Positions 1-64,000 of a DNA stretch of 64,000 nucleotides are shown here, piece by piece. Position 1 is the stretch's first letter. Each line of letters begins with the position of its first letter. Under the pieces are notes generated by a model. That model worked only from the letters and a program-made list of their open reading frames with translations, searched no databases and was not told the DNA's origin. The stretch comes from Bacillota bacterium. GTDB taxonomy: Bacteria > Bacillota > Sulfobacillia > DUSP01 > JBFMCS01. A program made the position numbers and the translations under genes. Where the stretch lies: assembly GCA_040754315.1 (NCBI GenBank), contig JBFMCS010000023.1:1-64000 (forward strand), written 5' to 3'.

Positions 1-52
1 TGCGTCTTATCAGTCTGTCTAATTATACCATCAAAGCAAGCGTAGCGCAAGC

Positions 53-79
53 AAAAAACCGCGATTTAACGCGGCTTTT
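53..79 (+). terminator. Rho-independent terminator at the window edge
   Basis: A run of A, then CCGCG, a six-base loop ATTTAA, CGCGG and CTTTT. The A-run before and T-run after make it usable in both directions. It probably ends a gene lying left of the window and separates it from the rib operon. Confidence 0.6.
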
Positions 80-136
80 CAAAGAGTTTCTTCGCAAAAT
101 CAAACTACTGTTCTGTTAAACTCGGGGACTTGATCC

Positions 137-165
137 TTCATCTTACGTTCAATCCATGCTATAAT
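137..165 (+). promoter_or_regulatory. Promoter of the riboflavin operon
   Basis: An extended -10 element TGCTATAAT (157-165) lies just before the FMN riboswitch. A weak -35, TTCATC (137-142), sits 17 bases upstream. The TGn extension would make up for the poor -35. The RNA start would be near 172, right at the riboswitch edge. Confidence 0.6.
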
Positions 166-172
166 ACAGGTG

Positions 173-308
173 ACTTCCTTCGGGGCAAGGTGAGAAGGCA
201 CAAGAAGCGGCCTTCAACTCCTTACCGGCGGTCACAGCCCGCGAGCCCTACGGGGCAGATCCGGTGGAAACCCGGAGCCGACAGTAAAGTCTGGATGGGA
301 GAAGGAGG
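173..308 (+). ncRNA. FMN riboswitch (RFN element)
   Basis: The conserved RFN core is visible: CTTCGGGGCAAGGTGAGAAG near the 5' end, ACCGGCGGT, AGCCCGCGAGCC, CCGGTGGAAA, then GCCGACAGTAAAGTCTGGAT and GGGAGAAGG. These are the family's invariant blocks in the right order. The element binds flavin mononucleotide. It sits between a promoter and a terminator and precedes ribH, so it should shut down the whole ribH-ribD-ribE-ribAB operon when FMN is plentiful. Confidence 0.96.
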
Positions 309-335
309 GTCTGGCCAGGATATCTTGGTCAGGGT

Positions 336-361
336 TGCCCCGGGGTGTCCCGGGGTTTTTT
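336..361 (+). terminator. Riboswitch-controlled transcription terminator
   Basis: GCCCCGGG, a short GTGT loop, CCCGGGG and six T residues form a very stable hairpin with a U-tract. It lies 30 bases after the FMN aptamer and 34 bases before ribH. This placement says the riboswitch works by premature termination. Confidence 0.85.
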
Positions 362-394
362 GATTACCCAGAGGAGAATGAGGGAGGAGATGTG

Positions 395-877
395 ATGTCC
401 CGGAGTTTCGAGGGCCAGCTGGTGGGAACGGGCCTAAAGTTCGGCCTGGTAGTGGCGAGGTTTAACGAATTCATAACCACCCGTCTTCTGGACGGGGCAA
501 TGGATGCTCTGGTAAGGCATTCAGTAGATGCCAGCGATGTGGAAGTGGCCTGGGTTCCGGGGGCCCTGGAATTGCCCCTGGTGGCGCAGAAAATGGCCCT
601 GAGCGGCCGGTATGATGCGGTAGTGTGTCTTGGCGCCGTCATCCGGGGGGCCACCCCACACTTCGACTACGTGGCTGCGGAGACTACCAAAGGCATTGCC
701 CAGGTATCCTTGTCCACGGGGGTGCCCGTCATAATGGGTGTCATAACCGCCGACACGCTGGAGCAGGCTGTGGAACGAGCTGGCAGCAAGGCGGGGAACA
801 AGGGATGGCAGGCGGCGATGTCGGCAATAGAGATGGCCAACCTGACTAGGGCGCTCTCGGAGGGACGGAAGGGTTGA
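395..877 (+). CDS. ribH: 6,7-dimethyl-8-ribityllumazine synthase
   Basis: RibH condenses 5-amino-6-ribitylamino-uracil with 3,4-dihydroxy-2-butanone 4-phosphate to make lumazine, the direct riboflavin precursor; the family usually forms 60-mer capsids in the cytoplasm. The 160-residue product has the usual length and family motifs: ARFNEFIT near the N-terminus, [23 protein letters not shown], the [17 protein letters not shown] segment and the AGSKAGNKG loop. The ATG at 395 follows GGGAGGAG (383-390); an in-frame ATG at 335 lies inside the terminator and is not used. It is unusually the first gene of the operon, where ribD often stands. Its stop overlaps the ribD start. Confidence 0.96.
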
Positions 878-2028
878 GACCTGACGCTTTCTTCATGGAC
901 ATGGCTTTGGACCTTGCCCAGATGGGAGTGGGATATACCAGCCCTAACCCAGTGGTAGGTGCGGTGGTGGTGAATGACGGCGAGGTCGTGGGCCGCGGCT
1001 TCCACAGGAGGGCCGGGGAACCCCACGCCGAGGTCATCGCCCTGGAGGAGGCAGGGGAGAGGGCGAAGGGGGCCACTCTTTATGTAACCCTGGAGCCCTG
1101 CTGTCACTGGGGCCGCACGGGGCCCTGCGCTGAACGGGTAGTATCCTCGGGGATCTCCCGGGTGGTGGTGGCCATGGTCGACCCCAACCCCAGGGTTGCA
1201 GGGGGGGGCATTGCCCTTCTCAGGCAAAGCGGTGTGGAGGTCTCGGTAGGCCTGGGAAAGGAAAGGGCGGCCTGGTTGAATGAGCCCTTCATCAAGTTCA
1301 TACTCACTGGCCGCCCCCTGGTGGTCCTCAAGTGGGCCATGACACTGGACGGGCGGATAGCCTCGCGCCTGGGGGCATCGAAGTGGATTACCTCCATGCC
1401 TGCCCGGGAGGAAGTGCACCGGATGAGGACGCGTTACGATGCGGTTCTGGTTGGGCGGACCACCGTGGAGAGGGATGATCCGGAACTCACCGTCAGGCAC
1501 TGTGAGGGACGCGACCCGCTCAGGGTCATCCTGGATAGTCACGGCAGGGTGCCCCCTGGGGCCCGGTGCCTGCCCGGCGCGGTGGTGGCTACTGCAGGAG
1601 CCCCGCCTGAGCGCGCCAGGGAACTGGAGCGCCGGGGGGCTGAGGTCCTGCGCCTCCCGCCGGAGGATGGGAGGGTGGCCTGGAACCCGCTCCTGGAGAT
1701 CCTGGCTGGAAGGGGCATCACCAGTGTCCTGGTGGAGGGCGGTTCAGAGGTGGCAGCCTCAGCCCTGAAAGCCCAAGTAGTGGACAAGGTTGCGGCGTTC
1801 GTAGCCCCGAGGATCCTGGGAGGGGCGTCGGCCCTGGGCCCCGTGGGCGGGGAGGGTGCGACAGACCCCGGTGAGGCGACTCAGCTGGTTATAGCGGGGG
1901 TGGACGCCCTGGGGGGAGACCTGCTAATAGAGGCTTACGTGAAGAACTCTACGATCTATGGTTTCTACGAGGGAGAGGGGATCTCCGTTGTTCACAGGCA
2001 TTGTGGAAGAGACGGGAAGGGTATCTGA
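874..2028 (+). CDS. ribD: Bifunctional diaminohydroxyphosphoribosylaminopyrimidine deaminase / 5-amino-6-(5-phosphoribosylamino)uracil reductase
   Basis: RibD carries out the second and third steps of riboflavin synthesis from the GTP cyclohydrolase II product. The N-terminal half is a zinc cytidine-deaminase fold with the HAEVIAL zinc/catalytic motif and [13 protein letters not shown] zinc ligands. The C-terminal half is the NADPH-dependent reductase with [12 protein letters not shown]. The length of 384 residues is normal. Translation starts at TTG 874, overlapping the ribH stop (TTGA), a sign of translational coupling. The 3' end overlaps the ribE start by 41 bases; the last roughly 14 residues are probably an unconserved tail. 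Confidence 0.95.
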
Positions 2029-2629
2029 GGCCCGGCAGTCACCGGGTGGCCGCCGGCTCTCCATCGAGTGCCGGAGGGTGCTCGAGGGAACTAAGGTTGG
2101 TGACAGCATCGCAGTGGACGGGACCTGCCTCACCGTGGTGTCCCTTTCTCCGGGCGCCTTCAGCGCGGACGTGATGCCGGAGACCCTGGGCAAGACCACC
2201 CTCAAGGTACTACGGCCAGGGGCCCTGGTGAACCTGGAGAGAGCGGTGGTGGTGGGAGGGAGACTGGGAGGCCACATGGTGACCGGGCACGTTGACGAGG
2301 CTGGGCACATCATGGAAAAGCGCCCTTCGGGGAACGCGGTGCTAGTGAGGGTAGGGATATCCCCTTCTGCCCTGCGTTACATCGTGCCTAGGGGTTCCGT
2401 TGCGGTTGACGGTATCAGCCTCACCGTTGTCGAGAGGCTGGACTCGGGTTTCACCGTCTCCATCATCCCTCACACGGCCGCCGGGACCACCCTGGGTTCC
2501 AAGAGGTCTGGGGATCCGGTGAACGTAGAGACTGACATCATCGGCAGGTACGTGGAATCCCTCATGGACAGGGGAGAAGGAAAGGGGCTTAGCCGGGAAC
2601 TCCTGGCGAAGGCCGGTTTTCTCACATAG
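1988..2629 (+). CDS. ribE: Riboflavin synthase alpha subunit
   Basis: This enzyme dismutates two lumazine molecules into riboflavin and the pyrimidine precursor. The diagnostic N-terminus, (M)[11 protein letters not shown], sets the start at the TTG at 1988, preceded by GGGAGAGGGG at 1973-1982. The protein has 213 residues in two duplicated lumazine-binding barrels: the first carries VGDSIAVDGTCLTV and the GGHMVTGHVDEAG block, the second GSVAVDGISLTVV. It overlaps the end of ribD and stops just before ribAB. An in-frame upstream ATG at 1958 would add ten residues absent from the family, so I reject it. Confidence 0.94.
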   Translation: MFTGIVEETGRVSEARQSPGGRRLSIECRRVLEGTKVGDSIAVDGTCLTVVSLSPGAFSADVMPETLGKTTLKVLRPGALVNLERAVVVGGRLGGHMVTGHVDEAGHIMEKRPSGNAVLVRVGISPSALRYIVPRGSVAVDGISLTVVERLDSGFTVSIIPHTAAGTTLGSKRSGDPVNVETDIIGRYVESLMDRGEGKGLSRELLAKAGFLT

Positions 2630-2647
2630 AGGATGGAGGTTGGGGTC

Positions 2648-3895
2648 ATGGACTTCTGCAGCATAGAGGCGGCGCTGGAAGAGATCCGGCTTGGCAGGAT
2701 GCTGGTGGTGGTGGATGACGAGGAAAGGGAGAACGAGGGCGACCTGGTCATGGCCGCGGAGAAGGTGACACCGGAGGCGGTGAACTTCATGGTGCGCTAT
2801 GGCAGGGGCCTCGTGTGTGTACCCATGAAGGGGGAACGGCTTGACCAGCTGGGCCTTCCCCCCATGGTGGCCAACCCCGAGGATCCCATGCACACGGCGT
2901 TCACGGTGAGCGTGGATGCGGCCAGCGGCACCACCACAGGCATATCCGCTCATGACAGGGCCCGGACCATACAGGCGCTCATTGACGCGTCTGCCGGTCC
3001 CAGGGACTTCGTGAAGCCTGGCCACATATTCCCTCTCAGGGCCAAGGAAGGCGGGGTGCTCAGGCGCCCAGGCCACACCGAAGCCGCGGTGGACCTGTCC
3101 AGGATGGCAGGCCTCTACCCGGCTGGCGTCATCTGCGAGATCATGAATGAGGACGGCAGCATGGCAAGGCTGCCGGCGCTCCAGTCCTTCGCCCGGGACC
3201 ACGGGCTCAAGATGATCACCATCGCTGAGCTCATACACTACCGCCGGCAGCGGGAGAAACTGGTGGAGCGAGTCGCCGAGACCTCCCTCACCACGGAGCA
3301 CGGCGTGTTCACGGCAGCGGGCTACCGTGACCTCATAACCGGGGAGTGCCACCTGGCACTGGTGAGCGGGGAGATAAACGCCAAGGACCCGGTCCTGGTG
3401 AGGGTTCACTCAGAGTGCCTGACCGGGGACGTCTTCGGCTCCTGCCGATGCGACTGCGGTTCCCAGCTGAAGGCCGCCATGGAGATGATAGGGCGCGAGG
3501 GCGGGGTGATCCTCTACATGCGCCAGGAGGGACGGGGCATCGGGCTTGAGAACAAGCTCAAGGCCTACGCCCTGCAAGACGGCGGGAAGGACACTGTCGA
3601 GGCCAATGAGGCCCTAGGGTTCCCTGCTGACCTGAGGGACTATGGCACTGGGGCTCAGATCCTGGCGGACCTGGGAGTGCGGCGGTTGAGGCTCATCACC
3701 AACAACCCCAGGAAGTTCCAGGGCTTGGGAGGCTACGGCCTGGAGATCGTGGAGAGGGTTCCCATCGTAGTGCAGCCCAACGGTGTGAATGACCGGTACC
3801 TCAGGACGAAGCAAGAGAAGATGGGTCACCTGCTGGGCCTACAGGTGGGATGCGCAACGAGGCCCGATCCGGAGGGCACAGGGGATGCGCACTAG
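2648..3895 (+). CDS. ribBA: Bifunctional 3,4-dihydroxy-2-butanone-4-phosphate synthase / GTP cyclohydrolase II
   Basis: The fusion makes both starting blocks of riboflavin: the four-carbon unit from ribulose 5-phosphate (N-terminal domain, about residues 1-200) and the pyrimidine from GTP (C-terminal domain, about 205-400). Seen motifs are [16 protein letters not shown] and [14 protein letters not shown] in the first domain, and [20 protein letters not shown], with the zinc-binding cysteines, and RQEGRGIGL in the second. ATG 2648 follows GGAGG (2635-2639) at good spacing; an in-frame ATG at 2633 lacks this. It completes a full riboflavin pathway in one operon. Confidence 0.95.
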
Positions 3896-4002
3896 GGGGT
3901 ATCCCCCGAAGGTGCAGGAATCCGGCCTGTTACCGTAGAAACCTAGTGCGGCTGAGGTATTCTCTCAAGAAGGGGGGGATGCCCGGCTGGGGAGGCCGGG
4001 CA
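3889..4002 (+). other. Possible structured RNA between ribBA and korA
   Basis: GCACTAG (3889-3895) can pair with CTAGTGC (3942-3948). Inside lie a GGGG-TAT-CCCC hairpin and a weaker CAGG/CCTG hairpin, which would give a three-way junction. A second, strong hairpin, TGCCCGGC/GCCGGGCA (3980-4002), stands directly before the korA start. I do not recognise a known riboswitch class. The first strand includes the ribBA stop codon, so this may only be a terminator-like tangle. Confidence 0.3.
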
Positions 4003-4009
4003 CCTGGGA

Positions 4010-5119
4010 TTGGGGAAAATACGATTCATTCAGGGCAATGAAGCCATAGCGGAAGGGGCCCTGGCGGCTGGGGCCCGATTCTATGCGGGTTATCCCATAA
4101 CACCTTCCTCTGAAATCGCCGAGATAGCCGCCCGGCGCATGCTGGAGGTAGGGGGGATCTACCTGCAGATGGAAGACGAGATCGCGAGCATGGCGGCGAT
4201 TATCGGCGCTTCCTGCGCCGGCTCCAAGTCTTTCACGGCCACCAGTGGTCCGGGTTTCTCGCTCATGCAGGAGAACCTGGGGCTGGCAGTGATGGCAGAG
4301 GTGCCGTGTGTCGTGGTGGACGTGCAGCGTTCTGGGCCTAGCACTGGGCTGGCCACGAAGCCGGCTCAAGCCGACGTCATGCAGGCCAAGTGGGGAAGGC
4401 ACGGTGACCAGGAGATTATAGCGCTGTCGCCCACTTCAGTACAGGAGTGTTTCGACCTTACGGTCAAGGCTTTCAACCTTTCTGAGCGCTTTCGAGTCCC
4501 TGTGATACTCCTGGCCGACGAGATCGTTGGCCACATGAGAGAGAATGTGGAAATCCCGGACGAAGTCGAGGTCTGGCCCAGGCGGCTCCCCACGGTGCCC
4601 CCTGAGGAGTACAGGCCCTTTAGGCCCGACGCAGATGGTGTGCCCCCGCTAGCCTTCTACGGAAGCGAGTATGTTTTCCACATCACCGGTTCCATGCATG
4701 ATGAGACGGGCTACGCCAGCAATGACCCGAAGAACGCCCAGAGGAAGGTCCAGCGCCTGCATGACAAGATCCACAAGAACAGGGCCCATCTCACCTTCGT
4801 GCGGACCCGCATACCCCCAGAGGCCAAGGTTGTGCTGGTAGCCTATGGGGTTACCGCCAGGTCTGCCCGCGCCGCCATGGAAATGGCCGGGCCCGGAGTG
4901 GGCCTCCTGGAGCTGGTGACGCTGTGGCCCTTCCCGGACGAAGAGGTGCGGGAGGCCCTTGCCGGCGGCAAGGTGGCGGTTGTGCCGGAGATGAACCTGG
5001 GGCAGGTTGGAAGGGAGGTCTCCCGTGCCACCTCGGCCGAGGTGGTAGGGGTCAACAAGGCCAACGGTGAACCCATAACCCCGTACGAGATCCTGGACAC
5101 GCTCAAGGGGGTGATGTGA
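4010..5119 (+). CDS. korA: 2-oxoacid:ferredoxin oxidoreductase, alpha subunit
   Basis: This subunit of a KorABC-type enzyme decarboxylates a 2-oxoacid (2-oxoglutarate or a branched-chain or similar keto acid) to the acyl-CoA while reducing ferredoxin. The 369 residues open with the family signature QGNEAIAEGALAAGARFYAGYPITPSS, then the EDEIASMAAIIGAS and SGPGFSLMQENLGLAVMAEVP blocks of the pyrimidine-binding domain, and the transketolase C-like domain near the end. The TTG start at 4010 follows a strong hairpin and a weak GGGA site. It is followed at once by korB. No ferredoxin-like delta subunit is seen, which is normal for the Kor type. The keto-acid substrate cannot be decided from sequence. 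Confidence 0.9.
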   Translation: MGKIRFIQGNEAIAEGALAAGARFYAGYPITPSSEIAEIAARRMLEVGGIYLQMEDEIASMAAIIGASCAGSKSFTATSGPGFSLMQENLGLAVMAEVPCVVVDVQRSGPSTGLATKPAQADVMQAKWGRHGDQEIIALSPTSVQECFDLTVKAFNLSERFRVPVILLADEIVGHMRENVEIPDEVEVWPRRLPTVPPEEYRPFRPDADGVPPLAFYGSEYVFHITGSMHDETGYASNDPKNAQRKVQRLHDKIHKNRAHLTFVRTRIPPEAKVVLVAYGVTARSARAAMEMAGPGVGLLELVTLWPFPDEEVREALAGGKVAVVPEMNLGQVGREVSRATSAEVVGVNKANGEPITPYEILDTLKGVM

Positions 5120-5928
5120 TGGCCACGGCGAGAGAGTACCTGGCAGACTGGATGATGCCCCACATGTGGTGTTCCGGGTGTGGCAACGGTATTGTCCTCG
5201 GAGCCTTATGCCGGGTCCTGGCGGAGCTCGGGCTTGGGCGAAACGAGGTTGTCATCACCACTGGCATAGGCTGCTGGGGGAAGGCGGACGACTACATGTC
5301 CACCAGTGCCTTCCACGGTACCCACGGCAGGGCGCTGCCTGCGGCCACTGGCATCAAGTGTGGGAACCCCAATCTCACGGTACTTGCCCTCATGGGTGAC
5401 GGGGACGGGGCCACAATAGGTGGAAACCACCTGATCCACTCTGCCCGGAGGAACATAGACCTCACGGCAATTGTGGTGAACAACTACAACTATGGGATGA
5501 CTGGCGGGCAGTACTCGGGGACAACGCCTGCGGGGAAGAGGACAACCACATCACCGGCGGGGAACCCTGAGAGGGAGTTCGACCTGTGCAGGGTGGTGGC
5601 TGCCGCTGGCGCTCCCTACGTAGCCAGGGCCACAGTCTACCACGTGACACTCATGGAGAGGCTCATCAAAGAAGCCATACAGAAGAAGGGTTTTGCCTTC
5701 GTTGAGGTTGCAAGTGGCTGCCCCACCCACTACGGCCGGCTCAACAAGATAGTGGGCCCGGTGAAGATGATGGAGTGGTTCAGGGATAGCGCGGTCAGGC
5801 TGGGCCAGGGGGAAGGCCCGCTCGTGATAGGCAAGTTAGTGGACGAGGACGTTCCCGATTTCCTAGAGAGATACGAGGCGCTGCGCGCCAACACTGCGGT
5901 CGATACCGAGCGGGATACGGGGAGGTGA
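5119..5928 (+). CDS. korB: 2-oxoacid:ferredoxin oxidoreductase, beta (thiamine diphosphate) subunit
   Basis: The TPP-binding catalytic subunit, partner of the preceding gene. It has MWCSGCGNG near residue 15, as in Kor/Por beta chains, and the TPP/Mg motif GDGDGATIGGNH followed by NNYNYGMTGGQ. The length of 269 residues is a little short but typical. ATG 5119 overlaps the korA stop (ATGTGATGG), so the two are translationally coupled; GTG 5116 is an equal alternative start. The TPP loop ends in ...MTGGQYSGTTPAG, common to the whole superfamily. Confidence 0.9.
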   Translation: MATAREYLADWMMPHMWCSGCGNGIVLGALCRVLAELGLGRNEVVITTGIGCWGKADDYMSTSAFHGTHGRALPAATGIKCGNPNLTVLALMGDGDGATIGGNHLIHSARRNIDLTAIVVNNYNYGMTGGQYSGTTPAGKRTTTSPAGNPEREFDLCRVVAAAGAPYVARATVYHVTLMERLIKEAIQKKGFAFVEVASGCPTHYGRLNKIVGPVKMMEWFRDSAVRLGQGEGPLVIGKLVDEDVPDFLERYEALRANTAVDTERDTGR

Positions 5929-5933
5929 GACCT

Positions 5934-6473
5934 GTGGGCAAGGCTTGGCAGGTTGTTCTGGCTGGGGCTGGCGGCCAGGGACTGGTGCTCGGTGGGGTAC
6001 TCCTGGGGGAGGCGGCTTCGCTCCACGCTGGGAAGAACGCACTGCAGACCCAGTCTTACGGCATAGCCTCCAGGGGTGGTTTTTCCTGCTCGGAGGTGGT
6101 CATATCTGACCAGGAGATAGTGTACCCGGGGGTGCTGGAACCAGATGTGGCCCTGGTGTTGACCGGGGAGGCGCTGGAGATGTACAAGGACGCTGGAGGA
6201 GAGGACACTATCCTCATAGTGGACGAAGCTGTGGAGAATCCCGGTCTTGTGGGGATGAGGTTCCCCCTGGAGAAGACGGCGAGGCAACTGGGCAGCCAGG
6301 CGGTTCAGAACCTGGTGGGGCTGGGGGTAATCCTGGGCCTGACTGGGATGATCCCGCCTGAGGCCATGTCCGGCGCCATCAAGGAACGGTTCCAGGGAAG
6401 GCCAGGCCTGGAGCTCAACATTAAGGCCTTTGAGACCGGACTTGCACTGGCAAGGGAGGGGAAGAAGTCTTGA
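5934..6473 (+). CDS. korC: 2-oxoacid:ferredoxin oxidoreductase, gamma subunit
   Basis: The gamma chain completes the enzyme and carries the GAGGQGLVLGGVLLGEAA signature of the pyruvate/ketoisovalerate oxidoreductase gamma domain, followed by QSYGIASRGGFSCSEVVISD, the block that contacts CoA in the family. It has 179 residues, the usual length. GTG 5934 is chosen because GGGGAGG ends at 5924, nine bases earlier; GTG 5925, overlapping the korB stop, is possible. The end overlaps the start of the next gene by four bases. Confidence 0.88.
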   Translation: MGKAWQVVLAGAGGQGLVLGGVLLGEAASLHAGKNALQTQSYGIASRGGFSCSEVVISDQEIVYPGVLEPDVALVLTGEALEMYKDAGGEDTILIVDEAVENPGLVGMRFPLEKTARQLGSQAVQNLVGLGVILGLTGMIPPEAMSGAIKERFQGRPGLELNIKAFETGLALAREGKKS

Positions 6474-7459
6474 CAGAGTTGCTTTTTCTCTCTCGCGGCG
6501 AGGTTATGGAGAGTGTGACCATGGCGGAGGCCGTGGATTCCTGCGAGGAGGCCTACAAGGCCCTGAGCGCGGGTAGGGCCGTAGCCCCGGTGCGGGTCCC
6601 CGTAGAGGTGAAGAAGCATAACGGGGTTACCCTGTTCATGCCCTGTCACCTGCCGGGTGTTGATTCCACAGGGGTAAAGGTTGTCTCCGTGTATCCTGGC
6701 AATGTAAAGAGGGGATTGCCTACCATAGCAGGCCTAATGGTGATGGTGGATGCGACTACGGGGACCCCTGTCGCGGTCATGGAGGCGGGATACCTCACGG
6801 CATTGAGGACCGGGGCTGCCTCTGGGGCTGCCAGCAGGCAGCTGTCAAGACCCGATGCCCGGGTGGCAGCTATTCTGGGAGCGGGTGCGCAGGGCAGGAC
6901 CCAGCTGGAGGCTACGGCCGCTGTGAGGCCCATAGAAGAGGCGAGGATCTACGATGTTTTCGAGGAGAGCGCCAGGGCCTTTGCTGCGGAAATGGCTCCC
7001 AGGCTCGGTATCGATATTAGTGTGACCCAGGACCCGGGGGAGTGCGTCGACGGGGCTGACATCGTGTGTTGTGCCACCACCTCCTGGACTCCGGTCTTCC
7101 CTGGGGATCGCCTGAAGCCTGGGGCCCACGTGAACGGGATTGGCTCCTTCACCCCCCAGATGCAAGAGGTGGGTGAGGATACCCTCTTAAGGTGCAGCCT
7201 CGTTGTGGTGGATTCCATGGAGGCCGCAATGGAAGAGGCGGGGGACCTCCTCATACCCATAGGCAGGGGGAGCTTCCGCAAGGAAGACATCCACGGTGAG
7301 ATAGGCCAGATCATGCTGGGCAAGAAGCATGGGCGGCAGGACCCGGAAGAGATCACCTTCTTCAAGGCTGTGGGCGTATCAGTCCTGGATGTGGCGGTGG
7401 GACATCTCATCTACGAGAAGGCTATTGACAGGGGACTGGGTACGCGGGTCCGCCTGTAG
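6470..7459 (+). CDS. Ornithine cyclodeaminase / mu-crystallin family protein
   Basis: A 329-residue NAD(P)-dependent enzyme of the ornithine cyclodeaminase, alanine dehydrogenase and ketimine reductase family. The Rossmann motif GAGAQGRTQLEA is near residue 139, and EAGYLTALRTGAASGAASR and the VNGIGSFTPQMQE block are conserved family segments. Translation starts at TTG 6470 inside the korC stop (TTGA), after GGGAGGGGAAG. Sharing an operon with a 2-oxoacid oxidoreductase suggests amino-acid or imino-acid oxidation feeding the keto acid to korABC. Whether it deaminates ornithine, alanine or reduces a ketimine cannot be told from sequence. Confidence 0.85.
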   Translation: MTELLFLSRGEVMESVTMAEAVDSCEEAYKALSAGRAVAPVRVPVEVKKHNGVTLFMPCHLPGVDSTGVKVVSVYPGNVKRGLPTIAGLMVMVDATTGTPVAVMEAGYLTALRTGAASGAASRQLSRPDARVAAILGAGAQGRTQLEATAAVRPIEEARIYDVFEESARAFAAEMAPRLGIDISVTQDPGECVDGADIVCCATTSWTPVFPGDRLKPGAHVNGIGSFTPQMQEVGEDTLLRCSLVVVDSMEAAMEEAGDLLIPIGRGSFRKEDIHGEIGQIMLGKKHGRQDPEEITFFKAVGVSVLDVAVGHLIYEKAIDRGLGTRVRL

Positions 7460-7478
7460 TGACTCAGGGGACAACGAA

Positions 7479-7506
7479 GGCCCGCCGGTGCGGTTGCTGG
7501 CGGGCC
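7479..7506 (+). terminator. Possible terminator hairpin after the kor operon
   Basis: GGCCCGCC and GGCGGGCC form an eight-base-pair stem with a 12-base loop, 20 bases after the cyclodeaminase stop. There is no T-run behind it, so it may stabilise the RNA end rather than terminate. The rest of 7507-7729 shows nothing clear. Confidence 0.4.
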
Positions 7507-7729
7507 GCTGGATTCCACGGGCTACCTGCAGTCTACTCTTTTCGTCCCACATGGGTGTCCCCTTAAACCAGGAGCGGGACGGCATCTACGAGATCCCCAG
7601 GCGAAGGCCCAGGCTCAACTCCACCAGGCAACCTAGACATGGGCAATCCCACCCGTTGCCCCTTCTCTGACTTGCGAATACTTGACACTACCTGCGTTGA
7701 GCTGTACAGTGTGAGTCAGGGGTGGTTCC

Positions 7730-8503
7730 ATGGAGAGGTTACTTACAGCTCAGGAGTTGGCCAAGATGCTGAGCCTGTCGGTGGATACTATCTGGAGGTA
7801 TACGAGGCAAAGGAAGATACCCGCTGTGGAACTAGGGGAGAGACAGTACCGGTACAAGAAGGATGCAGTGCTGGCCGCCCTGGCGGCGCGTGGCCTGACT
7901 GCCAGGGAAGGGCGCCCTCAATACTCCGGGGAGGGCTGTTTAACCTACGAGGACTACTTGCAGATCCCGGAGGAACCCGGCTACCGGTTTGAGGTTCTGG
8001 AGGGGTTTCTGGTCAAAGAGCCTTCTCCTTCGGTGCATCACCAGCGGGTATTGCGCGAGCTGGGATACCAGCTGAGGGACTTCTTCCGGGGTCATGATCC
8101 CGAGGGTGAGGTCTTTTTGGCCCCTCTGGATAACACCCTGACGTCCAGCAATGTACTCCAACCGGACATCCTGTATGTGTCTGGCCCAAGGAGGGGAATT
8201 CTCCGTGAGGAACGGATTGACGGTCCCTGTGACCTGGTGGTAGAGATCATGTCGCCCTCCAATCGAAGGAAGGATCGGGTGCTAAAGATGGAAATCTACC
8301 GGAAGGCGGGGGTTCCTCACTACTGGCTGGTCGACCCTGAAGATGATACGCTGGAGGCCTTTGAGTTAAGAGATGGGTGCTACGCGCGGTTGTTTGCAGG
8401 TGGCCCGGGTGATAGGTTTGCTCACCCAGGTTTTCCAGGGCTGGATCTGGACCTGGATAGGGTGTTTCACCGGCCCGAACTTGCTTTACCGGAAGATGAA
8501 TAG
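7730..8503 (+). CDS. HTH (excisionase/MerR-like) - Uma2 nuclease-fold fusion protein
   Basis: A 257-residue protein of two parts. Residues 1-60 are an excisionase-type helix-turn-helix: LLTAQELAKMLSLSVDTIWRY, then RQRKIPAVELGERQYRYKK, the usual wing with an arginine-rich ridge. Residues 70-250 are a Uma2/DUF820 domain of the PD-(D/E)XK superfamily, with QPDILYV, DLVVEIMSPSN and YRKAGVPHYWLVDP, the core acidic residues being in place. Uma2 proteins are abundant in cyanobacteria and some Bacillota and have no settled function. ATG 7730 lies downstream of GGGGTGG. The gene stands alone, with no recognised partner. Confidence 0.85.
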   Translation: MERLLTAQELAKMLSLSVDTIWRYTRQRKIPAVELGERQYRYKKDAVLAALAARGLTAREGRPQYSGEGCLTYEDYLQIPEEPGYRFEVLEGFLVKEPSPSVHHQRVLRELGYQLRDFFRGHDPEGEVFLAPLDNTLTSSNVLQPDILYVSGPRRGILREERIDGPCDLVVEIMSPSNRRKDRVLKMEIYRKAGVPHYWLVDPEDDTLEAFELRDGCYARLFAGGPGDRFAHPGFPGLDLDLDRVFHRPELALPEDE

Positions 8504-8846
8504 AGTCGGGCCTAGTTTGGCTTTTGGGCTCGGCCAGGCCCCAATACCATCCAAGTTGATTGTCCTGTTAGCCGCCTTGATGTTACTGGACAGTAGGCTC
8601 AGCGACGAGGTTGCCTTGAGCGAAAACCTCGTAGACCTACCAATGCCTCAGATATGCCTGCGCGGGGCAGTTGATTTATCCCGAGCCTTTGAAGACTCTA
8701 TGAACCTAATTCTCCAGGCACGCGAATTCCGAGAACCCACGTTAGCGTGCGAATGCGCACTTGATGCCGCCGTCACCTGAACGCCTGATGCGGGGCTCCG
8801 GGTCGGGTTCCCCAGCGCATACTAGCCCCTTGCACTGGCGCCTTGG
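8504..8846. other. Intergenic stretch without a recognisable gene
   Basis: No supported gene, hairpin terminator or repeat. A short open frame beginning at ATG 8497 runs to 8780 but has no family features and no ribosome binding site. The base composition is somewhat lower in GC than the flanking genes. The genes on both sides converge here. Confidence 0.4.
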
Positions 8847-9665
8847 CTAACTTTGGTCCATTACCAGGGCCTCATACAGTTCCGGTCTTCTGTCCCTGAA
8901 GAGGTAGAGTTCGTACTCTCCTGGGCGGTTAATGAGGTTCTTCTGTCTTGCTTTGCTGGGGTCGATCTCCACCATGAGGACTTCGGGGTCCGTTCCGGCC
9001 TTTGCCAGTACTTCACCAGTTGGGGATATCATCTGGCTGAGTCCGAGAAACCTGACTCCCTTTTCCTCACCCGCCCTATCGCTGGAAGCCACGTATACCC
9101 TGCTCTCCAGAGCCCGGGTTCTCCCTATGAAGTCTGCGTTTGCGTCTGCTCCTTGCGGCCAGTTGGTTATGTTGCAGACCAAGTCTGCACCCCTTAAAGC
9201 CAGTGACCTGGATACTTCTGGAAATCTCAGCTCGTAACAGATGAGGACTCCAAACCTGCCCACCCCTATGTCAACAACGGGTCCCGGGGCATTCCCCTTG
9301 GCGCAGAACCGATCCACGCCAAGAACCGGAAGGTGAGCCTTATGGTACTTCGTCAGATATCCGGTTGGGCCCAGTACTACAGCGGTGTTCAGGAGGGTTT
9401 GGTTGTGCCTTTCCAAGATACCTACTACGACATGAGCCTCCCCACATGCCCTGCACATTTCGTCTGTGGCGGGGCCCGGGACCTCTACGGCGATTTCCAT
9501 GGCTTCTGCACGGCTATCAAAGCAGTATCCTTGGAGGGCACACTCAGGGAACACGATGAGGTCAGCTCCCTCACCTGATGCCTGGCTAATGATCTCAAGG
9601 ATCTCGGCAAGGTTCTGTTCTGTTCGACCTATCTTGGGATCTGTCTGGGCAAGAGCTACCAGCAT
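8847..9665 (-). CDS. Carbon-nitrogen hydrolase (nitrilase superfamily)
   Basis: A 272-residue amidase-type enzyme with the full catalytic triad of the superfamily: Glu41 in VFPECALQG, Lys109 in KYHKAHLP and Cys143 in LICYELRFPE. These enzymes hydrolyse amides, omega-amides or N-carbamoyl amino acids, releasing ammonia. ATG 9665 has GGAGGG a few bases upstream. It is the last gene of a nine-gene minus-strand run after livM (45-base gap), so its substrate probably arrives through, or arises from, what that transporter takes in. Omega-amidase or N-carbamoyl-beta-alanine amidohydrolase activity would fit the neighbouring aminotransferase, but this is inference. Confidence 0.88.
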   Translation of the reverse strand: MLVALAQTDPKIGRTEQNLAEILEIISQASGEGADLIVFPECALQGYCFDSRAEAMEIAVEVPGPATDEMCRACGEAHVVVGILERHNQTLLNTAVVLGPTGYLTKYHKAHLPVLGVDRFCAKGNAPGPVVDIGVGRFGVLICYELRFPEVSRSLALRGADLVCNITNWPQGADANADFIGRTRALESRVYVASSDRAGEEKGVRFLGLSQMISPTGEVLAKAGTDPEVLMVEIDPSKARQKNLINRPGEYELYLFRDRRPELYEALVMDQS

Positions 9666-9710
9666 GTGAATCCCTCCATCATATATGGGCGTATGCGTCC
9701 GGCATTCTAA

Positions 9711-10670
9711 TCAGCTGACCCTGGAGCCGGTGGCTCGCAGCTTCACAAAGACACCCAAGTCTCTTGCTTTACGGCTGAGCATGGGGGCAATTCCCTCTGG
9801 CACGAACCGGACCACGAGAAGCATTATGAGCCCCAGAAGAACCAAGTGCATTTGCCCAAACTCCCTTAGGTACTCGGCGAGGAACTGAAGCCCCACCGCA
9901 CCGGCTACTGGTCCGAAAAAGGTTCCCATTCCTCCGCTGACCGCCATGGCAATTATCAGCGCCATCTGGGCTATTGTAGCGGATTCTGGACTCACTATCA
10001 TTGTATAGTGGGCGAGAAAGGCTCCGGCTACACCTGCGAAGAGACTGGTTATTACAAACGCTACCTGCCTGTATTTGACCACGTTGATACCTATCGAAGT
10101 GGATGCCACCTGGTCGTCTTTGATGGCCCGGAAGACTAGCCCAATCGGGGATGCCAGGACCCTGTCAAGCACAAGTAGCGTGAGTAAGGCCAAGGCCAGT
10201 GCTGCATAGAAGTAAGGCACCTTGGAAAGGGTGCTACCAAAGAGGGGGATACTGCTTAGGCCCAAGGAACCGCGAGTTATTTTATATTCTATGTTGATGG
10301 TGATTCTGAAGATCTGTGCGAATGCTATTGTCGTTAGTGCATGGTAGATACCTTTCGTCTTAATGCAGACAATGCCGAGTAAGAACCCCAGTGCACATGT
10401 GGCTACTGCCGCAATGCTAATGCCCAGGGCTGGGGGCACAGCCATCTTCAAGGCCAGCAAGGTTGACACATACCCGGCGAAAGTGCTGAATGCGGCCTGT
10501 GCGAAGGACATCTGACCCGCATACCCAGTGAGTACATTCCAGCTGCTAGCCATGATAACGTAGTAGAAGGCCATGATGGCCACATGCAGGGTGTACTCCC
10601 TCGCCACCAGAGGGAGCAATGAGACGATGGCCACTGTAGGGATTAGATACTTCCAGTGAAGGTGCCTCAT
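9711..10670 (-). CDS. livM: Branched-chain amino acid type ABC transporter permease LivM
   Basis: One of the two integral membrane subunits of a high-affinity amino-acid (HAAT) importer. The 319 residues contain about eight to nine hydrophobic segments, the family block WNVLTGYAGQMSFAQAAFSTFAGY near residue 45, and the EAA-like loop with FRAIKDDQVASTSIGINVVKYR near 200. The start overlaps the livH stop by four bases (ATGA). The cognate binding protein, ATPases and second permease are adjacent. The Liv family also carries urea, amides and other polar compounds, so the amino-acid label is provisional. Confidence 0.92.
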   Translation of the reverse strand: MRHLHWKYLIPTVAIVSLLPLVAREYTLHVAIMAFYYVIMASSWNVLTGYAGQMSFAQAAFSTFAGYVSTLLALKMAVPPALGISIAAVATCALGFLLGIVCIKTKGIYHALTTIAFAQIFRITINIEYKITRGSLGLSSIPLFGSTLSKVPYFYAALALALLTLLVLDRVLASPIGLVFRAIKDDQVASTSIGINVVKYRQVAFVITSLFAGVAGAFLAHYTMIVSPESATIAQMALIIAMAVSGGMGTFFGPVAGAVGLQFLAEYLREFGQMHLVLLGLIMLLVVRFVPEGIAPMLSRKARDLGVFVKLRATGSRVS

Positions 10671-11545
10671 AGGGTCTCGCCCCCAAACAGCCCGGTGGGT
10701 TTCACAAGGAGCACTAGCACGAGAACTAGGAACCCATATGCGTCACGATAGCTGGGAGACAACAACAGTACGCCCAAGTTCTCAAATACTCCCAGCATCA
10801 GAGCACCAAGCAGAGCTCCTTTGATGGACCCCATACCCCCGAGGACCAGGATGACGAAGGACTTGCCGGAGGGCAGTTCTCCCATCATTGGGGCCACAAC
10901 GAAGATGGGGCCGAGCAAGGCGCCCGAGGCGCCAGCCAGGAGCCCCCCAATTCCAAACCCCAGGGTGCTTATGCGGGAAACGTTGACTCCCATGGCGGCG
11001 GCCACCTCCCGATCCTGAGATGTGGCCCTGAGGGTGATTCCTACCACAGTACGCCTGATTACTTGCAGGAGCGCTATCAGCATGGTGAGGGCCAGGACAG
11101 CGGCCAGCAGGCGGCCAGCGCTGACGCTTAAGGGACCGATCTTGACGAAGCCTTGCGCCAAGGCAGGCGCGGCCACCTGGTAAGGACCGAACACCCTAAC
11201 CGCCAGGTTAATTAGGAAAAAGGACAATGCGAAAGTAATCAGCAGGTCGTAGTCTCCCACGGCCTTTCCAGAATAGAAGGGGGTGATGAGGAGTCTCTCA
11301 GTCGCCACTCCCAGGATGAAGGCGAAGGTCATGGCGAAGACCGCCGACAGGTAAGGGCTTAGTCCTAGCACGGTGCCGCAGAAATAGGAAATGTAGGCTG
11401 CCCACATGTAGAACTCACCGTGAGCGAAGTTAACAATCCTGAGCACCCCCAGGATGAGTGCGAGCCCTATGGCCATCAAGGCATAGATGCTGCCCATCAT
11501 TAGGCCGTTTACCAGGTAGGAGAGTACCATTTGCGATTGGCCCAT
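10667..11545 (-). CDS. livH: Branched-chain amino acid type ABC transporter permease LivH
   Basis: The second membrane subunit, 292 residues, with MMGSIYALMAIGLALILGVLRIVNFAHGEFYMWAAY, the hallmark LivH N-terminus, and the ATSQDREVAAAMGVNVSRI loop that meets the ATPases. ATG 11545 follows AGGAGGACGTGAA; the open frame extends to 11605 but the extra 20 residues carry no family sequence. It follows the binding-protein gene after a 63-base gap and overlaps livM by four bases. Confidence 0.92.
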   Translation of the reverse strand: MGQSQMVLSYLVNGLMMGSIYALMAIGLALILGVLRIVNFAHGEFYMWAAYISYFCGTVLGLSPYLSAVFAMTFAFILGVATERLLITPFYSGKAVGDYDLLITFALSFFLINLAVRVFGPYQVAAPALAQGFVKIGPLSVSAGRLLAAVLALTMLIALLQVIRRTVVGITLRATSQDREVAAAMGVNVSRISTLGFGIGGLLAGASGALLGPIFVVAPMMGELPSGKSFVILVLGGMGSIKGALLGALMLGVFENLGVLLLSPSYRDAYGFLVLVLVLLVKPTGLFGGETL

Positions 11546-11608
11546 TTCACGTCCTCCTCCTGCTTGTGCCGACGGGGGGATGTAGCAACATCCCCCCTCA
11601 AACACATC

Positions 11609-12841
11609 CTACTCGGGCGACTGCATATTCGCAGTGGCTACATCAGCAGGGTAGACAATTACGGCATCTTCTACTGCCTGATTGACCTCTGTGTACTGCA
11701 GGAAGAGCATAGGAGAGTCCGCATTATGGTACCACACACCCAATCCCTTATCGGTGGGAAACTCCATGATGCCTCGCACGCCGGTTACAGATATGACTTC
11801 CAGAGCTTCGATGATCTTCTGGGGATCAGTGCTCTCAGCAGCCTTGATAGCTTCGGCTATTACCAGGATGGAATCATAACCTGCTAGTGCCACATATGTG
11901 GGAGTTCGGTTGAACCTCGCTTCGTACTTTCTCACGAAAGGTTCAGTGAGATCTGTGAACTTGGCCTTAGCATGGTAGGGTGACTGGAATACCACATACC
12001 TCCCGGCCTCTCCTACGTTTGGCCAGAATTCCGGGAATGTCGCGTCCATCCCAGCCATGAACATGGCGGTTTTGCTTGTAGGCGACAGACCAATTTCGTA
12101 GGCTTGTTTTACAAGGAGGAAAGAGCCAGCCCCTGTTACGAAATGAACAAATAGGTCCGGGCCGAATTCCTGCAACTGTATCAGTTGGGGCACGAAGTCA
12201 AGACTAGTCCTATCCACGATCATCACCTTGTGCTCTAAGCCAAGGGCCCTCAGTTCGCTTTCTATCAGATCCATGCTGCCGATGCCGAAGTCCGTGTCTT
12301 CTACAATAGCGGCAACCCGCTGGAACCCATTTGCCTCCACGAACTCGCGAACCTTCTCGCTAAATGCTTTGTTGTTTGGCGCTATCCTAAACACCTCACG
12401 GTAGCCCCTGAGGGTCAGCTCATCGGACCACGCCTCGGATATCACAAAAGGTATACCATATCTATGGGCGACCTCCATCTCTGCCTTTGCCGCAGAACTG
12501 TGGGCCTCACCGGTCACGATGATTACCTGGTCTTTCGTAATTAGTTTCTCCATGACGGACACGCCCTTCTCGGGTGTGCCCTGTGAGTCCTCGAACACCA
12601 GCTGCAGCTTCTTGCCCAGGATTCCACCCTGTTCATTAATCTCGTCAATGGCGATTTCCATGGCATTTTTTAGTTCTGCACCTGCAGCTACGCTGCCGGG
12701 GGGAGAAAGGGGACCTACTGCCCCAATCTTGATGACCTCATCCTGAGAGGGTGGGGGGGTGGCGGACCCGGAGCCACAACCGCTGATGGCCAACACCAGT
12801 GATACTACCGCTAACAGGGCCAGCGTTCTCCTACCTTTCAT
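11609..12841 (-). CDS. livK: ABC transporter substrate-binding lipoprotein (LivK-type)
   Basis: The extracellular binding protein of the first liv system. It starts with MKGRRTLALLAVVSLVLAISGC, a signal peptide ending in a lipobox with the cysteine at about residue 21, followed by a serine/proline-rich linker and the periplasmic-binding fold type I (KIGAVGPLSPPG..., then a bilobed ligand-binding region). The 410-residue length is normal. ATG 12841 is preceded by GAGGGAGGTTAAG; an in-frame ATG at 12940 lies inside livF and is not used. The ligand is not evident: the sequence is only generally Liv-like and differs much from the second LivK at 21640. Confidence 0.9.
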   Translation of the reverse strand: MKGRRTLALLAVVSLVLAISGCGSGSATPPPSQDEVIKIGAVGPLSPPGSVAAGAELKNAMEIAIDEINEQGGILGKKLQLVFEDSQGTPEKGVSVMEKLITKDQVIIVTGEAHSSAAKAEMEVAHRYGIPFVISEAWSDELTLRGYREVFRIAPNNKAFSEKVREFVEANGFQRVAAIVEDTDFGIGSMDLIESELRALGLEHKVMIVDRTSLDFVPQLIQLQEFGPDLFVHFVTGAGSFLLVKQAYEIGLSPTSKTAMFMAGMDATFPEFWPNVGEAGRYVVFQSPYHAKAKFTDLTEPFVRKYEARFNRTPTYVALAGYDSILVIAEAIKAAESTDPQKIIEALEVISVTGVRGIMEFPTDKGLGVWYHNADSPMLFLQYTEVNQAVEDAVIVYPADVATANMQSPE

Positions 12842-12923
12842 GAACTTAACCTCCCTCTCGTTGTTCAGTGTTCTAACACCCGTGTTCTGACATCTTCCAT
12901 TACCAGGGACGTGTGTGTTGAGT

Positions 12924-13634
12924 TCAGACACCCCCTCCAAGGTAAGCCATCTCTATCTCCCCATGTCCAATCAGTTGGGAGGCAGTATCCGACAGTACCA
13001 CTTCTCCGGACTCCAAAACGTACGCTCTACTTGCGATTTCCAATGCTCGGTTGGCATTCTGCTCAACAAGAAGAATGGTGGTCCCGCGGGCGTTAATCTC
13101 GGATATGATTGAAAACACTTCGTCGACGATGGAGGGCGCCAATCCCATTGATGGTTCGTCCATTATTAGCAGGGTTGGATCAGACATGAGAGCACGGCCG
13201 ATAGCGAGCATTTGTTGCTCACCACCTGAAAGAGACCCGGCCATCTGGTTATGCCTCTGTGCTATTCGAGGAAACCGCAGGAATACTGACTCCATCTTCC
13301 GCTTTCGCTCCATGGATCTCCCAAGGGTGTACCCTCCCATGATCAGGTTCTCCGTGACGCTGAGTTCGGGGAACACACGCCGCCCCTCGAACACCATGGA
13401 TATGCCACTCCGAACGATTTCCGCCGTGGGTCTGTTGTCAATACGCCTACCCATAAATTCGATAGCCCCGGAACGGATGCATACGAGACCTAGTATTGTC
13501 TTTAGTGTGGTAGACTTGCCAGCCCCATTAGGCCCCAGTAGGGCTACTATCTCACCCTCCTTAACTTCCAGCGTGATGCCCTTTAGCACTAAAGACTCAT
13601 CGTAACCCGCGACAACTTCTTTCAGCGCTAGCAT
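12924..13634 (-). CDS. livF: Branched-chain amino acid type ABC transporter ATPase LivF
   Basis: A cytoplasmic ATPase of 236 residues: Walker A GPNGAGKST near residue 35, signature LSGGEQQMLAIGRAL, Walker B LLIMDEPSMGLAP and the switch histidine region further on. The SMGLAP after Walker B and short length are typical of LivF rather than LivG. It overlaps livG by seven bases and is followed by the binding-protein gene, an order (livG-livF-livK-livH-livM) different from the second cluster. Confidence 0.93.
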   Translation of the reverse strand: MLALKEVVAGYDESLVLKGITLEVKEGEIVALLGPNGAGKSTTLKTILGLVCIRSGAIEFMGRRIDNRPTAEIVRSGISMVFEGRRVFPELSVTENLIMGGYTLGRSMERKRKMESVFLRFPRIAQRHNQMAGSLSGGEQQMLAIGRALMSDPTLLIMDEPSMGLAPSIVDEVFSIISEINARGTTILLVEQNANRALEIASRAYVLESGEVVLSDTASQLIGHGEIEMAYLGGGV

Positions 13635-14395
13635 TTGCGGCCCCCCAGGTAAGCTTGAATTACGGTCTCGGAGTTCTTGACTTCCTCCGGTGTACCCTCA
13701 GCAATTACGGCCCCAAAATCCACCACGGTTATATGCTGGGAGACACTCATGACAACCCTCATATTATGCTCCACCAGTACTATGGTGGAGCCCCTGGCAC
13801 GGATCCTGTCGATGGTAGCAATCATGTCCTTGGCCTCCTGCGGGTTCATACCGCAGGTGGGTTCATCCAGGAGTAGCACAGAAGGTTTGACGGCTAGGGC
13901 GCGAGCGATCTCTAGCCTTCTCTGGTCACCATAGGAAAGGTTCTTGGCCATAATTCTCCGCCTATCGTTCAACTGCAGGAGTCCGAGTATATCCGAAATG
14001 GTAGCATCTGCTTCCGTGTCCCGCCCGTCGTCGCGACCGCTCGCAAGAGCCATTCGCCACAGGGAGAGACCTTGCTTGGTCTTGTACGCGACAAACACGT
14101 TTTCCCAGACTGTTAGGTTCTTGAAGAGTCTCAATGTCTGGAACGTTCTCCCTATTCCACTAGAAGCAATGACGTTGGGTGGCTTACCCACAAGTTCTTG
14201 ACCTCTCAACCGGATAGAGCCGCTATGGGGCCGCAATTGGCCAGAGATAAGGTTGAATATGGTGGTCTTCCCAGCGCCGTTAGGGCCAATTATCGAATGA
14301 ATAATTCCCTCTCTAATTTGACAACTAAAGGATTTCACGGCATGAACCCCGCCAAAGCTCTTGCTAAGGTTTGTGACCTCAAGAATTGTGTCCAA
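13628..14395 (-). CDS. livG: Branched-chain amino acid type ABC transporter ATPase LivG
   Basis: The 255-residue partner ATPase. It shows GPNGAGKTTIFNLISG (Walker A), GIGRTFQTLRLFKNLTVWENV (the Q-loop stretch characteristic of LivG), LSYGDQRRLEIARAL (signature) and LLDEPTCGMNPQE (Walker B). Cys in TCGMNP replaces the more usual Ala, a neutral variation. It stands first of the five transporter genes, 78 bases after the CoA-transferase gene. Confidence 0.93.
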   Translation of the reverse strand: MDTILEVTNLSKSFGGVHAVKSFSCQIREGIIHSIIGPNGAGKTTIFNLISGQLRPHSGSIRLRGQELVGKPPNVIASSGIGRTFQTLRLFKNLTVWENVFVAYKTKQGLSLWRMALASGRDDGRDTEADATISDILGLLQLNDRRRIMAKNLSYGDQRRLEIARALAVKPSVLLLDEPTCGMNPQEAKDMIATIDRIRARGSTIVLVEHNMRVVMSVSQHITVVDFGAVIAEGTPEEVKNSETVIQAYLGGRKC

Positions 14396-14473
14396 GACTC
14401 CTCACCTCCGGCACAGAGCTGGCTAATCCCAACTGACGGTATGCACAAGGTCTTAAGTCGCCTTGAAGACGGG

Positions 14474-15697
14474 CTACCCGATAATCCCATCCTGCCTCAA
14501 GTGATCTAGCCGGGTACCCTGGTATCCCAGGATTTGGGTTAGGACTTCATCTGTATGCTCTCCCAGCGCAGGGATACCTTTTGCGGCAATTTCTGTGCTA
14601 TCGGACAACCTGATGGGGGTTCGTACTAGCTTCTTGCCAGCCAGGGGGCCTGAGTGAATCGGACTAAGCATGTTTCTGGCAGCAACCTGTGGGCACTTGA
14701 ATACCTCTTCGGCCGTGTGGACGGGTCCGCCTGGAACTCCGGCACTGTTAAGGATGTTTGCTGCTTCAAGAGAATCTTTGTCCTCGAGCCAATTCTCGAT
14801 GGCGGGGCGTATGAGGTCTTCCGAGTGAGCAGCCCTGGAGCGGCCATCAGCGCACCTAGGGTCCCCTATAAGATCTTCTCTACCCATGCATGCGGCGAGT
14901 CTCTCCCACATGTAGTCTGAGGGAATGTTGATGGCTACATAGCCATCCCGGCTACGATATGCCCCTCTGGGCCCAAACAGCCTTTCATTTCCCCTGATTG
15001 GGACCTGCCCGGTGAAGGAGTAGATGGTCATTACTCGCTCGTTCAGGGCCACCATGGCGTCGAGCATGGAGATGTCTACCATCTGACCCTCACCGGTCCT
15101 GTCCCTGTCCAGCAGTGCTATGAGGATCCCCTGGACCGCCGCCTGGCCTGCTATTAGGTCTGCCAGGCCGTAGAGGGCGGAGACGGGCGGGCGGTCCTCG
15201 AACCCGATCATGTGCATGACACCGCTCATGGCCTCGGACACGATGTCGAAGGCGGGCCAGTCCGAGTAGGGGCCTCGATACCCGTCCAACTGGCCGAACC
15301 CACTAATAGCGCAGAACACCAGCCGGGGATTCTCCATCTTGAGGGGGCTGTAGCCAAGGCCCAGTTTGTCCATGACACCGGGACGGAAGTTCTCCACCAC
15401 CACATCGCTGGCCCGTGCCAGGGCCTTGAAGATGTCCTTACCCTCTTCCTTGCTGAGGTCCAGGGCAACGCTCTTCTTGTTGCGGTTGTACTCGGCGAAC
15501 CCCCAGGAGTGCTTCTCCCCATCCACCTCGAGAAAGGGTCCCATGGTACGCCGGGGGTCACCGCTGCCCGGCCTCTCCACTTTGATAACCCGTGCGCCAG
15601 CATCCGCCAGGAGCATGGTGCAGTAGGGCCCAGCGATGTACTGCTCGTTTGCCAGCACTGTGATATGCTCCAGGGGCCCTCTCAAACCACTCACCAA
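14474..15697 (-). CDS. CaiB/BaiF family (family III) CoA-transferase
   Basis: A 407-residue class III CoA-transferase that moves CoA between a donor acyl-CoA and a carboxylic acid. Visible family elements: ADAGARVIKVERPGSGDPRR near residue 31-50, YNRNKKSVALDL, VENFRPGVMDKLGLGY, and Asp180 in YGLADLIAGQAAVQGI, the place of the catalytic aspartate. It lies between the aminotransferase and the transporter genes, with 11 bases to the former. A plausible job is activating the carboxylate left after transamination. Members transfer CoA to formate, carnitine, bile acids, mesaconate and others, so the substrate is open. Confidence 0.9.
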   Translation of the reverse strand: MVSGLRGPLEHITVLANEQYIAGPYCTMLLADAGARVIKVERPGSGDPRRTMGPFLEVDGEKHSWGFAEYNRNKKSVALDLSKEEGKDIFKALARASDVVVENFRPGVMDKLGLGYSPLKMENPRLVFCAISGFGQLDGYRGPYSDWPAFDIVSEAMSGVMHMIGFEDRPPVSALYGLADLIAGQAAVQGILIALLDRDRTGEGQMVDISMLDAMVALNERVMTIYSFTGQVPIRGNERLFGPRGAYRSRDGYVAINIPSDYMWERLAACMGREDLIGDPRCADGRSRAAHSEDLIRPAIENWLEDKDSLEAANILNSAGVPGGPVHTAEEVFKCPQVAARNMLSPIHSGPLAGKKLVRTPIRLSDSTEIAAKGIPALGEHTDEVLTQILGYQGTRLDHLRQDGIIG

Positions 15698-15708
15698 GTC
15701 TCACCCTC

Positions 15709-17061
15709 TCAGAAGGACTTCAAGTGGACGCTCTCCTTGAGGGTTTCCTCCAGGATCCCCACCATGATGTCCATTTCGCCCTTCTCGATGACCAGTGGCG
15801 GGCCTATGAGGAAGTGATCCCCATCGCAGCCGTTGGCGGTCCCCCCTCCGGGGTAGATCACCAGGCCCTTGGACAGCGCCAGCCGGGTAATCCTCTCGGC
15901 CACACCCAGGCGGGCCTCAAAGGGTTCCTTCGTGGCCCTGTCCTTAACTAGCTCAATGCCCATCAGAAGCCCTTTGCCCCGAATGTCACCCACTATGGGT
16001 ATGTCCCTAAGAGGCTCTATGGCCTGCCACAGGTAGTCCCCGGCCTCCCGGGCACGCTCTACAATGTTCCTCTCTTCCATGTAGCGAAGTATCCGGTCAC
16101 CTACGGCACAGCTCAGCGGGTTACCCCCGTAGGTGTAACCGTGGGCGAATTTGCCGGTTCCCTCCTCAAAGGCTTGGTAGAGACGGCTCGAGGCGATGAC
16201 GGCACCCAGAGGTGCGTACCCTGCGCTGATCCCTTTTGCAGTTACGATGATGTCGGGGAGTGCCTGCCAGTGCTCGATAGCGAAGTTGGTCCCGGTACGG
16301 CCCATGCCGCACATGACCTCATCGGCGATGAACACTACATCATAACGCCTGCATGTCTCCTGGATTATCTCGTAGTACCCCGGGGGAGGCGTGATGCCGC
16401 CTCCAGCGGCCCCGCCCACGGGCTCCGCGATGAAGGCAGCCACGTTGTCAGGGCCCTCCGCCCTGATGGCATCCCCCAGCTCGTGGGCACAACGCAGGGA
16501 GCACTCAGAATACTCATCCCCATAGGGGCACCGGTAGCAGTAGGGGGCTGATATGTGGGTTGCCGCAGGGCTAAGCAGCGGGGTGAACTTGGATTTCCTG
16601 CCAGGGTGGCCGGTCATGGAGAGGGCGCCTATGGTAGATCCGTGGTAGCTGAGTCTCCTGGAGATCACCTTGTACTTACAGGTATGCCCGTCCCTCTCGA
16701 GAAAGTACTGCCTAGCCATCTTCAGCGCTGACTCAGTGGCTTCCGAACCTCCTGAGACGATCCAAACCTTGTCCAGATCCCCCGGCGCCATGCTGGCAAG
16801 GCGCCTGGAGAGGTCGATAGCAGGGCGTGTGGTGAACCTGGACTGATGGGCGAAGCACACCCTCTCGCATTGCTCGTGGATGGCTTCGATAATCTCCCGC
16901 ACGCCGTGTCCAAGGTTCGTCACCAGCGCGCCTGAGCACCCGTCGAGGTAACGATGGCCGTCCTCATCGTACAAGTAGACGCCCTCCGCTCTGGCGATTA
17001 CGGGGTACGGTCTCTTCAGGTCCCTCTGGAACACATGGGCCTTTGACTCCACCGTGGTCAC
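15709..17061 (-). CDS. Class III (omega) aminotransferase
   Basis: A 450-residue PLP-dependent aminotransferase. GGSEATESALKMAR (about 104-117) is the phosphate-binding region, DEVMCGMGRTG (247-257) carries the cofactor-binding Asp, and Lys276 in IVTAKGISAGYAPLGAV forms the Schiff base. The C-terminal block GGTANGCDGDHFLIGPPLVI is typical of aspartate-aminotransferase-superfamily members that use omega-amino acids, beta-alanine, taurine or putrescine with pyruvate. The motif CYRCPYGDEYSECSLRCAHEL resembles the clade found with uptake genes in Bacillota. It is second in the operon, four bases after the regulator gene. Confidence 0.9.
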   Translation of the reverse strand: MTTVESKAHVFQRDLKRPYPVIARAEGVYLYDEDGHRYLDGCSGALVTNLGHGVREIIEAIHEQCERVCFAHQSRFTTRPAIDLSRRLASMAPGDLDKVWIVSGGSEATESALKMARQYFLERDGHTCKYKVISRRLSYHGSTIGALSMTGHPGRKSKFTPLLSPAATHISAPYCYRCPYGDEYSECSLRCAHELGDAIRAEGPDNVAAFIAEPVGGAAGGGITPPPGYYEIIQETCRRYDVVFIADEVMCGMGRTGTNFAIEHWQALPDIIVTAKGISAGYAPLGAVIASSRLYQAFEEGTGKFAHGYTYGGNPLSCAVGDRILRYMEERNIVERAREAGDYLWQAIEPLRDIPIVGDIRGKGLLMGIELVKDRATKEPFEARLGVAERITRLALSKGLVIYPGGGTANGCDGDHFLIGPPLVIEKGEMDIMVGILEETLKESVHLKSF

Positions 17062-17064
17062 CTC

Positions 17065-17940
17065 CTATATATCGCGCTGGGCAGGTCGCTCGTAGATCCC
17101 ATGTTCCTCCCACACCCGTTCAAGGTCGCGAAGGGCCTTGGTGACTTCGTCCCTCTTTCGCACCCCTACAGATGCCACCAGTGCGTTTATTAGGCTCAGC
17201 GGGGCAACGAAGGAATCAACAAAGGAAGCCATACTTGTCTTGGCCGTGAGCAGGATGTCGGCCTTCGTGGCCAAGGGGGAGAGCACGCCATCGGTTATGG
17301 CTATGATCTTAGACCCGTTCTTGCGCGCAAGGTCCACGAAACTCACGGTTTGCCGGGTGTACCTGGGGAAGCTGATCCCGATGACAACATCCTCGGGCCC
17401 CGAATCCGCTATGGGCTCCAGCGATGAGAAGCCGCAGTTCCCCATTATGGTCACGTTCTTTAACACCCAGCTCAGGCAGAAGCCCAGGAAGTAGGCGAGG
17501 GAGGAGGCACTCCGGAAACCCACAACATATATACGCCGGGCTGAACATAGGGCAGCCACGGCATCATCGAAGGTATCTGCGGAGATGTTCTTGATGGTGA
17601 GGGCGATGTTCTCCATGTCCGTATGCATCACCCTCTGGAAGAGAGGGCCTTCCTGGGGGGATGAGTTGGCGTCATCAACGGAGCCTGCCAGGCGTTGGAC
17701 TGTGCTAATCTTGTTCACCAGCATTTCCTGGAGGTTCCGTTGGAGTTCGGGGTAGCCCGAGTAGCCAAGAGCTGTGGCAAACCGGACCACCGTGGACTCG
17801 GATACGCCCACCTTTCGCCCTAGAGCAGCGGCGGTGAGAAAGGCAGCTGTTTCCCTGTCCTGGAGGATCCAGGAGGCGATGAGTTTCTGGCCGTCGCTGA
17901 GTTCCGGCATCTGCCTGATAATCCTATCCTCAAGCTCCAT
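17065..17940 (-). CDS. RpiR family transcriptional regulator (HTH + SIS)
   Basis: A 291-residue regulator: N-terminal HTH_6 domain (TAAALGRKVGVSESTVVRFATALGYSGYPELQ, about 37-68) and a C-terminal SIS sugar-isomerase-type domain (about 120-255, with VVGFRSASSLAYFLGF and GISFPRYTRQTVSFVDLARKNGSKIIAITD). SIS domains in this family bind phosphosugars or other metabolites as the signal. ATG 17940 follows AGGGGG at eight bases. It heads the aminotransferase/CoA-transferase/liv/nitrilase run and most likely controls that run and itself through repeats at 17952-18048. Confidence 0.9.
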   Translation of the reverse strand: MELEDRIIRQMPELSDGQKLIASWILQDRETAAFLTAAALGRKVGVSESTVVRFATALGYSGYPELQRNLQEMLVNKISTVQRLAGSVDDANSSPQEGPLFQRVMHTDMENIALTIKNISADTFDDAVAALCSARRIYVVGFRSASSLAYFLGFCLSWVLKNVTIMGNCGFSSLEPIADSGPEDVVIGISFPRYTRQTVSFVDLARKNGSKIIAITDGVLSPLATKADILLTAKTSMASFVDSFVAPLSLINALVASVGVRKRDEVTKALRDLERVWEEHGIYERPAQRDI

Positions 17941-17951
17941 CTAGATGCCCC

Positions 17952-17996
17952 CTTGATGCAAGAGTTCCGGCATATAGTGCAGTCTTATGCAAGAAT
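17952..17996. promoter_or_regulatory. Paired CTTGATGCAAG-like repeats upstream of the RpiR gene
   Basis: CTTGATGCAAGAG (17952-17964) and CTTATGCAAGAAT (17984-17996) are near-identical and 32 bases apart, about three helical turns. The first contains the palindrome CTTG-ATG-CAAG. They lie just before the regulator's start and are good candidates for its own operator. Confidence 0.45.
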
Positions 17997-18022
17997 TGCT
18001 TTAGCATTCTACATTCTAATTC

Positions 18023-18048
18023 AGAATCCTCTTTCCAATTAGGATTCT
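18023..18048. promoter_or_regulatory. Perfect inverted repeat AGAATCCT-N10-AGGATTCT
   Basis: Eight-base arms with a ten-base spacer, 83 bases upstream of the RpiR gene start on its upstream side. There is no T-run, so an operator or a leader-RNA hairpin is more likely than a terminator. The surrounding 17941-18056 is the AT-richest part of this region, as expected for a promoter. Confidence 0.4.
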
Positions 18049-18112
18049 GCTCCCTGTTGAAGGCAGGGGAAAAGACTGGGTACGGGAGGTGGCAGGACTT
18101 CGGGGAAGATAG

Positions 18113-18140
18113 AAAAGGCAGCGGACCATTGCCCGCTGCC
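18113..18140 (-). terminator. Rho-independent terminator of the second liv operon
   Basis: Reading on the minus strand, GGCAGCGG, an eight-base loop and CCGCTGCC are followed by TTTTCT. It starts 18 bases after the livF stop and closes the livKHMGF operon before the RpiR promoter region. Confidence 0.85.
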
Positions 18141-18158
18141 TCTGCGCCGGGGGAGGTA

Positions 18159-18863
18159 CTACGCCCCGAGATAAGCCTTCTTCACCAGTTCGTTCCTAGC
18201 CAGGGATTGGGCCTCTCCCTCCAGGACAAGCCTCCCTGTCTCCAGGACGTATGCCCTGTTGGCTACTCCCAGGGCCATGTGGGCGTTCTGCTCCACGAGG
18301 AGAATGGTCACGCCCTCCCTGTTGATGCTCTCGATGATGGAGAATATCTCCCTTACCAGAAGGGGTGCCAGTCCCATGGAGGGCTCATCCATCACCAGGA
18401 GCCTGGGTTTGGCCATGAGGCCCCTGGCGATGGCCAGCATCTGCTGCTCACCGCCAGAGAGGGTTCCCCCGATCTGGCCCAACCGCTCCTTCAGGCGGGG
18501 GAAGTGGTGGAACACCACTTCCAGGTCTTGCTGGATGCCGCCCTTGTCCTTTCGGGCATAGGCGCCCATCTCCAGGTTCTCCATGACCGTGAGGTTCGCG
18601 AAGATCCTGCGTCCCTCGGGTACATGGGACAGCCCGCGTTCCACGATCTTGTGGGCGGGCACAGGCAGCAGTGACTCCCCCCGGAATCGCACATCCCCCG
18701 AGGCTGGGCGCAGGATGCCTGATACCGCCCTTAGGGTGGTGCTCTTGCCAGCCCCGTTCGCACCGATGATGGCTACCACCTCGCCCTGCTCTACCTTGAT
18801 CGAAATACCGTCGAGGGCGTGGATGCCGCCGTAATAGACGTGCAGATCCTTGATCTCCAGCAT
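18159..18863 (-). CDS. livF: Branched-chain amino acid ABC transporter ATPase LivF (second cluster)
   Basis: ATPase of 234 residues with GANGAGKSTT (Walker A), LSGGEQQMLAIARGLM (signature) and LLVMDEPSMGLAP (Walker B). It is the last gene of a canonical livK-livH-livM-livG-livF operon and its ATG overlaps the livG stop by one base. About half of its residues match the first cluster's LivF, so the two clusters are old paralogues rather than a recent duplication. Confidence 0.94.
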   Translation of the reverse strand: MLEIKDLHVYYGGIHALDGISIKVEQGEVVAIIGANGAGKSTTLRAVSGILRPASGDVRFRGESLLPVPAHKIVERGLSHVPEGRRIFANLTVMENLEMGAYARKDKGGIQQDLEVVFHHFPRLKERLGQIGGTLSGGEQQMLAIARGLMAKPRLLVMDEPSMGLAPLLVREIFSIIESINREGVTILLVEQNAHMALGVANRAYVLETGRLVLEGEAQSLARNELVKKAYLGA

Positions 18864-19642
18864 CAGTGCGCCTCCTCTCCGAGGTAGGCCTCGATAACCT
18901 TGGGGTTGCTCTTGATCTCGTCAGGTGACCCCTCGGCGATGGTGACCCCGTAGTCCAGGACAAGGATACGTTTGCACACTCCCATGATGACTTCCATGTG
19001 GTGCTCAATGAGGATGATGGTTAGATCGAACCTCTCCTTGAGCCACACGATGAGCTTCATCAGGTCCTTGATCTCCTGGGGGTTCATGCCAGCCGCCGGC
19101 TCATCCAGGAGAAGCACCTTGGGCTGGGTTGCCAGGGCCCTGGCGATTTCCAGGCGCCGCTGCTCTCCATAGGGCAGGTTCTTGGAGATACTGGCCTGCC
19201 TGCCTTTCAGGTCGAAGATCTCCAGGAAGTCCAGGGACTTCTGGTGGATCTCCTCTTCCTCCCTGTGGTACGCGGGGAGTCTCATGATGGCGTGGGCTAC
19301 ACTGTACTTGACATTGAAGTGATAGGCGATCTTGACGTTCTCCACCACGCTGAGTTCCTTGAAGAGCCTGATGTTCTGGAACGTCCTGGCGATGCCCATC
19401 TGCGTTATCTCGTCAGGTCGCCTGCCCACCAGGGAGAGTGCCCGGCCGTCCGGCCTGAACTCCATGGAGCCCTCGGTAGGCCTGTACTCGCCGGTGATCA
19501 TGTTGAACACCGTAGTCTTGCCGGCGCCGTTGGGGCCGATGATCCCCACCAGCTCGCCACGCTCCAGCTGGAGGTTGAAGTCGGACACGGCCCTGAGTCC
19601 TCCGAAGTTGATGGAAAGTCCCTGTATGTCCAGAAGAGCCAT
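18863..19642 (-). CDS. livG: Branched-chain amino acid ABC transporter ATPase LivG (second cluster)
   Basis: A 259-residue ATPase with GPNGAGKTTVFNMITG, the LivG-type GIARTFQNIRLFKELSVVENV stretch, LPYGEQRRLEIARAL and LLDEPAAGMNPQE. All are as in standard LivG. One base separates it from livM, consistent with tight translation within the operon. Confidence 0.94.
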   Translation of the reverse strand: MALLDIQGLSINFGGLRAVSDFNLQLERGELVGIIGPNGAGKTTVFNMITGEYRPTEGSMEFRPDGRALSLVGRRPDEITQMGIARTFQNIRLFKELSVVENVKIAYHFNVKYSVAHAIMRLPAYHREEEEIHQKSLDFLEIFDLKGRQASISKNLPYGEQRRLEIARALATQPKVLLLDEPAAGMNPQEIKDLMKLIVWLKERFDLTIILIEHHMEVIMGVCKRILVLDYGVTIAEGSPDEIKSNPKVIEAYLGEEAH

Positions 19643-19643
19643 G

Positions 19644-20648
19644 CTACTTCACCCCCTCCTGTTTCCCGGCATCGGCGGAGGGCTTCCCCAAGAGCCCAGC
19701 CAGGCGGTCGAAGCTGACCTCGAAGCCGCCCATAAGGCCCTGAGGCCTCGTCAGCATCACGACGATCAGGAGGAGACCGTACACCAGCATCCTCCACTCC
19801 TGGATGAACCGGAGCGCTTCCGTGAGCCCCGTGATCAGGGTTGCGGCCACTATGGCCCCGGTTATGCTCCCATAGCCGCCCACCACGATCATGATAAGGT
19901 AGTCCACGGACTTCATGATGCCGAACATCTTCGGGTGAGCCAGCTGGAGGGTGTGTACTAGGAGACCGCCGGCGACCCCGGCGAAGAAGGAGCCTATCAC
20001 GAACACGGTCACCTTGTAGCGAGTTACGTTTATACCCATGGCCCGGGCGGCGATTTCATCCTCCCTTATGGACTTGCAGGCCCGGCCGTGGCTGGATGTG
20101 ACGAAGTTGATGATGATGAGCACGGTGGCCACGGCAAAGAGGTAGGTCCAGAAGAAGCTGGAGTAGGGGGGAATGCCCGTGAAGCCGCGGGGCCCGCCCA
20201 CCTTGTCGATGTTGTTCATTACAACCCGGATTATCTCCCCAAATCCCAGGGTCGCAATGGCGAGGTAGTCACCGCCAAGGCGAAGGGTAGGCGTTCCGAC
20301 CACGAAGCCCATCGCCATGGCGCAGATCCCGCCCATGATGATCGAGGGGATGAAGGGGAAGCCCAGGAACACCGTGAGGGAGCCCGAGGTGTAGGCGCCT
20401 ATTGCCAGGAAGCCTGCGTGCCCGATGGAAAACAGGCCGGTAAACCCATTTATAAGGTTCAGGCTCACGGCGCCGATGACGTTGATGGCTGCTATGGATA
20501 GGATCTGCATGTAGTAGGGGTTGTGTCCCGCCACAGCAATTACCAGGAAGTAGAGGGCTGAAAGGGCAGCCGCAGTACCTATGACACGAACGGGGCCGGG
20601 GATGACATGGGGGCGGGTTGCCGTTTCCGTCTTGACTGATCTGGCCAT
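19644..20648 (-). CDS. livM: Branched-chain amino acid ABC transporter permease LivM (second cluster)
   Basis: A 334-residue permease with LNLINGFTGLFSIGHAGFLAIGAYTSG, the LivM core block, and CKSIREDEIAARAMGINVTRYKV, the ATPase-contact loop. Roughly nine hydrophobic helices follow a charged 20-residue N-terminus. The start at 20648 follows GGGGGGAGA. Together with livH it forms the channel. Confidence 0.94.
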   Translation of the reverse strand: MARSVKTETATRPHVIPGPVRVIGTAAALSALYFLVIAVAGHNPYYMQILSIAAINVIGAVSLNLINGFTGLFSIGHAGFLAIGAYTSGSLTVFLGFPFIPSIIMGGICAMAMGFVVGTPTLRLGGDYLAIATLGFGEIIRVVMNNIDKVGGPRGFTGIPPYSSFFWTYLFAVATVLIIINFVTSSHGRACKSIREDEIAARAMGINVTRYKVTVFVIGSFFAGVAGGLLVHTLQLAHPKMFGIMKSVDYLIMIVVGGYGSITGAIVAATLITGLTEALRFIQEWRMLVYGLLLIVVMLTRPQGLMGGFEVSFDRLAGLLGKPSADAGKQEGVK

Positions 20649-20660
20649 TTCTCTCCCCCC

Positions 20661-21533
20661 CTACACCTTCTCGCTGAGCTGGCGTCCCAGGAGGCCTTGA
20701 GGCCTCAGGAGCAGCACAACGATGAGTATGGCGAAGGCTACCGCATCCCTCCACTTGGAGCTGTAGAGGTAGACAACCATGATCTCCGCCATTCCCATGA
20801 CAAGCCCACCCAGCATTGCGCCGGGGATGTTGCCTATGCCTCCGAGCACAGCTGCAATGAACGCCTTCATACCTGGCAGGAGTCCCATGACCGGATCGAT
20901 GCGGGGGTAAGCTATTCCCACCAGCACACCCGCGGCTGCCGCCAGGGTGGAGCCCAGCACGAAGGTGACGGATATCACGTAGTCCAAGTCTATCCCCATG
21001 AGCCTCGCGGCGTCCTTGTCATAAGACACCGCCCTCATGGCCTTGCCTACCTTGGTCCGCCTCACGATGAACTGGAGCACCATCATGAGGGTGAACGCCA
21101 CGCCAACCACCAGGATGGTTATGTTGTTAATGATGACGCCGCCGACATTGTAGGTATGAGGGGTCATGATCTGGGGAAAGGGTCGGTAGTCGGCTCCGAT
21201 GAACTGCCTTACGAAGTTCTGCAGAAAAATCGAAACCCCCAGGGCTGTGCTGAGGGCTGCTAGCCGGGGAGCGAAACGTAGGGGCCGGTAGGCAAATCGC
21301 TCGATTATGAGGGCAAGGACCGGGGTGAGCAGCATAGGTATCACCAGTGTGGGTAAGAAGAAGGGGCCCAGGTAGCCCGCGACAAAATACCCGATATACG
21401 CGCCTGCCATGTAGATCTCGCCGTGAGCGAAATTGATCAGACGGACGATGCCGTACACCATGGTATACCCGAGGGCGATAAGGGCGTATATTGATCCCAG
21501 CTGAATGCCGTTCACCATCTGCTGGAAGAACAA
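20661..21533 (-). CDS. livH: Branched-chain amino acid ABC transporter permease LivH (second cluster)
   Basis: A permease of 290 residues beginning (M)FFQQMVNGIQLGSIYALIALGYTMVYGIVRLINFAHGEIYM, the standard LivH N-terminus. The TTG at 21533 is preceded by AGGGAGGA (21541-21548), which sets the start; the frame stays open to 21590, but the extra residues are proline/arginine-rich and unconserved. It is 106 bases downstream of the binding-protein gene, a usual gap that lets the binding protein be made in excess. Confidence 0.93.
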   Translation of the reverse strand: MFFQQMVNGIQLGSIYALIALGYTMVYGIVRLINFAHGEIYMAGAYIGYFVAGYLGPFFLPTLVIPMLLTPVLALIIERFAYRPLRFAPRLAALSTALGVSIFLQNFVRQFIGADYRPFPQIMTPHTYNVGGVIINNITILVVGVAFTLMMVLQFIVRRTKVGKAMRAVSYDKDAARLMGIDLDYVISVTFVLGSTLAAAAGVLVGIAYPRIDPVMGLLPGMKAFIAAVLGGIGNIPGAMLGGLVMGMAEIMVVYLYSSKWRDAVAFAILIVVLLLRPQGLLGRQLSEKV

Positions 21534-21639
21534 GTTGTCATCCTCCCTTACCAGGCGGGGACATGGACAGCGGGGGGAAGAGCCCCCCACTGTCCACGCT
21601 TGTCAGCCAAGGATGCCCGCCATGTCTTGGCCTTCCCCC

Positions 21640-22827
21640 TTAGGGGTTAACCACGGTGTAGAACTTGAACTTGCCGTTCTCGATCTTGTTGACAACGGCA
21701 GCCTTGATGGGGTTGCGGTTGGCGTCATACGTAGTCTTGCCGGACACCACCTCAAGATCGGTGGCGGCCATGGCGTCGCGAATGGCGGAGCCCTCAGTGG
21801 AACCGGCCTTCTCGATGGCCTCAAAGAGGATCAGCGCTGCATCGTAGGCCAGGGCGGCCAGGGCGTCCGGGGTCTTGCCGTACTTGTCATTGTAGGCCTT
21901 CAAGAATGCCTGGGCGACGGGGGTGTCGGAGTCCGGCGAATAGTGGTTGGCGTGGTAGCCGCCCTCGATGGCATCCCCGGCGATGGAGATGAGGTCCGGG
22001 GAGTCCCAGCCGTCAGCACCTAACATCTGGACGTCCCAGCCCATCTCCCTCACCTGCTTGGCTTGGAGAGCGGCGGTCTGGTAGTACTGGGGCAGGAACA
22101 GCACCTCGGGCTCAGCGGCCTTGATCTTGGTCAGCTGTGCCCTGAAGTCCTGGTCGCCGCTGGCGTGGGTCTCAAAGGCCACCACGGTGCCGCCCATGTT
22201 CTCAAGGTGCTTCTTGAACTCCTCAGCCAGTCCCTTGGTGTAGTCGTTCTCTATGTCATACAACACGGCCGCGGTCTTGGCCTGCAGGTTTTCGGTGCTG
22301 AACTTGGCCATGACGAAGCCCTGGAACGGGTCGATGAAGCAAGCCCGGAAGATGTAGTCGCCGGTCAGCGTCACCCGCTCGTTGGTGGAGGTCGGGCTGA
22401 TCATGGGGATCTTGGCCTCCTGGGCTATGGGGGCGATGGCCAGGCTGCACACGGAGTACACGGAGCCAATAATCGCCACTACCTTATCCTGGTTTACCAG
22501 CTTCCGCCCGGCGTTGGCCGCCTCGACAGCGTCACCCTTGTCGTCCTCCAGGACCCATTCTATCTGCCTGCCCAGGACGCCGCCCTTGGCGTTGTACTCC
22601 TCAACGGCTAGGAGCACACCGTCCCTGGTGGATGCGCCGAAGGTGGGCGTCTCTCCGGTCATCGGGGCGATGATACCGATCTTGATGCTCTCGGTGGCAA
22701 CCGGTTCTTCCTCGCCTTCCTCCTCCTCAGGGGCAGGCTGCGGCTGGCCGCATCCTGCCAAGCTGGCTAGGAGCGTAACGACCAGAACGGCCACAATGCC
22801 CCATCTGACAAAACCTTTTGCGAACAT
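21640..22827 (-). CDS. livK: Branched-chain amino acid ABC transporter substrate-binding lipoprotein (LivK)
   Basis: A lipoprotein of 395 residues: signal peptide MFAKGFVRWGIVAVLVVTLL..., a lipobox LASLAGC, then an acidic linker (EEEEGEEE) and a type I periplasmic-binding fold starting SIKIGIIAPMTGETPTFG. ATG 22827 follows GGGGGAAGAGA; an open frame back to 23010 covers the leader and promoter and cannot be coding. It is first in the operon. The KIGIIAPMTG and LDDKGD-like segments agree with leucine/isoleucine/valine-binding proteins, though related proteins bind other amides. Confidence 0.92.
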   Translation of the reverse strand: MFAKGFVRWGIVAVLVVTLLASLAGCGQPQPAPEEEEGEEEPVATESIKIGIIAPMTGETPTFGASTRDGVLLAVEEYNAKGGVLGRQIEWVLEDDKGDAVEAANAGRKLVNQDKVVAIIGSVYSVCSLAIAPIAQEAKIPMISPTSTNERVTLTGDYIFRACFIDPFQGFVMAKFSTENLQAKTAAVLYDIENDYTKGLAEEFKKHLENMGGTVVAFETHASGDQDFRAQLTKIKAAEPEVLFLPQYYQTAALQAKQVREMGWDVQMLGADGWDSPDLISIAGDAIEGGYHANHYSPDSDTPVAQAFLKAYNDKYGKTPDALAALAYDAALILFEAIEKAGSTEGSAIRDAMAATDLEVVSGKTTYDANRNPIKAAVVNKIENGKFKFYTVVNP

Positions 22828-22870
22828 CTTTTTGTCTCTTCCCCCTTCAGGTTTGTTTCCAGACCATGCT

Positions 22871-22887
22871 GGCCCGTGAAACGGGCC
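22871..22887. other. Leader hairpin before livK
   Basis: GGCCCGT-GAA-ACGGGCC makes a perfect seven-base-pair hairpin with a three-base loop in the livK leader, about 45 bases before the start codon. It could block or protect the message end. No known riboswitch class is recognised in the roughly 150-base leader. Confidence 0.4.
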
Positions 22888-22980
22888 TCTCGGGAACTCA
22901 ACCCTCCAATGCCCGGGCATCCCTCCCCTCAAGATTGGAGGTTCCTGAGAAAAGATAACCTGCTCGGACCATCGCTCACA

Positions 22981-23010
22981 ATTATAGGTTAGTCCTAGCG
23001 GGCTTGTCAA
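22981..23010 (-). promoter_or_regulatory. Promoter of the second liv operon
   Basis: On the minus strand TTGACA (23010-23005) and TATAAT (22986-22981) are separated by 18 bases. Both hexamers are perfect consensus for the housekeeping sigma factor, so the operon should be strongly expressed unless repressed. The RNA would have a leader of about 150 bases. Confidence 0.85.
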
Positions 23011-23049
23011 TATCTGGGGGGTTGTCCATGACCCTTTCTGGACAGGGGC

Positions 23050-23238
23050 TTACTGGGGTTCCACGATTATCTTGTGCTCCATCAGGCGAAGCTCCTTAAT
23101 GCGTCCCTTGACCCTTATGGTGTCGCCAAGAACGCCCTGGAGAAAAAGCTCAGCGCCTTCTGTCTTGATGATGTCCACGGCCTCCATGATGAGGTCTTCC
23201 CGGCCGTCACTTGCCATGAATACATTCGATTCACACAT
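23050..23238 (-). CDS. CooT family small nickel-binding protein
   Basis: A 62-residue protein that fits the CooT family: it starts MCESNVF, with the Cys2 that binds nickel in Rhodospirillum CooT, and ends in a short beta-strand pattern IRVKGRIKELRLMEHKIIVE. CooT homologues are common in anaerobes and are tied to nickel enzymes such as CO dehydrogenase, but many, like this one, are not next to nickel genes. ATG 23238 has GGAGGAAAAT upstream. It stands alone between the liv promoter and a divergent SH3 gene. Confidence 0.75.
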   Translation of the reverse strand: MCESNVFMASDGREDLIMEAVDIIKTEGAELFLQGVLGDTIRVKGRIKELRLMEHKIIVEPQ

Positions 23239-23468
23239 AGATTTTCCTCCTTCTTACAAGCCATCCTCGCGGCATTCGTTGTTGCCTCTAACATATCCCA
23301 TGTAACAGAAAGGGTCAAGAAATCGCCATAGCCTGTTCTGGCAGGGATTTTCAGTGGGTAGCCCGCCGCTTTGCAAGTTGGGACACAACCGTGAATAGGC
23401 TTAAACGGCAGGGATTACCTGCGGCATGGTGCTTTGTGCCTGAGAAGTAGTTGGGAGGGGGTGTATGG

Positions 23469-23858
23469 ATGGGCCGCCTGCGGGAACTGGTCAATCAGAT
23501 TCAGGAAAAAGAGGAGCCCCTCCTGGAACTCTATGAGAGGGTCCAGGAAGCTGCGTCCAAGGTGACCGAGAGGAACCTGGCTTCGCAGATGTACCGGTAC
23601 CAGAAGTTCCAGGTAGCAAGCCTGGGTCTCCTGAAGGGAGAGGCGCCCGAGAAGTTTGAGGCCTTCGGCCAAGTGTCCGATGATGACGTCAACCTCAGGA
23701 CGGGACCAGGGCCCCGTTACGAGCTGGTGCGCACTGTTCAGAAGGGGACTCCCGCCATCATCATGGAGTCCGAGGGAAACTGGGTGAACCTGCGGCTTCC
23801 CGATGGTGCCGAGGGCTGGGTGTTCAAGGCCTACGTGAAGAAGGAAGACAACACTTAA
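23469..23858 (+). CDS. Small bacterial SH3 domain protein
   Basis: A 129-residue protein without signal peptide. Residues 1-60 are a charged helical region (RELVNQIQEKEEPLLELYERVQEAASKVTERN) and 65-125 a bacterial SH3 (SH3b) domain with the pattern VNLRTGPGPRYELVRTVQKG and GNWVNLRLPDGAEGWVFKAYV. SH3b domains usually bind cell-wall peptides, yet no export signal is visible, so the location is uncertain. ATG 23469 follows GGGAGGGGG (23453-23461) at good spacing. Confidence 0.8.
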   Translation: MGRLRELVNQIQEKEEPLLELYERVQEAASKVTERNLASQMYRYQKFQVASLGLLKGEAPEKFEAFGQVSDDDVNLRTGPGPRYELVRTVQKGTPAIIMESEGNWVNLRLPDGAEGWVFKAYVKKEDNT

Positions 23859-23926
23859 GGCAGGTATGGGCCCTTTCCAAGGCGAAAGAGGGGGGCAATT
23901 CACCTGAAACGAAGGCGGTGGTGGCA

Positions 23927-24346
23927 ATGGCCTTCTTCTTCGCCCTGGCTACCATGTTCCTGTGGGGCACCTCCCCTCTCCTGGGGAAGATAGCCCTGGC
24001 ACGGCTGGATCCTGTTGTCGCCCTGACACTCAGGAGCGGCGTGATAACCCTTTGTCTCCTTGCCTTGTCTCTCTTTTCGGGGAAGCTCGGGGCCCTGGGC
24101 CAGGTTGATGCCAGGTCTGCCCTGTGGATTACGATGGAGGGCATCTCAGGGTCTTTGCTGGGGCACCTGGCCTACTTCTATGCGCTGAAGATGGGGAACC
24201 TGGCCCAGGTCATCCCGGTTACAGCGGCCTATCCCCTGGTGGCGGCCTTGTGGGGCGTGGTGCTCCTGGGTGACCGCCTCACTGTAGGCCGCGGGCTGGG
24301 GGCACTCCTTGTGGTGATAGGAGTATGGCTGGTGAGCCGCAGCTAG
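23927..24346 (+). CDS. Single-domain EamA/DMT family membrane protein
   Basis: A 139-residue membrane protein with four or five hydrophobic segments and one EamA domain, WGTSPLLGKIALARLDPVVALTLRSG near the start and VTAAYPLVAALWGVVLLGDRLT near the end. Usual DMT transporters have two such domains in 280-300 residues; half-size members are thought to act as dimers. ATG 23927 is used here; GTG 23921 behind GAAGG is equally possible. Its stop overlaps the convergent protease gene by four bases. Substrate unknown. Confidence 0.8.
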   Translation: MAFFFALATMFLWGTSPLLGKIALARLDPVVALTLRSGVITLCLLALSLFSGKLGALGQVDARSALWITMEGISGSLLGHLAYFYALKMGNLAQVIPVTAAYPLVAALWGVVLLGDRLTVGRGLGALLVVIGVWLVSRS

Positions 24347-25182
24347 TTCCAGCGAAGCCTGTCATCGTCACGGTAGGGCACGGGGGCGTAGAGCACGGAG
24401 GGTTTTCCCCTCCTGGGTTGAGGGTATAGTTCCATCAGCAGGTACACCTCCCGGGGGAGTCCTGCCTCAACCGGGAGGCCAAGGCCCCTTAGCTGCCGGA
24501 GGGTCAAGGGGTAGTCGTGGGTCCAGTTGCCTTCTGTGAGGCCCCGGGCGACCTGGGCGGCATCGCCCGGGTCCATCTTCTTCGAGAGGATGGTGGTTAC
24601 CGTATCCCGGACCTGGTTCACCGCCTTCTCCGCTATGTCAGCCAGGATCAGGGTCCGGTCCTCGACGTGGTCCAACCCCTTTTCCCTAAGCACCCTCAGC
24701 ACTGATGTGGCAGGATACTGGCCTACCTGCGGGTCAACCGGCCCTAGTACCGCGTTCTCGTCCATCAGCACCCTGTCTGCGGCCAGGGCCAGCAGGGTTC
24801 CTCCGGACATGGCGTAGTGGGGCACCAGCACTGTGACCTCCCCGGGATGCCGCTGGAGCGCCAGGGCAATCTGCTCGGTGGCCAGGACAAGCCCCCCGGG
24901 GGTATGGAGGATCAGGTCTATGGGGGTGCCAGGGGGGGTCAGCCGGATGACCCTGAGGATCTGCTCGGAGTCCTCGATGTCTATGAACCTGGCAATGGGT
25001 ATCCCCAGGATGTTCACGGCCTCCTGGCGGTGGATGAGCGTGATCACCCGGGACTTCCGCGCCCTCTCCATCTGCCTCAGCAAGTCTATCCTGGCCATGT
25101 GCAAGCGCCTTTGCTGGAACACAGGCCAGGCGAAGGAGGCAACGAGGAGGAGTATCCACAGAAGGCTCAAGACCGAAGACAA
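24343..25182 (-). CDS. Membrane-anchored Clp-fold serine protease (SDH/DUF114 family)
   Basis: A 279-residue protein with an N-terminal hydrophobic anchor (LSLLWILLLVASFAWPVFQ, residues 5-23) and a ClpP/crotonase-type fold of the serine dehydrogenase proteinase family (PF01972). The probable nucleophile is Ser126 in PHYAMSGGTLLALAADRVLM; PPGTPIDLILHTPGG upstream forms the oxyanion strand, and VLGPVDPQVGQYPA follows. Function in bacteria is not settled; membrane protein quality control has been suggested. The start is TTG 25182 behind GGGGGTGTGAGG. It converges on the EamA gene. Confidence 0.85.
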   Translation of the reverse strand: MSSVLSLLWILLLVASFAWPVFQQRRLHMARIDLLRQMERARKSRVITLIHRQEAVNILGIPIARFIDIEDSEQILRVIRLTPPGTPIDLILHTPGGLVLATEQIALALQRHPGEVTVLVPHYAMSGGTLLALAADRVLMDENAVLGPVDPQVGQYPATSVLRVLREKGLDHVEDRTLILADIAEKAVNQVRDTVTTILSKKMDPGDAAQVARGLTEGNWTHDYPLTLRQLRGLGLPVEAGLPREVYLLMELYPQPRRGKPSVLYAPVPYRDDDRLRWN

Positions 25183-25232
25183 ACCTCACACCCCCGCCTA
25201 TTCAGCCTTCCCGATTCAGCGGACAGTATCCC

Positions 25233-25262
25233 TTGACGTTTTCCATGGGAGGAGAGTATTAT
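25233..25262 (+). promoter_or_regulatory. Promoter of glnR-glnA
   Basis: TTGACG (25233-25238) and TATTAT (25257-25262) with an 18-base spacer. The RNA would start near 25269, just ahead of the GlnR operator. The ATG at 25261 lies inside this -10 element. Confidence 0.6.
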
Positions 25263-25280
25263 GGGTGTGAGTAAAGGCCA

Positions 25281-25297
25281 TGTCAGAAAATCTCACA
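25281..25297 (+). promoter_or_regulatory. GlnR/TnrA operator
   Basis: TGTCA-GAAAATC-TCACA matches the GlnR/TnrA consensus TGTNA-N7-TNACA at every fixed base. It lies between the promoter and the likely GTG start of the glnR-like gene, so the operon should be autorepressed when glutamine is plentiful. Confidence 0.75.
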
Positions 25298-25314
25298 TGA
25301 AGGGGGTGGGCAGG

Positions 25315-25806
25315 GTGCAGAGACGGGAGCCCGGCTACGCCATGGCCGTTGTCAAGGGGATGACAGGCCTCAGCGAGCGGCAAATTCGCTACTACGATGC
25401 CATGGGGCTGGTATCCCCTATGAGGACTCCCGGTGGCCACCGCCTGTACTCTCAAAGGGACGTTGAGAGGCTTCTGGAGATAAAGTCCCTAATAGCCAGG
25501 GGCCTCAAGGTGTCGGAGGTACGGGAACGCCTCAGGGAAAGGGAGGAGCCCCCCACGGAACTGGTGAGTGACCGGGAGTCCTTCTTCCTCCGGAAGATAC
25601 GGGGGCCCGCCTTCCAGGGTGGGGTAGGGATCCGGGAACGAGATCCCCTGGGAACCACGTCCGTGAAGTCCCTTTACCCCATGGAAAAAAGACCAGAGAT
25701 CATGAAGAGTGTAGACGGCCTGAGGGCCAGAAAAGGGGAGGAGAAGACCAGTGCCAGGAACCGAGACAGGCAGGGAGGAAGTCCTAAAGAAACTGGCCGA
25801 TCTTAA
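25315..25806 (+). CDS. glnR: GlnR-type MerR family nitrogen regulator
   Basis: A MerR-family repressor next to glutamine synthetase. The DNA-binding part (MTGLSERQIRYYDAMGLVSP, then GGHRLYSQRDVERLLEIKSLIARGLKVSEVRERL) matches GlnR, whose C-terminal tail senses feedback-inhibited glutamine synthetase. I place the start at GTG 25315 (163 residues), preceded by AGGGGGTGGG, since this leaves the promoter and GlnR box upstream and gives a GlnR-like N-terminus. The alternative ATG 25261 has a good GGAGGAG site but would put the operator inside the gene. It overlaps glnA by 56 bases, an unusually long overlap. Confidence 0.85.
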   Translation: MQRREPGYAMAVVKGMTGLSERQIRYYDAMGLVSPMRTPGGHRLYSQRDVERLLEIKSLIARGLKVSEVRERLREREEPPTELVSDRESFFLRKIRGPAFQGGVGIRERDPLGTTSVKSLYPMEKRPEIMKSVDGLRARKGEEKTSARNRDRQGGSPKETGRS

Positions 25807-27088
25807 GGTGCAATTCATCCGCCTCCAGTTCACCGATATCCTGGGCATCATCAAGAACGTGGCCATCCCTGTGGAGCAGGCGGAGAAGGCGCTCACCGGA
25901 GGCATAGCCTTCGATGGTTCCTCCGTGGAGGGATTTGTCCGCATAGAGGAGTCCGACATGAGGCTCATGCCGGATCCTGATACCCTGGCGGTGTTCCCAT
26001 GGACCGTAAGCAGCACGCCTACGGCACGGCTGATCTGCGATGTCATCACGTCCAAGGGCGAACCCTTCGAGGGATGTCCCAGGCGCATACTGAAGAGGGC
26101 CATTGCGAGGGCGGAAGCCATGGGGTACCAGATGATGGCTGGGCCAGAACCCGAGTTCTTCCTGTTCCTCAGGGATTCCGGGGGCATGCCCACGGTCCAT
26201 ACCCAGGATCAAGCAGGGTACTTCGACCTGTGTCCCATTGACTACGGGGAGGAGGCCCGCAGGGACATGGTGGTGGCCCTGCAGAAGATGGGGTTCGAGA
26301 TAGAGGCATCCCACCATGAGGTGGCCCCTGGCCAGCACGAAATCGACTTCAAGTACGCCGATGCCCTGAAGACGGCGGACAGCATCTCTACCTTCCGGCT
26401 GGTCGTGCGGATCGTCGCCCAGCAGCATAACTTCCATGCCACCTTTATGCCCAAGCCTATCTTCGGCATCAACGGCTCCGGCATGCATACACACATGTCT
26501 CTCATGGTGGACGGGAAGAATGCCTTTGACAAGCCGGGGAACCCCTACGGTCTTAGCGACGAGTGCATCTACTACATAGGGGGGCTCCTGAGGCACGCCC
26601 CCGGGTTCACCGCCATTTGCAACCCCCTGGTGAATTCCTACAAGCGGCTGGTGCCCGGGTACGAAGCCCCTGTTTACATAGCGTGGTCGGAACGCAACAG
26701 GAGCCCCTTGGTGCGGGTGCCCGAGGGCCGTGGCATGTCCGCCCGGGTGGAGCTGAGGAGCCCGGATCCATCGTGCAACCCCTACCTGGCGCTGGCAGTC
26801 ATGCTCACGGCCGGACTCGACGGGATCGAGAACAGGATCTCGCCCCCGGAACCGGTGAACCGGAACATCTACACCCTCACGGCCTCCGAGAGGGAGGACA
26901 TGGGCATCCCGAGCCTTCCTGGGAACCTCTACGCGGCCATTGAGGAACTAAAGAAGGATGTGTTGATCCGGGAGGCCCTGGGAGAGCACATCTTCCATCG
27001 CTTCATCGAGGCCAAGATCATAGAGTGGGACACGTACAGGACACAGGTCCATGACTGGGAGATAAACCAGTACCTGGGGGTGTTCTAG
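25751..27088 (+). CDS. glnA: Type I glutamine synthetase
   Basis: Makes glutamine from glutamate, ammonia and ATP in dodecameric rings. At 445 residues it is the short GSI-alpha type of Bacillota. Seen signatures are DGSSVEGFVRIEESDM (near residue 55), EPEFFLF (active-site glutamates), HHEVAPGQHEIDFKY, GSGMHTHMSL (ATP-binding HxH), NSYKRLVPGYEAP and RSPLVRVP. The ERRAPSP-region equivalent RVELRSPDPSCNPYL lacks the adenylylation NLYDLP site, as in Gram-positive enzymes regulated by GlnR feedback. The GTG start at 25751 is inside the glnR end. Confidence 0.97.
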   Translation: MPGTETGREEVLKKLADLKVQFIRLQFTDILGIIKNVAIPVEQAEKALTGGIAFDGSSVEGFVRIEESDMRLMPDPDTLAVFPWTVSSTPTARLICDVITSKGEPFEGCPRRILKRAIARAEAMGYQMMAGPEPEFFLFLRDSGGMPTVHTQDQAGYFDLCPIDYGEEARRDMVVALQKMGFEIEASHHEVAPGQHEIDFKYADALKTADSISTFRLVVRIVAQQHNFHATFMPKPIFGINGSGMHTHMSLMVDGKNAFDKPGNPYGLSDECIYYIGGLLRHAPGFTAICNPLVNSYKRLVPGYEAPVYIAWSERNRSPLVRVPEGRGMSARVELRSPDPSCNPYLALAVMLTAGLDGIENRISPPEPVNRNIYTLTASEREDMGIPSLPGNLYAAIEELKKDVLIREALGEHIFHRFIEAKIIEWDTYRTQVHDWEINQYLGVF

Positions 27089-27090
27089 AG

Positions 27091-27828
27091 TTGACGGTTC
27101 CAGGCATGGCCGAGTACGTCGACAGGCTGGTACACTGGCTCAAGGCCCAGGGTGCCGGGGCCGGTGCTGCCGGGGCGGTGGTAGGGATCAGCGGTGGTGT
27201 GGATTCCGCTGTGGTTGCGGCCCTTCTGAAGCGGGCGTTCCCCGCCACTACCCTAGGGATCATCATGCCCTGTGACAGCCTGCCCCGGGATATCGAGGAC
27301 GCCCGCCTGGTGGCCCAGGCACTGGAGGTGCCCTTCAAGGAAGTCGGCCTTGGCCACGCCTTCAGGGCAGTCCTGGGGGCCATGGGGAAGGAGGAGGGCC
27401 CGGGCCGTAGACTGGCTGAGGCCAACCTGAAGCCTCGCCTTCGCATGCTGGTCCTCTACTATCACGCGAACCTCCGCAACTACCTGGTGGCAGGCACCGG
27501 CAACCGCAGCGAGCTGAAGGTGGGCTACTTCACCAAGCACGGTGATGGCGGCGTTGACCTGTTGCCCCTGGCCCGCATGGTGAAGTCCCAGGTGAAAGAG
27601 GCCGCCCGTTTGCTGGGCGTTCCATGCAAGGTCATTGAGAAGCCACCCACGGCGGGGCTATGGCCCGGCCAGACCGACGAAGCCGAGATGGGAGTAACCT
27701 ACGAGGTGCTGGACAACTACATCCTGGCGGGTGAGGCTCCGGAGGATGCCCGGGGGATCATCGAGTCGATGGCTAGGAGGAGCGCCCACAAGCTCAGCCC
27801 TCCAGTGATGCCGGACTTCGAGCCTTGA
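27091..27828 (+). CDS. nadE: NH3-dependent NAD+ synthetase
   Basis: Amidates nicotinic acid adenine dinucleotide to NAD+. The 245-residue protein has the ATP-pyrophosphatase P-loop SGGVDSAVVAALL (about 34-46), the NAD synthetase block ANLKPRLRMLVLYYHAN and GTGNRSELKVGYFTKHGDGG, and KPPTAGLWPGQTDEAEMG. There is no N-terminal glutaminase domain, so it uses free ammonia. TTG 27091 begins two bases after the glnA stop, so it is likely cotranscribed and under the same nitrogen control. Its end overlaps the convergent radical SAM gene by 35 bases. Confidence 0.93.
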   Translation: MTVPGMAEYVDRLVHWLKAQGAGAGAAGAVVGISGGVDSAVVAALLKRAFPATTLGIIMPCDSLPRDIEDARLVAQALEVPFKEVGLGHAFRAVLGAMGKEEGPGRRLAEANLKPRLRMLVLYYHANLRNYLVAGTGNRSELKVGYFTKHGDGGVDLLPLARMVKSQVKEAARLLGVPCKVIEKPPTAGLWPGQTDEAEMGVTYEVLDNYILAGEAPEDARGIIESMARRSAHKLSPPVMPDFEP

Positions 27829-29143
27829 GGAGCCTCCTGGCCCTGTTCAAGGAACGGCGGACCGGGATCAGGAGTCTCTGGGCCAGCCGGAGAGCGGAGT
27901 AGATCAAGGCGACCCCCCTGTCCTTGAAGGGGTAGCGGTAGTCAAGGTAGTTGCCCGTGAGCCTGCCCTGGGACCGGAGGAGTCCTGACACGGGTGTGCC
28001 CTCATACACCTCAAGGCGGTTCAGGAGGTCGAGCCTGGAGTTGACTATGCCGTCCTTGCCCCGGATCTCCTGGAGAAAGGCAAGGTTCTGGACGAGTTCG
28101 TTGAGGGTTGTGTCAGGGTCAAAGAGTATGAAACCTATGTAGGGTTCAAGGCCAAGTCTCCGGAGGGTGAAAACCGCCCTCCGGTTCTCCTCTACCGTGA
28201 GGTTCTTGCCCAGGCGTTCAAGGCATGCGTCCACTCCGGCCTCAACCCCCAGGAACACCCTGTAGAGCCCGGCCTCTTTCAGCTGCCGGAAGAGGTCCTC
28301 CTCCACATCATTGGCCCTGACGGAGACCTCGAAGCGCACCGGGAGCCTTCTCTTCAGGAACTCACCTGCGATGGCCTCGGCCCGCTGCCGGCCCTTCTCG
28401 CCGGGTCCCATGAAGTTGTCGTCGGCGAAACGGAACTGTCTCACACTGTGGTCTTTCACAAGGCGCTCCACCTCGTCCGCGATATTGCCAGGACTCCTTG
28501 CCCTCCACTTGGGTCCCGGTGACAGGCCATAGAAAGCGCCGACGCTGCAGAAGACGCAGTTGTTGTAGCACCCCCGGGAGGAGGCCACCATTGCGTCCTG
28601 GCCCCTGGCCAGTGCCGGGCGAAGGTACCTGCGGTCGGGGAAGGGCAGGGCATCGAGGTCTTGGATAAGGGGCCGGGGCTCGCTTCTGTTAGGCCCGCTC
28701 CTGGCGATGCCCGGGATGCCATCCAGGGAGGCGCCTGAGAGGTATGCCCGGACCAGCTCCACGGAGGTGACCTCTCCTTCACCCACCACAACTACCAGGT
28801 CATCCCTGGGGGAGCCTGCCAGGAGGCGTTCGGCCGCCAGGGAGGGGGTATGGCCGCCCATCATAACCAGGCCAGGGCTGCCCAGGTTCTCCAGTATGGA
28901 GAGGGCAGGGGGGACCATGGTCGGCAGGACTACTGAAAGCCCCAGGACCTTCCAGGTACGGCCACGGATCTCCCGGACGGACCGGGCCGTGTTCCATCCC
29001 TCCAGGCCGGCATCCAGGAGTTCAACATCGATGCCAGCCTGGGCCAGGGCTGCCCCGACATAGCCCATGCCCAGGTTCTCCCCAGCCTCCTCGTCCACGT
29101 GGCGCAGGCGGCGGGGTGGAGTGAACAGCAGCACATCCGGCAA
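27794..29143 (-). CDS. B12-binding domain radical SAM protein
   Basis: A 449-residue radical SAM enzyme with an N-terminal cobalamin-binding-like Rossmann domain (residues 1-130, with MGYVGAALAQAGIDVELLDA) and a central radical SAM barrel whose cluster motif is SRGCYNNCVFC (C-x3-C-x2-C, about residue 195). RFADDNFMG and GVEAGVDACLERLGKN are conserved strands of the Elp3/MiaB-like fold. A basic C-terminal tail is seen. The B12-binding domain does not prove cobalamin is used, and the substrate is unknown. It is followed without gap by the CCA-adding enzyme gene upstream on the same strand. Confidence 0.88.
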   Translation of the reverse strand: MPDVLLFTPPRRLRHVDEEAGENLGMGYVGAALAQAGIDVELLDAGLEGWNTARSVREIRGRTWKVLGLSVVLPTMVPPALSILENLGSPGLVMMGGHTPSLAAERLLAGSPRDDLVVVVGEGEVTSVELVRAYLSGASLDGIPGIARSGPNRSEPRPLIQDLDALPFPDRRYLRPALARGQDAMVASSRGCYNNCVFCSVGAFYGLSPGPKWRARSPGNIADEVERLVKDHSVRQFRFADDNFMGPGEKGRQRAEAIAGEFLKRRLPVRFEVSVRANDVEEDLFRQLKEAGLYRVFLGVEAGVDACLERLGKNLTVEENRRAVFTLRRLGLEPYIGFILFDPDTTLNELVQNLAFLQEIRGKDGIVNSRLDLLNRLEVYEGTPVSGLLRSQGRLTGNYLDYRYPFKDRGVALIYSALRLAQRLLIPVRRSLNRARRLLKARSPASLEG

Positions 29144-29145
29144 GG

Positions 29146-30531
29146 TCAGGTCTCCTTTCTGCGGGCCATCTCTCCCAGGAGTCCCAGGAGGTACTCGCGC
29201 TCGTTGGCGGAAGGGTCCTCCAGGACAGTTTCGAGGAGGACCCTGAGAACCCTGCCGACCCTGGGCCCCTCCGGGATCCCCAGTACCTCCATGACATCAT
29301 GGCCGTCCACGGCAAGGTCCCGGGTATCCACCGCGTGGTGCCCTTGGAGGATGGCCTTCACCTGGGCAAGACTCCCCCGGAAGGCAGGGCCGGGGATGCC
29401 GCCTGAGGCCAGTATGTCAGCCTGCCTGAGTTCAAACAGGTCCAGCACGTTGTCCCGGCCTACCCGGCCCACCAGGCGCCTGAGGCCGGCGTCACTGATG
29501 GAGGGTCCCACCTGGAACATGTGTTCACGCACTAGAAGCACCACCCGTTCCTGGGTGGCGTTATCGAACCTGAGGCGCCTGAGGATCTCCCGGGCCATGG
29601 AGGCCCCCTCGCTGTCATGCCCGTGGAAGTGGCTCGTGCCGTCCTCCCGCCTCCAGGTGCGGGGCTTGGCTACGTCGTGGAGGAGGCCGGCCAACCTGAG
29701 GCCGAGGTCCGGCCGCAGGTAGTGGAGGATGGCGATGGAGTGCTCCGTTACATTATCAAAGGGGCCGCGGATACCCCTCACTGACCTCCCCTCCAGGAGT
29801 TCCGGGATGACGTGGGCCATCAGCCCCAGGTCGCACATCAGCCAGGCAGCCCGGGCTACATGGCTGCCCAGGAGGATGTGGGAGAACTCGTCCCTCACCC
29901 GTTCCCTGGAGACCTTGGAAAGGAGGCCGGAATGACACTGCATGGCCTTCTGGGTGGCCCGCTCCAGCCTCCAGCCCCGGGCGATAAACCTTAGGGCGCG
30001 GAGCATTCGCAAGGGGTCCTCGGCGATGCGCTCCTGGGGGTCCCCCACGGCCCTGACCGCCTGGCGGCTCAGGTCTCTCTTTCCACGGAAGGGATCCAGC
30101 ATGGGCCCGCCGGGCCAGCGCCAGGCCATGGCGTTTACGGTGAAGTCCCGGCGCGCCAAGTCCATGTGGATGTCCCCGTGGAAACTGACACTGTCAGGGT
30201 GCCGGGAATCGGTGTATGAGGCCTCACTGCGGAAGGTAGTCACCTCCACCGGTCCCCCCTGAGTCATTAGAACGATGGTGCCGAAGAGCGCCCCCACCTC
30301 CAGGGTGGGGTGGTGGGGAAAGGCCTTTAGGATATCCACGGGGCTTGCCGATGTGGCCACGTCCCAATCCTTGGGTTCGGTGCCCATGAGCAGGTCACGG
30401 CAGGCCCCTCCCACCAGGTAAGCCTGGTGGCCGTGAAGGACCAGGGTATCCAGGACACCGGCAACGTGGCCGGGTACAGCCTCCCGGGTAAGCACGCTCA
30501 TCACCGCCAGGGGAAAGATGTTCGTCCACAA
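29146..30531 (-). CDS. cca: CCA-adding tRNA nucleotidyltransferase with HD domain
   Basis: Adds or repairs the 3' CCA of tRNA without a template. The class II nucleotidyltransferase head has YLVGGACRDLLMG and the metal-binding DWDVATSA, followed by RRDFTVNAMAW and the EDPLRMLRALRFIARGWRL base-recognition helix. A C-terminal HD domain (HSIAILHYLRPDLGLRLAGLLHDVAKP) is present, as in the PcnB-like bacterial type, length 461. Lower confidence attaches to the start: ATG 30531 or ATG 30501 (ten residues shorter). One base after its stop the radical SAM gene begins. Confidence 0.92.
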   Translation of the reverse strand: MWTNIFPLAVMSVLTREAVPGHVAGVLDTLVLHGHQAYLVGGACRDLLMGTEPKDWDVATSASPVDILKAFPHHPTLEVGALFGTIVLMTQGGPVEVTTFRSEASYTDSRHPDSVSFHGDIHMDLARRDFTVNAMAWRWPGGPMLDPFRGKRDLSRQAVRAVGDPQERIAEDPLRMLRALRFIARGWRLERATQKAMQCHSGLLSKVSRERVRDEFSHILLGSHVARAAWLMCDLGLMAHVIPELLEGRSVRGIRGPFDNVTEHSIAILHYLRPDLGLRLAGLLHDVAKPRTWRREDGTSHFHGHDSEGASMAREILRRLRFDNATQERVVLLVREHMFQVGPSISDAGLRRLVGRVGRDNVLDLFELRQADILASGGIPGPAFRGSLAQVKAILQGHHAVDTRDLAVDGHDVMEVLGIPEGPRVGRVLRVLLETVLEDPSANEREYLLGLLGEMARRKET

Positions 30532-30643
30532 TGGATTCTACCACAAGATGCCTGGAGGCACAGGCCGGGCAGGCACAGTGGTGGTACCAGTCATGCTCCT
30601 CATGGCGGCGCTTCCCGCCGGGCCGAGGCCGGAACCTTTCCAG

Positions 30644-30994
30644 ATGACCCACGCCAGAATCAGTACGCATCCGGTCTTAAAGAAACGGAGGGAATCCCTG
30701 TCACACTTCAAACTCGGGCTCCTAGGCCCGGGGATAGCAGCGGTTCTCCTGGCGGTGGCAGTGTTCTCCGGGACGGGATGCCAGCACGCTGCGCCCCAGG
30801 AGCCAGGACAAGAGCCCCAAGAGGCGGTAATTCCCGGAGAATCCCTGCCCTTTCCTGGTGATGAGATAGCGGCCACGTGGGAAGTGGATGGCAACCGTAT
30901 CCTCTCCGCTTATTTGCACGAACGACAGCAGGGTGGGCGGTGCGCATGTAGAAACCAAGCCACGCCTTTCATTGCAGGCTCTGGAGGTGCACTC
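30644..30994 (+). pseudogene. Possible lipoprotein remnant
   Basis: In the frame continuing into the next gene there is a signal-peptide-like segment (FKLGLLGPGIAAVLLAVAVF) ending in a lipobox SGTGC, then a Gln/Glu/Pro-rich linker and EIAATWEVDGNRILSAYL, faintly like the start of PrsA/SurA foldases. The expected body is absent, so it may be a truncated lipoprotein gene. No good ribosome binding site is seen. It is a weak call. Confidence 0.25.
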
Positions 30995-31564
30995 ATGAGT
31001 AAGAGACTTAGGGTATGTCCCCAGTGCGGTGAGGCCGCAGTGAAACCAATCATCTATGGGTTGCCTGGCCCCGATCTAATCGAGGCCGAGAATGCCGGGA
31101 AGGTGCGGCTGGGGGGATGCTTGGACTGTTCAGATCTCCCGGATTATGTCTGCGACCATTGTGGGCTTAAGTGGAAAGGCAAAGTTAGCACCAAGGATTA
31201 CCATGACATTGAACAGTTGCGGGCCAGTACGACCATTTGGCCGGGGCCCAGGTATTGCGTGGAAGTGGACTTCGTCCATGCCAGGGTCTCGTGGAACAAG
31301 TCTAACATGTACTTCTTGGAGGACGAAAAAGAAAAAAACCTTAATAAGGAGGAAATGAACGCATTTCTTGATGGGCTCCGGAGGTGTGATCTATTGGATT
31401 GGAGAGGGCACTACTACTGGCCAGCCCTTGACGGGGTTGGGTGGGAAGTGGAAATCAGGTTTGCGGATGCGGTGATGACAAAGACGGGAAGCAATGACTA
31501 TCCAGCGGAATGGGAAGGATTTTGCTGCCTTGTTCGTGGCCTCGCAGGCGGTACATTTCAATAA
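30995..31564 (+). CDS. Zinc-ribbon protein of unknown function
   Basis: A 189-residue protein. The N-terminus has two cysteine pairs, RVCPQCGEAAVKPIIYG and YVCDHCGLKW, with a conserved acidic helix and VRLGGCLDCSDLP between them, a pattern I know from a widespread small uncharacterised zinc-ribbon family. The C-terminal 120 residues (ending DGVGWEVEIRFADAVMTKTG...WEGFC) form a second conserved region also seen with it. ATG 30995 is chosen because GGAGG lies at 30983-30987 and the preceding sequence has another character. No operon partner. Confidence 0.7.
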   Translation: MSKRLRVCPQCGEAAVKPIIYGLPGPDLIEAENAGKVRLGGCLDCSDLPDYVCDHCGLKWKGKVSTKDYHDIEQLRASTTIWPGPRYCVEVDFVHARVSWNKSNMYFLEDEKEKNLNKEEMNAFLDGLRRCDLLDWRGHYYWPALDGVGWEVEIRFADAVMTKTGSNDYPAEWEGFCCLVRGLAGGTFQ

Positions 31565-32049
31565 GCCGTGAGGCGAAGCATTTTGAGAAGCAGGCGACAA
31601 GTTGACGATTATTAGAGATACGGGTTTGGCAAAGCGTCTAGGTGTGGTGCATTTGGGGCCCAAGGGCAACCCGCTACTGATGGTTCAAGGCCAAGTCCTA
31701 TCTGGATTCACCTGGTGTAAGTTATGCCCAGGTTTACAGGTCACTTGACAACTTAGCTGGAAGGTACAATCTGTTTAACCCATGGACCCTACCGGGAATC
31801 ATGCGCGCCTTGATTCAGGTAGGCAGCGTGGCGCCCACAGGTGACCAGGTAGCGCATAAGTGGTGAAGTCTCCCTTTGCCACAGCCCTGACCTGCCGGTT
31901 CGAGGTTAGTGACAGTCCCAGGCTAGTGATCTTCATGCTGAAGAACAGCCTGGCACCCTGAGGTCACATTCCCCAGGATCTCCTTAGTGGGCAATCAAGG
32001 GCTTGAAGCTGGCGGGCGCCGGGTGTACTGTGGTCTGGGGAGTGAGGGA
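31565..32049. other. Intergenic stretch with a possible coding remnant
   Basis: Bases 31683-31866 read as an uninterrupted 60-residue frame with no start codon (FKAKSYLDSPGV and YRSLDNLAGRYNLFNPWTLP are pieces of it), ending at TGA. Its amino-acid make-up looks protein-like, and the preceding frame (LAKRLGVVHLGPKGNP) may be the same broken gene. I recognise no family. Nothing else is supported here. Confidence 0.25.
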
Positions 32050-32967
32050 ATGAGCAGGATAAACCTGGGACTGAAGCTTTCCCTTCATGACGTGCTTCTT
32101 ATCTTCGTGGTTACCATATGGGGAGCCAACTTCGGGTTTGTGAAGACCGCGCTGAACGAGGTTCAGCCGCTGGCCTTCAACGTATTGAGGCTTCTCATCG
32201 GTGTCCCTGCCATGCTCATCACCCTCTTTGTCTTCGAAAAGCGCCTCTGGCTACCAGGGCGGAGGGTCTTCCTGCAGCGGGGGGACATACTGCCCTTCGC
32301 TGCGCTCTCCATCTTCCTCATGGGCGACTTCACTCTCTACGTCAAGGGTCTTGCTCTAACCAGTTCAGCCAACGCCTCCATTCTCTACTCCATGGCTCCG
32401 GTGACCGTAGCGATCCTCTCTATGTTCCGGGGCGCCAGGTTTAGCCGCGGCTGCGTGCTGGGCCTGGGTTTGGCTCTCGGGGGCGTGCTCCTGGTCATCA
32501 CTGGGCAAGACGCACCCCTTACCGCCCTGGCAGGGCAACAGACAAGGCTGGGAGACTTGATTGTGCTGGGGGCCGTCCTCTCCTGGGCCTTCTTCAGTCA
32601 CTTCAGCGTGCACGTGCTGGACCGCTACAGCGCGGTGAGAGTCACCACCTATGCCATGATGGGTGCAGCGGTCACATCTATCGCCTTCTTCCTCCCATCC
32701 TTCCTGGGCCAGTCATGGGCGGGTTTGTCCCCCATGGGCTGGGCAGGTGTGTTCTACTCATCCCTGCTCTCCAACACCATGTGCCTGGCCATATGGTACT
32801 ACGCAATATCCAAGCTGGGGCCAGTCAAGGTGATGACCTTCGAGTACCTGGTGCCGGTAATCGCCCTATTCCTCGCGAGCCTCCTGTGGAAGGAGGCGGT
32901 TCTTCCCGCCCAGGTGCTGGGGGCTTCCCTGGTGCTCCTGGGGGTTCGCCTGGTACACAGTTCTTAA
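32050..32967 (+). CDS. EamA/DMT family transporter
   Basis: A 305-residue inner-membrane exporter of the drug/metabolite superfamily, with ten hydrophobic helices in two EamA repeats: FVVTIWGANFGFVKTAL...PLAFNVLRLLIG in the first and DLIVLGAVLSWAFFSHFSVHVLDR...EYLVPVIALFLASLLWKE in the second. ATG 32050 follows GTGAGGG; the frame is open to 31987. Substrate cannot be told; many relatives export amino acids or nucleosides. It is followed by a separate TetR-ABC operon. Confidence 0.88.
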   Translation: MSRINLGLKLSLHDVLLIFVVTIWGANFGFVKTALNEVQPLAFNVLRLLIGVPAMLITLFVFEKRLWLPGRRVFLQRGDILPFAALSIFLMGDFTLYVKGLALTSSANASILYSMAPVTVAILSMFRGARFSRGCVLGLGLALGGVLLVITGQDAPLTALAGQQTRLGDLIVLGAVLSWAFFSHFSVHVLDRYSAVRVTTYAMMGAAVTSIAFFLPSFLGQSWAGLSPMGWAGVFYSSLLSNTMCLAIWYYAISKLGPVKVMTFEYLVPVIALFLASLLWKEAVLPAQVLGASLVLLGVRLVHSS

Positions 32968-33028
32968 GGCCGTACCTGCCGGCAACACTTGCATGGTCCC
33001 TCTCTTGACCGTCCTCACAAAGGCCCCC

Positions 33029-33057
33029 TTGATCTCAAGTCCCTCTTACGCTATGAT
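33029..33057 (+). promoter_or_regulatory. Promoter of the TetR-ABC operon
   Basis: TTGATC (33029-33034) and TATGAT (33052-33057) with the ideal 17-base spacer, 56 bases ahead of the TetR start codon. Confidence 0.65.
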
Positions 33058-33062
33058 GTGAG

Positions 33063-33086
33063 TGACCGGGTAGTCATATGACCGCC
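33063..33086. promoter_or_regulatory. Candidate TetR operator
   Basis: Just after the promoter lie a perfect ten-base palindrome GTCATATGAC (33073-33082) and two copies of TGACCG sixteen bases apart (33063 and 33079). This position, at the RNA start, is right for autorepression by the TetR protein encoded 30 bases on. Confidence 0.45.
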
Positions 33087-33112
33087 AAGTCATAACGTTG
33101 GGAGGATCTCCC

Positions 33113-33799
33113 GTGCCGGCGCAGACCTTCTTCAATCTCCCAGAGAAGAAGAGGAAGAGGATCGAGGACATAGCCCTGAGGGAATTTGCCCATCACCCCT
33201 ACAGCAGGGCGTCTGTCTCCAGGGTGGCGAGGGAGGCCAGGATAGCAAAGGGCAGCATCTACCAGTACTTCGCCGACAAGAAGGACCTCTACTTCTACCT
33301 GGCCAAGCAGGCAGCCCAGGCGAAGATGGATTTCCTGGCTAGCAGGGCCAACCTGGACTGGTCCGACTTCTACGGGAGCTACGCCCGGATGATGCTGGCC
33401 GGTGTGGAGTTCCAGATAGCCTGCCCCCTCCAGGTGAGACTGCTGACCCAGACGTTGAGCGGCCCGTTCAGGGACGAGCTCTATGGTGATCTCAGGAATA
33501 TGGCCGGAGACTACACAGGCCAGCTCATCCAGGAGGCTCAGAAGGCTGGCCAAGTAAGAACCGACTTGCCGGTGGACATGATCGCATTCTTCTTCCACGT
33601 CCTCACAATGGAGTTCGGGAACTTCCTGCTGAAGAAGGCCGGGCTCGAGCTGGAGGACCTTCGTCTCAAAAGGAACAGGGATAGGATAATGAAGATGAAC
33701 CTGCCGCAGATGGTGGAGGGCTTCATGAGTCTTCTGAAGGAGGGCCTGTTACCGCCGGGCAGGCAGTATCCCGGCACCCGGAGGGAGGGTTTGAAGTGA
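33113..33799 (+). CDS. TetR family transcriptional regulator
   Basis: A 228-residue repressor. The N-terminal HTH (KRKRIEDIALREFAHHPYSRASVSRVAREARIAKGSIYQYFADKKDLYFYL) is textbook TetR; the C-terminal ligand domain is unlike others I know. The start is GTG 33113 behind GGGAGGAT; five further residues upstream are possible. The stop overlaps the ABC ATPase start by four bases, so it clearly belongs to the exporter operon and probably senses the exporter's cargo or a membrane-active toxin. Confidence 0.92.
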   Translation: MPAQTFFNLPEKKRKRIEDIALREFAHHPYSRASVSRVAREARIAKGSIYQYFADKKDLYFYLAKQAAQAKMDFLASRANLDWSDFYGSYARMMLAGVEFQIACPLQVRLLTQTLSGPFRDELYGDLRNMAGDYTGQLIQEAQKAGQVRTDLPVDMIAFFFHVLTMEFGNFLLKKAGLELEDLRLKRNRDRIMKMNLPQMVEGFMSLLKEGLLPPGRQYPGTRREGLK

Positions 33800-34650
33800 T
33801 AAGGGTCCAGAGGCTGACCTTTACCTATCCTGGCTCCAAGGTCCCGGCGGTGGATTCCGTGGATTTCGAGATAGAAAGGGGACGGATCTTCGGCTTTCTG
33901 GGGCCAAACGGGGCAGGGAAGAGTACCGTGCAGAATATAATGACGAGACTCCTGCCGGTTCAGGGGGGTGCGGTTCTTTACGAGGGCAAGCGGGTGGAGG
34001 ACCTGGGCAAGGCCTTCTTCAATAGGGTGGGGGTCTCCTTCGAGCACCCCAATCTCTACGAGAGGCTCACAGGCCTGGAGAACCTCCGGTACTACCGGGG
34101 CCTGTTCTCCGGCCCCTCCCTGGAGCCGGAACGAGCCCTGGAGATGGTGGGCCTGGAGGGCGCCGGTAACAAGCGGGCCGGGCAGTACTCCAAGGGGATG
34201 AAGCAGCGCCTTGTGTTCGCCAGGGCCATCATGAACCGGCCTGACTTCCTCTTCCTTGACGAGCCCACCAGTGGGATGGACCCGGGCACCGCCAGGAACA
34301 TCAAGGAGATAATCATGGGTCAGAAGGACAGGGGGGCCACGGTGTTCCTCACCACCCACAACATGTTCGTGGCAGAGGAGCTGGCGGACACCGTTGCCTT
34401 CTTGAACGAGGGGAGGATCGTTGCCCAGGACTCCCCAAGGAACCTGAAACTGGCCCACGGCCAGAAGGCTGTCAAGGTGGAGTACCAGGTGGATGACAAG
34501 GTCAAGGCCGAGACCCTCTTCCTGGACAAGGACGAAGACAGGGCCAGGTTGGGAAAACTGGTTGACTCCGGGGGCGTTGAGACCATGCACTCCCAGGAGG
34601 CTAGCCTGGAGCAGATCTTCATCCGCCTCACCGGAAGGGGGCTCTCCTGA
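33796..34650 (+). CDS. ABC-2 type exporter, ATP-binding protein
   Basis: A 284-residue CcmA/DrrA-type ATPase. Walker A is GPNGAGKST (about residue 36), signature YSKGMKQRLVFARAI, Walker B LFLDEPTSGMDPGT and the switch TTHNMFVAEEL. About 70 residues at the C-terminus form the regulatory extension common in these exporters. GTG 33796 overlaps the TetR stop (GTGA). With the next two permeases it forms a drug, lipid or peptide exporter. Confidence 0.93.
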   Translation: MIRVQRLTFTYPGSKVPAVDSVDFEIERGRIFGFLGPNGAGKSTVQNIMTRLLPVQGGAVLYEGKRVEDLGKAFFNRVGVSFEHPNLYERLTGLENLRYYRGLFSGPSLEPERALEMVGLEGAGNKRAGQYSKGMKQRLVFARAIMNRPDFLFLDEPTSGMDPGTARNIKEIIMGQKDRGATVFLTTHNMFVAEELADTVAFLNEGRIVAQDSPRNLKLAHGQKAVKVEYQVDDKVKAETLFLDKDEDRARLGKLVDSGGVETMHSQEASLEQIFIRLTGRGLS

Positions 34651-35699
34651 TGGGGGGCTTCAAGGGGCTGGGTTCCCTTATCCGCCAGGATATGTCGGTG
34701 GCGTACCGCAACGGCTTCCTGTGGGTGGCGGTGGGAATGGCCGCCATCTTCATCGCCATCGTGAACTGGGTGATTCCTGAGAAGGTCCAGACCACCGCCG
34801 GGGAATACGTGGTGGACAAGACGGAGGGCCGGGTAATAGCGGCATACCTTGAGGGGTTGGGAAGGGGGGACGCGATCCTTCCCTCAGAAGAGCGACTCCT
34901 GGAGGTTCTCGAGGGGGACAGCAGGGCACTGGGCCTGGTGTTCACCGGGACCCGGGATGCCCCTGGGGCTGTGGTGTACCTGCAGGGCTACGAGCCTGAG
35001 AAGTCAGTGAGGGCGCTGGATGCCGCCGTGGAGAGCCTGTGGAACGAGGCGGCCGGCCTGGGCCGCCCCAGCGTCCACCAGGCGGTCCTCCTAAGGGCGG
35101 AGGTTTTAAAGCCCCCCTTCAACAAGAGCCTTGTCCCGGTGCTTCTCGTGACTGAGGTGGTATTCCTGGGCTTCATATTCGCCTCAGTCATGGTGCTCCA
35201 GGAGAAGGCCGAGGGCAGCGTCAAGGCCTACCGGGTCAGTCCCTCGGGCACTTGGGCCTACATCCTCTCGAAGACCATAGTCAACGTGGCCCTGTCCAGC
35301 TTCTACGGTTTGCTGATCTACTCAGGCACTCTGGGCATTGGCTTAGCCATCATCCCTGTGCTTGCCCTGGTTGTCCTGACCAGCGCCCTGGTGACCATGG
35401 CAGGACTGGCCACAAGCGTCTTCTTCAACAGCATCTCCGACTTCATCTACCCGCTGGTGGTCAGCAGCCTGGTCCTGGCGCTCCCGGTGGGGGCCTACCT
35501 GTTCCCCTCCTTCAGGCTGCCGGGTTTTGAGGTGATCCCCTCGTACCCGCTTATGTTTGGGATCAGGGAGATCGCCTTCCCCACGGCCAAGAGCGGGTTC
35601 TACCTGTCCCTGGTGGCCACCCTGCTCCTGGAGGTCCTGGTGGTCCTGCTCCTGTGCGGCTGGGCCGTGGAGAAAAGGCTCATGAAGGAGGGTCACTGA
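34650..35699 (+). CDS. ABC-2 type exporter permease, first subunit
   Basis: A 349-residue membrane protein. One helix near residue 25-45 is followed by a large extracytoplasmic loop (about 46-165), then five to six helices (FLGFIFASVMVLQEKAEGSVKAYRVSPSG begins the core, an ABC-2 signature of the type ExK...YRVSPSG). The ATG at 34650 overlaps the stop of the ATPase gene by one base. It pairs with the following, similar permease, giving a heterodimeric channel. Confidence 0.88.
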   Translation: MGGFKGLGSLIRQDMSVAYRNGFLWVAVGMAAIFIAIVNWVIPEKVQTTAGEYVVDKTEGRVIAAYLEGLGRGDAILPSEERLLEVLEGDSRALGLVFTGTRDAPGAVVYLQGYEPEKSVRALDAAVESLWNEAAGLGRPSVHQAVLLRAEVLKPPFNKSLVPVLLVTEVVFLGFIFASVMVLQEKAEGSVKAYRVSPSGTWAYILSKTIVNVALSSFYGLLIYSGTLGIGLAIIPVLALVVLTSALVTMAGLATSVFFNSISDFIYPLVVSSLVLALPVGAYLFPSFRLPGFEVIPSYPLMFGIREIAFPTAKSGFYLSLVATLLLEVLVVLLLCGWAVEKRLMKEGH

Positions 35700-36691
35700 T
35701 GCTAAGGAGGATACTCTACCTGCTTAGGAAAGACCTGGCCTACACCAGGGCGGAGAACATTATAATCTATGCTGTCATAGCCCCGATCCTCCTGGCCGCG
35801 GCCTTCCGGATCCTCCTTCCCTCCTTCGAGGAAATGGAGGTGACCTTCGCCGTTGACGCATCGGTGCCTGCTGGGGTTGTAGAGGGGTTGGAGGAGTACG
35901 GGAGGGTCCAGCGGTATCCCGGCCTGGACCGCCTGAGGCAGCGGGTACTGGAATTCGATGATGTGGCAGGGATACACTACGACGGGGAGGGCTACCGGGT
36001 CCTCCTGGAGGGCAATGAGGTATCCTACGTGAAGGGACTGCCCGGGATCATCCTGGACCGCCTCGCCCAGGGCCAACCCCTGGTGAGCGTGGAAAGGGTC
36101 AACCTCAACACTGCGACGTCACTCCTCAGGGAGTACGGGACAGCCGGGTTCATCTTCTTCGCCATCGTGGTGGGGGGAATGGCCACCGGCCTGAGCGTGG
36201 TGGATGACCGGGAGGCCCGGACCATGCGGGCGCTGGCGGTGAGTCCCCTGGCCACCTGGGAATACCTCATAGCCAAGGCGCTCCTGGGAGGGCTCTTGGC
36301 CTTGGTGCTCTCGCTAGTCACAGCGGCCATAATCGCTGGGCCTGGGGTTCTCACCCCTTCTCTCCTGGGTGCGGTCCTTTCCTCGCTGGGGCTTGCGCTC
36401 CTCTTCGGCATGGTGATCGGCCTTATCAGCTCTAACCAGCTTACGGCCGTTGCCACCCTTAAGGTGCTGGGCTTCGTGGCTTCCCTAGGGCCGGCGGGGG
36501 CCATATTCCTTCCCGCAAGGCTCCAGTGGCTGATGTTCCCGTTTCCCAGCTACTGGTGCTTCGTTTCCTTCCAGAGACTCCTGGTTCACCAGCAGTCTGC
36601 TGTCGTATCCAATCTCCTCACCATCCTGGGGAGCTTGGTGCTCCTGGGTCTCCTGGTGCCTGGAATGCGCCGGGTCTTCCGGCTGGGATAG
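35699..36691 (+). CDS. ABC-2 type exporter permease, second subunit
   Basis: A 330-residue permease of the same layout: one N-terminal helix, an outside loop of about 110 residues, then helices with GMATGLSVVDDREARTMRALAVSPLATWEYLIAKA, the ABC-2 core. ATG 35699 overlaps the stop of the first permease and follows GGAGGGTCACTG. The two permeases are clear paralogues. A start at 35654, inside the upstream gene, would add 15 unconserved residues. Confidence 0.88.
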   Translation: MLRRILYLLRKDLAYTRAENIIIYAVIAPILLAAAFRILLPSFEEMEVTFAVDASVPAGVVEGLEEYGRVQRYPGLDRLRQRVLEFDDVAGIHYDGEGYRVLLEGNEVSYVKGLPGIILDRLAQGQPLVSVERVNLNTATSLLREYGTAGFIFFAIVVGGMATGLSVVDDREARTMRALAVSPLATWEYLIAKALLGGLLALVLSLVTAAIIAGPGVLTPSLLGAVLSSLGLALLFGMVIGLISSNQLTAVATLKVLGFVASLGPAGAIFLPARLQWLMFPFPSYWCFVSFQRLLVHQQSAVVSNLLTILGSLVLLGLLVPGMRRVFRLG

Positions 36692-36703
36692 GGGGTGAGC
36701 GAC

Positions 36704-36814
36704 GTGCCCTGGTGGGGATGGGTCCTCATCGTAGTGCTGGCCATCATTGTTGCGCCCATCAAGATCCGGATCCTCAAGAAGATGTTTGGCAAGAAAGAAC
36801 GGGAAGAAGAGTAG
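36704..36814 (+). CDS. 36-residue membrane protein at the end of the exporter operon
   Basis: GTG 36704, behind GGGGGTGAG (36691-36698), opens a 36-residue frame: MPWWGWVLIVVLAIIVAPIKI makes one membrane helix, and the rest is a basic-then-acidic tail (RILKKMFGKKEREEE). It begins 12 bases after the second permease stop. Single-helix small proteins often stabilise transporters; that role here is inference. No homologue is known to me. Confidence 0.55.
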   Translation: MPWWGWVLIVVLAIIVAPIKIRILKKMFGKKEREEE

Positions 36815-37224
36815 TGGTGGGTGGAGGGGTGAGGGAAGCGGCGCACCCTGCGAGACGCACGCCTCCCCATTCGCTTTGCTCCGTCACCCGGTGCCCTCGG
36901 GCCCGTGAAGCAGCCAGGCTTAGAAGATTCAAATGGGGGAGACGGTAACAGTGTGCTGGTGGCGAGGCAATACGGATGTTTGCCCTGGCAGGTCGCGAGA
37001 CGCTTAGAGGAACGCTGTGCCGTGCATCCAGCCTGGTGTTCATGTCGCGTTCCACGGCTCACCCTGGGTTTCCTCGGTTTCCGGGAATTTACGCTGGTAG
37101 CGTTCCCGACGCCTTCGCGCGTGGCCTCGACCCGCCACCACGCGAGTGTTCCTGAAGTGTGCAGGGGATTACGGACGTAGTCATAGAAAAAGAGGGTTAA
37201 CAATAGGAGGGAGGGTGTTTGGCA
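36815..37224. other. Intergenic stretch before the agmatinase-like gene
   Basis: No gene supported. The last 30 bases are AT-rich and carry GGAGGGAGGG for the next gene. A remote open frame on the minus strand is arginine/proline-rich and looks random. I see no insertion-sequence ends or direct repeats that would explain the different composition of the following gene. Confidence 0.35.
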
Positions 37225-38196
37225 ATGACTGATTATAAGAAACATCATCCCATTGATTCTTCTGTTGTTTCTCGATTTTGCGGTGTACGGTCATTCATGC
37301 GTCTTCCCCAGCTTCAGACCACTGAAGATGCAGACTTTGCGATTATTGGCGCACCTGCGGACACCGGTTCTACCTTCCGCACAGGCTCACGATTTGCGCC
37401 TGCAGCAATTCGTGAAATGTCAATGATGCTTCGAGCTGCCAGCGTTAACCTGGATATTAATATTTTCCAGTACGTATCTGGCGTGGATTTCGGAGACATC
37501 AATGTCAGCCCCTGTAACCTGGCAAGAGCCCATGAGGCTATTGAAGAAGGAATTAAACCTATCTTAGACGGTGGCGCCATTTCCATCTGCCTGGGCGGCG
37601 ATCATTCCATCACGTTACCGGAGTTACGGGCTGTTGCAAAGGAACATGGCCCAGTTGCGCTGGTTCAGTTTGATGCCCATCTTGATACATACGATATTGA
37701 AAACGGTGATACCCTTACTCACGGCACACCATTCAAAATCGCAGTTGACGAAGGATTGATCGACACTACTCACTCTATCCAGATCGGAACCCGCGGGTTA
37801 TTCGACATGTCTGCAATCAAGACTTCTGAGGACCTAGGATTTCAAGTTATCACAGCGGAACAGGTTCATAAGCTTGGTCTGGATAGGGTGGGTCAGATTA
37901 TTAATGGGCGTGTTGGCAACAAGAAGGCGTTTTTGACCTTTGACATTGACTTTGTGGATCCTGCCTATGCCCCCGGCACTGGTACCATTGAAGTTGGTGG
38001 TTTCACTAGCTATGAATCTCTGTATCTCCTGCGCCAGACCAAAGGCATCAATTATGTGGCGTGCGATGTAGTGGAAGTTATCCCAGCGTTTGACCCCACA
38101 CAGATTACTGCATATATGGCTGGATGCGTTGTCCATGAGTTTATTGCAATGCTAGCGTGCAGAAAGAAGCGGGAGTTTGAAGCACAGAATTCTTAA
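37225..38196 (+). CDS. Agmatinase/ureohydrolase family protein
   Basis: A 323-residue binuclear manganese ureohydrolase with all metal motifs: GGDHSITLPE, DAHLDTYD and DIDFVDPAYAPGTGT. Agmatinase splits agmatine to putrescine and urea; relatives act on guanidinobutyrate, guanidinopropionate or proclavaminate, and the sequence does not choose among them. ATG 37225 follows GGAGGGAGGG. Its third-codon positions are visibly A/T-richer than those of every neighbour, and it stands alone between two non-coding stretches, a sign of recent transfer. Confidence 0.88.
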   Translation: MTDYKKHHPIDSSVVSRFCGVRSFMRLPQLQTTEDADFAIIGAPADTGSTFRTGSRFAPAAIREMSMMLRAASVNLDINIFQYVSGVDFGDINVSPCNLARAHEAIEEGIKPILDGGAISICLGGDHSITLPELRAVAKEHGPVALVQFDAHLDTYDIENGDTLTHGTPFKIAVDEGLIDTTHSIQIGTRGLFDMSAIKTSEDLGFQVITAEQVHKLGLDRVGQIINGRVGNKKAFLTFDIDFVDPAYAPGTGTIEVGGFTSYESLYLLRQTKGINYVACDVVEVIPAFDPTQITAYMAGCVVHEFIAMLACRKKREFEAQNS

Positions 38197-38487
38197 CACA
38201 CGATAGTCGAGCAACGGTAAAATAAAGTTGTGTGCTAGCGTGATTGAGTCTATCGCTGTCCAGCCGGCTTACAAGACAGCATAACCGCCGTTGGGCTGAA
38301 GAGATGGTACTTGAAGCAGCCCCAGGTAAACCACAGGATCGTATCCTTGACTCAAGACCCAATCCGCATGGGTCCTGATGTCTGCGGTCTTGCCCGCAAT
38401 GGCAGGTTATGCTCTTGGGCCCGTTGGCAATCGTGGTGATAGTGGCTCTTCAAGGGAGTAGTAGACCCGACCCTGCGCAACGAGGAG
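38197..38487. other. Intergenic stretch upstream of the PLP enzyme pair
   Basis: GACCCA-ATCCGCA-TGGGTC (about 38357-38375) is a small hairpin. No T-box motif (TGGNACCGCG) or other leader is visible, although the next gene looks like threonine synthase. Nothing else can be supported. Confidence 0.3.
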
Positions 38488-39768
38488 ATGCATCCATTGA
38501 AACACGTCAAACACCTAGAGTGTACGCTATGCGGAAGCACTTGCGAGCCTGTGAGTGGAGGTATCACTTGTCCCCAGTGCGGGGAAAGGGGCATCCTGGA
38601 GGTTGTCTACGACTACGACCTCCTGGTCAGGACGGTAAGCAAGGGAGATTTCGCCTCCAAAAGGGACTTCAGCATGTGGAGGTACTCGGCGTTTCTGCCT
38701 GTTGAGGAGAAGGAGAAACCGGAAACCCTGGCAGTTGGCTGGACGCCGCTATACCGCTCAGAGGCCCTCGAGGCAAAGACCGGGGTGGGCCGGTTATTCG
38801 TCAAGGATGACGGGCAAAACCCGACAGGTTCCTTGAAGGACCGCGCCTCCGCTCTGGCTGTGGTGATGGCAAGTCAATCGGGCGCACAAACCGTTGCCTG
38901 CGCTTCAACGGGGAACGCCGCGTCTTCACTGGCAGGCAATGCTGCCCGCGGAGGGATGCGAAGCGTGATCTTCGTGCCTGAACGGACCCCCCGGGGCAAG
39001 CTCGCACAGATGCTGATGTACGGCGCCACGGTGGTCAAGGTCAAGGGGTCCTATGAAGAAACATACAGGCTCTCGGCCCAGGCCCTGTCCAGATGGGGAT
39101 GGTACAACAGGAATGCGGCCGTCAATCCCTACCTGGTGGAAGGTAAGAAGACAGTCAGCATGGAGTGCTGTGAACAGATGGATTGGGAGGTTCCGGATTG
39201 GGTGGCTGTCTCTGTTGGTGACGGCTGCACCGTGTACGGGGTATACAAGGGCTTCTTCGACTTGTATAGGGTGGGCCTCATCAACAGGGTTCCTCGAATT
39301 CTGGGTATCCAGGCAGAGGGTTGCTGTCCCATCACGAAGGCCTTTGAGAAGGGACTGGAGGTATCTCCCGAGGAGGAGAATACCATGGCAGACAGCATTG
39401 CAGTAGGGGTCCCCAGAAACCCCGTCAAGGCCTTGAGGGCCGTAAGGGGTTCAGGTGGAATCATGGTAAGCGTATCTGACGAGGATATCTACAGGGCGGC
39501 TTGCATCCTGGCCTGTTCCACAGGGGTGTTTGCAGAGCCGGCTGGAGCCGCCGGGTTGGCAGGGGTCTTTAAGATGACCTCGCTTGGCCATCTTGACATG
39601 CGCAGCTCGGTACTGGTCATGATTACGGGTAACGGGCTCAAAGACCCCGATAATGCCATGAGTGCCGCACCTTCTCCAATATCGATTGAGCCCACGATGT
39701 CGGAACTTGACCGAACGCTGCCAGAGGATCTTAAGGGAGATTGGAGGAGTTGTGTTGAGAGAGGGTAG
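38488..39768 (+). CDS. Threonine synthase-like PLP enzyme
   Basis: A 426-residue fold-type II PLP enzyme. An N-terminal zinc-ribbon (CTLCG...CPQCG, cysteines 12, 15, 28, 31) is followed by Lys117 in NPTGSLKDRA, which binds PLP, and GNAASSLAGNAARGG. Homologues are called threonine synthase, but related enzymes are diaminopropionate lyases or similar. GAGGAG touches ATG 38488, so TTG 38497 (nine bases from it) may be the real start. No hom or thrB is nearby, and it overlaps a second PLP gene by 14 bases, which argues for a role other than threonine synthesis. Confidence 0.75.
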   Translation: MHPLKHVKHLECTLCGSTCEPVSGGITCPQCGERGILEVVYDYDLLVRTVSKGDFASKRDFSMWRYSAFLPVEEKEKPETLAVGWTPLYRSEALEAKTGVGRLFVKDDGQNPTGSLKDRASALAVVMASQSGAQTVACASTGNAASSLAGNAARGGMRSVIFVPERTPRGKLAQMLMYGATVVKVKGSYEETYRLSAQALSRWGWYNRNAAVNPYLVEGKKTVSMECCEQMDWEVPDWVAVSVGDGCTVYGVYKGFFDLYRVGLINRVPRILGIQAEGCCPITKAFEKGLEVSPEEENTMADSIAVGVPRNPVKALRAVRGSGGIMVSVSDEDIYRAACILACSTGVFAEPAGAAGLAGVFKMTSLGHLDMRSSVLVMITGNGLKDPDNAMSAAPSPISIEPTMSELDRTLPEDLKGDWRSCVERG

Positions 39769-41116
39769 AGTGCCGTTTGGTCCGACCTACGACGAAATGC
39801 TCAACGCGGAAACCATTGATCAAGCGGTGAGGAGAAAAGCCCTTGTGGCGTTGCAGGAAGATGAAATGGATCCCATCAACCTGTTCAACATCACCTGGAA
39901 AGATGCGCACAATGCGGTGAGAAAGGTCGTACTGCCCCAGGAATTTACCGGTGTTGACGCTAACATTGTGGTCTTGCTGGGCAATGGCTTTCCCTCCGGC
40001 TCGCATAAGGTGGGACCGGCCTACGCCACCTTGATGGAAGGGTGTGTGGATGGCGATATCGTGCCCGGGGTCCATACCATTCTTGGGCCCTCCACGGGCA
40101 ATTTTGGCATTGGTGTAGCTTACATATGTTCCCTGATGGGATTTGAGGCGGTCGTCATTATGCCTGACAACATGAGCAAGGAAAGATACGACCGGATCCA
40201 GAGGTACGGCGCCAGGCTAGATCTGACGCCTGGAACAGAATCTGACGTCATTCTCACCCTGCAGAGAACCTTCGAGTTAAAAAAGGACCCAAAAAACCGC
40301 TCGCTGGCGCAGTTCGAGTTGATGGCAAACTACCGCTTTCACCGTCACGTCACTGGAAACTCCGCGGTTGAGGCTGTGAAGGGTATCGGAAACGGGCGGG
40401 TCGCCTGCTTCATATCGGCCCCGGGTTCTGCGGGGACCCTTGCAGCGGGGGATTGCCTGAAGGATGCGTTCCCTGAATGCAGGGTGGTCGCCCTCGAGCC
40501 CTACGAGTGTGCAACCCTGTCCACAGGCGGTAGGGGGCAGCATCGTATCGAAGGCATTGGTGACAAGATGTGCACTCTGATCCACAACGTGCTCACCACC
40601 GACTTCGTGGCGCTCATCCATGATGACGATTGCGTGAAGGCCTTGAAGATTATTGAGGAGGGCCACCGGATCCTGGTTGGCATGGGTGTGAAAGAAGCCG
40701 TCGCGAGAGGGATGAAGGGACTATTTGGTGTGTCTGGTATGTGTAACATCATTGGCGCTATCAAGATGGCCAAGTATTTGCGTCTGGGTGCAGGAGAAAA
40801 CTTGGTGACGGTAGCCACGGACGGTATGGACAGGTACCACTCCGTTGTAGAGGACCTGGAGAACAGGTACCTTGAGGTCGAGGAGTTCGTGCTGGAGCGA
40901 TGGGCGCGGGATATCTTCCTGAAGGCCACCGAGGACCATATCTTCGATTTCCGGAGCTCACAGGCCAAGGAGGCGCTCTATGCCCAGAAAGAGAAGGATT
41001 GGCTCCCGTTCGGTTATGCCAAGGGATACCTGGATTCCATGCGAAGCCCCGATTTCTGGGAGTCGGAATATGAGAAGGTCAGGCACTATGATGAAAGAAT
41101 AGAGCGGATGAGGTAG
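39755..41116 (+). CDS. PLP-dependent enzyme of the cysteine synthase/threonine synthase superfamily, function unknown
   Basis: A 453-residue fold-type II PLP protein. The probable PLP lysine is Lys85 in PSGSHKVGPA; GPSTGNFGIGVAYICSLMGF is the phosphate-loop region and SAPGSAGTLAAGD the substrate-binding loop. The start is TTG 39755 after GGAGGAG (39743-39749), overlapping the preceding gene. An extra C-terminal region of about 90 residues (from VVEDLENRYLEVEEF) is highly charged and not found in cysteine synthases. The tandem suggests the two proteins act together, in series or as a complex. I do not know its reaction. Confidence 0.75.
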   Translation: MREGRVPFGPTYDEMLNAETIDQAVRRKALVALQEDEMDPINLFNITWKDAHNAVRKVVLPQEFTGVDANIVVLLGNGFPSGSHKVGPAYATLMEGCVDGDIVPGVHTILGPSTGNFGIGVAYICSLMGFEAVVIMPDNMSKERYDRIQRYGARLDLTPGTESDVILTLQRTFELKKDPKNRSLAQFELMANYRFHRHVTGNSAVEAVKGIGNGRVACFISAPGSAGTLAAGDCLKDAFPECRVVALEPYECATLSTGGRGQHRIEGIGDKMCTLIHNVLTTDFVALIHDDDCVKALKIIEEGHRILVGMGVKEAVARGMKGLFGVSGMCNIIGAIKMAKYLRLGAGENLVTVATDGMDRYHSVVEDLENRYLEVEEFVLERWARDIFLKATEDHIFDFRSSQAKEALYAQKEKDWLPFGYAKGYLDSMRSPDFWESEYEKVRHYDERIERMR

Positions 41117-41310
41117 GGGCGCCTGCATTCCCTTCTCGGGTAGTGCTACACGGAGACGAGGCTGCGGGCAATCGGGCCATCCCCGGTTATCCGGGACCTG
41201 CTCTCTTTGCTGATCAGGGAATGGCTCGCCAGACCACTGCGGCATCAAAGTCGAGGAGAGCCCGGAAGGCGCCCCTCGCTGCTGTCCGCCCGGCATGGGC
41301 ATTAGCTTGG

Positions 41311-41440
41311 GAGTGAAAGTCTCCTGTGGGAGTGGGTGGCGGCAACCCCTAGCCGAGAGCAAGGGTGTCCTTGGCAATGCGGGATCTAAAGGAATCCGGA
41401 GGCAAAGTCACGACCGAAGGACACGAACCTCATAGGAGGC
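41311..41440 (+). mobile_element. Group II intron domain I remnant
   Basis: The stretch GAGAGCAAGGGTGTCC...GGGATCTAAAGGAATCCGGAGGCAAA...ACGAACCTCATAGGAGGC has the conserved D1 blocks of bacterial group II introns (compare the usual GATCTGAAGGAAGCCGGAGGCAAA and CACATAGGAGGC). The 5' boundary (GTGYG) and domains V/VI are missing. It stops about 50 bases before a reverse transcriptase remnant, so a large internal deletion has occurred. Confidence 0.7.
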
Positions 41441-41486
41441 GGGGCCGCTTGGATAGGCTGGGAAGCGTGGGCACCGCCCTGTCCGG

Positions 41487-41733
41487 CACACAGATGATGG
41501 TAACGTCTGCGTCCGCACCCAAGAAGCCGGGGACCGGGTCATTGAGAGCGTGACCGCTTTCCTGGAGCAGAAGCTTAAGTTGAGGTTTAGCCGGGAAAAG
41601 GGCGCGGTAGACCTGCCTGTACGACGCAGGTTCCTGGCCTTCCGGTTGTTCAAGTATCGTGGTAAGGTGCGGATTGGTCTAGCATCTAAGGCCCTGAGGC
41701 AAGTCAGGGTGTGCCTCCCCTTGCTTTCCAGTC
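41487..41733 (+). pseudogene. Group II intron reverse transcriptase/maturase remnant
   Basis: In one frame TDDGNVCVRTQEAGDRVIES continues as VTAFLEQKLKLRFSREKGAV and DLPVRRRFLAFRLF. This follows the intron reverse transcriptase sequence after its YADD box (YADD-x-NVYVRS-x-RAG-RV--S---FLE--LKL-VN-EKSAV-----R-FLGF) almost position by position. The tyrosine-alanine of YADD is now HT, the N-terminal half and maturase/endonuclease end are gone. The continuation to 41885 is not protein-like. It is dead. Confidence 0.8.
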
Positions 41734-41924
41734 TTTACGCATCAACCCATTTCCTACCCGTCCTATCATCTGATCTGATAAGGCAGTGTCGTGCCCTTGA
41801 TCCAGTACTAGACGCACTGGCAATGCTCAGGGTTACCCCTCTCACAGGCACGACACGTGTAATTACCCGTTGCCATGTGGGATAGCACGTGTTATCCTGT
41901 AGGCGACGGGAGGGAGAACTGTCG

Positions 41925-42115
41925 ATGAAGACCTCGTCGTCAAGAGAGAGCATCCGGATTCTGCGGGACGATGGGTGGGTGGAAATCGTCAGGACGGGTC
42001 ACATAAGCAGTTCAAACACCCAACGAAGGCTCGCAAAGTGACAGTTCCCCATCCGAAGAGAAACCTGAAAACTAAGACCGTAAGAAGCATTTTGAAACAA
42101 GCGGGGCTCCTTTAG
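41925..42115 (+). pseudogene. hicA: HicA mRNA interferase toxin, frameshifted
   Basis: ATG 41925 opens (M)KTSSSRESIRILRDDGWVE, the HicA N-terminus, and IVRTG. One base is then missing (near 41998): the next frame continues SHKQFKHPTKARKVTVPHPKR and NLKTKTVRSILKQAGLL to TAG 42115, the standard HicA end with the catalytic His of the GSH/H motif. In the starting frame a TGA falls soon after. The toxin is therefore probably inactive unless the deletion is a sequencing error. The intact antitoxin gene follows 30 bases on. Confidence 0.85.
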
Positions 42116-42145
42116 CGAGGGCCTACTGGAAGGAGGTCTTGCACA

Positions 42146-42571
42146 ATGGTTGATAAGTATATTTATCCTGCCGTTTTCAATCCAGACGAGCGAGGGCCTG
42201 AATACGGTTATACGGTCACGTTTCCAGACCTTCCCGGGTGTATCACGGAAGGCGACAGCCTTGAAAATGCCCTGAGCATGGCCCAGGAAGCGCTACAGTT
42301 GCATCTGTATGGAATGGAAGAGGATGGTGACGCGATCCCTGCGCCCACCCCACCCGAAAAGGTCACGGCGCCCGAGGGAGGTTTCGTTACACTTGTCCAG
42401 GCAATAATGCCACTTATCAGGGAGCGAATGGCTAACAAATCCGTGAACAAGACTCTTACCCTGCCCAAATGGCTCAATGACCTGGCGGAAGAGAAACGCA
42501 TCAACTTTTCCCACGTGCTCCAGTCGGGTTTGAAAGAGCGCTTGGGAGTACTCGAACCACGGCGACGCTAA
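42146..42571 (+). CDS. hicB: HicB family antitoxin
   Basis: A 141-residue antitoxin: an N-terminal HicB-like fold (YPAVFNPDERGPEYGYTVTFPDLPGCITEGDSLENALSMAQEAL) that blocks HicA, and a C-terminal ribbon-helix-helix DNA-binding part (NKSVNKTLTLPKWLNDLAEEKRINFSHVLQSGLKERLG) that autoregulates the pair. ATG 42146 has AAGGAGG upstream (42131-42137). It lies directly behind the broken hicA, in the usual toxin-first order. Confidence 0.9.
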   Translation: MVDKYIYPAVFNPDERGPEYGYTVTFPDLPGCITEGDSLENALSMAQEALQLHLYGMEEDGDAIPAPTPPEKVTAPEGGFVTLVQAIMPLIRERMANKSVNKTLTLPKWLNDLAEEKRINFSHVLQSGLKERLGVLEPRRR

Positions 42572-42703
42572 GTGACTCTGTGGACTGCGGAACAGTACGT
42601 TTCGTGACGAGTTGAACGTCGAAACAGCGCTGAACCGCCCGCTGCGGACCCACATGCCGGGTGGTGGGGGGACGGGGGTTAGCCGCCCCCTCCTACCCGA
42701 TTG

Positions 42704-43822
42704 TCACCCGATCTTCACGGAGTGTTCCCCGGCGTATCTTAGAACCCTCTTCAGGATGTTCTCCCCCAGGTTGTGGATGCCGTTGAAGTCCATGTGGGGT
42801 ACGTAGTATGTCTCCATCAGGTCGTGCATGGCCTTGGCCGCCCCTATGAAGCGGATGGCCCGCTGGAAGAGGTCTTCGAAGACCTCGGCGTTCTCCTGGA
42901 CTATGCCCTGGTACTTCTCAAGGATCCGCAGGTTGAGACACTCATTCATGTCATGCCGCTCATCTCCGGGTTTCCCCTCATATACGTGGGGCTCTATCGA
43001 CTTGGTAAGCGCCACCCCTAGCCTGGGTATGACAACGTGCTCAACTCGCTCAGGGTTAAGGGGGCAGTGATACATCTCCACGTCAAGGCCTCTCTCCATG
43101 GCGGCCCCAGCCACCTTCCTGAGGAGGGTGGACTTGCCAGTGCCAGGGCGCCCATCGATAACGTATCTCTTGGGGCAGGGGCCGACTATCGTCTCCAGGT
43201 AGTTCACAAGCCCGCCTGGGGTTATGGCGCTGGCAAAGAGGTGCCGGTCCCTGCCCACCTGGAGCGCCACGGGCCGGGAGCCCAGCAGTTCATCGATGAT
43301 CAGGGCAGTCTTGCGGTTGGCCCGCCCGAAGAGCATGGCCTCCAGGTTGCATGCCTCCCAATCATCGTATACCGACTTGGCTGCCTTCAGGAAACGATAG
43401 GCCCGCTGGAAGAGGCTAGAGACCTCAAAGCTCAGGTCCAGGATCTCCTTCTTGTGGGCCCTGATGCCGTCCTCGTCCCAGAAGTCCCCCAGGTGGAGTA
43501 TCTCCCCCACACAGCCGGGGTTCTTGGGGTCTACTATGTGAGGGGCTGTGCCGTCGATGAGCGCCACACCTATGTCCGGTATCACGACCCCGTCCAGTGA
43601 CTTGTTGTCCGAGGAGCAGTGATGGAACTCGATGTCATAGCCCCTCTGCACCATGGCTTCGCCTATTCGCCGGATCAGGGTAGACTTTCCCACACCCGGC
43701 CCGCCCTTGAGGATGAAGATCCGGGTGGCGTCGGGTGTGATGATGTAGTCATAGAAAGAGTAGAAACCCTGGGACGTGTTGCCTCCCGGGAAGACTCGCT
43801 TTACGGAACCTGTTCCCCTCAT
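42704..43822 (-). CDS. Tandem P-loop NTPase of unknown function
   Basis: A 372-residue cytoplasmic protein built of two homologous P-loop domains. The first has Walker A KGGPGVGKSTLIRRIG (about 39-54) and the second DGRPGTGKSTLLRKVA (about 222-237). Each is followed by matching segments (EFHHCSSDN and EMYHCPLNPE; VALIDGTAPHIVDPKNPG and VALTKSIEPHVYEGKPGD; LFQRAYRFLKAAKSVYDD and LFQRAIRFIGAAKAMHDL), so it arose by duplication. Homologues occur in spore-forming Bacillota, function unknown. ATG 43822 follows GGGGGTGCTTAC. It stands alone on its strand. Confidence 0.85.
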   Translation of the reverse strand: MRGTGSVKRVFPGGNTSQGFYSFYDYIITPDATRIFILKGGPGVGKSTLIRRIGEAMVQRGYDIEFHHCSSDNKSLDGVVIPDIGVALIDGTAPHIVDPKNPGCVGEILHLGDFWDEDGIRAHKKEILDLSFEVSSLFQRAYRFLKAAKSVYDDWEACNLEAMLFGRANRKTALIIDELLGSRPVALQVGRDRHLFASAITPGGLVNYLETIVGPCPKRYVIDGRPGTGKSTLLRKVAGAAMERGLDVEMYHCPLNPERVEHVVIPRLGVALTKSIEPHVYEGKPGDERHDMNECLNLRILEKYQGIVQENAEVFEDLFQRAIRFIGAAKAMHDLMETYYVPHMDFNGIHNLGENILKRVLRYAGEHSVKIG

Positions 43823-44028
43823 GTAAGCACCCCCTGGCCTCTTGTTTTCTCACACCATATTACTTATCCCCGGGCTTTTCGTGCTTGTCCGGTACCCGGG
43901 GAGAGTAGCCTGGCGGCGAAAGTCTTGGCAGGGGTTGTGGCAGGATAACTAGGGGTGGCACACGAAAACATCGGGGAGCCCTGGCAAGCCCTGAGGCCGC
44001 GGCACTGTTCATGGCAGGTGGTGATCAG

Positions 44029-44667
44029 GTGGCACTAAAGAAGGACCAGCAGATCAGCGAGTTCTCACCCTGCGGCATCATCCACTCCCTGAGCCGGACT
44101 CCCAGGGGGGAGATCGTCTTGTACGAACCCACGGAGGTCGAGGTGGTTCTGGGAAGGTGCAGTTCCCTCCAGGATGAGGTGGTCCCCGGGACCCTGGAGC
44201 GCGGTGTACCGGTGAGCCGGAGGCGTGGGGGTGGCTGCAGCGTGGTGGTGGGCCCAGGGGTGCTGGTGCTGGGCTACACCAGGAAGGGAGCCCCGCCCGC
44301 CTGGCCTCTGGACTGGGCAAGGCACATGACGCGCCTTCTATTGTCGGGGCTGGAGGGCCTGGGCGTAACTGGCCTGGCCCTAAGGGACGGGGACATCGCC
44401 CTGGGGGATAGGAAGATCCTAGGTTCCTGCCTCTACCTTAGCCAGCGAGAGGCCTTGTACGGTGCTTCGCTGCTGGTCTCACCGGACCTTGGCCTTGTCT
44501 CAGAGTTGCTCCTACACCCGCCGCGAGAACCCAAGTACCGGCGGGGGAGGACTCACGGGGAGTTCATCACCAGCCTGCACCAGGAGGGCTTTGGACTGGC
44601 CACGGCCAGGATTGCCCGGGGTCTTGAGCCCCTCCTGCGAAGGGAACTTGAGCAGGACTCCTTCTAG
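44029..44667 (+). CDS. Lipoate-protein ligase A-like protein
   Basis: A roughly 212-residue member of the biotin/lipoate ligase (BPL/LPL) family. The RRRGGGCSVVVGPGVLVLGY block is the adenylate-binding region, and GDRKILGSCLYLSQREALYGASLLVS carries the lysine that contacts the activated acid. ATG 44011 gives six more residues; GTG 44029 after AGGTGG is about as good. Short stand-alone members may be lipoyl or octanoyl transferases. No glycine-cleavage or dehydrogenase gene lies nearby to name the target. The downstream gene, 47 bases on, is fur. Confidence 0.75.
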   Translation: MALKKDQQISEFSPCGIIHSLSRTPRGEIVLYEPTEVEVVLGRCSSLQDEVVPGTLERGVPVSRRRGGGCSVVVGPGVLVLGYTRKGAPPAWPLDWARHMTRLLLSGLEGLGVTGLALRDGDIALGDRKILGSCLYLSQREALYGASLLVSPDLGLVSELLLHPPREPKYRRGRTHGEFITSLHQEGFGLATARIARGLEPLLRRELEQDSF

Positions 44668-44714
44668 GCCCGGGAGGTTTTCCTGAGTTTTTTGCGAAAG
44701 AGGGCGGATCAATC

Positions 44715-45164
44715 ATGGAACAGCCAGTCAAAGAGTTCGAGGCCATGGTCTTGAGACTTACGCCCCAGCGGCGGGCCATCCTGGGGGTGCTCCAGGTGAA
44801 CGCTGGAAAGCACCTCAGCGCCGAGGAGATCCACGATCTGGTGAAGAAGGGTAGCCCCGGGCTTGGGCTGGCCACGGTGTACAGGACTCTGGAACTGCTG
44901 GTGGACGCTGCCATTGCCCACCGCCTCGACTTTGGTGACGGCAGGGCACGCTACGAATTGGCCCGGCAGGAGGAGCATCAACACCATCACCTGGTGTGTA
45001 TCGAGTGCGGGACCATAAGCGAGGTCAATGCGGATTTGCTGCAGCGGCTTGAGGAGATGGTGGAGGCCAAGAACGGTTTTACCGTAACAGACCACCACCT
45101 GAAGCTCTACGGCTACTGCCGCAGGTGCCGGGAACAGCGGGAGAAGGCCCGGGGGAAGCCCTGA
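44715..45164 (+). CDS. fur: Fur family metal-dependent repressor
   Basis: A 149-residue repressor: winged-helix part with LTPQRRAILGVLQ and GLGLATVYRTLELLVDAAI, then the metal-binding region HQHHHLVCIECGTISEV with the structural zinc pairs CIEC and CRRC near the end. A ferric-uptake role is favoured because the next genes are feoB/feoA with clear Fur boxes; PerR or Zur identity cannot be excluded from sequence alone. ATG 44715 follows GAGGGCGG. Confidence 0.9.
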   Translation: MEQPVKEFEAMVLRLTPQRRAILGVLQVNAGKHLSAEEIHDLVKKGSPGLGLATVYRTLELLVDAAIAHRLDFGDGRARYELARQEEHQHHHLVCIECGTISEVNADLLQRLEEMVEAKNGFTVTDHHLKLYGYCRRCREQREKARGKP

Positions 45165-45307
45165 CCCCGCCAAGTCTTGTTCTCTTGCCCCCCGTTTGAA
45201 AGAACGAGTCCTGGTGAATACCGTGGCCGTGAACGGTTAAGGGTTCCCGCATCCCCGGTGGACGATATCTTACAGGCGATTCCTATATGCGTGATTCCTA
45301 ACTACTA

Positions 45308-45336
45308 TTGACTTGAGGAGTCACAGGGGTTATCAT
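45308..45336 (+). promoter_or_regulatory. Promoter of the feo operon
   Basis: TTGACT (45308-45313) and TATCAT (45331-45336) with a 17-base spacer. The RNA would start near 45343, on the first Fur box. Confidence 0.75.
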
Positions 45337-45341
45337 ATTAC

Positions 45342-45356
45342 TGAGAACCGTTCTCA
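45342..45356. promoter_or_regulatory. Fur box 1 (TGAGAA-CCG-TTCTCA)
   Basis: A perfect inverted repeat with the TGA-GAA-N3-TTC-TCA frame of Fur 7-1-7 sites. It covers the RNA start of feoB, so iron-loaded Fur would block transcription. Confidence 0.75.
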
Positions 45357-45378
45357 ATAACTCCGGGGAGGGGTTTTC

Positions 45379-45924
45379 ATGAAGCCCTTTAATGAGAATA
45401 CTTCTCAAACTCTCAAGATAGCGCTGGTAGGAACCCCAAACGTAGGCAAGAGCGTTGTGTTCAACGTCCTCACCGGGAGTCACGCCGCGGTATCGAACTA
45501 CCCCGGCACAACTGTGGAGGTATCCCGGGGGAGACTGAGGCTGGGGGGGAAGGACCTGCATGTTGTGGATACCCCTGGCATGTACTCCCTGCTGCCTGTG
45601 ACTGAAGAGGAGAGGGTGGCCCGGAGGCTCCTGCTGTCAGACCCGCCCGACCTCGTGCTTCACGTGGCCGACGCAAAGGACTTGGCCAGGGGGCTTCCCC
45701 TGACGCTCCAGCTAATGGAGGCCGGCTTCAAGGTTCTCCTGGTGGCCAACATGGAGGATGAGGCCAGGGAGATGGGGCTAGCCATCGACGGGGCCAGGCT
45801 GGAGGACCTCCTTGGTGTTCCGGTGGTCTTGACCTCCGCGGTCAGGGACGGAGGCCTGGATGTGTTAAGAAGGAGGCTTCGCGAATGGGTGGGCGGTATG
45901 ACCCAGACCTGGAAGCAGCGATAG
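45379..45924 (+). CDS. feoB: FeoB GTPase domain protein (split FeoB, N-terminal half)
   Basis: The cytoplasmic G-protein half of the ferrous iron transporter, 181 residues. G1 is GTPNVGKSVVFNVLTG, G2 lies in NYPGTTVEVSRG, G3 is DTPGMYSL, and G4 is NMED. It ends after the G5 region (LTSAVRDGG) and a helix, where a normal FeoB would continue into membrane helices. Here it stops and the membrane half is encoded by the next gene. ATG 45379 follows GGGGAGGGG. Iron repression by two Fur boxes is likely, one inside this gene. Confidence 0.92.
   Translation: MKPFNENTSQTLKIALVGTPNVGKSVVFNVLTGSHAAVSNYPGTTVEVSRGRLRLGGKDLHVVDTPGMYSLLPVTEEERVARRLLLSDPPDLVLHVADAKDLARGLPLTLQLMEAGFKVLLVANMEDEAREMGLAIDGARLEDLLGVPVVLTSAVRDGGLDVLRRRLREWVGGMTQTWKQR
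45393..45407. promoter_or_regulatory. Fur box 2, inside feoB
   Basis: TGAGAA-TAC-TTCTCA, a perfect inverted repeat with the same arms as box 1, 51 bases downstream (about five helical turns), within codons 5-10 of the G-domain gene. The pair suggests cooperative binding or a road-block. Confidence 0.65.
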
Positions 45925-47312
45925 GGGAACTGGAGGGGCTCCTGAAAAGGGACTATGGCCTTGGCCGCAGGGGCGTAGCCCTGCTTCTCCTGCAGGGGGA
46001 CGAGGAGGCCCTGGAATGGGTGTCCCAGGAGGAAGAGCCTGAGAAGATCGCGGCCGTGGTGGACCGGGTGAGGGACGCATCTCCAGAGCCCGTTGAGTAC
46101 CGTGTGGCCATGGCGCGAAAGGCCCTGGCCGACCGCATCGTGCTCCAGGCGGTATCCACCCATGCCTCCAGGGAGGCCAGGGACCTGGTAGGAAGGGCTT
46201 GTGAGAACCCCCTCACGGGTATCCCCATCCTCGGCCTCATACTCTACTTTGGCCTGTACAGGTTCGTGGGGGGCTTCGGCGCCGGCACGGTGGTGAACTA
46301 CATCGAGGAGGAGGTGTTTGAGGGTTTCCTAAACCCCTTCTTCACTGATCTCTTCCAGCGCGTCATTCCCTGGCCAGCCCTGGCAGACCTCCTGGTTGGC
46401 GAGTTTGGTATCTTCACCATGGGCCTAAGGTACAGCGTGGCCATCATCCTTCCAGTTGTGGCCGCCTTCTTCCTGGTCCTGGCTGTAATCGAGGACAGCG
46501 GTTACATGCCCAGGATGGCCCTGCTGGTGGACAGGGTCTTCAGGGTTGTGGGGCTAAACGGAAGGGCAGTAATCCCTATGACGCTAGGCTTCGGTTGTGA
46601 CACCATGGCTACCGTGGTGAGCAGGACCCTGGAGACCCGGAGGGAGAGGATAATAGCCACGCTTCTCCTGGCCCTTGCCATACCATGCTCCGCCCAGCTC
46701 GGGGTCATACTGGGGGTCCTGTCTGGCTACCCCACAGCAGTGACCACGTGGGCCCTGGCGGTGCTGGGGGTGTTCATTCTCGTGGGCTACCTGGCGGCCC
46801 AGGTGCTGCCGGGTGAGCGCCCGGTGTTCTACATGGAGCTCCCGCCGATGCGGGTGCCGCTCATCAGGAACCTCTTCTGGAAGACCTGGGCCCGGGTGTA
46901 CTGGTACTTCCTTGAGGTCATCCCGTTCTTCATCCTGGCTAGCGTGCTGCTGTGGCTGGGGGACATCACCGGGGTCTTTGGCGGGGTCATCAGCGGGCTG
47001 GAACCGGTAGTGGCGCTCCTCGGGCTCCCTGCCGAGGCCAGCGAGGTGTTCATCATGGGGTTCTTCCGCCGGGACTACGGGGCCGCGGGGCTTTACGATA
47101 TGGGAAAGGCAGGGTTCCTCTCAGGCAGGCAGCTCACTGTGTCCGCCATAACCCTGACGCTGTTCGTGCCCTGCGTGGCCCAGATGGCCATCATGTTCAA
47201 GGAACGCGGTGCCAGGGTTGCCCTGGCTCTGACTACCTTCATATTCGTCTTCGCCTTCGTGGCAGGGTGGGCATTCAACACCATCTTCGAGTTCCTGGGG
47301 GTGACGTTCTGA
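45885..47312 (+). CDS. feoB: FeoB membrane domain protein (split FeoB, C-terminal half)
   Basis: The permease half, 475 residues. A helical cytoplasmic segment (1-105) is followed by NPLTGIPILGLILYFGLY and eight or more membrane helices with the two Gate motifs: GFGCDTMATVVSRTLETRRERIIATLLLALAIPCSAQL and FVPCVAQMAIMFKERG. ATG 45885 has a perfect AGGAGG (45871-45876) at eight bases, so it is translated on its own; it overlaps the G-domain gene by 40 bases in another frame. The two halves should associate in the membrane to move Fe2+ inward. Confidence 0.92.
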   Translation: MGGRYDPDLEAAIGELEGLLKRDYGLGRRGVALLLLQGDEEALEWVSQEEEPEKIAAVVDRVRDASPEPVEYRVAMARKALADRIVLQAVSTHASREARDLVGRACENPLTGIPILGLILYFGLYRFVGGFGAGTVVNYIEEEVFEGFLNPFFTDLFQRVIPWPALADLLVGEFGIFTMGLRYSVAIILPVVAAFFLVLAVIEDSGYMPRMALLVDRVFRVVGLNGRAVIPMTLGFGCDTMATVVSRTLETRRERIIATLLLALAIPCSAQLGVILGVLSGYPTAVTTWALAVLGVFILVGYLAAQVLPGERPVFYMELPPMRVPLIRNLFWKTWARVYWYFLEVIPFFILASVLLWLGDITGVFGGVISGLEPVVALLGLPAEASEVFIMGFFRRDYGAAGLYDMGKAGFLSGRQLTVSAITLTLFVPCVAQMAIMFKERGARVALALTTFIFVFAFVAGWAFNTIFEFLGVTF

Positions 47313-47716
47313 TGAGGTGCGGCATGTGCGGTCTAACATTCCCTGGCGGGGAGAGGACGGGCTGCCGCGGGTGCCCCGTAGCGGTGGTGTGTGGGAAGGT
47401 AAAGTGCCCGAGCTGCGGCTATGAGAACCCAGCCTCCCCCCGGGGCCGGGGCGAGGTAAGACTCTCTGACCTCGGCCCCGGGTCAAGCGGGGTGGTGTCC
47501 CGGCTGGACTTCGGCAACAAGGGCCTCAGGAAGATGCTGGCCCTTGGGCTCCTGCCTGGCACGCGCCTTTCAGTAAGGAGGCGCTCCCCCTGCTGTGTGC
47601 TACGGGCTGGCAACACAGAGCTGGCACTGGACAGGGAGGTGGCTCAGGGGATTCACGTCTACCTCGACGAGGACTTGCCAGAGGGCCAGGAGGTCACCGT
47701 GGCCCACACTGACTGA
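47312..47716 (+). CDS. feoA: FeoA domain protein with N-terminal cysteine cluster
   Basis: A 134-residue protein: residues 1-45 hold seven cysteines (MRCGMCGLTF, GCRGCPVAVVC, KCPSCGYENP), then a FeoA SH3-like domain (RLSDLGPGSSGVVSRLDFGNKGLRKMLALGLLPG...VYLDEDLPEGQEVTV). FeoA normally helps FeoB; the cysteine segment could bind zinc or an iron-sulfur cluster and act as an iron sensor. ATG 47312 overlaps the feoB stop (TGATG). An in-frame extension back to 46952 is an out-of-frame shadow of feoB. Confidence 0.88.
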   Translation: MRCGMCGLTFPGGERTGCRGCPVAVVCGKVKCPSCGYENPASPRGRGEVRLSDLGPGSSGVVSRLDFGNKGLRKMLALGLLPGTRLSVRRRSPCCVLRAGNTELALDREVAQGIHVYLDEDLPEGQEVTVAHTD

Positions 47717-47777
47717 GGTTACCCCGCTGGAGGAATCCACGGCCTTCCAGAGAAATTAGCGCCGTGGAGGGATGAGA

Positions 47778-49115
47778 ATGGACCTTACCAACGAGTGGAA
47801 GGGAAGGGAAATTGGCGATCATCCCTTCCACTCCATGTGTAGTTACATGGCGATGTTTCCCCCGGGCATCCCCCGGTACTTCGTGGAACATCTCACGGAC
47901 CCGGGGGATGTCGTGCTAGATCCCTTCTCCGGGCGGGGTACGACACCCCTGGAGGCCTGCCTCCAGGGCAGGGTTGGCGTGGGAAACGACCTTAACCCCA
48001 TGGCCCATGTGCTCACCAAGGCCAAGGTAGATCCTCCTGGGCTTGAGGATACGCTGCGCCGGGTTTCCCAACTGGAGGACCTGTACCCGCAGCCGCCCCA
48101 GGAGCCGCTGGAGGAATACAGGCGCCTGGAAAAGGAGTGGGAGAAAGACCCCCGCCAGGAGACCAGGCAGCGCATGCTGGATGCCTCTAGGTTCCTCCGG
48201 GGGGCCTACTCTGGTGACACCACACTCAAGTTGCCCTACTACCAGGATGAGGGATACTACCACGCCTCCGGGCCTTCCGGTTATACCAGGGAGCACCACC
48301 ATCCCATCTGGATCTTCTTCCACCCCGAGACCCTGAGGCAGCTGGCATACCTTAAGGGCGCCCTTGGGCACTCCCGGGAGGACTGCTTCATAAGGGCGGT
48401 GACCCTGGGAATAATGCATGGGCACAGGAGGCCCTACCTGAGCCTTCCCATGCCCAACACCTTCAGCATGAGCCCGCGCTATGTGCTGAAGTACTGCGAG
48501 GAACGGCATCTTGTGCTTCCCCTTAGGGATGTGTTCCAGTGTCTCAGGCAGCGGCTCGAGCGGCTCTTTGAGGGACCTCCCCTGGCTGCTCGGGGCTATT
48601 CCGTCCAGGGTGACGCCAGGAGGCTAGGGGAAAACCTCGATGCCACCCTCAACTCCCTGGGCCGGAGTGTGAGACTTGTCGTGACTTCACCCCCCTACCT
48701 GAAGGTGATAAAGTATGGGCTGTATAACTGGATAAGGTTATGGTTTCTGGATGACACTACCAGTGAGAGTAACCGCCGGCTGGACCAGATGGTGGACAGT
48801 CTCCTGGATGACGGGCACAGGCTGGAGGACTACCTGATATTCATGAGGGAGACCATGGAGTCGGTCCGGAGGGTGCTGGCCAAGGGAGGCATGGCTGCCT
48901 TTGTCATAGGTGACGTGGAGAAGGCGGGGAGCAGGATAGTGCTGGCAGAGCACGTGTGGGAGGAGTGCGCCAGGCCTGCGGGCTTTGAGAAGGCTTGTAC
49001 CATAGTGGATTCGGTGAGCGACGGCAGGAAGGTGACGAAGATCTGGGGGAGCACAAGGGGGCGGGCAACCAGGGTGGACAGGGTGCTGGTATTGAGAAAC
49101 CCGGTCACAGGCTGA
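47778..49115 (+). CDS. DNA (N4-cytosine or N6-adenine) methyltransferase
   Basis: A 445-residue SAM-dependent DNA methylase. The SAM-binding motif I, DPFSGRGTTPLEA, lies near residue 48, with VGVGNDLNPMAHVL after it, and catalytic motif IV is SPPY near residue 304. This I-to-IV order, with a likely target-recognition region between, is permuted compared with the common DPPY-first enzymes; SPPY favours N4-methylcytosine. No restriction nuclease gene is near, so it may be an orphan. ATG 47778 is six bases after GGAGGG; ATG 47772 touches it. Confidence 0.85.
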   Translation: MDLTNEWKGREIGDHPFHSMCSYMAMFPPGIPRYFVEHLTDPGDVVLDPFSGRGTTPLEACLQGRVGVGNDLNPMAHVLTKAKVDPPGLEDTLRRVSQLEDLYPQPPQEPLEEYRRLEKEWEKDPRQETRQRMLDASRFLRGAYSGDTTLKLPYYQDEGYYHASGPSGYTREHHHPIWIFFHPETLRQLAYLKGALGHSREDCFIRAVTLGIMHGHRRPYLSLPMPNTFSMSPRYVLKYCEERHLVLPLRDVFQCLRQRLERLFEGPPLAARGYSVQGDARRLGENLDATLNSLGRSVRLVVTSPPYLKVIKYGLYNWIRLWFLDDTTSESNRRLDQMVDSLLDDGHRLEDYLIFMRETMESVRRVLAKGGMAAFVIGDVEKAGSRIVLAEHVWEECARPAGFEKACTIVDSVSDGRKVTKIWGSTRGRATRVDRVLVLRNPVTG

Positions 49116-49144
49116 GGGGCTGCGGCCCCCCAGCCTGAGGTTTT
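49109..49144 (+). terminator. Terminator after the methyltransferase gene
   Basis: AGGCTG-AGGGG-CTGCGGC-CCCCC-AGCCT (about 49109-49136) forms a long GC-rich hairpin, with TTTT a few bases on. It covers the methylase stop codon and divides it from the convergent DUF1657 gene. Confidence 0.6.
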
Positions 49145-49352
49145 ACTGCTCACTTCTGAACTGTGGCTCCTCTTCCTCGATGAACCTGAGCCTGTTCCGG
49201 ATTTGCTCGGAGGCGTCAAACATCTTGCTGGCACACTGCGTGAACATCTGCTTGGCCTGGGGGTCCTGTGTATCCTGGGCGAAACCCTCCAGGCTGGTCC
49301 TAGCACTTTCTATGCTGTTGAGGCATTGCTTTAGCTTAGAGTGGACCGTCAA
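49143..49352 (-). CDS. DUF1657 family protein
   Basis: A 69-residue helical protein that follows the DUF1657 pattern: MTVHSKLKQCLNSIESARTSLEGFAQDTQDPQAKQMFTQCA, ending EEEEPQF. This family occurs in spore-forming Bacillota, often beside spoVA genes; a function is not known. ATG 49352 has AGGAGGTG upstream. Here it stands alone between the methylase and recD2. It is one of the better hints that the host forms spores. Confidence 0.85.
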   Translation of the reverse strand: MTVHSKLKQCLNSIESARTSLEGFAQDTQDPQAKQMFTQCASKMFDASEQIRNRLRFIEEEEPQFRSEQ

Positions 49353-49451
49353 GGGCGCACCTCCTTTCGGCCGCTACTAGTTTAACCTGAGGATTCCGGG
49401 GCCATGCCCGGCATTTTCCGTCACGGCCGCCTCGAGGAAGGGTGGTTTTCC

Positions 49452-51635
49452 ATGGCTATTGTCGAGGGGACTCTGGAAAGAATTACCTTTAAGAACGAGG
49501 ATTCCTGCTACTTGGTGGCCCGCTTCAAGGTACGGGAACGCCAGGACGTCATCACCGTTGTAGGCACCCTGCCCGGGGTGTCCGTGGGGGAAGAACTCCG
49601 CCTCGAGGGGGAGTGGGTGAGGCACAAGTCCTATGGCTGGCAGCTCAAGGTGGAGCGTCTGGAGCGGCTGGCCCCGCCCTCCAAGAAGGGGATCGAGCGC
49701 TACCTGGGCTCCGGCTTCATAAAGGGCCTCGGGCCGCGCACTGCCCAGAGACTGGTGGAGGAGTTCGGCCAGGATGCCCTCAGGGTGGTGCAAGAGGAAC
49801 CCGGCAGGGTGGCGGCCTTGAAGGGCATCGGACCCAAGAGGGCCCAGTGCTTCCAGCAGGATACCCTGGAACGCAAGGCCATAGAGGGCACCATGGTGTT
49901 GCTGCAGGAGCACGACATTAGCCCGGCCCTAGCCATGAGGATATTCCGGAAGTACCGGGAAAAGGCTGCTGACATGGTGAGGGAGGACCCTTACCGCCTC
50001 GCCGATGAGGTTACCGGGATTGGCTTCAGGACTGCCGACCGGATAGCGCAGAGCCTGGGAATAGGCCCGGAGGCGCCCTCCCGCCTGTCTGCGGCGCTCC
50101 TTTACGTGTTAAGCGAGGCCTCCCAGGAGGGCCACGTATACCTTCCCAGGGAGTCCCTCCTGGAGACAGCGGCAGGGGTCACCCAGGCGCTGCCGGAGGG
50201 CCTCCAGGCGGCCCTGGCGGCACTCGAGGCCAGGGGCCGGGTGGTCCTGGAGCCGGGGGATCCCAACCCTGTATACCTTTCCGCCTCCTACAGGGCGGAG
50301 ACAGGGGTGGCATCGGCACTGAAAAGGCTCAGGGAGGCCAGGGCCACAAGCCTGGAGGGATGGGCGGAAGACATAGTTCATGTGCAGTCCCAGCTGGACC
50401 TGGATCTCCACGAGAGCCAGGTGAGAGCACTGGGGGCTGTGGCCGGGGCAAATGTGACTGTGCTGACCGGCGGCCCTGGCACCGGCAAGACAACGGTGCT
50501 CAGGGCGCTGGTGGCACTGCTTGCCCGCCGGCGCATGCCCGTGGCTCTGGCCGCGCCCACAGGCAGGGCGGCGAAACGCCTCTCCGAGGTCACGGGCGAG
50601 GGGGCCAAGACCATCCACAGGCTCCTGGAGTACCGTGTGTCCCCGGTGGAGGGGGGGCGCTTCTTAAGGAACGAGGAAAGCCGCCTGGAGGCGGAGGCTG
50701 TGATAGTGGACGAGGCCTCCATGGTGGACGTGCTCCTGGCCCACAGCCTGGTGAAGGCCATAAGGCCTGGAGCCAGGCTGGTGCTGGTGGGGGACGCAGA
50801 CCAGCTCCCCTCCGTGGGTGCCGGCAACTTCCTCAGGGATGTCATGGCATCGGGCGCGTTCCCTGTGATTGCCTTGTCCCATATCTTCCGGCAGGCATCG
50901 GAGAGCATGATCGTGATGAACGCCCACAGGGTGAACGCGGGGGAGTTTCCCCGCCTTAATGCCCCGGGGAAGGACTTCTTCTTCGTTGAGGAGGACGACC
51001 CCGACGCCCTGGGGGATGTCATCGTGGACCTGTGCGCGCGGAGGGTCCCAGCGTTCGGGAAGTGGCACCCTGTCAGGGACGTGCAGGTTCTCGCGCCCAT
51101 GAGGCGGGGCGCTGCCGGTGTTGAGGAGCTCAACAGGCGACTTCAGGAGCGATTGAACCCAGCTGCCCGTGGAAAGCCCGAGATGCGCCTGGGTGCCTCA
51201 ATACTGAGGCTGGGGGACAAGGTCATGCAGGTATGTAACAACTACGAGAAGGATGTGTTCAACGGCGACAGCGGGGTGGTGGCGGCCATTGACACCGGCC
51301 AAGGCCGGGTAACCGTGGCCTACCCGGACCGCAGGGTCACCTATGACCGGGCCGAGATCGATGAGCTGGTGGTATCCTACGCCATATCCGTCCACAAGAG
51401 CCAGGGGAGCGAATACCCCGTAGTGATAGTGCCCGTGACCACCCAGCACTACATGATGCTCCAGCGAAACCTCCTTTACACGGCGCTCACCCGGGCGAGG
51501 AGCCTGGTGGTCCTGGCGGGTACCAAGAAGGCCCTGGCCATAGCAGTGAGGAACAACCGTGTAGAGGAGCGTAACACCCTCCTCCGGGAGAGGCTACAGG
51601 GCCCGGAGACGCCTACCCGAACCAAGCCTGTGTGA
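49452..51635 (+). CDS. recD2: RecD2-type ATP-dependent DNA helicase
   Basis: A 727-residue SF1B 5'-3' helicase of the stand-alone RecD2 type found without RecBC. Residues 1-75 make an OB-like N-terminal part (VEGTLERITFKNEDSCYLVARFKV), followed by helix-hairpin-helix repeats (GSGFIKGLGPRTAQRL, LKGIGPKRAQ), Walker A GGPGTGKTT, VDEASMVDVLL (Walker B), GDADQLPSVGAGN (motif III) and the C-terminal SYAISVHKSQGSEYP and YTALTRAR motifs. ATG 49452 follows AAGGGTGG; the frame extends to 49404. It is thought to act in DNA repair and fork stability. Confidence 0.95.
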   Translation: MAIVEGTLERITFKNEDSCYLVARFKVRERQDVITVVGTLPGVSVGEELRLEGEWVRHKSYGWQLKVERLERLAPPSKKGIERYLGSGFIKGLGPRTAQRLVEEFGQDALRVVQEEPGRVAALKGIGPKRAQCFQQDTLERKAIEGTMVLLQEHDISPALAMRIFRKYREKAADMVREDPYRLADEVTGIGFRTADRIAQSLGIGPEAPSRLSAALLYVLSEASQEGHVYLPRESLLETAAGVTQALPEGLQAALAALEARGRVVLEPGDPNPVYLSASYRAETGVASALKRLREARATSLEGWAEDIVHVQSQLDLDLHESQVRALGAVAGANVTVLTGGPGTGKTTVLRALVALLARRRMPVALAAPTGRAAKRLSEVTGEGAKTIHRLLEYRVSPVEGGRFLRNEESRLEAEAVIVDEASMVDVLLAHSLVKAIRPGARLVLVGDADQLPSVGAGNFLRDVMASGAFPVIALSHIFRQASESMIVMNAHRVNAGEFPRLNAPGKDFFFVEEDDPDALGDVIVDLCARRVPAFGKWHPVRDVQVLAPMRRGAAGVEELNRRLQERLNPAARGKPEMRLGASILRLGDKVMQVCNNYEKDVFNGDSGVVAAIDTGQGRVTVAYPDRRVTYDRAEIDELVVSYAISVHKSQGSEYPVVIVPVTTQHYMMLQRNLLYTALTRARSLVVLAGTKKALAIAVRNNRVEERNTLLRERLQGPETPTRTKPV

Positions 51636-51723
51636 CCTTTCTGTAGCTTTCTTCAGAAAAGGAGATATCTAGCAGGCAAAGAATACTACCCTGAAACACC
51701 TTCGTTGCGGGGGCCCGGGTCAG

Positions 51724-52758
51724 GTGAAGAGAATCGCTCCTCTGTTTATGGTGTTTATTCTGCTCCTGTCAAGCCCAGTGGCAGCTTCCCCCCAGAGAGG
51801 CCACTGGGCCGACCCCTCCGTGGAGTTCGTTGCCGCCTTGGGAGCGCTGCCGCCTGGGGGATTCCGGGACCTCAACAGCGCCTTGAACCCTGTTGAGTGG
51901 AACGCAATAGTCTCAAGGGTGCTGGGCCTGGTTCCCGAGAGCGACGGTATGAAGGGGAGCCTGAGGCACTCCGTTGCCCAGTGGACAATGGGCCTAGAGA
52001 CCACTACCAGTAGTGTGGTTTCCCGGGGGCAGGCCTTCGGAGGCTTGATGAGGGTATTCGGCCTCTACGGAGTCGTGGATACGGAGTCTGTGACCGAGGG
52101 TGATGAGAGGGTCTTCACTGACTGGCAAGACATCTCCCCGGAGTATCGCGGGCTCCTAGCCCAGGCCACCAGGGACGGTCTGATAACAGGCTATCCTGAC
52201 GGGCGGTTCCTGCCCGGGAGGATGGTGACGGTGGCAGAGGGGCTGGTCTTCCTTCACAGGGCCCTGGAACGGTACGGGTTCATGGAGGCGGTCAGGGTGC
52301 CCAGGATCGCCGGGGCCTCCGCCCGGGAGTCCGCAGATGACGGCATCACCCTGGTCATCTACACCGACAGGACCTGGTACCGCCAGGACGAGAAGGTGGC
52401 GGTGGTTGCCGGGGCCGAGAACAAGGGGGACACCAGCGTTGCCTACACCAAGTGGAGGGTGGGGGACCCTGCCATCTACGTTTGGGCTGAGGTGGGCACG
52501 TCCCGGGTCTTCCTGGAGGAGGAGGGGCTTTCCCCGCTCCGCCTGCCCGCGGTCACATTTGAGAGGCTCCCCGCTAGTTCTGCCCTGATCCAGCGCCTGG
52601 TGTGGGACCTATCATCAACGCCCGGCATCAAACCGGGCGTCTACGCACTGCAGGCCTCATTCTACCCTCTCAGGTCTTCCGAGAACCCAGCCAACCCTGA
52701 CATCATCAGGGTCAGGCTGGAAGTGGAGGTAAGGGCTCCTGAGAGGCCCAAGCCCTGA
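51724..52758 (+). CDS. Secreted protein with SLH-like repeats
   Basis: A 344-residue exported protein. A signal peptide (IAPLFMVFILLLSSPVAASP) ends near residue 23. Residues 23-185 contain three degraded S-layer homology repeats; the clearest is ATRDGLITGYPDGRFLPGRMVTVAEGLVFLHRAL. The C-terminal part (about 200-340) looks like a beta-sandwich of the BsuPI inhibitor kind (VVAGAENKGDTSVAYTKW, GVYALQASF). It should attach to the cell wall. The start is GTG 51724 behind AGG at short spacing, so the start is moderately sure. It converges on ade, one base apart. Confidence 0.75.
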   Translation: MKRIAPLFMVFILLLSSPVAASPQRGHWADPSVEFVAALGALPPGGFRDLNSALNPVEWNAIVSRVLGLVPESDGMKGSLRHSVAQWTMGLETTTSSVVSRGQAFGGLMRVFGLYGVVDTESVTEGDERVFTDWQDISPEYRGLLAQATRDGLITGYPDGRFLPGRMVTVAEGLVFLHRALERYGFMEAVRVPRIAGASARESADDGITLVIYTDRTWYRQDEKVAVVAGAENKGDTSVAYTKWRVGDPAIYVWAEVGTSRVFLEEEGLSPLRLPAVTFERLPASSALIQRLVWDLSSTPGIKPGVYALQASFYPLRSSENPANPDIIRVRLEVEVRAPERPKP

Positions 52759-52759
52759 A

Positions 52760-54514
52760 TCACGCCTCTAGCCCCACCAGCTGGAAACTCCCCACGTCCA
52801 CCAGGCCCTTGTCGGTGAGTTTCAGCTCGGGTATCACAGGCAGGGCAAGGAATGACAGGGTGCCGAAGGGCCCGGGAAGGGTGCATCCCAGGTCCCTGGC
52901 GACGGCGTGCAGTGCCCTGAGCGCCCCGGTGACCTCGGCTATGCCCTTGTCGGAGAGCATTCCCGCGATGGGCAGGGGGAGGCGCGCCTTCACCTCGGCA
53001 CCCTCAACCGCGGCAAGGCCGCCGCCCATTTCCTCCAGGGCCCTGACGGCAGTGGCCATGCCGGTGTCATCGCAGCCCACTACTATAATGTTGTGGGAGT
53101 CATGGGCGTAGGAGGAGGCCAGCGCGCCCCTCTTCAGCCCGAATCCCCTAACCAGGGCGGTGCCCACGTTGCCGGTGCCCCTGTGGCGCTCAACCACGGC
53201 GAGCTTCAGGATATCCCGGGCCGGATCCGCAAGGATCAGGCCATTCCTGGCCAGGGGCGTAACCCGGGACTGTCCTGTGATGATCTGGCCCGGAAGGGCC
53301 TGGATCACCCTGACCTCACCCCCTCGATGGGGGATGGCCAGCCTCTCCGGGCTGAAGTCCTTGAGCCTCAGCGTGCTGGAAACGGGGGGCGGCAGGGCCC
53401 GCGGGGCTTCCAGGAGTTCCCCTCCCTCCGCCACCGCCACACCGTTCTTGAGCACCTTCTTGACCTCGAAGGCAGCAAGGTCACTGACTATGGCTATGTC
53501 CGCCGCGTACCCAGGGGCTATGGCGCCCCGCCGCCCAAGCCCGTAGTGCCGGGCTGTATTGAATGTGGACAACTGTATGGCCCTGAGAGGGTCCAGACCC
53601 AGGGAGACAGCCCTCCTGAGCACGTGGTCCATGTGCCCGTCCTGGAGGAGATCCTCGGGGTGACGGTCGTCAGTCCCCAGCATGACCCGGTGGTAGTTGC
53701 CATGGGTGATTAGGGGGAGGAGGCCCTCCAGGTTTCTTGCAGCGGATCCCTCACGGATGATGATGCTAGCCCCCGCCCGGAGCTTCTCCTGGGCCTCGTC
53801 CAGCTGGGTGCACTCGTGGTCGGTGGCTACGCCCACACCCAGGTAGGCGTTGAGCTCCATCCCCGACAGGAGGGGCGCGTGCCCGTCTACAGTCTTGCCC
53901 GCTCCACGAGCCAGGAGCACCTTCTGGAGCACCGCAGGGTCCTTCATGAGGACCCCGGGGAAGTTCATCAGCTCGGCTAGGCCCAGCACCCGGGGGAGCG
54001 ACAGGAGGTTCTGCACCTCGGAGGGGCCTATGGAGGCCCCCGCTGTCTCCAAGTGGGTGGCGGGGACAGCCGAGGGTACCAAGACGAAGACATCAAGGGG
54101 AAGGTTCTCGCTGGAGTCCAGGATGTAGCGAATGCCGGCACTTCCCAGGACGTTGGCTATCTCGTGGGGGTCGGCTACTATGGCTGTGGTTCCTCTTGGG
54201 ATGACAGCCCTGGCATACTGGTCCACAGACACCATGGAGCTCTCGATGTGGACGTGGGCGTCAATTAAGCCCGGGATGGAGTAGAGGCCGCAGAGGTCCC
54301 ACACCTCCCTGGCCTCCCGGTACTGCGGTCCAGTGCCGGCCACCATTCCATCGACAATGGCGATGTTGGTCCTCTCGGTCTCCCCGGAGAACACATTCAC
54401 CATCACGGTGTTCACGAGCAGAAGGTCAGCCGGGGCACTACCCCTGGAAACATCGATAAACCGCTCCAGGCGAAGGAGAGCCTCAGGAGAAACAGGACTA
54501 GCCAAAGCCCTCAT
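52760..54514 (-). CDS. ade: Adenine deaminase
   Basis: Converts adenine to hypoxanthine and ammonia. The 584-residue protein is the bacterial Ade type, with the metal motif GLIDAHVHIESSMV, DPHEIANVLG, DGHAPLLSG, ATDHECTQLDEA and GTDDRHPEDLLQDGHMD. The C-terminal half (about 400-580) is the family's second domain, including SSYAHDSHNIIVVG. It is full length. Its product would feed the xanthine dehydrogenase-like enzyme encoded 3 kb away. ATG 54514 is not marked by a strong ribosome site. The nitroreductase gene is five bases upstream on the same strand. Confidence 0.94.
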   Translation of the reverse strand: MRALASPVSPEALLRLERFIDVSRGSAPADLLLVNTVMVNVFSGETERTNIAIVDGMVAGTGPQYREAREVWDLCGLYSIPGLIDAHVHIESSMVSVDQYARAVIPRGTTAIVADPHEIANVLGSAGIRYILDSSENLPLDVFVLVPSAVPATHLETAGASIGPSEVQNLLSLPRVLGLAELMNFPGVLMKDPAVLQKVLLARGAGKTVDGHAPLLSGMELNAYLGVGVATDHECTQLDEAQEKLRAGASIIIREGSAARNLEGLLPLITHGNYHRVMLGTDDRHPEDLLQDGHMDHVLRRAVSLGLDPLRAIQLSTFNTARHYGLGRRGAIAPGYAADIAIVSDLAAFEVKKVLKNGVAVAEGGELLEAPRALPPPVSSTLRLKDFSPERLAIPHRGGEVRVIQALPGQIITGQSRVTPLARNGLILADPARDILKLAVVERHRGTGNVGTALVRGFGLKRGALASSYAHDSHNIIVVGCDDTGMATAVRALEEMGGGLAAVEGAEVKARLPLPIAGMLSDKGIAEVTGALRALHAVARDLGCTLPGPFGTLSFLALPVIPELKLTDKGLVDVGSFQLVGLEA

Positions 54515-54519
54515 TCCCT

Positions 54520-55035
54520 TCAGATGGTCTTGGCCACCTCGGAGATGCCCCTCCTCTTGGGGGTCTTGGGTTCCTCGGCGGCGTATCCCACCAGGACCAT
54601 GGCTACAGGCCTAAGGTCCTCAGGGCAGGCAATCACCTCAGCCACCTTATGCTCGTCAAAGGCTCCGATCCAGCAGGTGCCGTAACCCATGGAGGTGGCG
54701 GCCAGCAGCATGTTCTGGACAGCTGCAGCCGTATCCTGTATGGAGTAGAGGGACGAGCCCCTCACTCCGTAGCGAGCCCCTGAGCGGGCGGGGTCCGCGC
54801 ACACCACTATTACCAGCGGGGCCTGGGCCACGAAGGACTGGCCGTAAGCGGCGTCCACCAGTCTTTGCTTGGCTGGAGCATCATACACCACGTAGAAGAA
54901 CCAGGGCTGCCTGTTACCCCCTGACGGGGCCAGGATGGCGCACTCTAGGAGTTTGTCCGCTACATTCCCAGGTATGTCCCGGGGCTGGAAACTCCGGACA
55001 CTCCTCCTTTTAGTGATGGCCTCTATTACATCCAC
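54520..55035 (-). CDS. Nitroreductase family protein
   Basis: A 171-residue FMN-dependent oxidoreductase with the N-terminal FMN-binding motif TKRRSVRSFQPRDIPG, the middle ILAPSGGNRQPWFF segment, and a C-terminal SMGYGTCWIGAF stretch. It forms homodimers in the family. Substrates range from nitroaromatics to flavins and quinones, so the function stays open. ATG 55035 has AAGGAGGATGAC upstream. Likely cotranscribed with ade. Confidence 0.9.
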   Translation of the reverse strand: MDVIEAITKRRSVRSFQPRDIPGNVADKLLECAILAPSGGNRQPWFFYVVYDAPAKQRLVDAAYGQSFVAQAPLVIVVCADPARSGARYGVRGSSLYSIQDTAAAVQNMLLAATSMGYGTCWIGAFDEHKVAEVIACPEDLRPVAMVLVGYAAEEPKTPKRRGISEVAKTI

Positions 55036-55617
55036 TCTGTCATCCTCCTTCTAGCCTCAGTGTGCCTGGGCTTTCTCCTCAGGCTGGCAATGGGCACGGG
55101 CAATACAGGGGTGTACCCGTGACTGCCCCTTCCCTAATCCTACCTTGTCGATGCCCTCAACGCAACAGGCTCCAAGGGTTCTTGGCCCAGGTAGGAGAAC
55201 CGGCTCTCAGGATAATGGGGTGGGACAGGGAATCAAGTGGGCCTGCTGGGTGTGCCACAGCAAGTGGCCAGCGGGATGGAGGTGTCTTCCCTGAGGGAGG
55301 GGACAGTAAGGGGCTTTCTACGGGAGGCTCTAGAACCTTTGGGTGTAACAAGATCACGCTTCCCGGCAAGTAGGCGAGACTGTCTTAGCATCCTGCCCTC
55401 TGGCGAGAGAAAGTGCCAGGCAGCGCGGGAAACGCCAGGCACACAGCTGCCTTCACACACGGTTTCTCTCCCCAAGGTTGATCTGGCTTTGGTAGCCGCT
55501 AGGGTGTACGCTAGGAGAGAAACTTTGCCCACCGCTAGGGGTGTGGGTTGTAGGCCTGCTGCCGCCCGCGGTGCCCGGGGTTGCGAAGGCTTGTGAGGTG
55601 GTGTCGGGGACGGGTTT
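55036..55617. other. Long stretch without a supported gene
   Basis: Open frames are short and arginine/proline-rich. The frame 55237-55596 reads GMEVSSLREGTVRGFLREAL and then loses any protein-like character. It may be the decayed start of the oxidoreductase region that follows, or of another gene. No promoter or terminator is clear. Confidence 0.3.
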
Positions 55618-56577
55618 GAGGTGGCCATCGCGGGTGCTGGTGTCGTGGGTTCTACCACGGCATACTACCTTTCCCAGAGAGGGCTCAGGGTTGCGGTTAT
55701 CGAACGAAGGGCAGCTGCTGCCGGGGCCACGGGTTGCGCCCATGGGGGCATTAGCCTCCAGGGAAAGCCTCGCACGGTGGTGGATTGGGCGGCAGAGGGG
55801 CTCAGGCTCAGAGGGACTGGCCGAGTAACTTGGCTGCGATGTAGAGTGTAACTCCGGGGATTGCTGTCCCTCTCCCTGAGTCCCGAAGAGGACCGGGTCC
55901 TGGAAGAGATGTTCATGGACTGCCGCCAGGCCGGGGTGGAGGGCAGGCTCCTAGGGGCGCCAGAGGTCCTCCACCTGGAGCCCAGGGTGTCCCCTGGGGT
56001 AAGAATGGGGCTGGTCCTGCCGGAAGGCGTAGAGGGGACGGTGAACCTTTTCGCCTGGTGCAGGGCTTTCTGAAGGCCTCGGGCGCCCGGGTATTCATGG
56101 GCATCTCCCTCACGGGCTATGAGACCCGGGGGGAAGGGTGTCCGGGGCTGTCTGCGGGGATATGGTCCTTCCCTGTGATGCGCTGGTGGTATGCGTGGGA
56201 TGCTGGTGTAGAGATCTAGGCGGGGTCTTCGGGGGAGTGCCGGTTTCCCCTAGGAAGGGCCAGGTACTAGTCCTGGAGAACAGCCATCCCGTACTGGAGA
56301 GGAACGTGATGGGCGGTGGCTCCTCCGGTTGCGACGGGCTCTCCCTGGAGTTCATAGCCACCCAGGCTAAAGTGTCCCCTTGATCGGGAGTTCCAGCGAG
56401 TGCCGGGGGGGCCTTGGGCTAGTCCCAGGGGTATCGAGGGCGATGGCGCGCCTTGCCCTGGGATACATGCCCTTCCAAAAGGGGCAGCGTATCACCAGGG
56501 AGTACGTGGGACACAGGCCTGGGTGTCCTGACGGTGTGGCCATCATGGGCCCCTTGAGGGTTCCGGGGCTCTGCTAG
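55618..56577 (+). pseudogene. FAD-dependent amino-acid oxidoreductase (DadA/glycine oxidase-like), decayed
   Basis: The pieces of a DAO-family protein are in order but in several frames: VAIAGAGVVGSTTAYYLSQR (FAD Rossmann start) with GLRVAVIERRAAAAGATGCA and HGGIS; after a stop, LLGAPEVLHLEPRVSPGV; then LPCDALVVCVGCWCRDL and PVSPRKGQVLVLENSHPVL; and finally LIGSSSECRG and VGHRPGCPDGVAIMGPLRV. At least four frameshifts or stops (for example near 55848, 56073, 56215 and 56382) break it. The usual C-terminal ATGHEG end is gone. Confidence 0.8.
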
Positions 56578-56599
56578 ACAAGGGGTTTTCCGGGTATCG

Positions 56600-56784
56600 C
56601 CTCCCGGATCGAGTTCAGGGATGTGGCCACCCCGCTTAGCGTTGAGTGTTTCACCGGGAACTTCCAGGGTTCCTAGCCATGGAGTCCTTCCAGGAACGCC
56701 CTGGGTGTGATGATTAATGGGTTGAGCCGAACCCTTCCTGGACTGGAGGATTTCTACATGGCGGGGCACTGGGCCGAGGCATGA
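56600..56784 (+). pseudogene. Phytoene desaturase-like FAD oxidoreductase, C-terminal remnant
   Basis: RIEFRDVATPLSVECFTGNF and QGS, then after a stop and shift VMINGLSRTLPGLEDFYMAG and HWAEA. The pattern DVATPL-x-RFTGNW-QGS and LPGLENFYMAGQW is the C-terminal signature of COG1233-type NAD(P)/FAD oxidoreductases. It follows straight after the DAO-like wreck and may be a separate deleted gene joined to it. Confidence 0.6.
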
Positions 56785-56955
56785 TAGGAATTAGACCAGT
56801 ACAGATCGGGCAAGTCGTCCAACCTCTCTGGAGAAGAGACGCGAGGCTTTCCTTATTTGACCCCGGGGTGCCTCTAGAGGATCGGCTATGCAGAGCATCC
56901 GTTAAATCACCGGATTCTAGGACTAGGTAGACCAGGCATGACATGTGATCTAGGT

Positions 56956-57246
56956 TCACCCACCTGCAATGGCTACAGGGACTATGAAGGTGTAGATGTC
57001 TCGGTCCTCCAATGCGCAGGCAAGGTCTACTTGCATGAGGCTCCTCCCATTCCTGATCACGTGCAGATTGAGCGCATTTCCCAGCTCGATGCCGTAGGTT
57101 GCGCGAATGGTACTGAAGAGATCAGATAGGGTGTCCCCCTCCACCAAAAGGTCTACGGTTGATCCTCCCAGCGCGCTAGCTACCTCAGGGGCCCCGTAGA
57201 ACACGATTTTGACTCTCTTGGTGTAACGCGGATCCTTCTCAGACAT
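56956..57246 (-). CDS. MoaD/ThiS-like sulfur carrier protein
   Basis: A 96-residue ubiquitin-fold protein ending in VPVAIAGG, the free Gly-Gly tail through which MoaD and ThiS carry sulfur. The middle has the beta-grasp pattern VKIVFYGAPEVASALGG...TLSDLFSTIRATYGIE. ATG 57246 follows GGAGGG. It is divergent from the molybdoenzyme operon by 310 bases, which hints at a role in making its molybdopterin or its sulfido ligand, though no moaE, moeB or thiF gene is in view. Confidence 0.75.
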   Translation of the reverse strand: MSEKDPRYTKRVKIVFYGAPEVASALGGSTVDLLVEGDTLSDLFSTIRATYGIELGNALNLHVIRNGRSLMQVDLACALEDRDIYTFIVPVAIAGG

Positions 57247-57556
57247 CCGGCCCCCCTCCCCCGTGTAGGATTCTACATTGACGATATGGTTCCACTCTGT
57301 ATGGGCCTTTCCTTCAGCCCCCTCGCGGGGGGGCTCAGCTGCCCGCTCTTGAAATCGATAAGTTTACAGGGGATTTTTCTTCTAGAACCAAGGGGACCTG
57401 AGCGGTCTATGGAGAAGACCCAAAACCAGGCCCCGCGTTTTGTGGTGCTTACCCAAAGGAGAGTAAAACGGGCCCAACGAAGTGCTATCAGAAGTTTCGG
57501 ACCATTTTGGTCGTTGACTTCTGACTGGGTCTACTCCATTCTAGGGAGGTTTTGCC
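57247..57556. promoter_or_regulatory. Divergent control region of moaD-like and xdh genes
   Basis: The region must hold both promoters. GACCA-TTT-TGGTC (57500-57512) is a small palindrome just before the xdh start and could be a regulator site. TTGACT (57514-57519) lies next to it, but no convincing -10 follows at a useful distance, so I do not claim a promoter. AGGGAGG (57543-57549) is the xdh ribosome site. Confidence 0.35.
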
Positions 57557-59872
57557 ATGAGTGGCGGCACGTATGTAGGTGCGGACGTGTTAGATGTTAG
57601 GGCAGTGAACAAGGTAACAGGTGCCATGACCTATGCGGCAGACGTGCACCTGGCCGGTCAGCTTTATGCAGCCATGATACGCAGCGAACATGCTCATGCC
57701 ATCGTTACGGACATCGACACCAGCGAAGCTCTTGAAGTAGAAGGCGTCGTGGCCATTGTGACCTATAAGGACTTTCCCGAATTGCACTTTGGCACTTATG
57801 TCCATGATCAGACAGCATTTACCTCTCACCCCAGATATGTGGGCGACCCAATTGGCGCGGTGGCTGCCGAGACCCAGGCAGCGGCGGAGAGGGCCGCCCA
57901 GCGAGTGAAGATCACCTACGAAGTGCTACCCCACATACTTAATCCAGAGGAGGCCTTTGGGTCTCGAGACATCATTCTCCATCCGGAGATGCATACGTAC
58001 AAGGGTTACCCCGGCTTCTTCAATTTCACGAAGGGCACGAACGTTCCAAACCACCTAAGGCTAAGGAAGGGCGATGTGGACAAGGCCTTCGGAGAAGCAG
58101 ATTTCATCGTCGAAAGTAGGATCTCAGTTCCACCTATCTACCACGGGACCATTGAGACTCATGCCTGTGTCTGCAAGTATGACCCCGATGGCTGCCTGAC
58201 CGTCTACTCAACTACCCAGGGCCCTTTTCTTCTTAGGGAGATGCTCTCCAGTGCCATGGGTATCCCCATGAACCGTGTTGCGGTAATCCAGACCGCAGTA
58301 GGAGGCGGCTTTGGGGCCAAGATATCGGGGAATATCGAGATTAGGGCAGCGGCTCTGGCACAGAAGTGTGGTTACAGACCGGTCAAGCTCGTGATGTCTA
58401 GGAAGGAAGAGTGGGAGACCGTCTACACGCGGTCGGCGCTCATCGGTTACTACAAGACAGGTGTGAACAAGGAAGGTAGGATCATTGCACGCAAGGTTAC
58501 CCTTTACTGGGACGCTGGAGCCTACGCCGACTACGAGGTCTCGGTGGCCAGGAGTGCCGGGTACATGTCGGCGGGTCCGTACGATATTCCGAATGTGTGG
58601 ATCGACTCCTATGCAGTGTATACCAACAAGCTGGTGGCCACAGCCTACCGGGGGTTCGGCTGCTCGGAGACCACCTTCTGCTACGAGCAAGACATGGATA
58701 TTATCGCGGGTAGGATTGGCATGGATCCCATAGAGTTCCGGCTCGTTAACGCCTTGGAGAAGGGAAGCCTGAACGCTACCGGCCAGCGCTTGAGGTCCTG
58801 TGCATTGAAGGACTGTATCAATATCGTGGCGGAAAAGGCCACAAAGATGGAGAGCAACGAGCGGGTGAAACGAGGGCGTGGCATAGCCTGCATGCAGAAG
58901 TTCACGGTCCATACCGTTCCCACCTCTGACATTGTGAAACTCAACGAGGATGGCACCGTGATCCTGGAAACAAGTGCCGTTGATATAGGCCAGGGCTCCG
59001 ACACTGTTATGTCTCAGATCCTCGCGGATGTGCTGGGTATAGGGTTGGACCGGATCTCCGTTGTCCCCGTCAACACCAACTACACTAGCTACGGCTGGCA
59101 GACCGCAGCCAGCAGCAAGACATTCTTCAATGGCAACTCAGTGATAAGGGCCGGGCTAGAATTGCGGAGGAAGATACTCAGGTCAGCGTCAAAGGTGCTC
59201 TGCATACCGGAATCGGACCTTGGCACCAGGGATGGGAGTGTCTACTGCCTAAGTGATCCCAGAAGGATGCTTCCTTTTTCCGCCGTCGCCTTAGGGGTCT
59301 ACAACGAGGAGGGTGGTCTCAGCGAAGGGCCTCTGGTGGGGTATGGCGTTTACACCGTTGAGGATGGCACTTTCCTGTGCCCTCATACTGGGCAGGGGCG
59401 AAAACCCTCAGCCTTCTGGATGTTCGCGGCGATGGTAGCGGAGGTAGAGGTTGACACGGAGACTGGACAGATCAGGGTGCTCCGGCTGATTAGCGCCAAC
59501 GACGTGGGCAAGGCAATCAACCCCAAGATGGTCAAGGCCCAGATCGTTGGGGGGGCTGTTCAGGGCCTAGGCTCAGCCCTATACGAGGAGACCATCATCA
59601 GCGGTGACGGTAGGGTTCTCAATGCCAACATGCATGACTACAAGATGCCTACCATCGGGGACTGCCCGCAGGAAATCATCGCGATCCCCGTAGAGACACA
59701 GCCCGATCCTGATGGCCCATTTGGAGCAAAGGGGGTAGGCGAACCCGCCATGGCCTGCCCCGCTGCAGCCATAGCAAATGCAGTGGCCAACGCGCTTGGG
59801 GTCAGGATTTACGACCTACCATTGAGTCCGGAAAAGGTACTCGACGCCATCGAGGAGGAGGGACGGTCATGA
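57557..59872 (+). CDS. Xanthine dehydrogenase family protein, molybdopterin-binding subunit
   Basis: The large catalytic subunit, 771 residues. The N-terminal hammerhead domain (VTGAMTYAADVHLAGQLYAAMIRSEHAHA) is followed by the two molybdopterin domains, with TTQGPFLLREML, TAVGGGFGAK, ATAYRGFGCSETTF and the catalytic glutamate of GAKGVGEPAMACPAA near residue 730. It forms an enzyme with the next two genes. Family members hydroxylate purines, nicotinate, aldehydes or CO; the nearby adenine deaminase and PucR regulator favour a purine. ATG 57557 follows AGGGAGG. Confidence 0.93.
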   Translation: MSGGTYVGADVLDVRAVNKVTGAMTYAADVHLAGQLYAAMIRSEHAHAIVTDIDTSEALEVEGVVAIVTYKDFPELHFGTYVHDQTAFTSHPRYVGDPIGAVAAETQAAAERAAQRVKITYEVLPHILNPEEAFGSRDIILHPEMHTYKGYPGFFNFTKGTNVPNHLRLRKGDVDKAFGEADFIVESRISVPPIYHGTIETHACVCKYDPDGCLTVYSTTQGPFLLREMLSSAMGIPMNRVAVIQTAVGGGFGAKISGNIEIRAAALAQKCGYRPVKLVMSRKEEWETVYTRSALIGYYKTGVNKEGRIIARKVTLYWDAGAYADYEVSVARSAGYMSAGPYDIPNVWIDSYAVYTNKLVATAYRGFGCSETTFCYEQDMDIIAGRIGMDPIEFRLVNALEKGSLNATGQRLRSCALKDCINIVAEKATKMESNERVKRGRGIACMQKFTVHTVPTSDIVKLNEDGTVILETSAVDIGQGSDTVMSQILADVLGIGLDRISVVPVNTNYTSYGWQTAASSKTFFNGNSVIRAGLELRRKILRSASKVLCIPESDLGTRDGSVYCLSDPRRMLPFSAVALGVYNEEGGLSEGPLVGYGVYTVEDGTFLCPHTGQGRKPSAFWMFAAMVAEVEVDTETGQIRVLRLISANDVGKAINPKMVKAQIVGGAVQGLGSALYEETIISGDGRVLNANMHDYKMPTIGDCPQEIIAIPVETQPDPDGPFGAKGVGEPAMACPAAAIANAVANALGVRIYDLPLSPEKVLDAIEEEGRS

Positions 59873-60750
59873 GGGCTCCACTGGCACAGGAAATCTTTGA
59901 ACCCCAGACTGTGGAAGAAGTCCTAGAGATCCTTGCCAAGCATGGACATGATGCTTCCATCATCGCAGGAGGCACTGACCTTGTGGTCAAGTTGAAGGAT
60001 GAAGTGGTGAAGCCCGGCATCCTGGTGGACATACTCGGGCTTCCCCTGGATAAGATTCAAGGCTCGCGAGCTGGGGGATTCAGGATTGGGGCTACAGTGA
60101 CGGCAAGCCAGATGGCTAAGTCCCCGGAGCTGCGCAGAGAACTGCCGGTGCTTGTGGAAGCCGCCAAGCACCTAGGCGGGCCTCAGACATCCGAACTTGC
60201 CACGGTGGGCGGAAACATCTGCAATGCATCTCCCTCGGGGAACCTGGCCAGTGTGCTTATGGCCTTGGACGCCTCGGTGAGGCTTGCTGGGCCCAACGGT
60301 GAGCGGGTGGTCAACCTCGAAGACTTCTTTGTTGGGCCTGGCAAGACCGTCATGGAGCCCTCGGAGATGCTGGCCGAGGTGGTGATCCCGGCCATTCCCT
60401 CACTTTACGGCACGAAGTACGTTAAACACACGCTGAGGCGGGAAATGGACATTGCCATAGTGGGGGTGGCGGTGCTCATGATCCCCGAGGGGAAACGGGT
60501 GAAAAAAGCCAGGATAGCCCTGAGTTCTGTGGGGCCCACCATCCTCCTGGCGAAGAAGGCCCAGTCAATCCTGGAGGGTAACCTGTTTTCCCTGGAACTG
60601 GCGAAGGCTGCGGCCAAGTCAGCCCAGGAGGAGGCATCTTACATTGATGATGTGAGGTCGTCCGCAGCCTACCGGAGGAAGGTAACGCCAATTGTCGTAA
60701 AAGCGGCCATAGTTGAAGCCTGGGCCATGGCTGGAGGTGGGGAACTGTGA
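59869..60750 (+). CDS. Xanthine dehydrogenase family protein, FAD-binding subunit
   Basis: The 293-residue middle subunit, passing electrons from the iron-sulfur centres to the acceptor. FAD-binding blocks are IIAGGTDLVVKLKD (about 34-47) and ATVGGNICNASPSGNLASVLMALDA (about 110-134). The length agrees with CoxM/XdhB-type proteins. Its ATG overlaps the stop of the large subunit by four bases (ATGA) and its own stop overlaps the next gene likewise, a strict operon. Confidence 0.93.
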   Translation: MRAPLAQEIFEPQTVEEVLEILAKHGHDASIIAGGTDLVVKLKDEVVKPGILVDILGLPLDKIQGSRAGGFRIGATVTASQMAKSPELRRELPVLVEAAKHLGGPQTSELATVGGNICNASPSGNLASVLMALDASVRLAGPNGERVVNLEDFFVGPGKTVMEPSEMLAEVVIPAIPSLYGTKYVKHTLRREMDIAIVGVAVLMIPEGKRVKKARIALSSVGPTILLAKKAQSILEGNLFSLELAKAAAKSAQEEASYIDDVRSSAAYRRKVTPIVVKAAIVEAWAMAGGGEL

Positions 60751-61217
60751 AAAGGGACATTAGCTGTGCCATCAACGGCAGGAAAAGGCGGTTTACCGCT
60801 GAACCCTGCATCACCGTGCTGGATGTGCTCAGGGACGTGCTGCACCTGACGGGAACAAAGGAAGGGTGTGGGACGGGGGACTGCGGCGCGTGCACCGTAA
60901 TCTGGAATGGGAAGGCTGTCAACTCGTGCCTGCTCTTGGCCAACAGGATGGAGGGTGCCGACATCTGGACCGTAGAGGGAATGATGAAGCACGGCAAGCT
61001 CCACCCCATCCAAGAGGCCTTTGTGGAGGAGGGCGCGACGCAGTGTGGCTTCTGCGCTCCAGGATTCATAATGAGGATAAAGGCACTCCTGGAGGAAAAC
61101 CCCAATCCCAGCGACGATGAGATAGTCCAGGGCCTGGTGGGCAACCTGTGCAGGTGCACGGGCTACCAGGACATAATCTCCGCTGTGAGGCGGGCAGCCG
61201 AGAAAATGGGAGCCTGA
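60747..61217 (+). CDS. Xanthine dehydrogenase family protein, 2Fe-2S subunit
   Basis: The small iron-sulfur subunit, 156 residues, holding two [2Fe-2S] clusters. The plant-type ferredoxin ligands are in GCGTGDCGACTVIWNGKAVNSC, and the second cluster's in TQCGFCAPGFIM and GNLCRCTGYQDI. All eight cysteines are present. GTG 60747 overlaps the FAD-subunit stop. The subunit order large-FAD-FeS differs from the frequent FAD-FeS-large order but is common in Clostridia. Confidence 0.95.
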   Translation: MKRDISCAINGRKRRFTAEPCITVLDVLRDVLHLTGTKEGCGTGDCGACTVIWNGKAVNSCLLLANRMEGADIWTVEGMMKHGKLHPIQEAFVEEGATQCGFCAPGFIMRIKALLEENPNPSDDEIVQGLVGNLCRCTGYQDIISAVRRAAEKMGA

Positions 61218-61483
61218 CTCCCCGGGCAGGCCAGATCATCCGGGGGTGGAGTTGGCCCCGCGGGTTAACCACACGGTGTCGTTCACAGGCATGTGAGGCC
61301 TAAGGGTCACGAGACTCCCTCCCTAGCGGATGGGAGTCTGACTTGGTATGTACCTCCTGCATCCTGGCCAGGTTGGCCCTATAGCTTGTCTGGAACGGAC
61401 TGCCAGCGGCACCGTGAAGGAATGAGGTGTCCCAAGGATGAATGTGCAGCAGCACCACTCCGATGCCAAAGGGGGGTGTCCAA

Positions 61484-63025
61484 ATGGAGCAGGAGCTGGG
61501 CTTAACGGTAGGAGAAGCCTTGGAACTCTCTCCCCTGCGCGCTTTGCGGCTTGTCGCGGGCGAAGGAGGGTTAGGCAGGAGGATTCGCTTCGTCGAGGTA
61601 ATGGAAGTACCCGATATCGTCAACTGGGTCAAGGAAGAGGAGTTCCTCGTCACGGCGGCTTTCTCCATAAAGGATGACCCTGATGCCCAGGGCCGGTTGA
61701 TCCCCGCCCTCGTGGCCAGGAACCTGGCAGGACTGGGGATCAAGCCCCGGCGGTTTCTTGAACGCATACCCGACGTGATGATCACCCAGGCCAATGAACT
61801 GAATTTCCCCCTGGTAGAAATTCCTTTGGAGATGAGTTTCTCTGATGTACTGGGCCCGATCATGACCGAGATAATCCACCGGCAGATGGACTACCTGCAC
61901 CGAGCGGAGGATGTCCACAAGCACCTCATGGAGGTAATGATCAAGGGCGGGGGGATGGGGGACATAGCCACCACCCTAGCTGAACTCCTGGCCAATCCCG
62001 TCTTGGTGACCGGACACGATGGGGAGGCATTAGCCTTCGCTTGCCCTGAGGGGCACCAGGTTACCCTGGAGAGCCTCAGACAGTCGAAAGGTTCGCCGGA
62101 GAGTGTAAAGGTGCCCATAATCGTTGAGGACAGGTACTACGGGGACATTCTTGCGTGGCAAATGGGGTCACCCTTCAAGAGGAGCCACATGGCTGCCATT
62201 GAGAGGTTCAGCACGGTGGCGGCACTCAGGATCGTCAGCGACAAGGCGCTGTTCGAGGTGGAACGCCGCTACCGGAACGAGTTCCTGCACGAGGTCCTGA
62301 CCGGGTCGATCCCTTCGGATGAGGCGGCTATCGTGCGCGGCCGGTCCGTAGGCTGGGATCTTGACAGGGCCCTCGCCGTGTTGGTCATCGCCGACCTGGC
62401 GACGCGAAGCGGGCGTACAGCCGGGGAAGCCGAAAGCAAGAGGGAGCGGCTCATGCGCACCCTGAACTTCCACTTCTCCGATACCATAGCCGGGGAGAAG
62501 GGGGAGCATGTGGTGGTCCTGGTGCCTGGGGGACCACGCGAGGGGGAAACCATTCTTAGCACGCTTAAGGGTATGCTCGGTTTCGACCTCAAGGGCGGAA
62601 TGGGCAACCCCGCTTCAAAGCCTAGCGAATTGTCCACCAGGTACCTGGAGGCGGTGATGGCGCTGGAGGTCGGAGCCTACATGGGGAACGGGGCACCCTT
62701 GACCCGGTATGGCCAACTCGGGGTGTACAGGCTCCTCTACCTCATAGAGCGCGCAGACCTGGGGCAGTTTGCCAAGGACATCATCGGTGTCCTGAAGGAG
62801 TACGATCAGAAGCACGGGACTGACCTTGTGGAGACCATCAATGTATACCTGGATAGCTGCTGCAATATCCGGCTGACCTCCAAGCGCATGTTCGTCCATA
62901 ACAACACAGTCCTTTACAGGCTGCAAAGGATCAAGGAAATAGCTGGTCTTGACCTTCAGGACAGGGAGACTCGCCTCAGGGTGGAGGTGGCCCTGCGTGT
63001 CTCCCGGCTGGGTTTGGACCGGTGA
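61484..63025 (+). CDS. PucR family transcriptional regulator
   Basis: A 513-residue regulator of purine catabolism type. The N-terminal PucR domain (about 1-125, LTVGEALELSPLRALRLVAGEGG...VPDIVNWVKEEEFLVTAAFS) is followed by a GGDEF-like middle and a C-terminal HTH (LTSKRMFVHNNTVLYRLQRIKEIAGLDLQD). In Bacillus PucR controls xanthine and ureide genes, which agrees with the flanking xdh genes and DUF2877 gene. ATG 61484 follows AAAGGGGGGTG; the frame is open to 61442. It starts 266 bases after the xdh operon in the same direction. Confidence 0.9.
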   Translation: MEQELGLTVGEALELSPLRALRLVAGEGGLGRRIRFVEVMEVPDIVNWVKEEEFLVTAAFSIKDDPDAQGRLIPALVARNLAGLGIKPRRFLERIPDVMITQANELNFPLVEIPLEMSFSDVLGPIMTEIIHRQMDYLHRAEDVHKHLMEVMIKGGGMGDIATTLAELLANPVLVTGHDGEALAFACPEGHQVTLESLRQSKGSPESVKVPIIVEDRYYGDILAWQMGSPFKRSHMAAIERFSTVAALRIVSDKALFEVERRYRNEFLHEVLTGSIPSDEAAIVRGRSVGWDLDRALAVLVIADLATRSGRTAGEAESKRERLMRTLNFHFSDTIAGEKGEHVVVLVPGGPREGETILSTLKGMLGFDLKGGMGNPASKPSELSTRYLEAVMALEVGAYMGNGAPLTRYGQLGVYRLLYLIERADLGQFAKDIIGVLKEYDQKHGTDLVETINVYLDSCCNIRLTSKRMFVHNNTVLYRLQRIKEIAGLDLQDRETRLRVEVALRVSRLGLDR

Positions 63026-63236
63026 CCTTCCCCTTGCCTGCCTTGCCCGCCAGATAGATGGGCCACTGAAGGGCTCACCTTTATAATGCCCGTCAAGAGC
63101 CGTTCCCCCTAGCCCCTGGCAACGCACTCCCGTTTTCTCACAAACCGCCATCCTCCGTTTCGTGGGTTTGCCACAAAGGGCAGACAATTCTTGAACTAGA
63201 ATCGTATTCCCATCAGTAACTGGGGAGGAAGCGGCG

Positions 63237-64000
63237 TTGATCAGGGCCAGGATGATCGGCTCATTGCTCGCGCGTTGCCTGACCGGGGATGGGCTCTCCG
63301 GAACGGTCATTGCTTCCGTGCGGGGAGCCGTGTACATCCAGGTGAGGGGACTGCCGGTGGTCTCCCTGTCTTCTGACTCCAACGGCAACTCCGCCCTGTC
63401 GGCCACCCTTGACATGGACCCTGAGGCCTTGGACTGGAGGCAAGGGACTCCCCTCTTTCTCAGCCGTGCTGGGGTGTTCCACGAAGACCTCAGGGTAGTA
63501 TCATTTGACGGCGCCTCAGTATGGGATGCTGGGGGCTTGGTAGGCCCTCCGGCGGCATCGCGCCAACGCATCGTGGCGGCGGGCAAGGCGGCGCTGGACC
63601 TGGTGTGGCCAGGGTGTGCAGTTCCAGGCGCCGGTGAGGTCCTGGAGATGCTCAGCCGGTACCGCCCAGGCGCCTCCGAGTGGGCACTGAATCTCCTCGG
63701 GTTAGGTCCTGGCCTCACCCCGGCAGGGGACGATGCCCTCGCCGGGATCACCGCTGTCCTTGCTGTCTCCTCTCGCTCCATGAGGGCTTTGCGCTTCCGG
63801 TACCATGTCGTGGCCAGCTCGTACCGCCACACCAACCTCATCTCCATAAGCCTCCTGGCCCAGTGCGCCTCAGGCATGCCACCGGAGGTCCTGGCCAGGT
63901 TCATCAGGGCCCTTCTTCTAGCCGAGGATGTGACTCAAGCGGCTGAAAGGCTATCCTGTGTGGGCCATACATCTGGAAGTTTCATGGCACTTGGCGCCAT
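63237..64000 (+). CDS. DUF2877 family protein, cut by the window end
   Basis: The first 254 or so residues are in view, starting at TTG 63237 (IRARMIGSLLARCLTGD...), with GGGGAGGAAG at 63221-63230. The family hallmark ALNLLGLGPGLTPAGDDALAGI is at residues 155-176. DUF2877 includes E. coli YlbF (AllH), one of the FdrA/YlbE/YlbF proteins of allantoin breakdown that were linked to oxamate carbamoyltransferase activity. Together with ade, xdh and pucR this supports a purine-to-ureide route continuing beyond the window, where fdrA-like genes would be expected. Confidence 0.85.
   Translation, partial: MIRARMIGSLLARCLTGDGLSGTVIASVRGAVYIQVRGLPVVSLSSDSNGNSALSATLDMDPEALDWRQGTPLFLSRAGVFHEDLRVVSFDGASVWDAGGLVGPPAASRQRIVAAGKAALDLVWPGCAVPGAGEVLEMLSRYRPGASEWALNLLGLGPGLTPAGDDALAGITAVLAVSSRSMRALRFRYHVVASSYRHTNLISISLLAQCASGMPPEVLARFIRALLLAEDVTQAAERLSCVGHTSGSFMALGA

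Follow-up and report, generated by a model that had tools for sequence, protein, structure and literature searches.

A nine-gene unit with an RpiR-aminotransferase-CaiB core and a liv importer, predicted to take up and degrade β-amino acids by way of 3-oxo acids

The window, by which we mean the whole 64,000-nucleotide stretch of contig JBFMCS010000023.1 analysed here, carries nine open reading frames on its minus strand between 8847 and 17940, and Pfam and NCBIfam agree for each gene with the family given in the initial annotation. Read from the first gene to the last, they encode an RpiR-family regulator with HTH_6 and SIS domains (17065..17940; PF01418, PF01380), a class III aminotransferase (15709..17061; PF00202), a family III or CaiB-type CoA-transferase (14474..15697; PF02515), a LivG-type ATPase (13628..14395; PF00005, PF12399), a LivF-type ATPase (12924..13634; Pfam and NCBIfam), a LivK-type substrate-binding lipoprotein (11609..12841; PF13458 and alignment with E. 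coli LivK and LivJ), LivH-type and LivM-type permeases (10667..11545 and 9711..10670; both PF02653) and a nitrilase-superfamily C-N hydrolase (8847..9665; PF00795). LivK, H, M, G and F together amount to a complete HAAT/Liv ABC importer. We read the more plausible start of LivK, judged by its lipoprotein signal, as 12841, and LivH probably begins at about 11545, short of its open reading frame, which extends to 11605; with these two starts corrected, the gaps from the RpiR gene to the nitrilase gene are 3, 11, 78, -7, 82, 63, -4 and 45 bp. The coordinates, common strand and close spacing (-7 to 82 bp) first reported thus hold, and we infer that the nine genes form an operon. A 218-bp gap containing a strong terminator-like hairpin (18114..18143, minus strand) parts the unit from a second complete liv cluster (F, G, M, H, K; 18159-23010), which lies directly upstream on the same strand and at whose end the hairpin is situated; terminator-like sites are overall no commoner in the window than in shuffles (9 found, shuffled mean 7.9). 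The same gap contains a perfect 9-bp inverted repeat, CAGAATCCT-N10-AGGATTCTG (18022..18049, minus strand), a candidate operator upstream of RpiR. No similar inverted repeat occurs upstream of RpiR in the 11 relatives compared, and a search ahead of the unit's RpiR gene gave no sigma-70-like promoter.

The positions that we take to form the canonical α-amino-acid pocket of LivK are, in E. coli numbering, Ser79, Thr102, Tyr150, Tyr202 and Glu226. The LivK of the unit keeps Ser79 and carries T102W, Y150F, Y202T and E226D; it thus lacks most of the pocket residues of a leucine-type Liv importer, and the aligned changes argue against ordinary leucine-type binding. LivK2 of the upstream cluster has Ser, Thr, Tyr, Tyr and Asp at 79, 102, 150, 202 and 226, and so retains Thr102, Tyr150 and Tyr202. 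The AlphaFold model of LivK has a mean pLDDT of 77.1 (seven sequences). A fold search ties receptors for amino acids, aromatic acids, keto acids, urea and amides, and hence names no ligand and leaves families outside this list as further candidates.

The aminotransferase has its catalytic K276 in place and scores 501.7 against the NCBIfam model NF005685 (PRK07483; cut-off 485) and 511.4, just under the cut-off of 535, against NF005375 (PRK06917). Its relatives reach 59% identity within the class, with further ones in the phylum and beyond, and omega-transaminases are among those nearest to it that have been solved. In a tree of 72 sequences, made by a quick method, it falls in a set of 25, of which 19 come from the clade set. 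Four cysteines (C175, C178, C187 and C191) are invariant in 15 aligned relatives and may form a metal site. The window's genome yields sixteen class III aminotransferase matches; another of its contigs (G000:C14, locus L043) carries, one after the other, a paralogue of the aminotransferase, another class III aminotransferase, an S-Me-THD (DUF917) protein and an additional liv cluster, and genes for CoA-transferase and thiolase are close by.

The genes beside the relatives of the aminotransferase point to its chemistry. A β-keto acid cleavage enzyme (BKACE), a family III or class I CoA-transferase or a thiolase is encoded within 8 kb of it at 15 of 18 class loci, a tally that is partly circular because the reference families were chosen after reading these loci; the class loci suggested the enzyme categories, and the phylum and named sets serve as the test. 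The same kinds of enzyme are found at 8 of 10 phylum loci (Fisher p = 6e-5; seven genomes, with L169 and L170 being near-identical aminotransferases of one genome) and, among the matches listed, at 9 of 11 named loci with at least 47% identity and at 43 of 80 named loci overall, or about half. The comparable figure is 2 of 26 for control class III aminotransferases, which are the last rows of the listing of that class (27 considered, G064:C387 left out) and are unmatched in contig size. They are missing at 3 class loci, including a lone paralogue from the window's genome (L044), and at 2 phylum loci, although of these L036 and L175 lie on short contigs; among the other tallied loci so does L168. 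As the references were few single proteins, searched by tblastn at no less than half coverage, distant neighbours may have been missed. The partners vary: BKACE comes with a TAXI-TRAP transporter in G011 and G037, and a class I CoA-transferase with a thiolase or thiolase-like enzyme in, for example, G002:C17, G020 and G050. Liv clusters lie near clade aminotransferases at G066:C62, G000:C14 and a Synergistaceae locus (L059), and other transporter kinds (TAXI-TRAP, SSS, Dpp) at other loci. The partner enzymes all act on 3-oxo acids or the corresponding CoA esters, which is most simply explained if the aminotransferase forms these acids from 3-amino acids; we therefore predict, from family, tree and neighbourhoods, a β-amino acid:3-oxo acid transaminase.

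The CaiB-type protein has the PF02515 domain and catalytic Asp151 of a family III CoA-transferase, and lies below every named NCBIfam cut-off (best 296 against 700). Its type occurs at 10 places in 9 of the 154 class genomes and, counting the window, shares a contig with a nearby aminotransferase gene at 7 of these; in G047 the two genes are on separate contigs, and at G000:C52 and G011:C22 there is no aminotransferase nearby. The copy at G000:C52 (L178), which is in the window's own genome and is 67% identical, adjoins a TAXI binding protein. At six clade loci (L031-L035, L038) and at L180 the CaiB type is found together with a thiolase and never with a BKACE or class I CoA-transferase, and CaiB and thiolase lie near the aminotransferase in G002, G015, G031, G068, G083 and G029. 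Such neighbourhoods suggest that the CaiB-type enzyme is a 3-oxo acid CoA-transferase. The open-licence literature yielded nothing on family III CoA-transferases acting with acetoacetate and thiolase, an absence that means little. The operon itself has no thiolase; the window's genome has three strong ones.

RpiR genes, 41-53% identical, adjoin the aminotransferase gene in other genomes and lie within 8 kb of it at 7 of 18 class and 4 of 10 phylum loci (11 of 28 clade loci), as against none of 26 controls. This co-conservation is in line with the earlier proposal that RpiR, identified by its family, regulates the unit, and its control of the nine genes is probable. The RpiR-aminotransferase core is often accompanied by the CaiB type and thiolase (G002, G015, G031, G068), by BKACE or by a class I CoA-transferase. 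The RpiR-aminotransferase-CaiB core thus recurs in other genomes, without orthologous liv and nitrilase genes. Among the 154 class genomes no LivK relative outside the window's genome exceeds 34% identity (E up to 1e-40), and the nitrilase has a single other place at the cut-off applied, 39% identical (E up to 1e-45), so that neither has a clear orthologue. Under the check first proposed for the locus, the full RpiR, aminotransferase, CaiB, nitrilase and liv set is not conserved in relatives. Within the searches made the exact nine-gene set is specific to the window's genome, in which the importer and nitrilase genes may have been put together locally with an enzyme core that is itself conserved.

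The BKACE partners bear on the side chain of the substrate. In Kce, Glu14 is in contact with the substrate's 5-amino group (PMC10470551), and BKACEs have been reported to fall into substrate groups by charge (PMC4922564). On alignment with the solved Kce, 13 of the 14 BKACE copies that partner the window's side of the family have Val where Kce has Glu14; of the remaining 26, mostly from Proteobacteria, 21 have Arg. We take this as a sign that substrates of the window's branch have neutral side chains and those of the other branch acidic ones. In the window's genome searches found neither a KamA-family enzyme (control positive in 9 of 14 genomes) nor a BKACE (control positive in 1 of 14); with lysine 2,3-aminomutase and Kce absent, the genome does not have the set for lysine fermentation (Kam/Kdd/Kce/Kat). 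Given this and its three thiolases, a β-amino acid would have to be taken up from the surroundings and then processed by CoA-transferase and thiolase.

Taken together, these observations lead us to propose, with a probability of roughly 60% and on sequence comparisons, that the unit serves the uptake and breakdown of a β-amino acid with a neutral side chain through its 3-oxo acid, CoA loading and thiolysis. LivKHMGF, whose identity is clear from family, would import the β-amino acid or an amide derivative; the aminotransferase, as its relatives' neighbours suggest, would convert the β-amino acid to the 3-oxo acid; the CaiB-type enzyme would place this on CoA; and one of the thiolases encoded elsewhere in the genome would split the 3-oxoacyl-CoA into acetyl-CoA and a shorter acyl-CoA. 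The nitrilase might, at a guess, hydrolyse an amide, located in the side chain or else formed by an N-acyl or N-carbamoyl group. Of the function first suggested for the locus, a regulated uptake and catabolism unit with deamination and CoA loading is retained, and the substrate class changes from omega-amino acids to β-amino acids and 3-oxo acids, with thiolysis added as the final step that was lacking. The route then envisaged, in which amide hydrolysis is followed by conversion of an omega-amino acid to a semialdehyde and CoA loading of the carboxylate, would suit class III aminotransferases, which often use omega-amines, and the omega-transaminases among the nearest solved relatives; but the semialdehyde dehydrogenase to be expected is absent from the operon, and the relatives' neighbours are β-keto-acid enzymes (aldehyde dehydrogenases lay outside the tally), which makes this route very unlikely.

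A rather unlikely variant reverses the order of the steps, with the CaiB-type enzyme loading the β-amino acid first and the aminotransferase acting on the β-aminoacyl-CoA. The precedent would be Kat, the 3-aminobutyryl-CoA aminotransferase of lysine fermentation, which acts exclusively on CoA esters and has its gene linked to a thiolase gene (PMC3149608); the CaiB gene moreover adjoins the aminotransferase gene in the window. We read the function of the clade aminotransferases from their neighbours, having come across no clade member with a tested activity. An enzyme acting on CoA esters as Kat does would be expected to give very similar neighbourhoods. Against this, BKACE, a partner in many relatives, needs a free β-keto acid (PMC4922564), and these partner BKACEs, which lack the Glu14 that has the above role in Kce (PMC10470551), are unlikely to be a lysine-fermentation Kce feeding Kat. 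Kat resembles the window aminotransferase in being a class III enzyme that acts at the β position and is thiolase-linked, and its description (PMC3149608) sets it apart as a HemL-like enzyme specific for CoA esters. It is likewise improbable, in our estimate, that only RpiR, aminotransferase and CaiB form a working unit and that the liv importer and nitrilase, encoded downstream by chance, belong to another process. In favour of such an assembly, no orthologue of LivK or the nitrilase stands beside the core in the 154 class genomes; the tight one-strand spacing and the Liv clusters near other clade aminotransferases, with other transporters elsewhere, speak against it.

The nitrilase has a CN_hydrolase domain with the Glu-Lys-Cys triad of the superfamily (E41-K109-C143), reaches no NCBIfam cut-off and has its nearest solved relatives in the PH0642/3ivz nitrilase group. 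Amide hydrolases (nitrilase, M20, M81 or Amidohydro_3) lie within 8 kb at 3 of 18 class loci, 1 of 10 phylum loci and, among the matches listed, 11 of 80 named loci, as compared with 4 of 26 controls; we therefore rejected them as a recurrent partner, the exception being M20 in Bacillus-type clusters. The 2.9-Mb genome has eleven CN_hydrolase matches, one of them just beyond the end of the window (C23:64055), and genes for M81 (MlrC-like) metallopeptidases lie close to clade aminotransferases at L034, L169 and L054.

AblA and AblB produce N6-acetyl-β-lysine, an osmolyte of methanogens. At six Bacillales loci (L051, L052, L057, L058, L060, L061) the aminotransferase is found with class I CoA-transferase subunits and AblA and AblB relatives, those at L052 exceeding the TIGR03820 and TIGR03827 cut-offs, and five of the six also have an M20 deacylase. 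Such kamA/ablB (yodTSRQP-type) clusters point to N6-acetyl-β-lysine, which is a specific candidate substrate for the unit too. One might then picture uptake of methanogen-released N6-acetyl-β-lysine by the Liv importer, transamination (EC 2.6.1.65), family III activation of 6-acetamido-3-oxohexanoate, thiolysis to 4-acetamidobutyryl-CoA and deacetylation by the nitrilase-type enzyme, a scheme that we regard as quite unlikely in this full form. EC 2.6.1.65, N6-acetyl-β-lysine transaminase, is presumably a sequence-orphan activity, for which we know of no sequence, and it would be the activity to expect of the Bacillus relatives and perhaps of the window aminotransferase; nor do we know of a family III CoA-transferase that activates 6-acetamido-3-oxohexanoate. 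The Bacillus clusters resemble the unit in having an aminotransferase of the same family beside a CoA-transferase and an amide-hydrolysing enzyme. They differ in that the window has CaiB in place of the class I CoA-transferase, the nitrilase in place of the M20 enzyme and an importer, and lacks AblA and AblB at the locus and any KamA-family enzyme in the genome. Also close to the unit are the clusters of RpiR and aminotransferase with BKACE and TAXI/TRAP (G011:C8, G037:C7) or with CaiB and thiolase (G015, G031, G068), which share its regulator type and aminotransferase clade, and the latter also its CaiB type; in contrast to the window they have another importer or none nearby, a BKACE or thiolase in the cluster and no nitrilase.

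The proposal supplies a large family of uncharacterised aminotransferases, and a CaiB type, with a function that can be tested, lets one BKACE residue predict side chains for each branch of the family, and may indicate a route for bacterial β-amino acid recycling. The family includes B. subtilis YodT, which is listed as uncharacterised (PMC6522883). We found no earlier assignment for YodT or for N6-acetyl-β-lysine transaminase in the open-licence literature, where absence means little. If the N6-acetyl-β-lysine reading were true, the whole YodT family would be β-amino acid transaminases, with a side-chain type matched to the BKACE partner. Elsewhere in the window, an HTH_17 DNA-binding domain is fused to a Uma2 nuclease-like domain (7730-8503), two PLP-dependent (PALP) genes come after an arginase-family gene on the plus strand (37219-41116), and a protein whose N-terminal and C-terminal halves each have P-loop matches (42704-43822) shows an apparent internal duplication.
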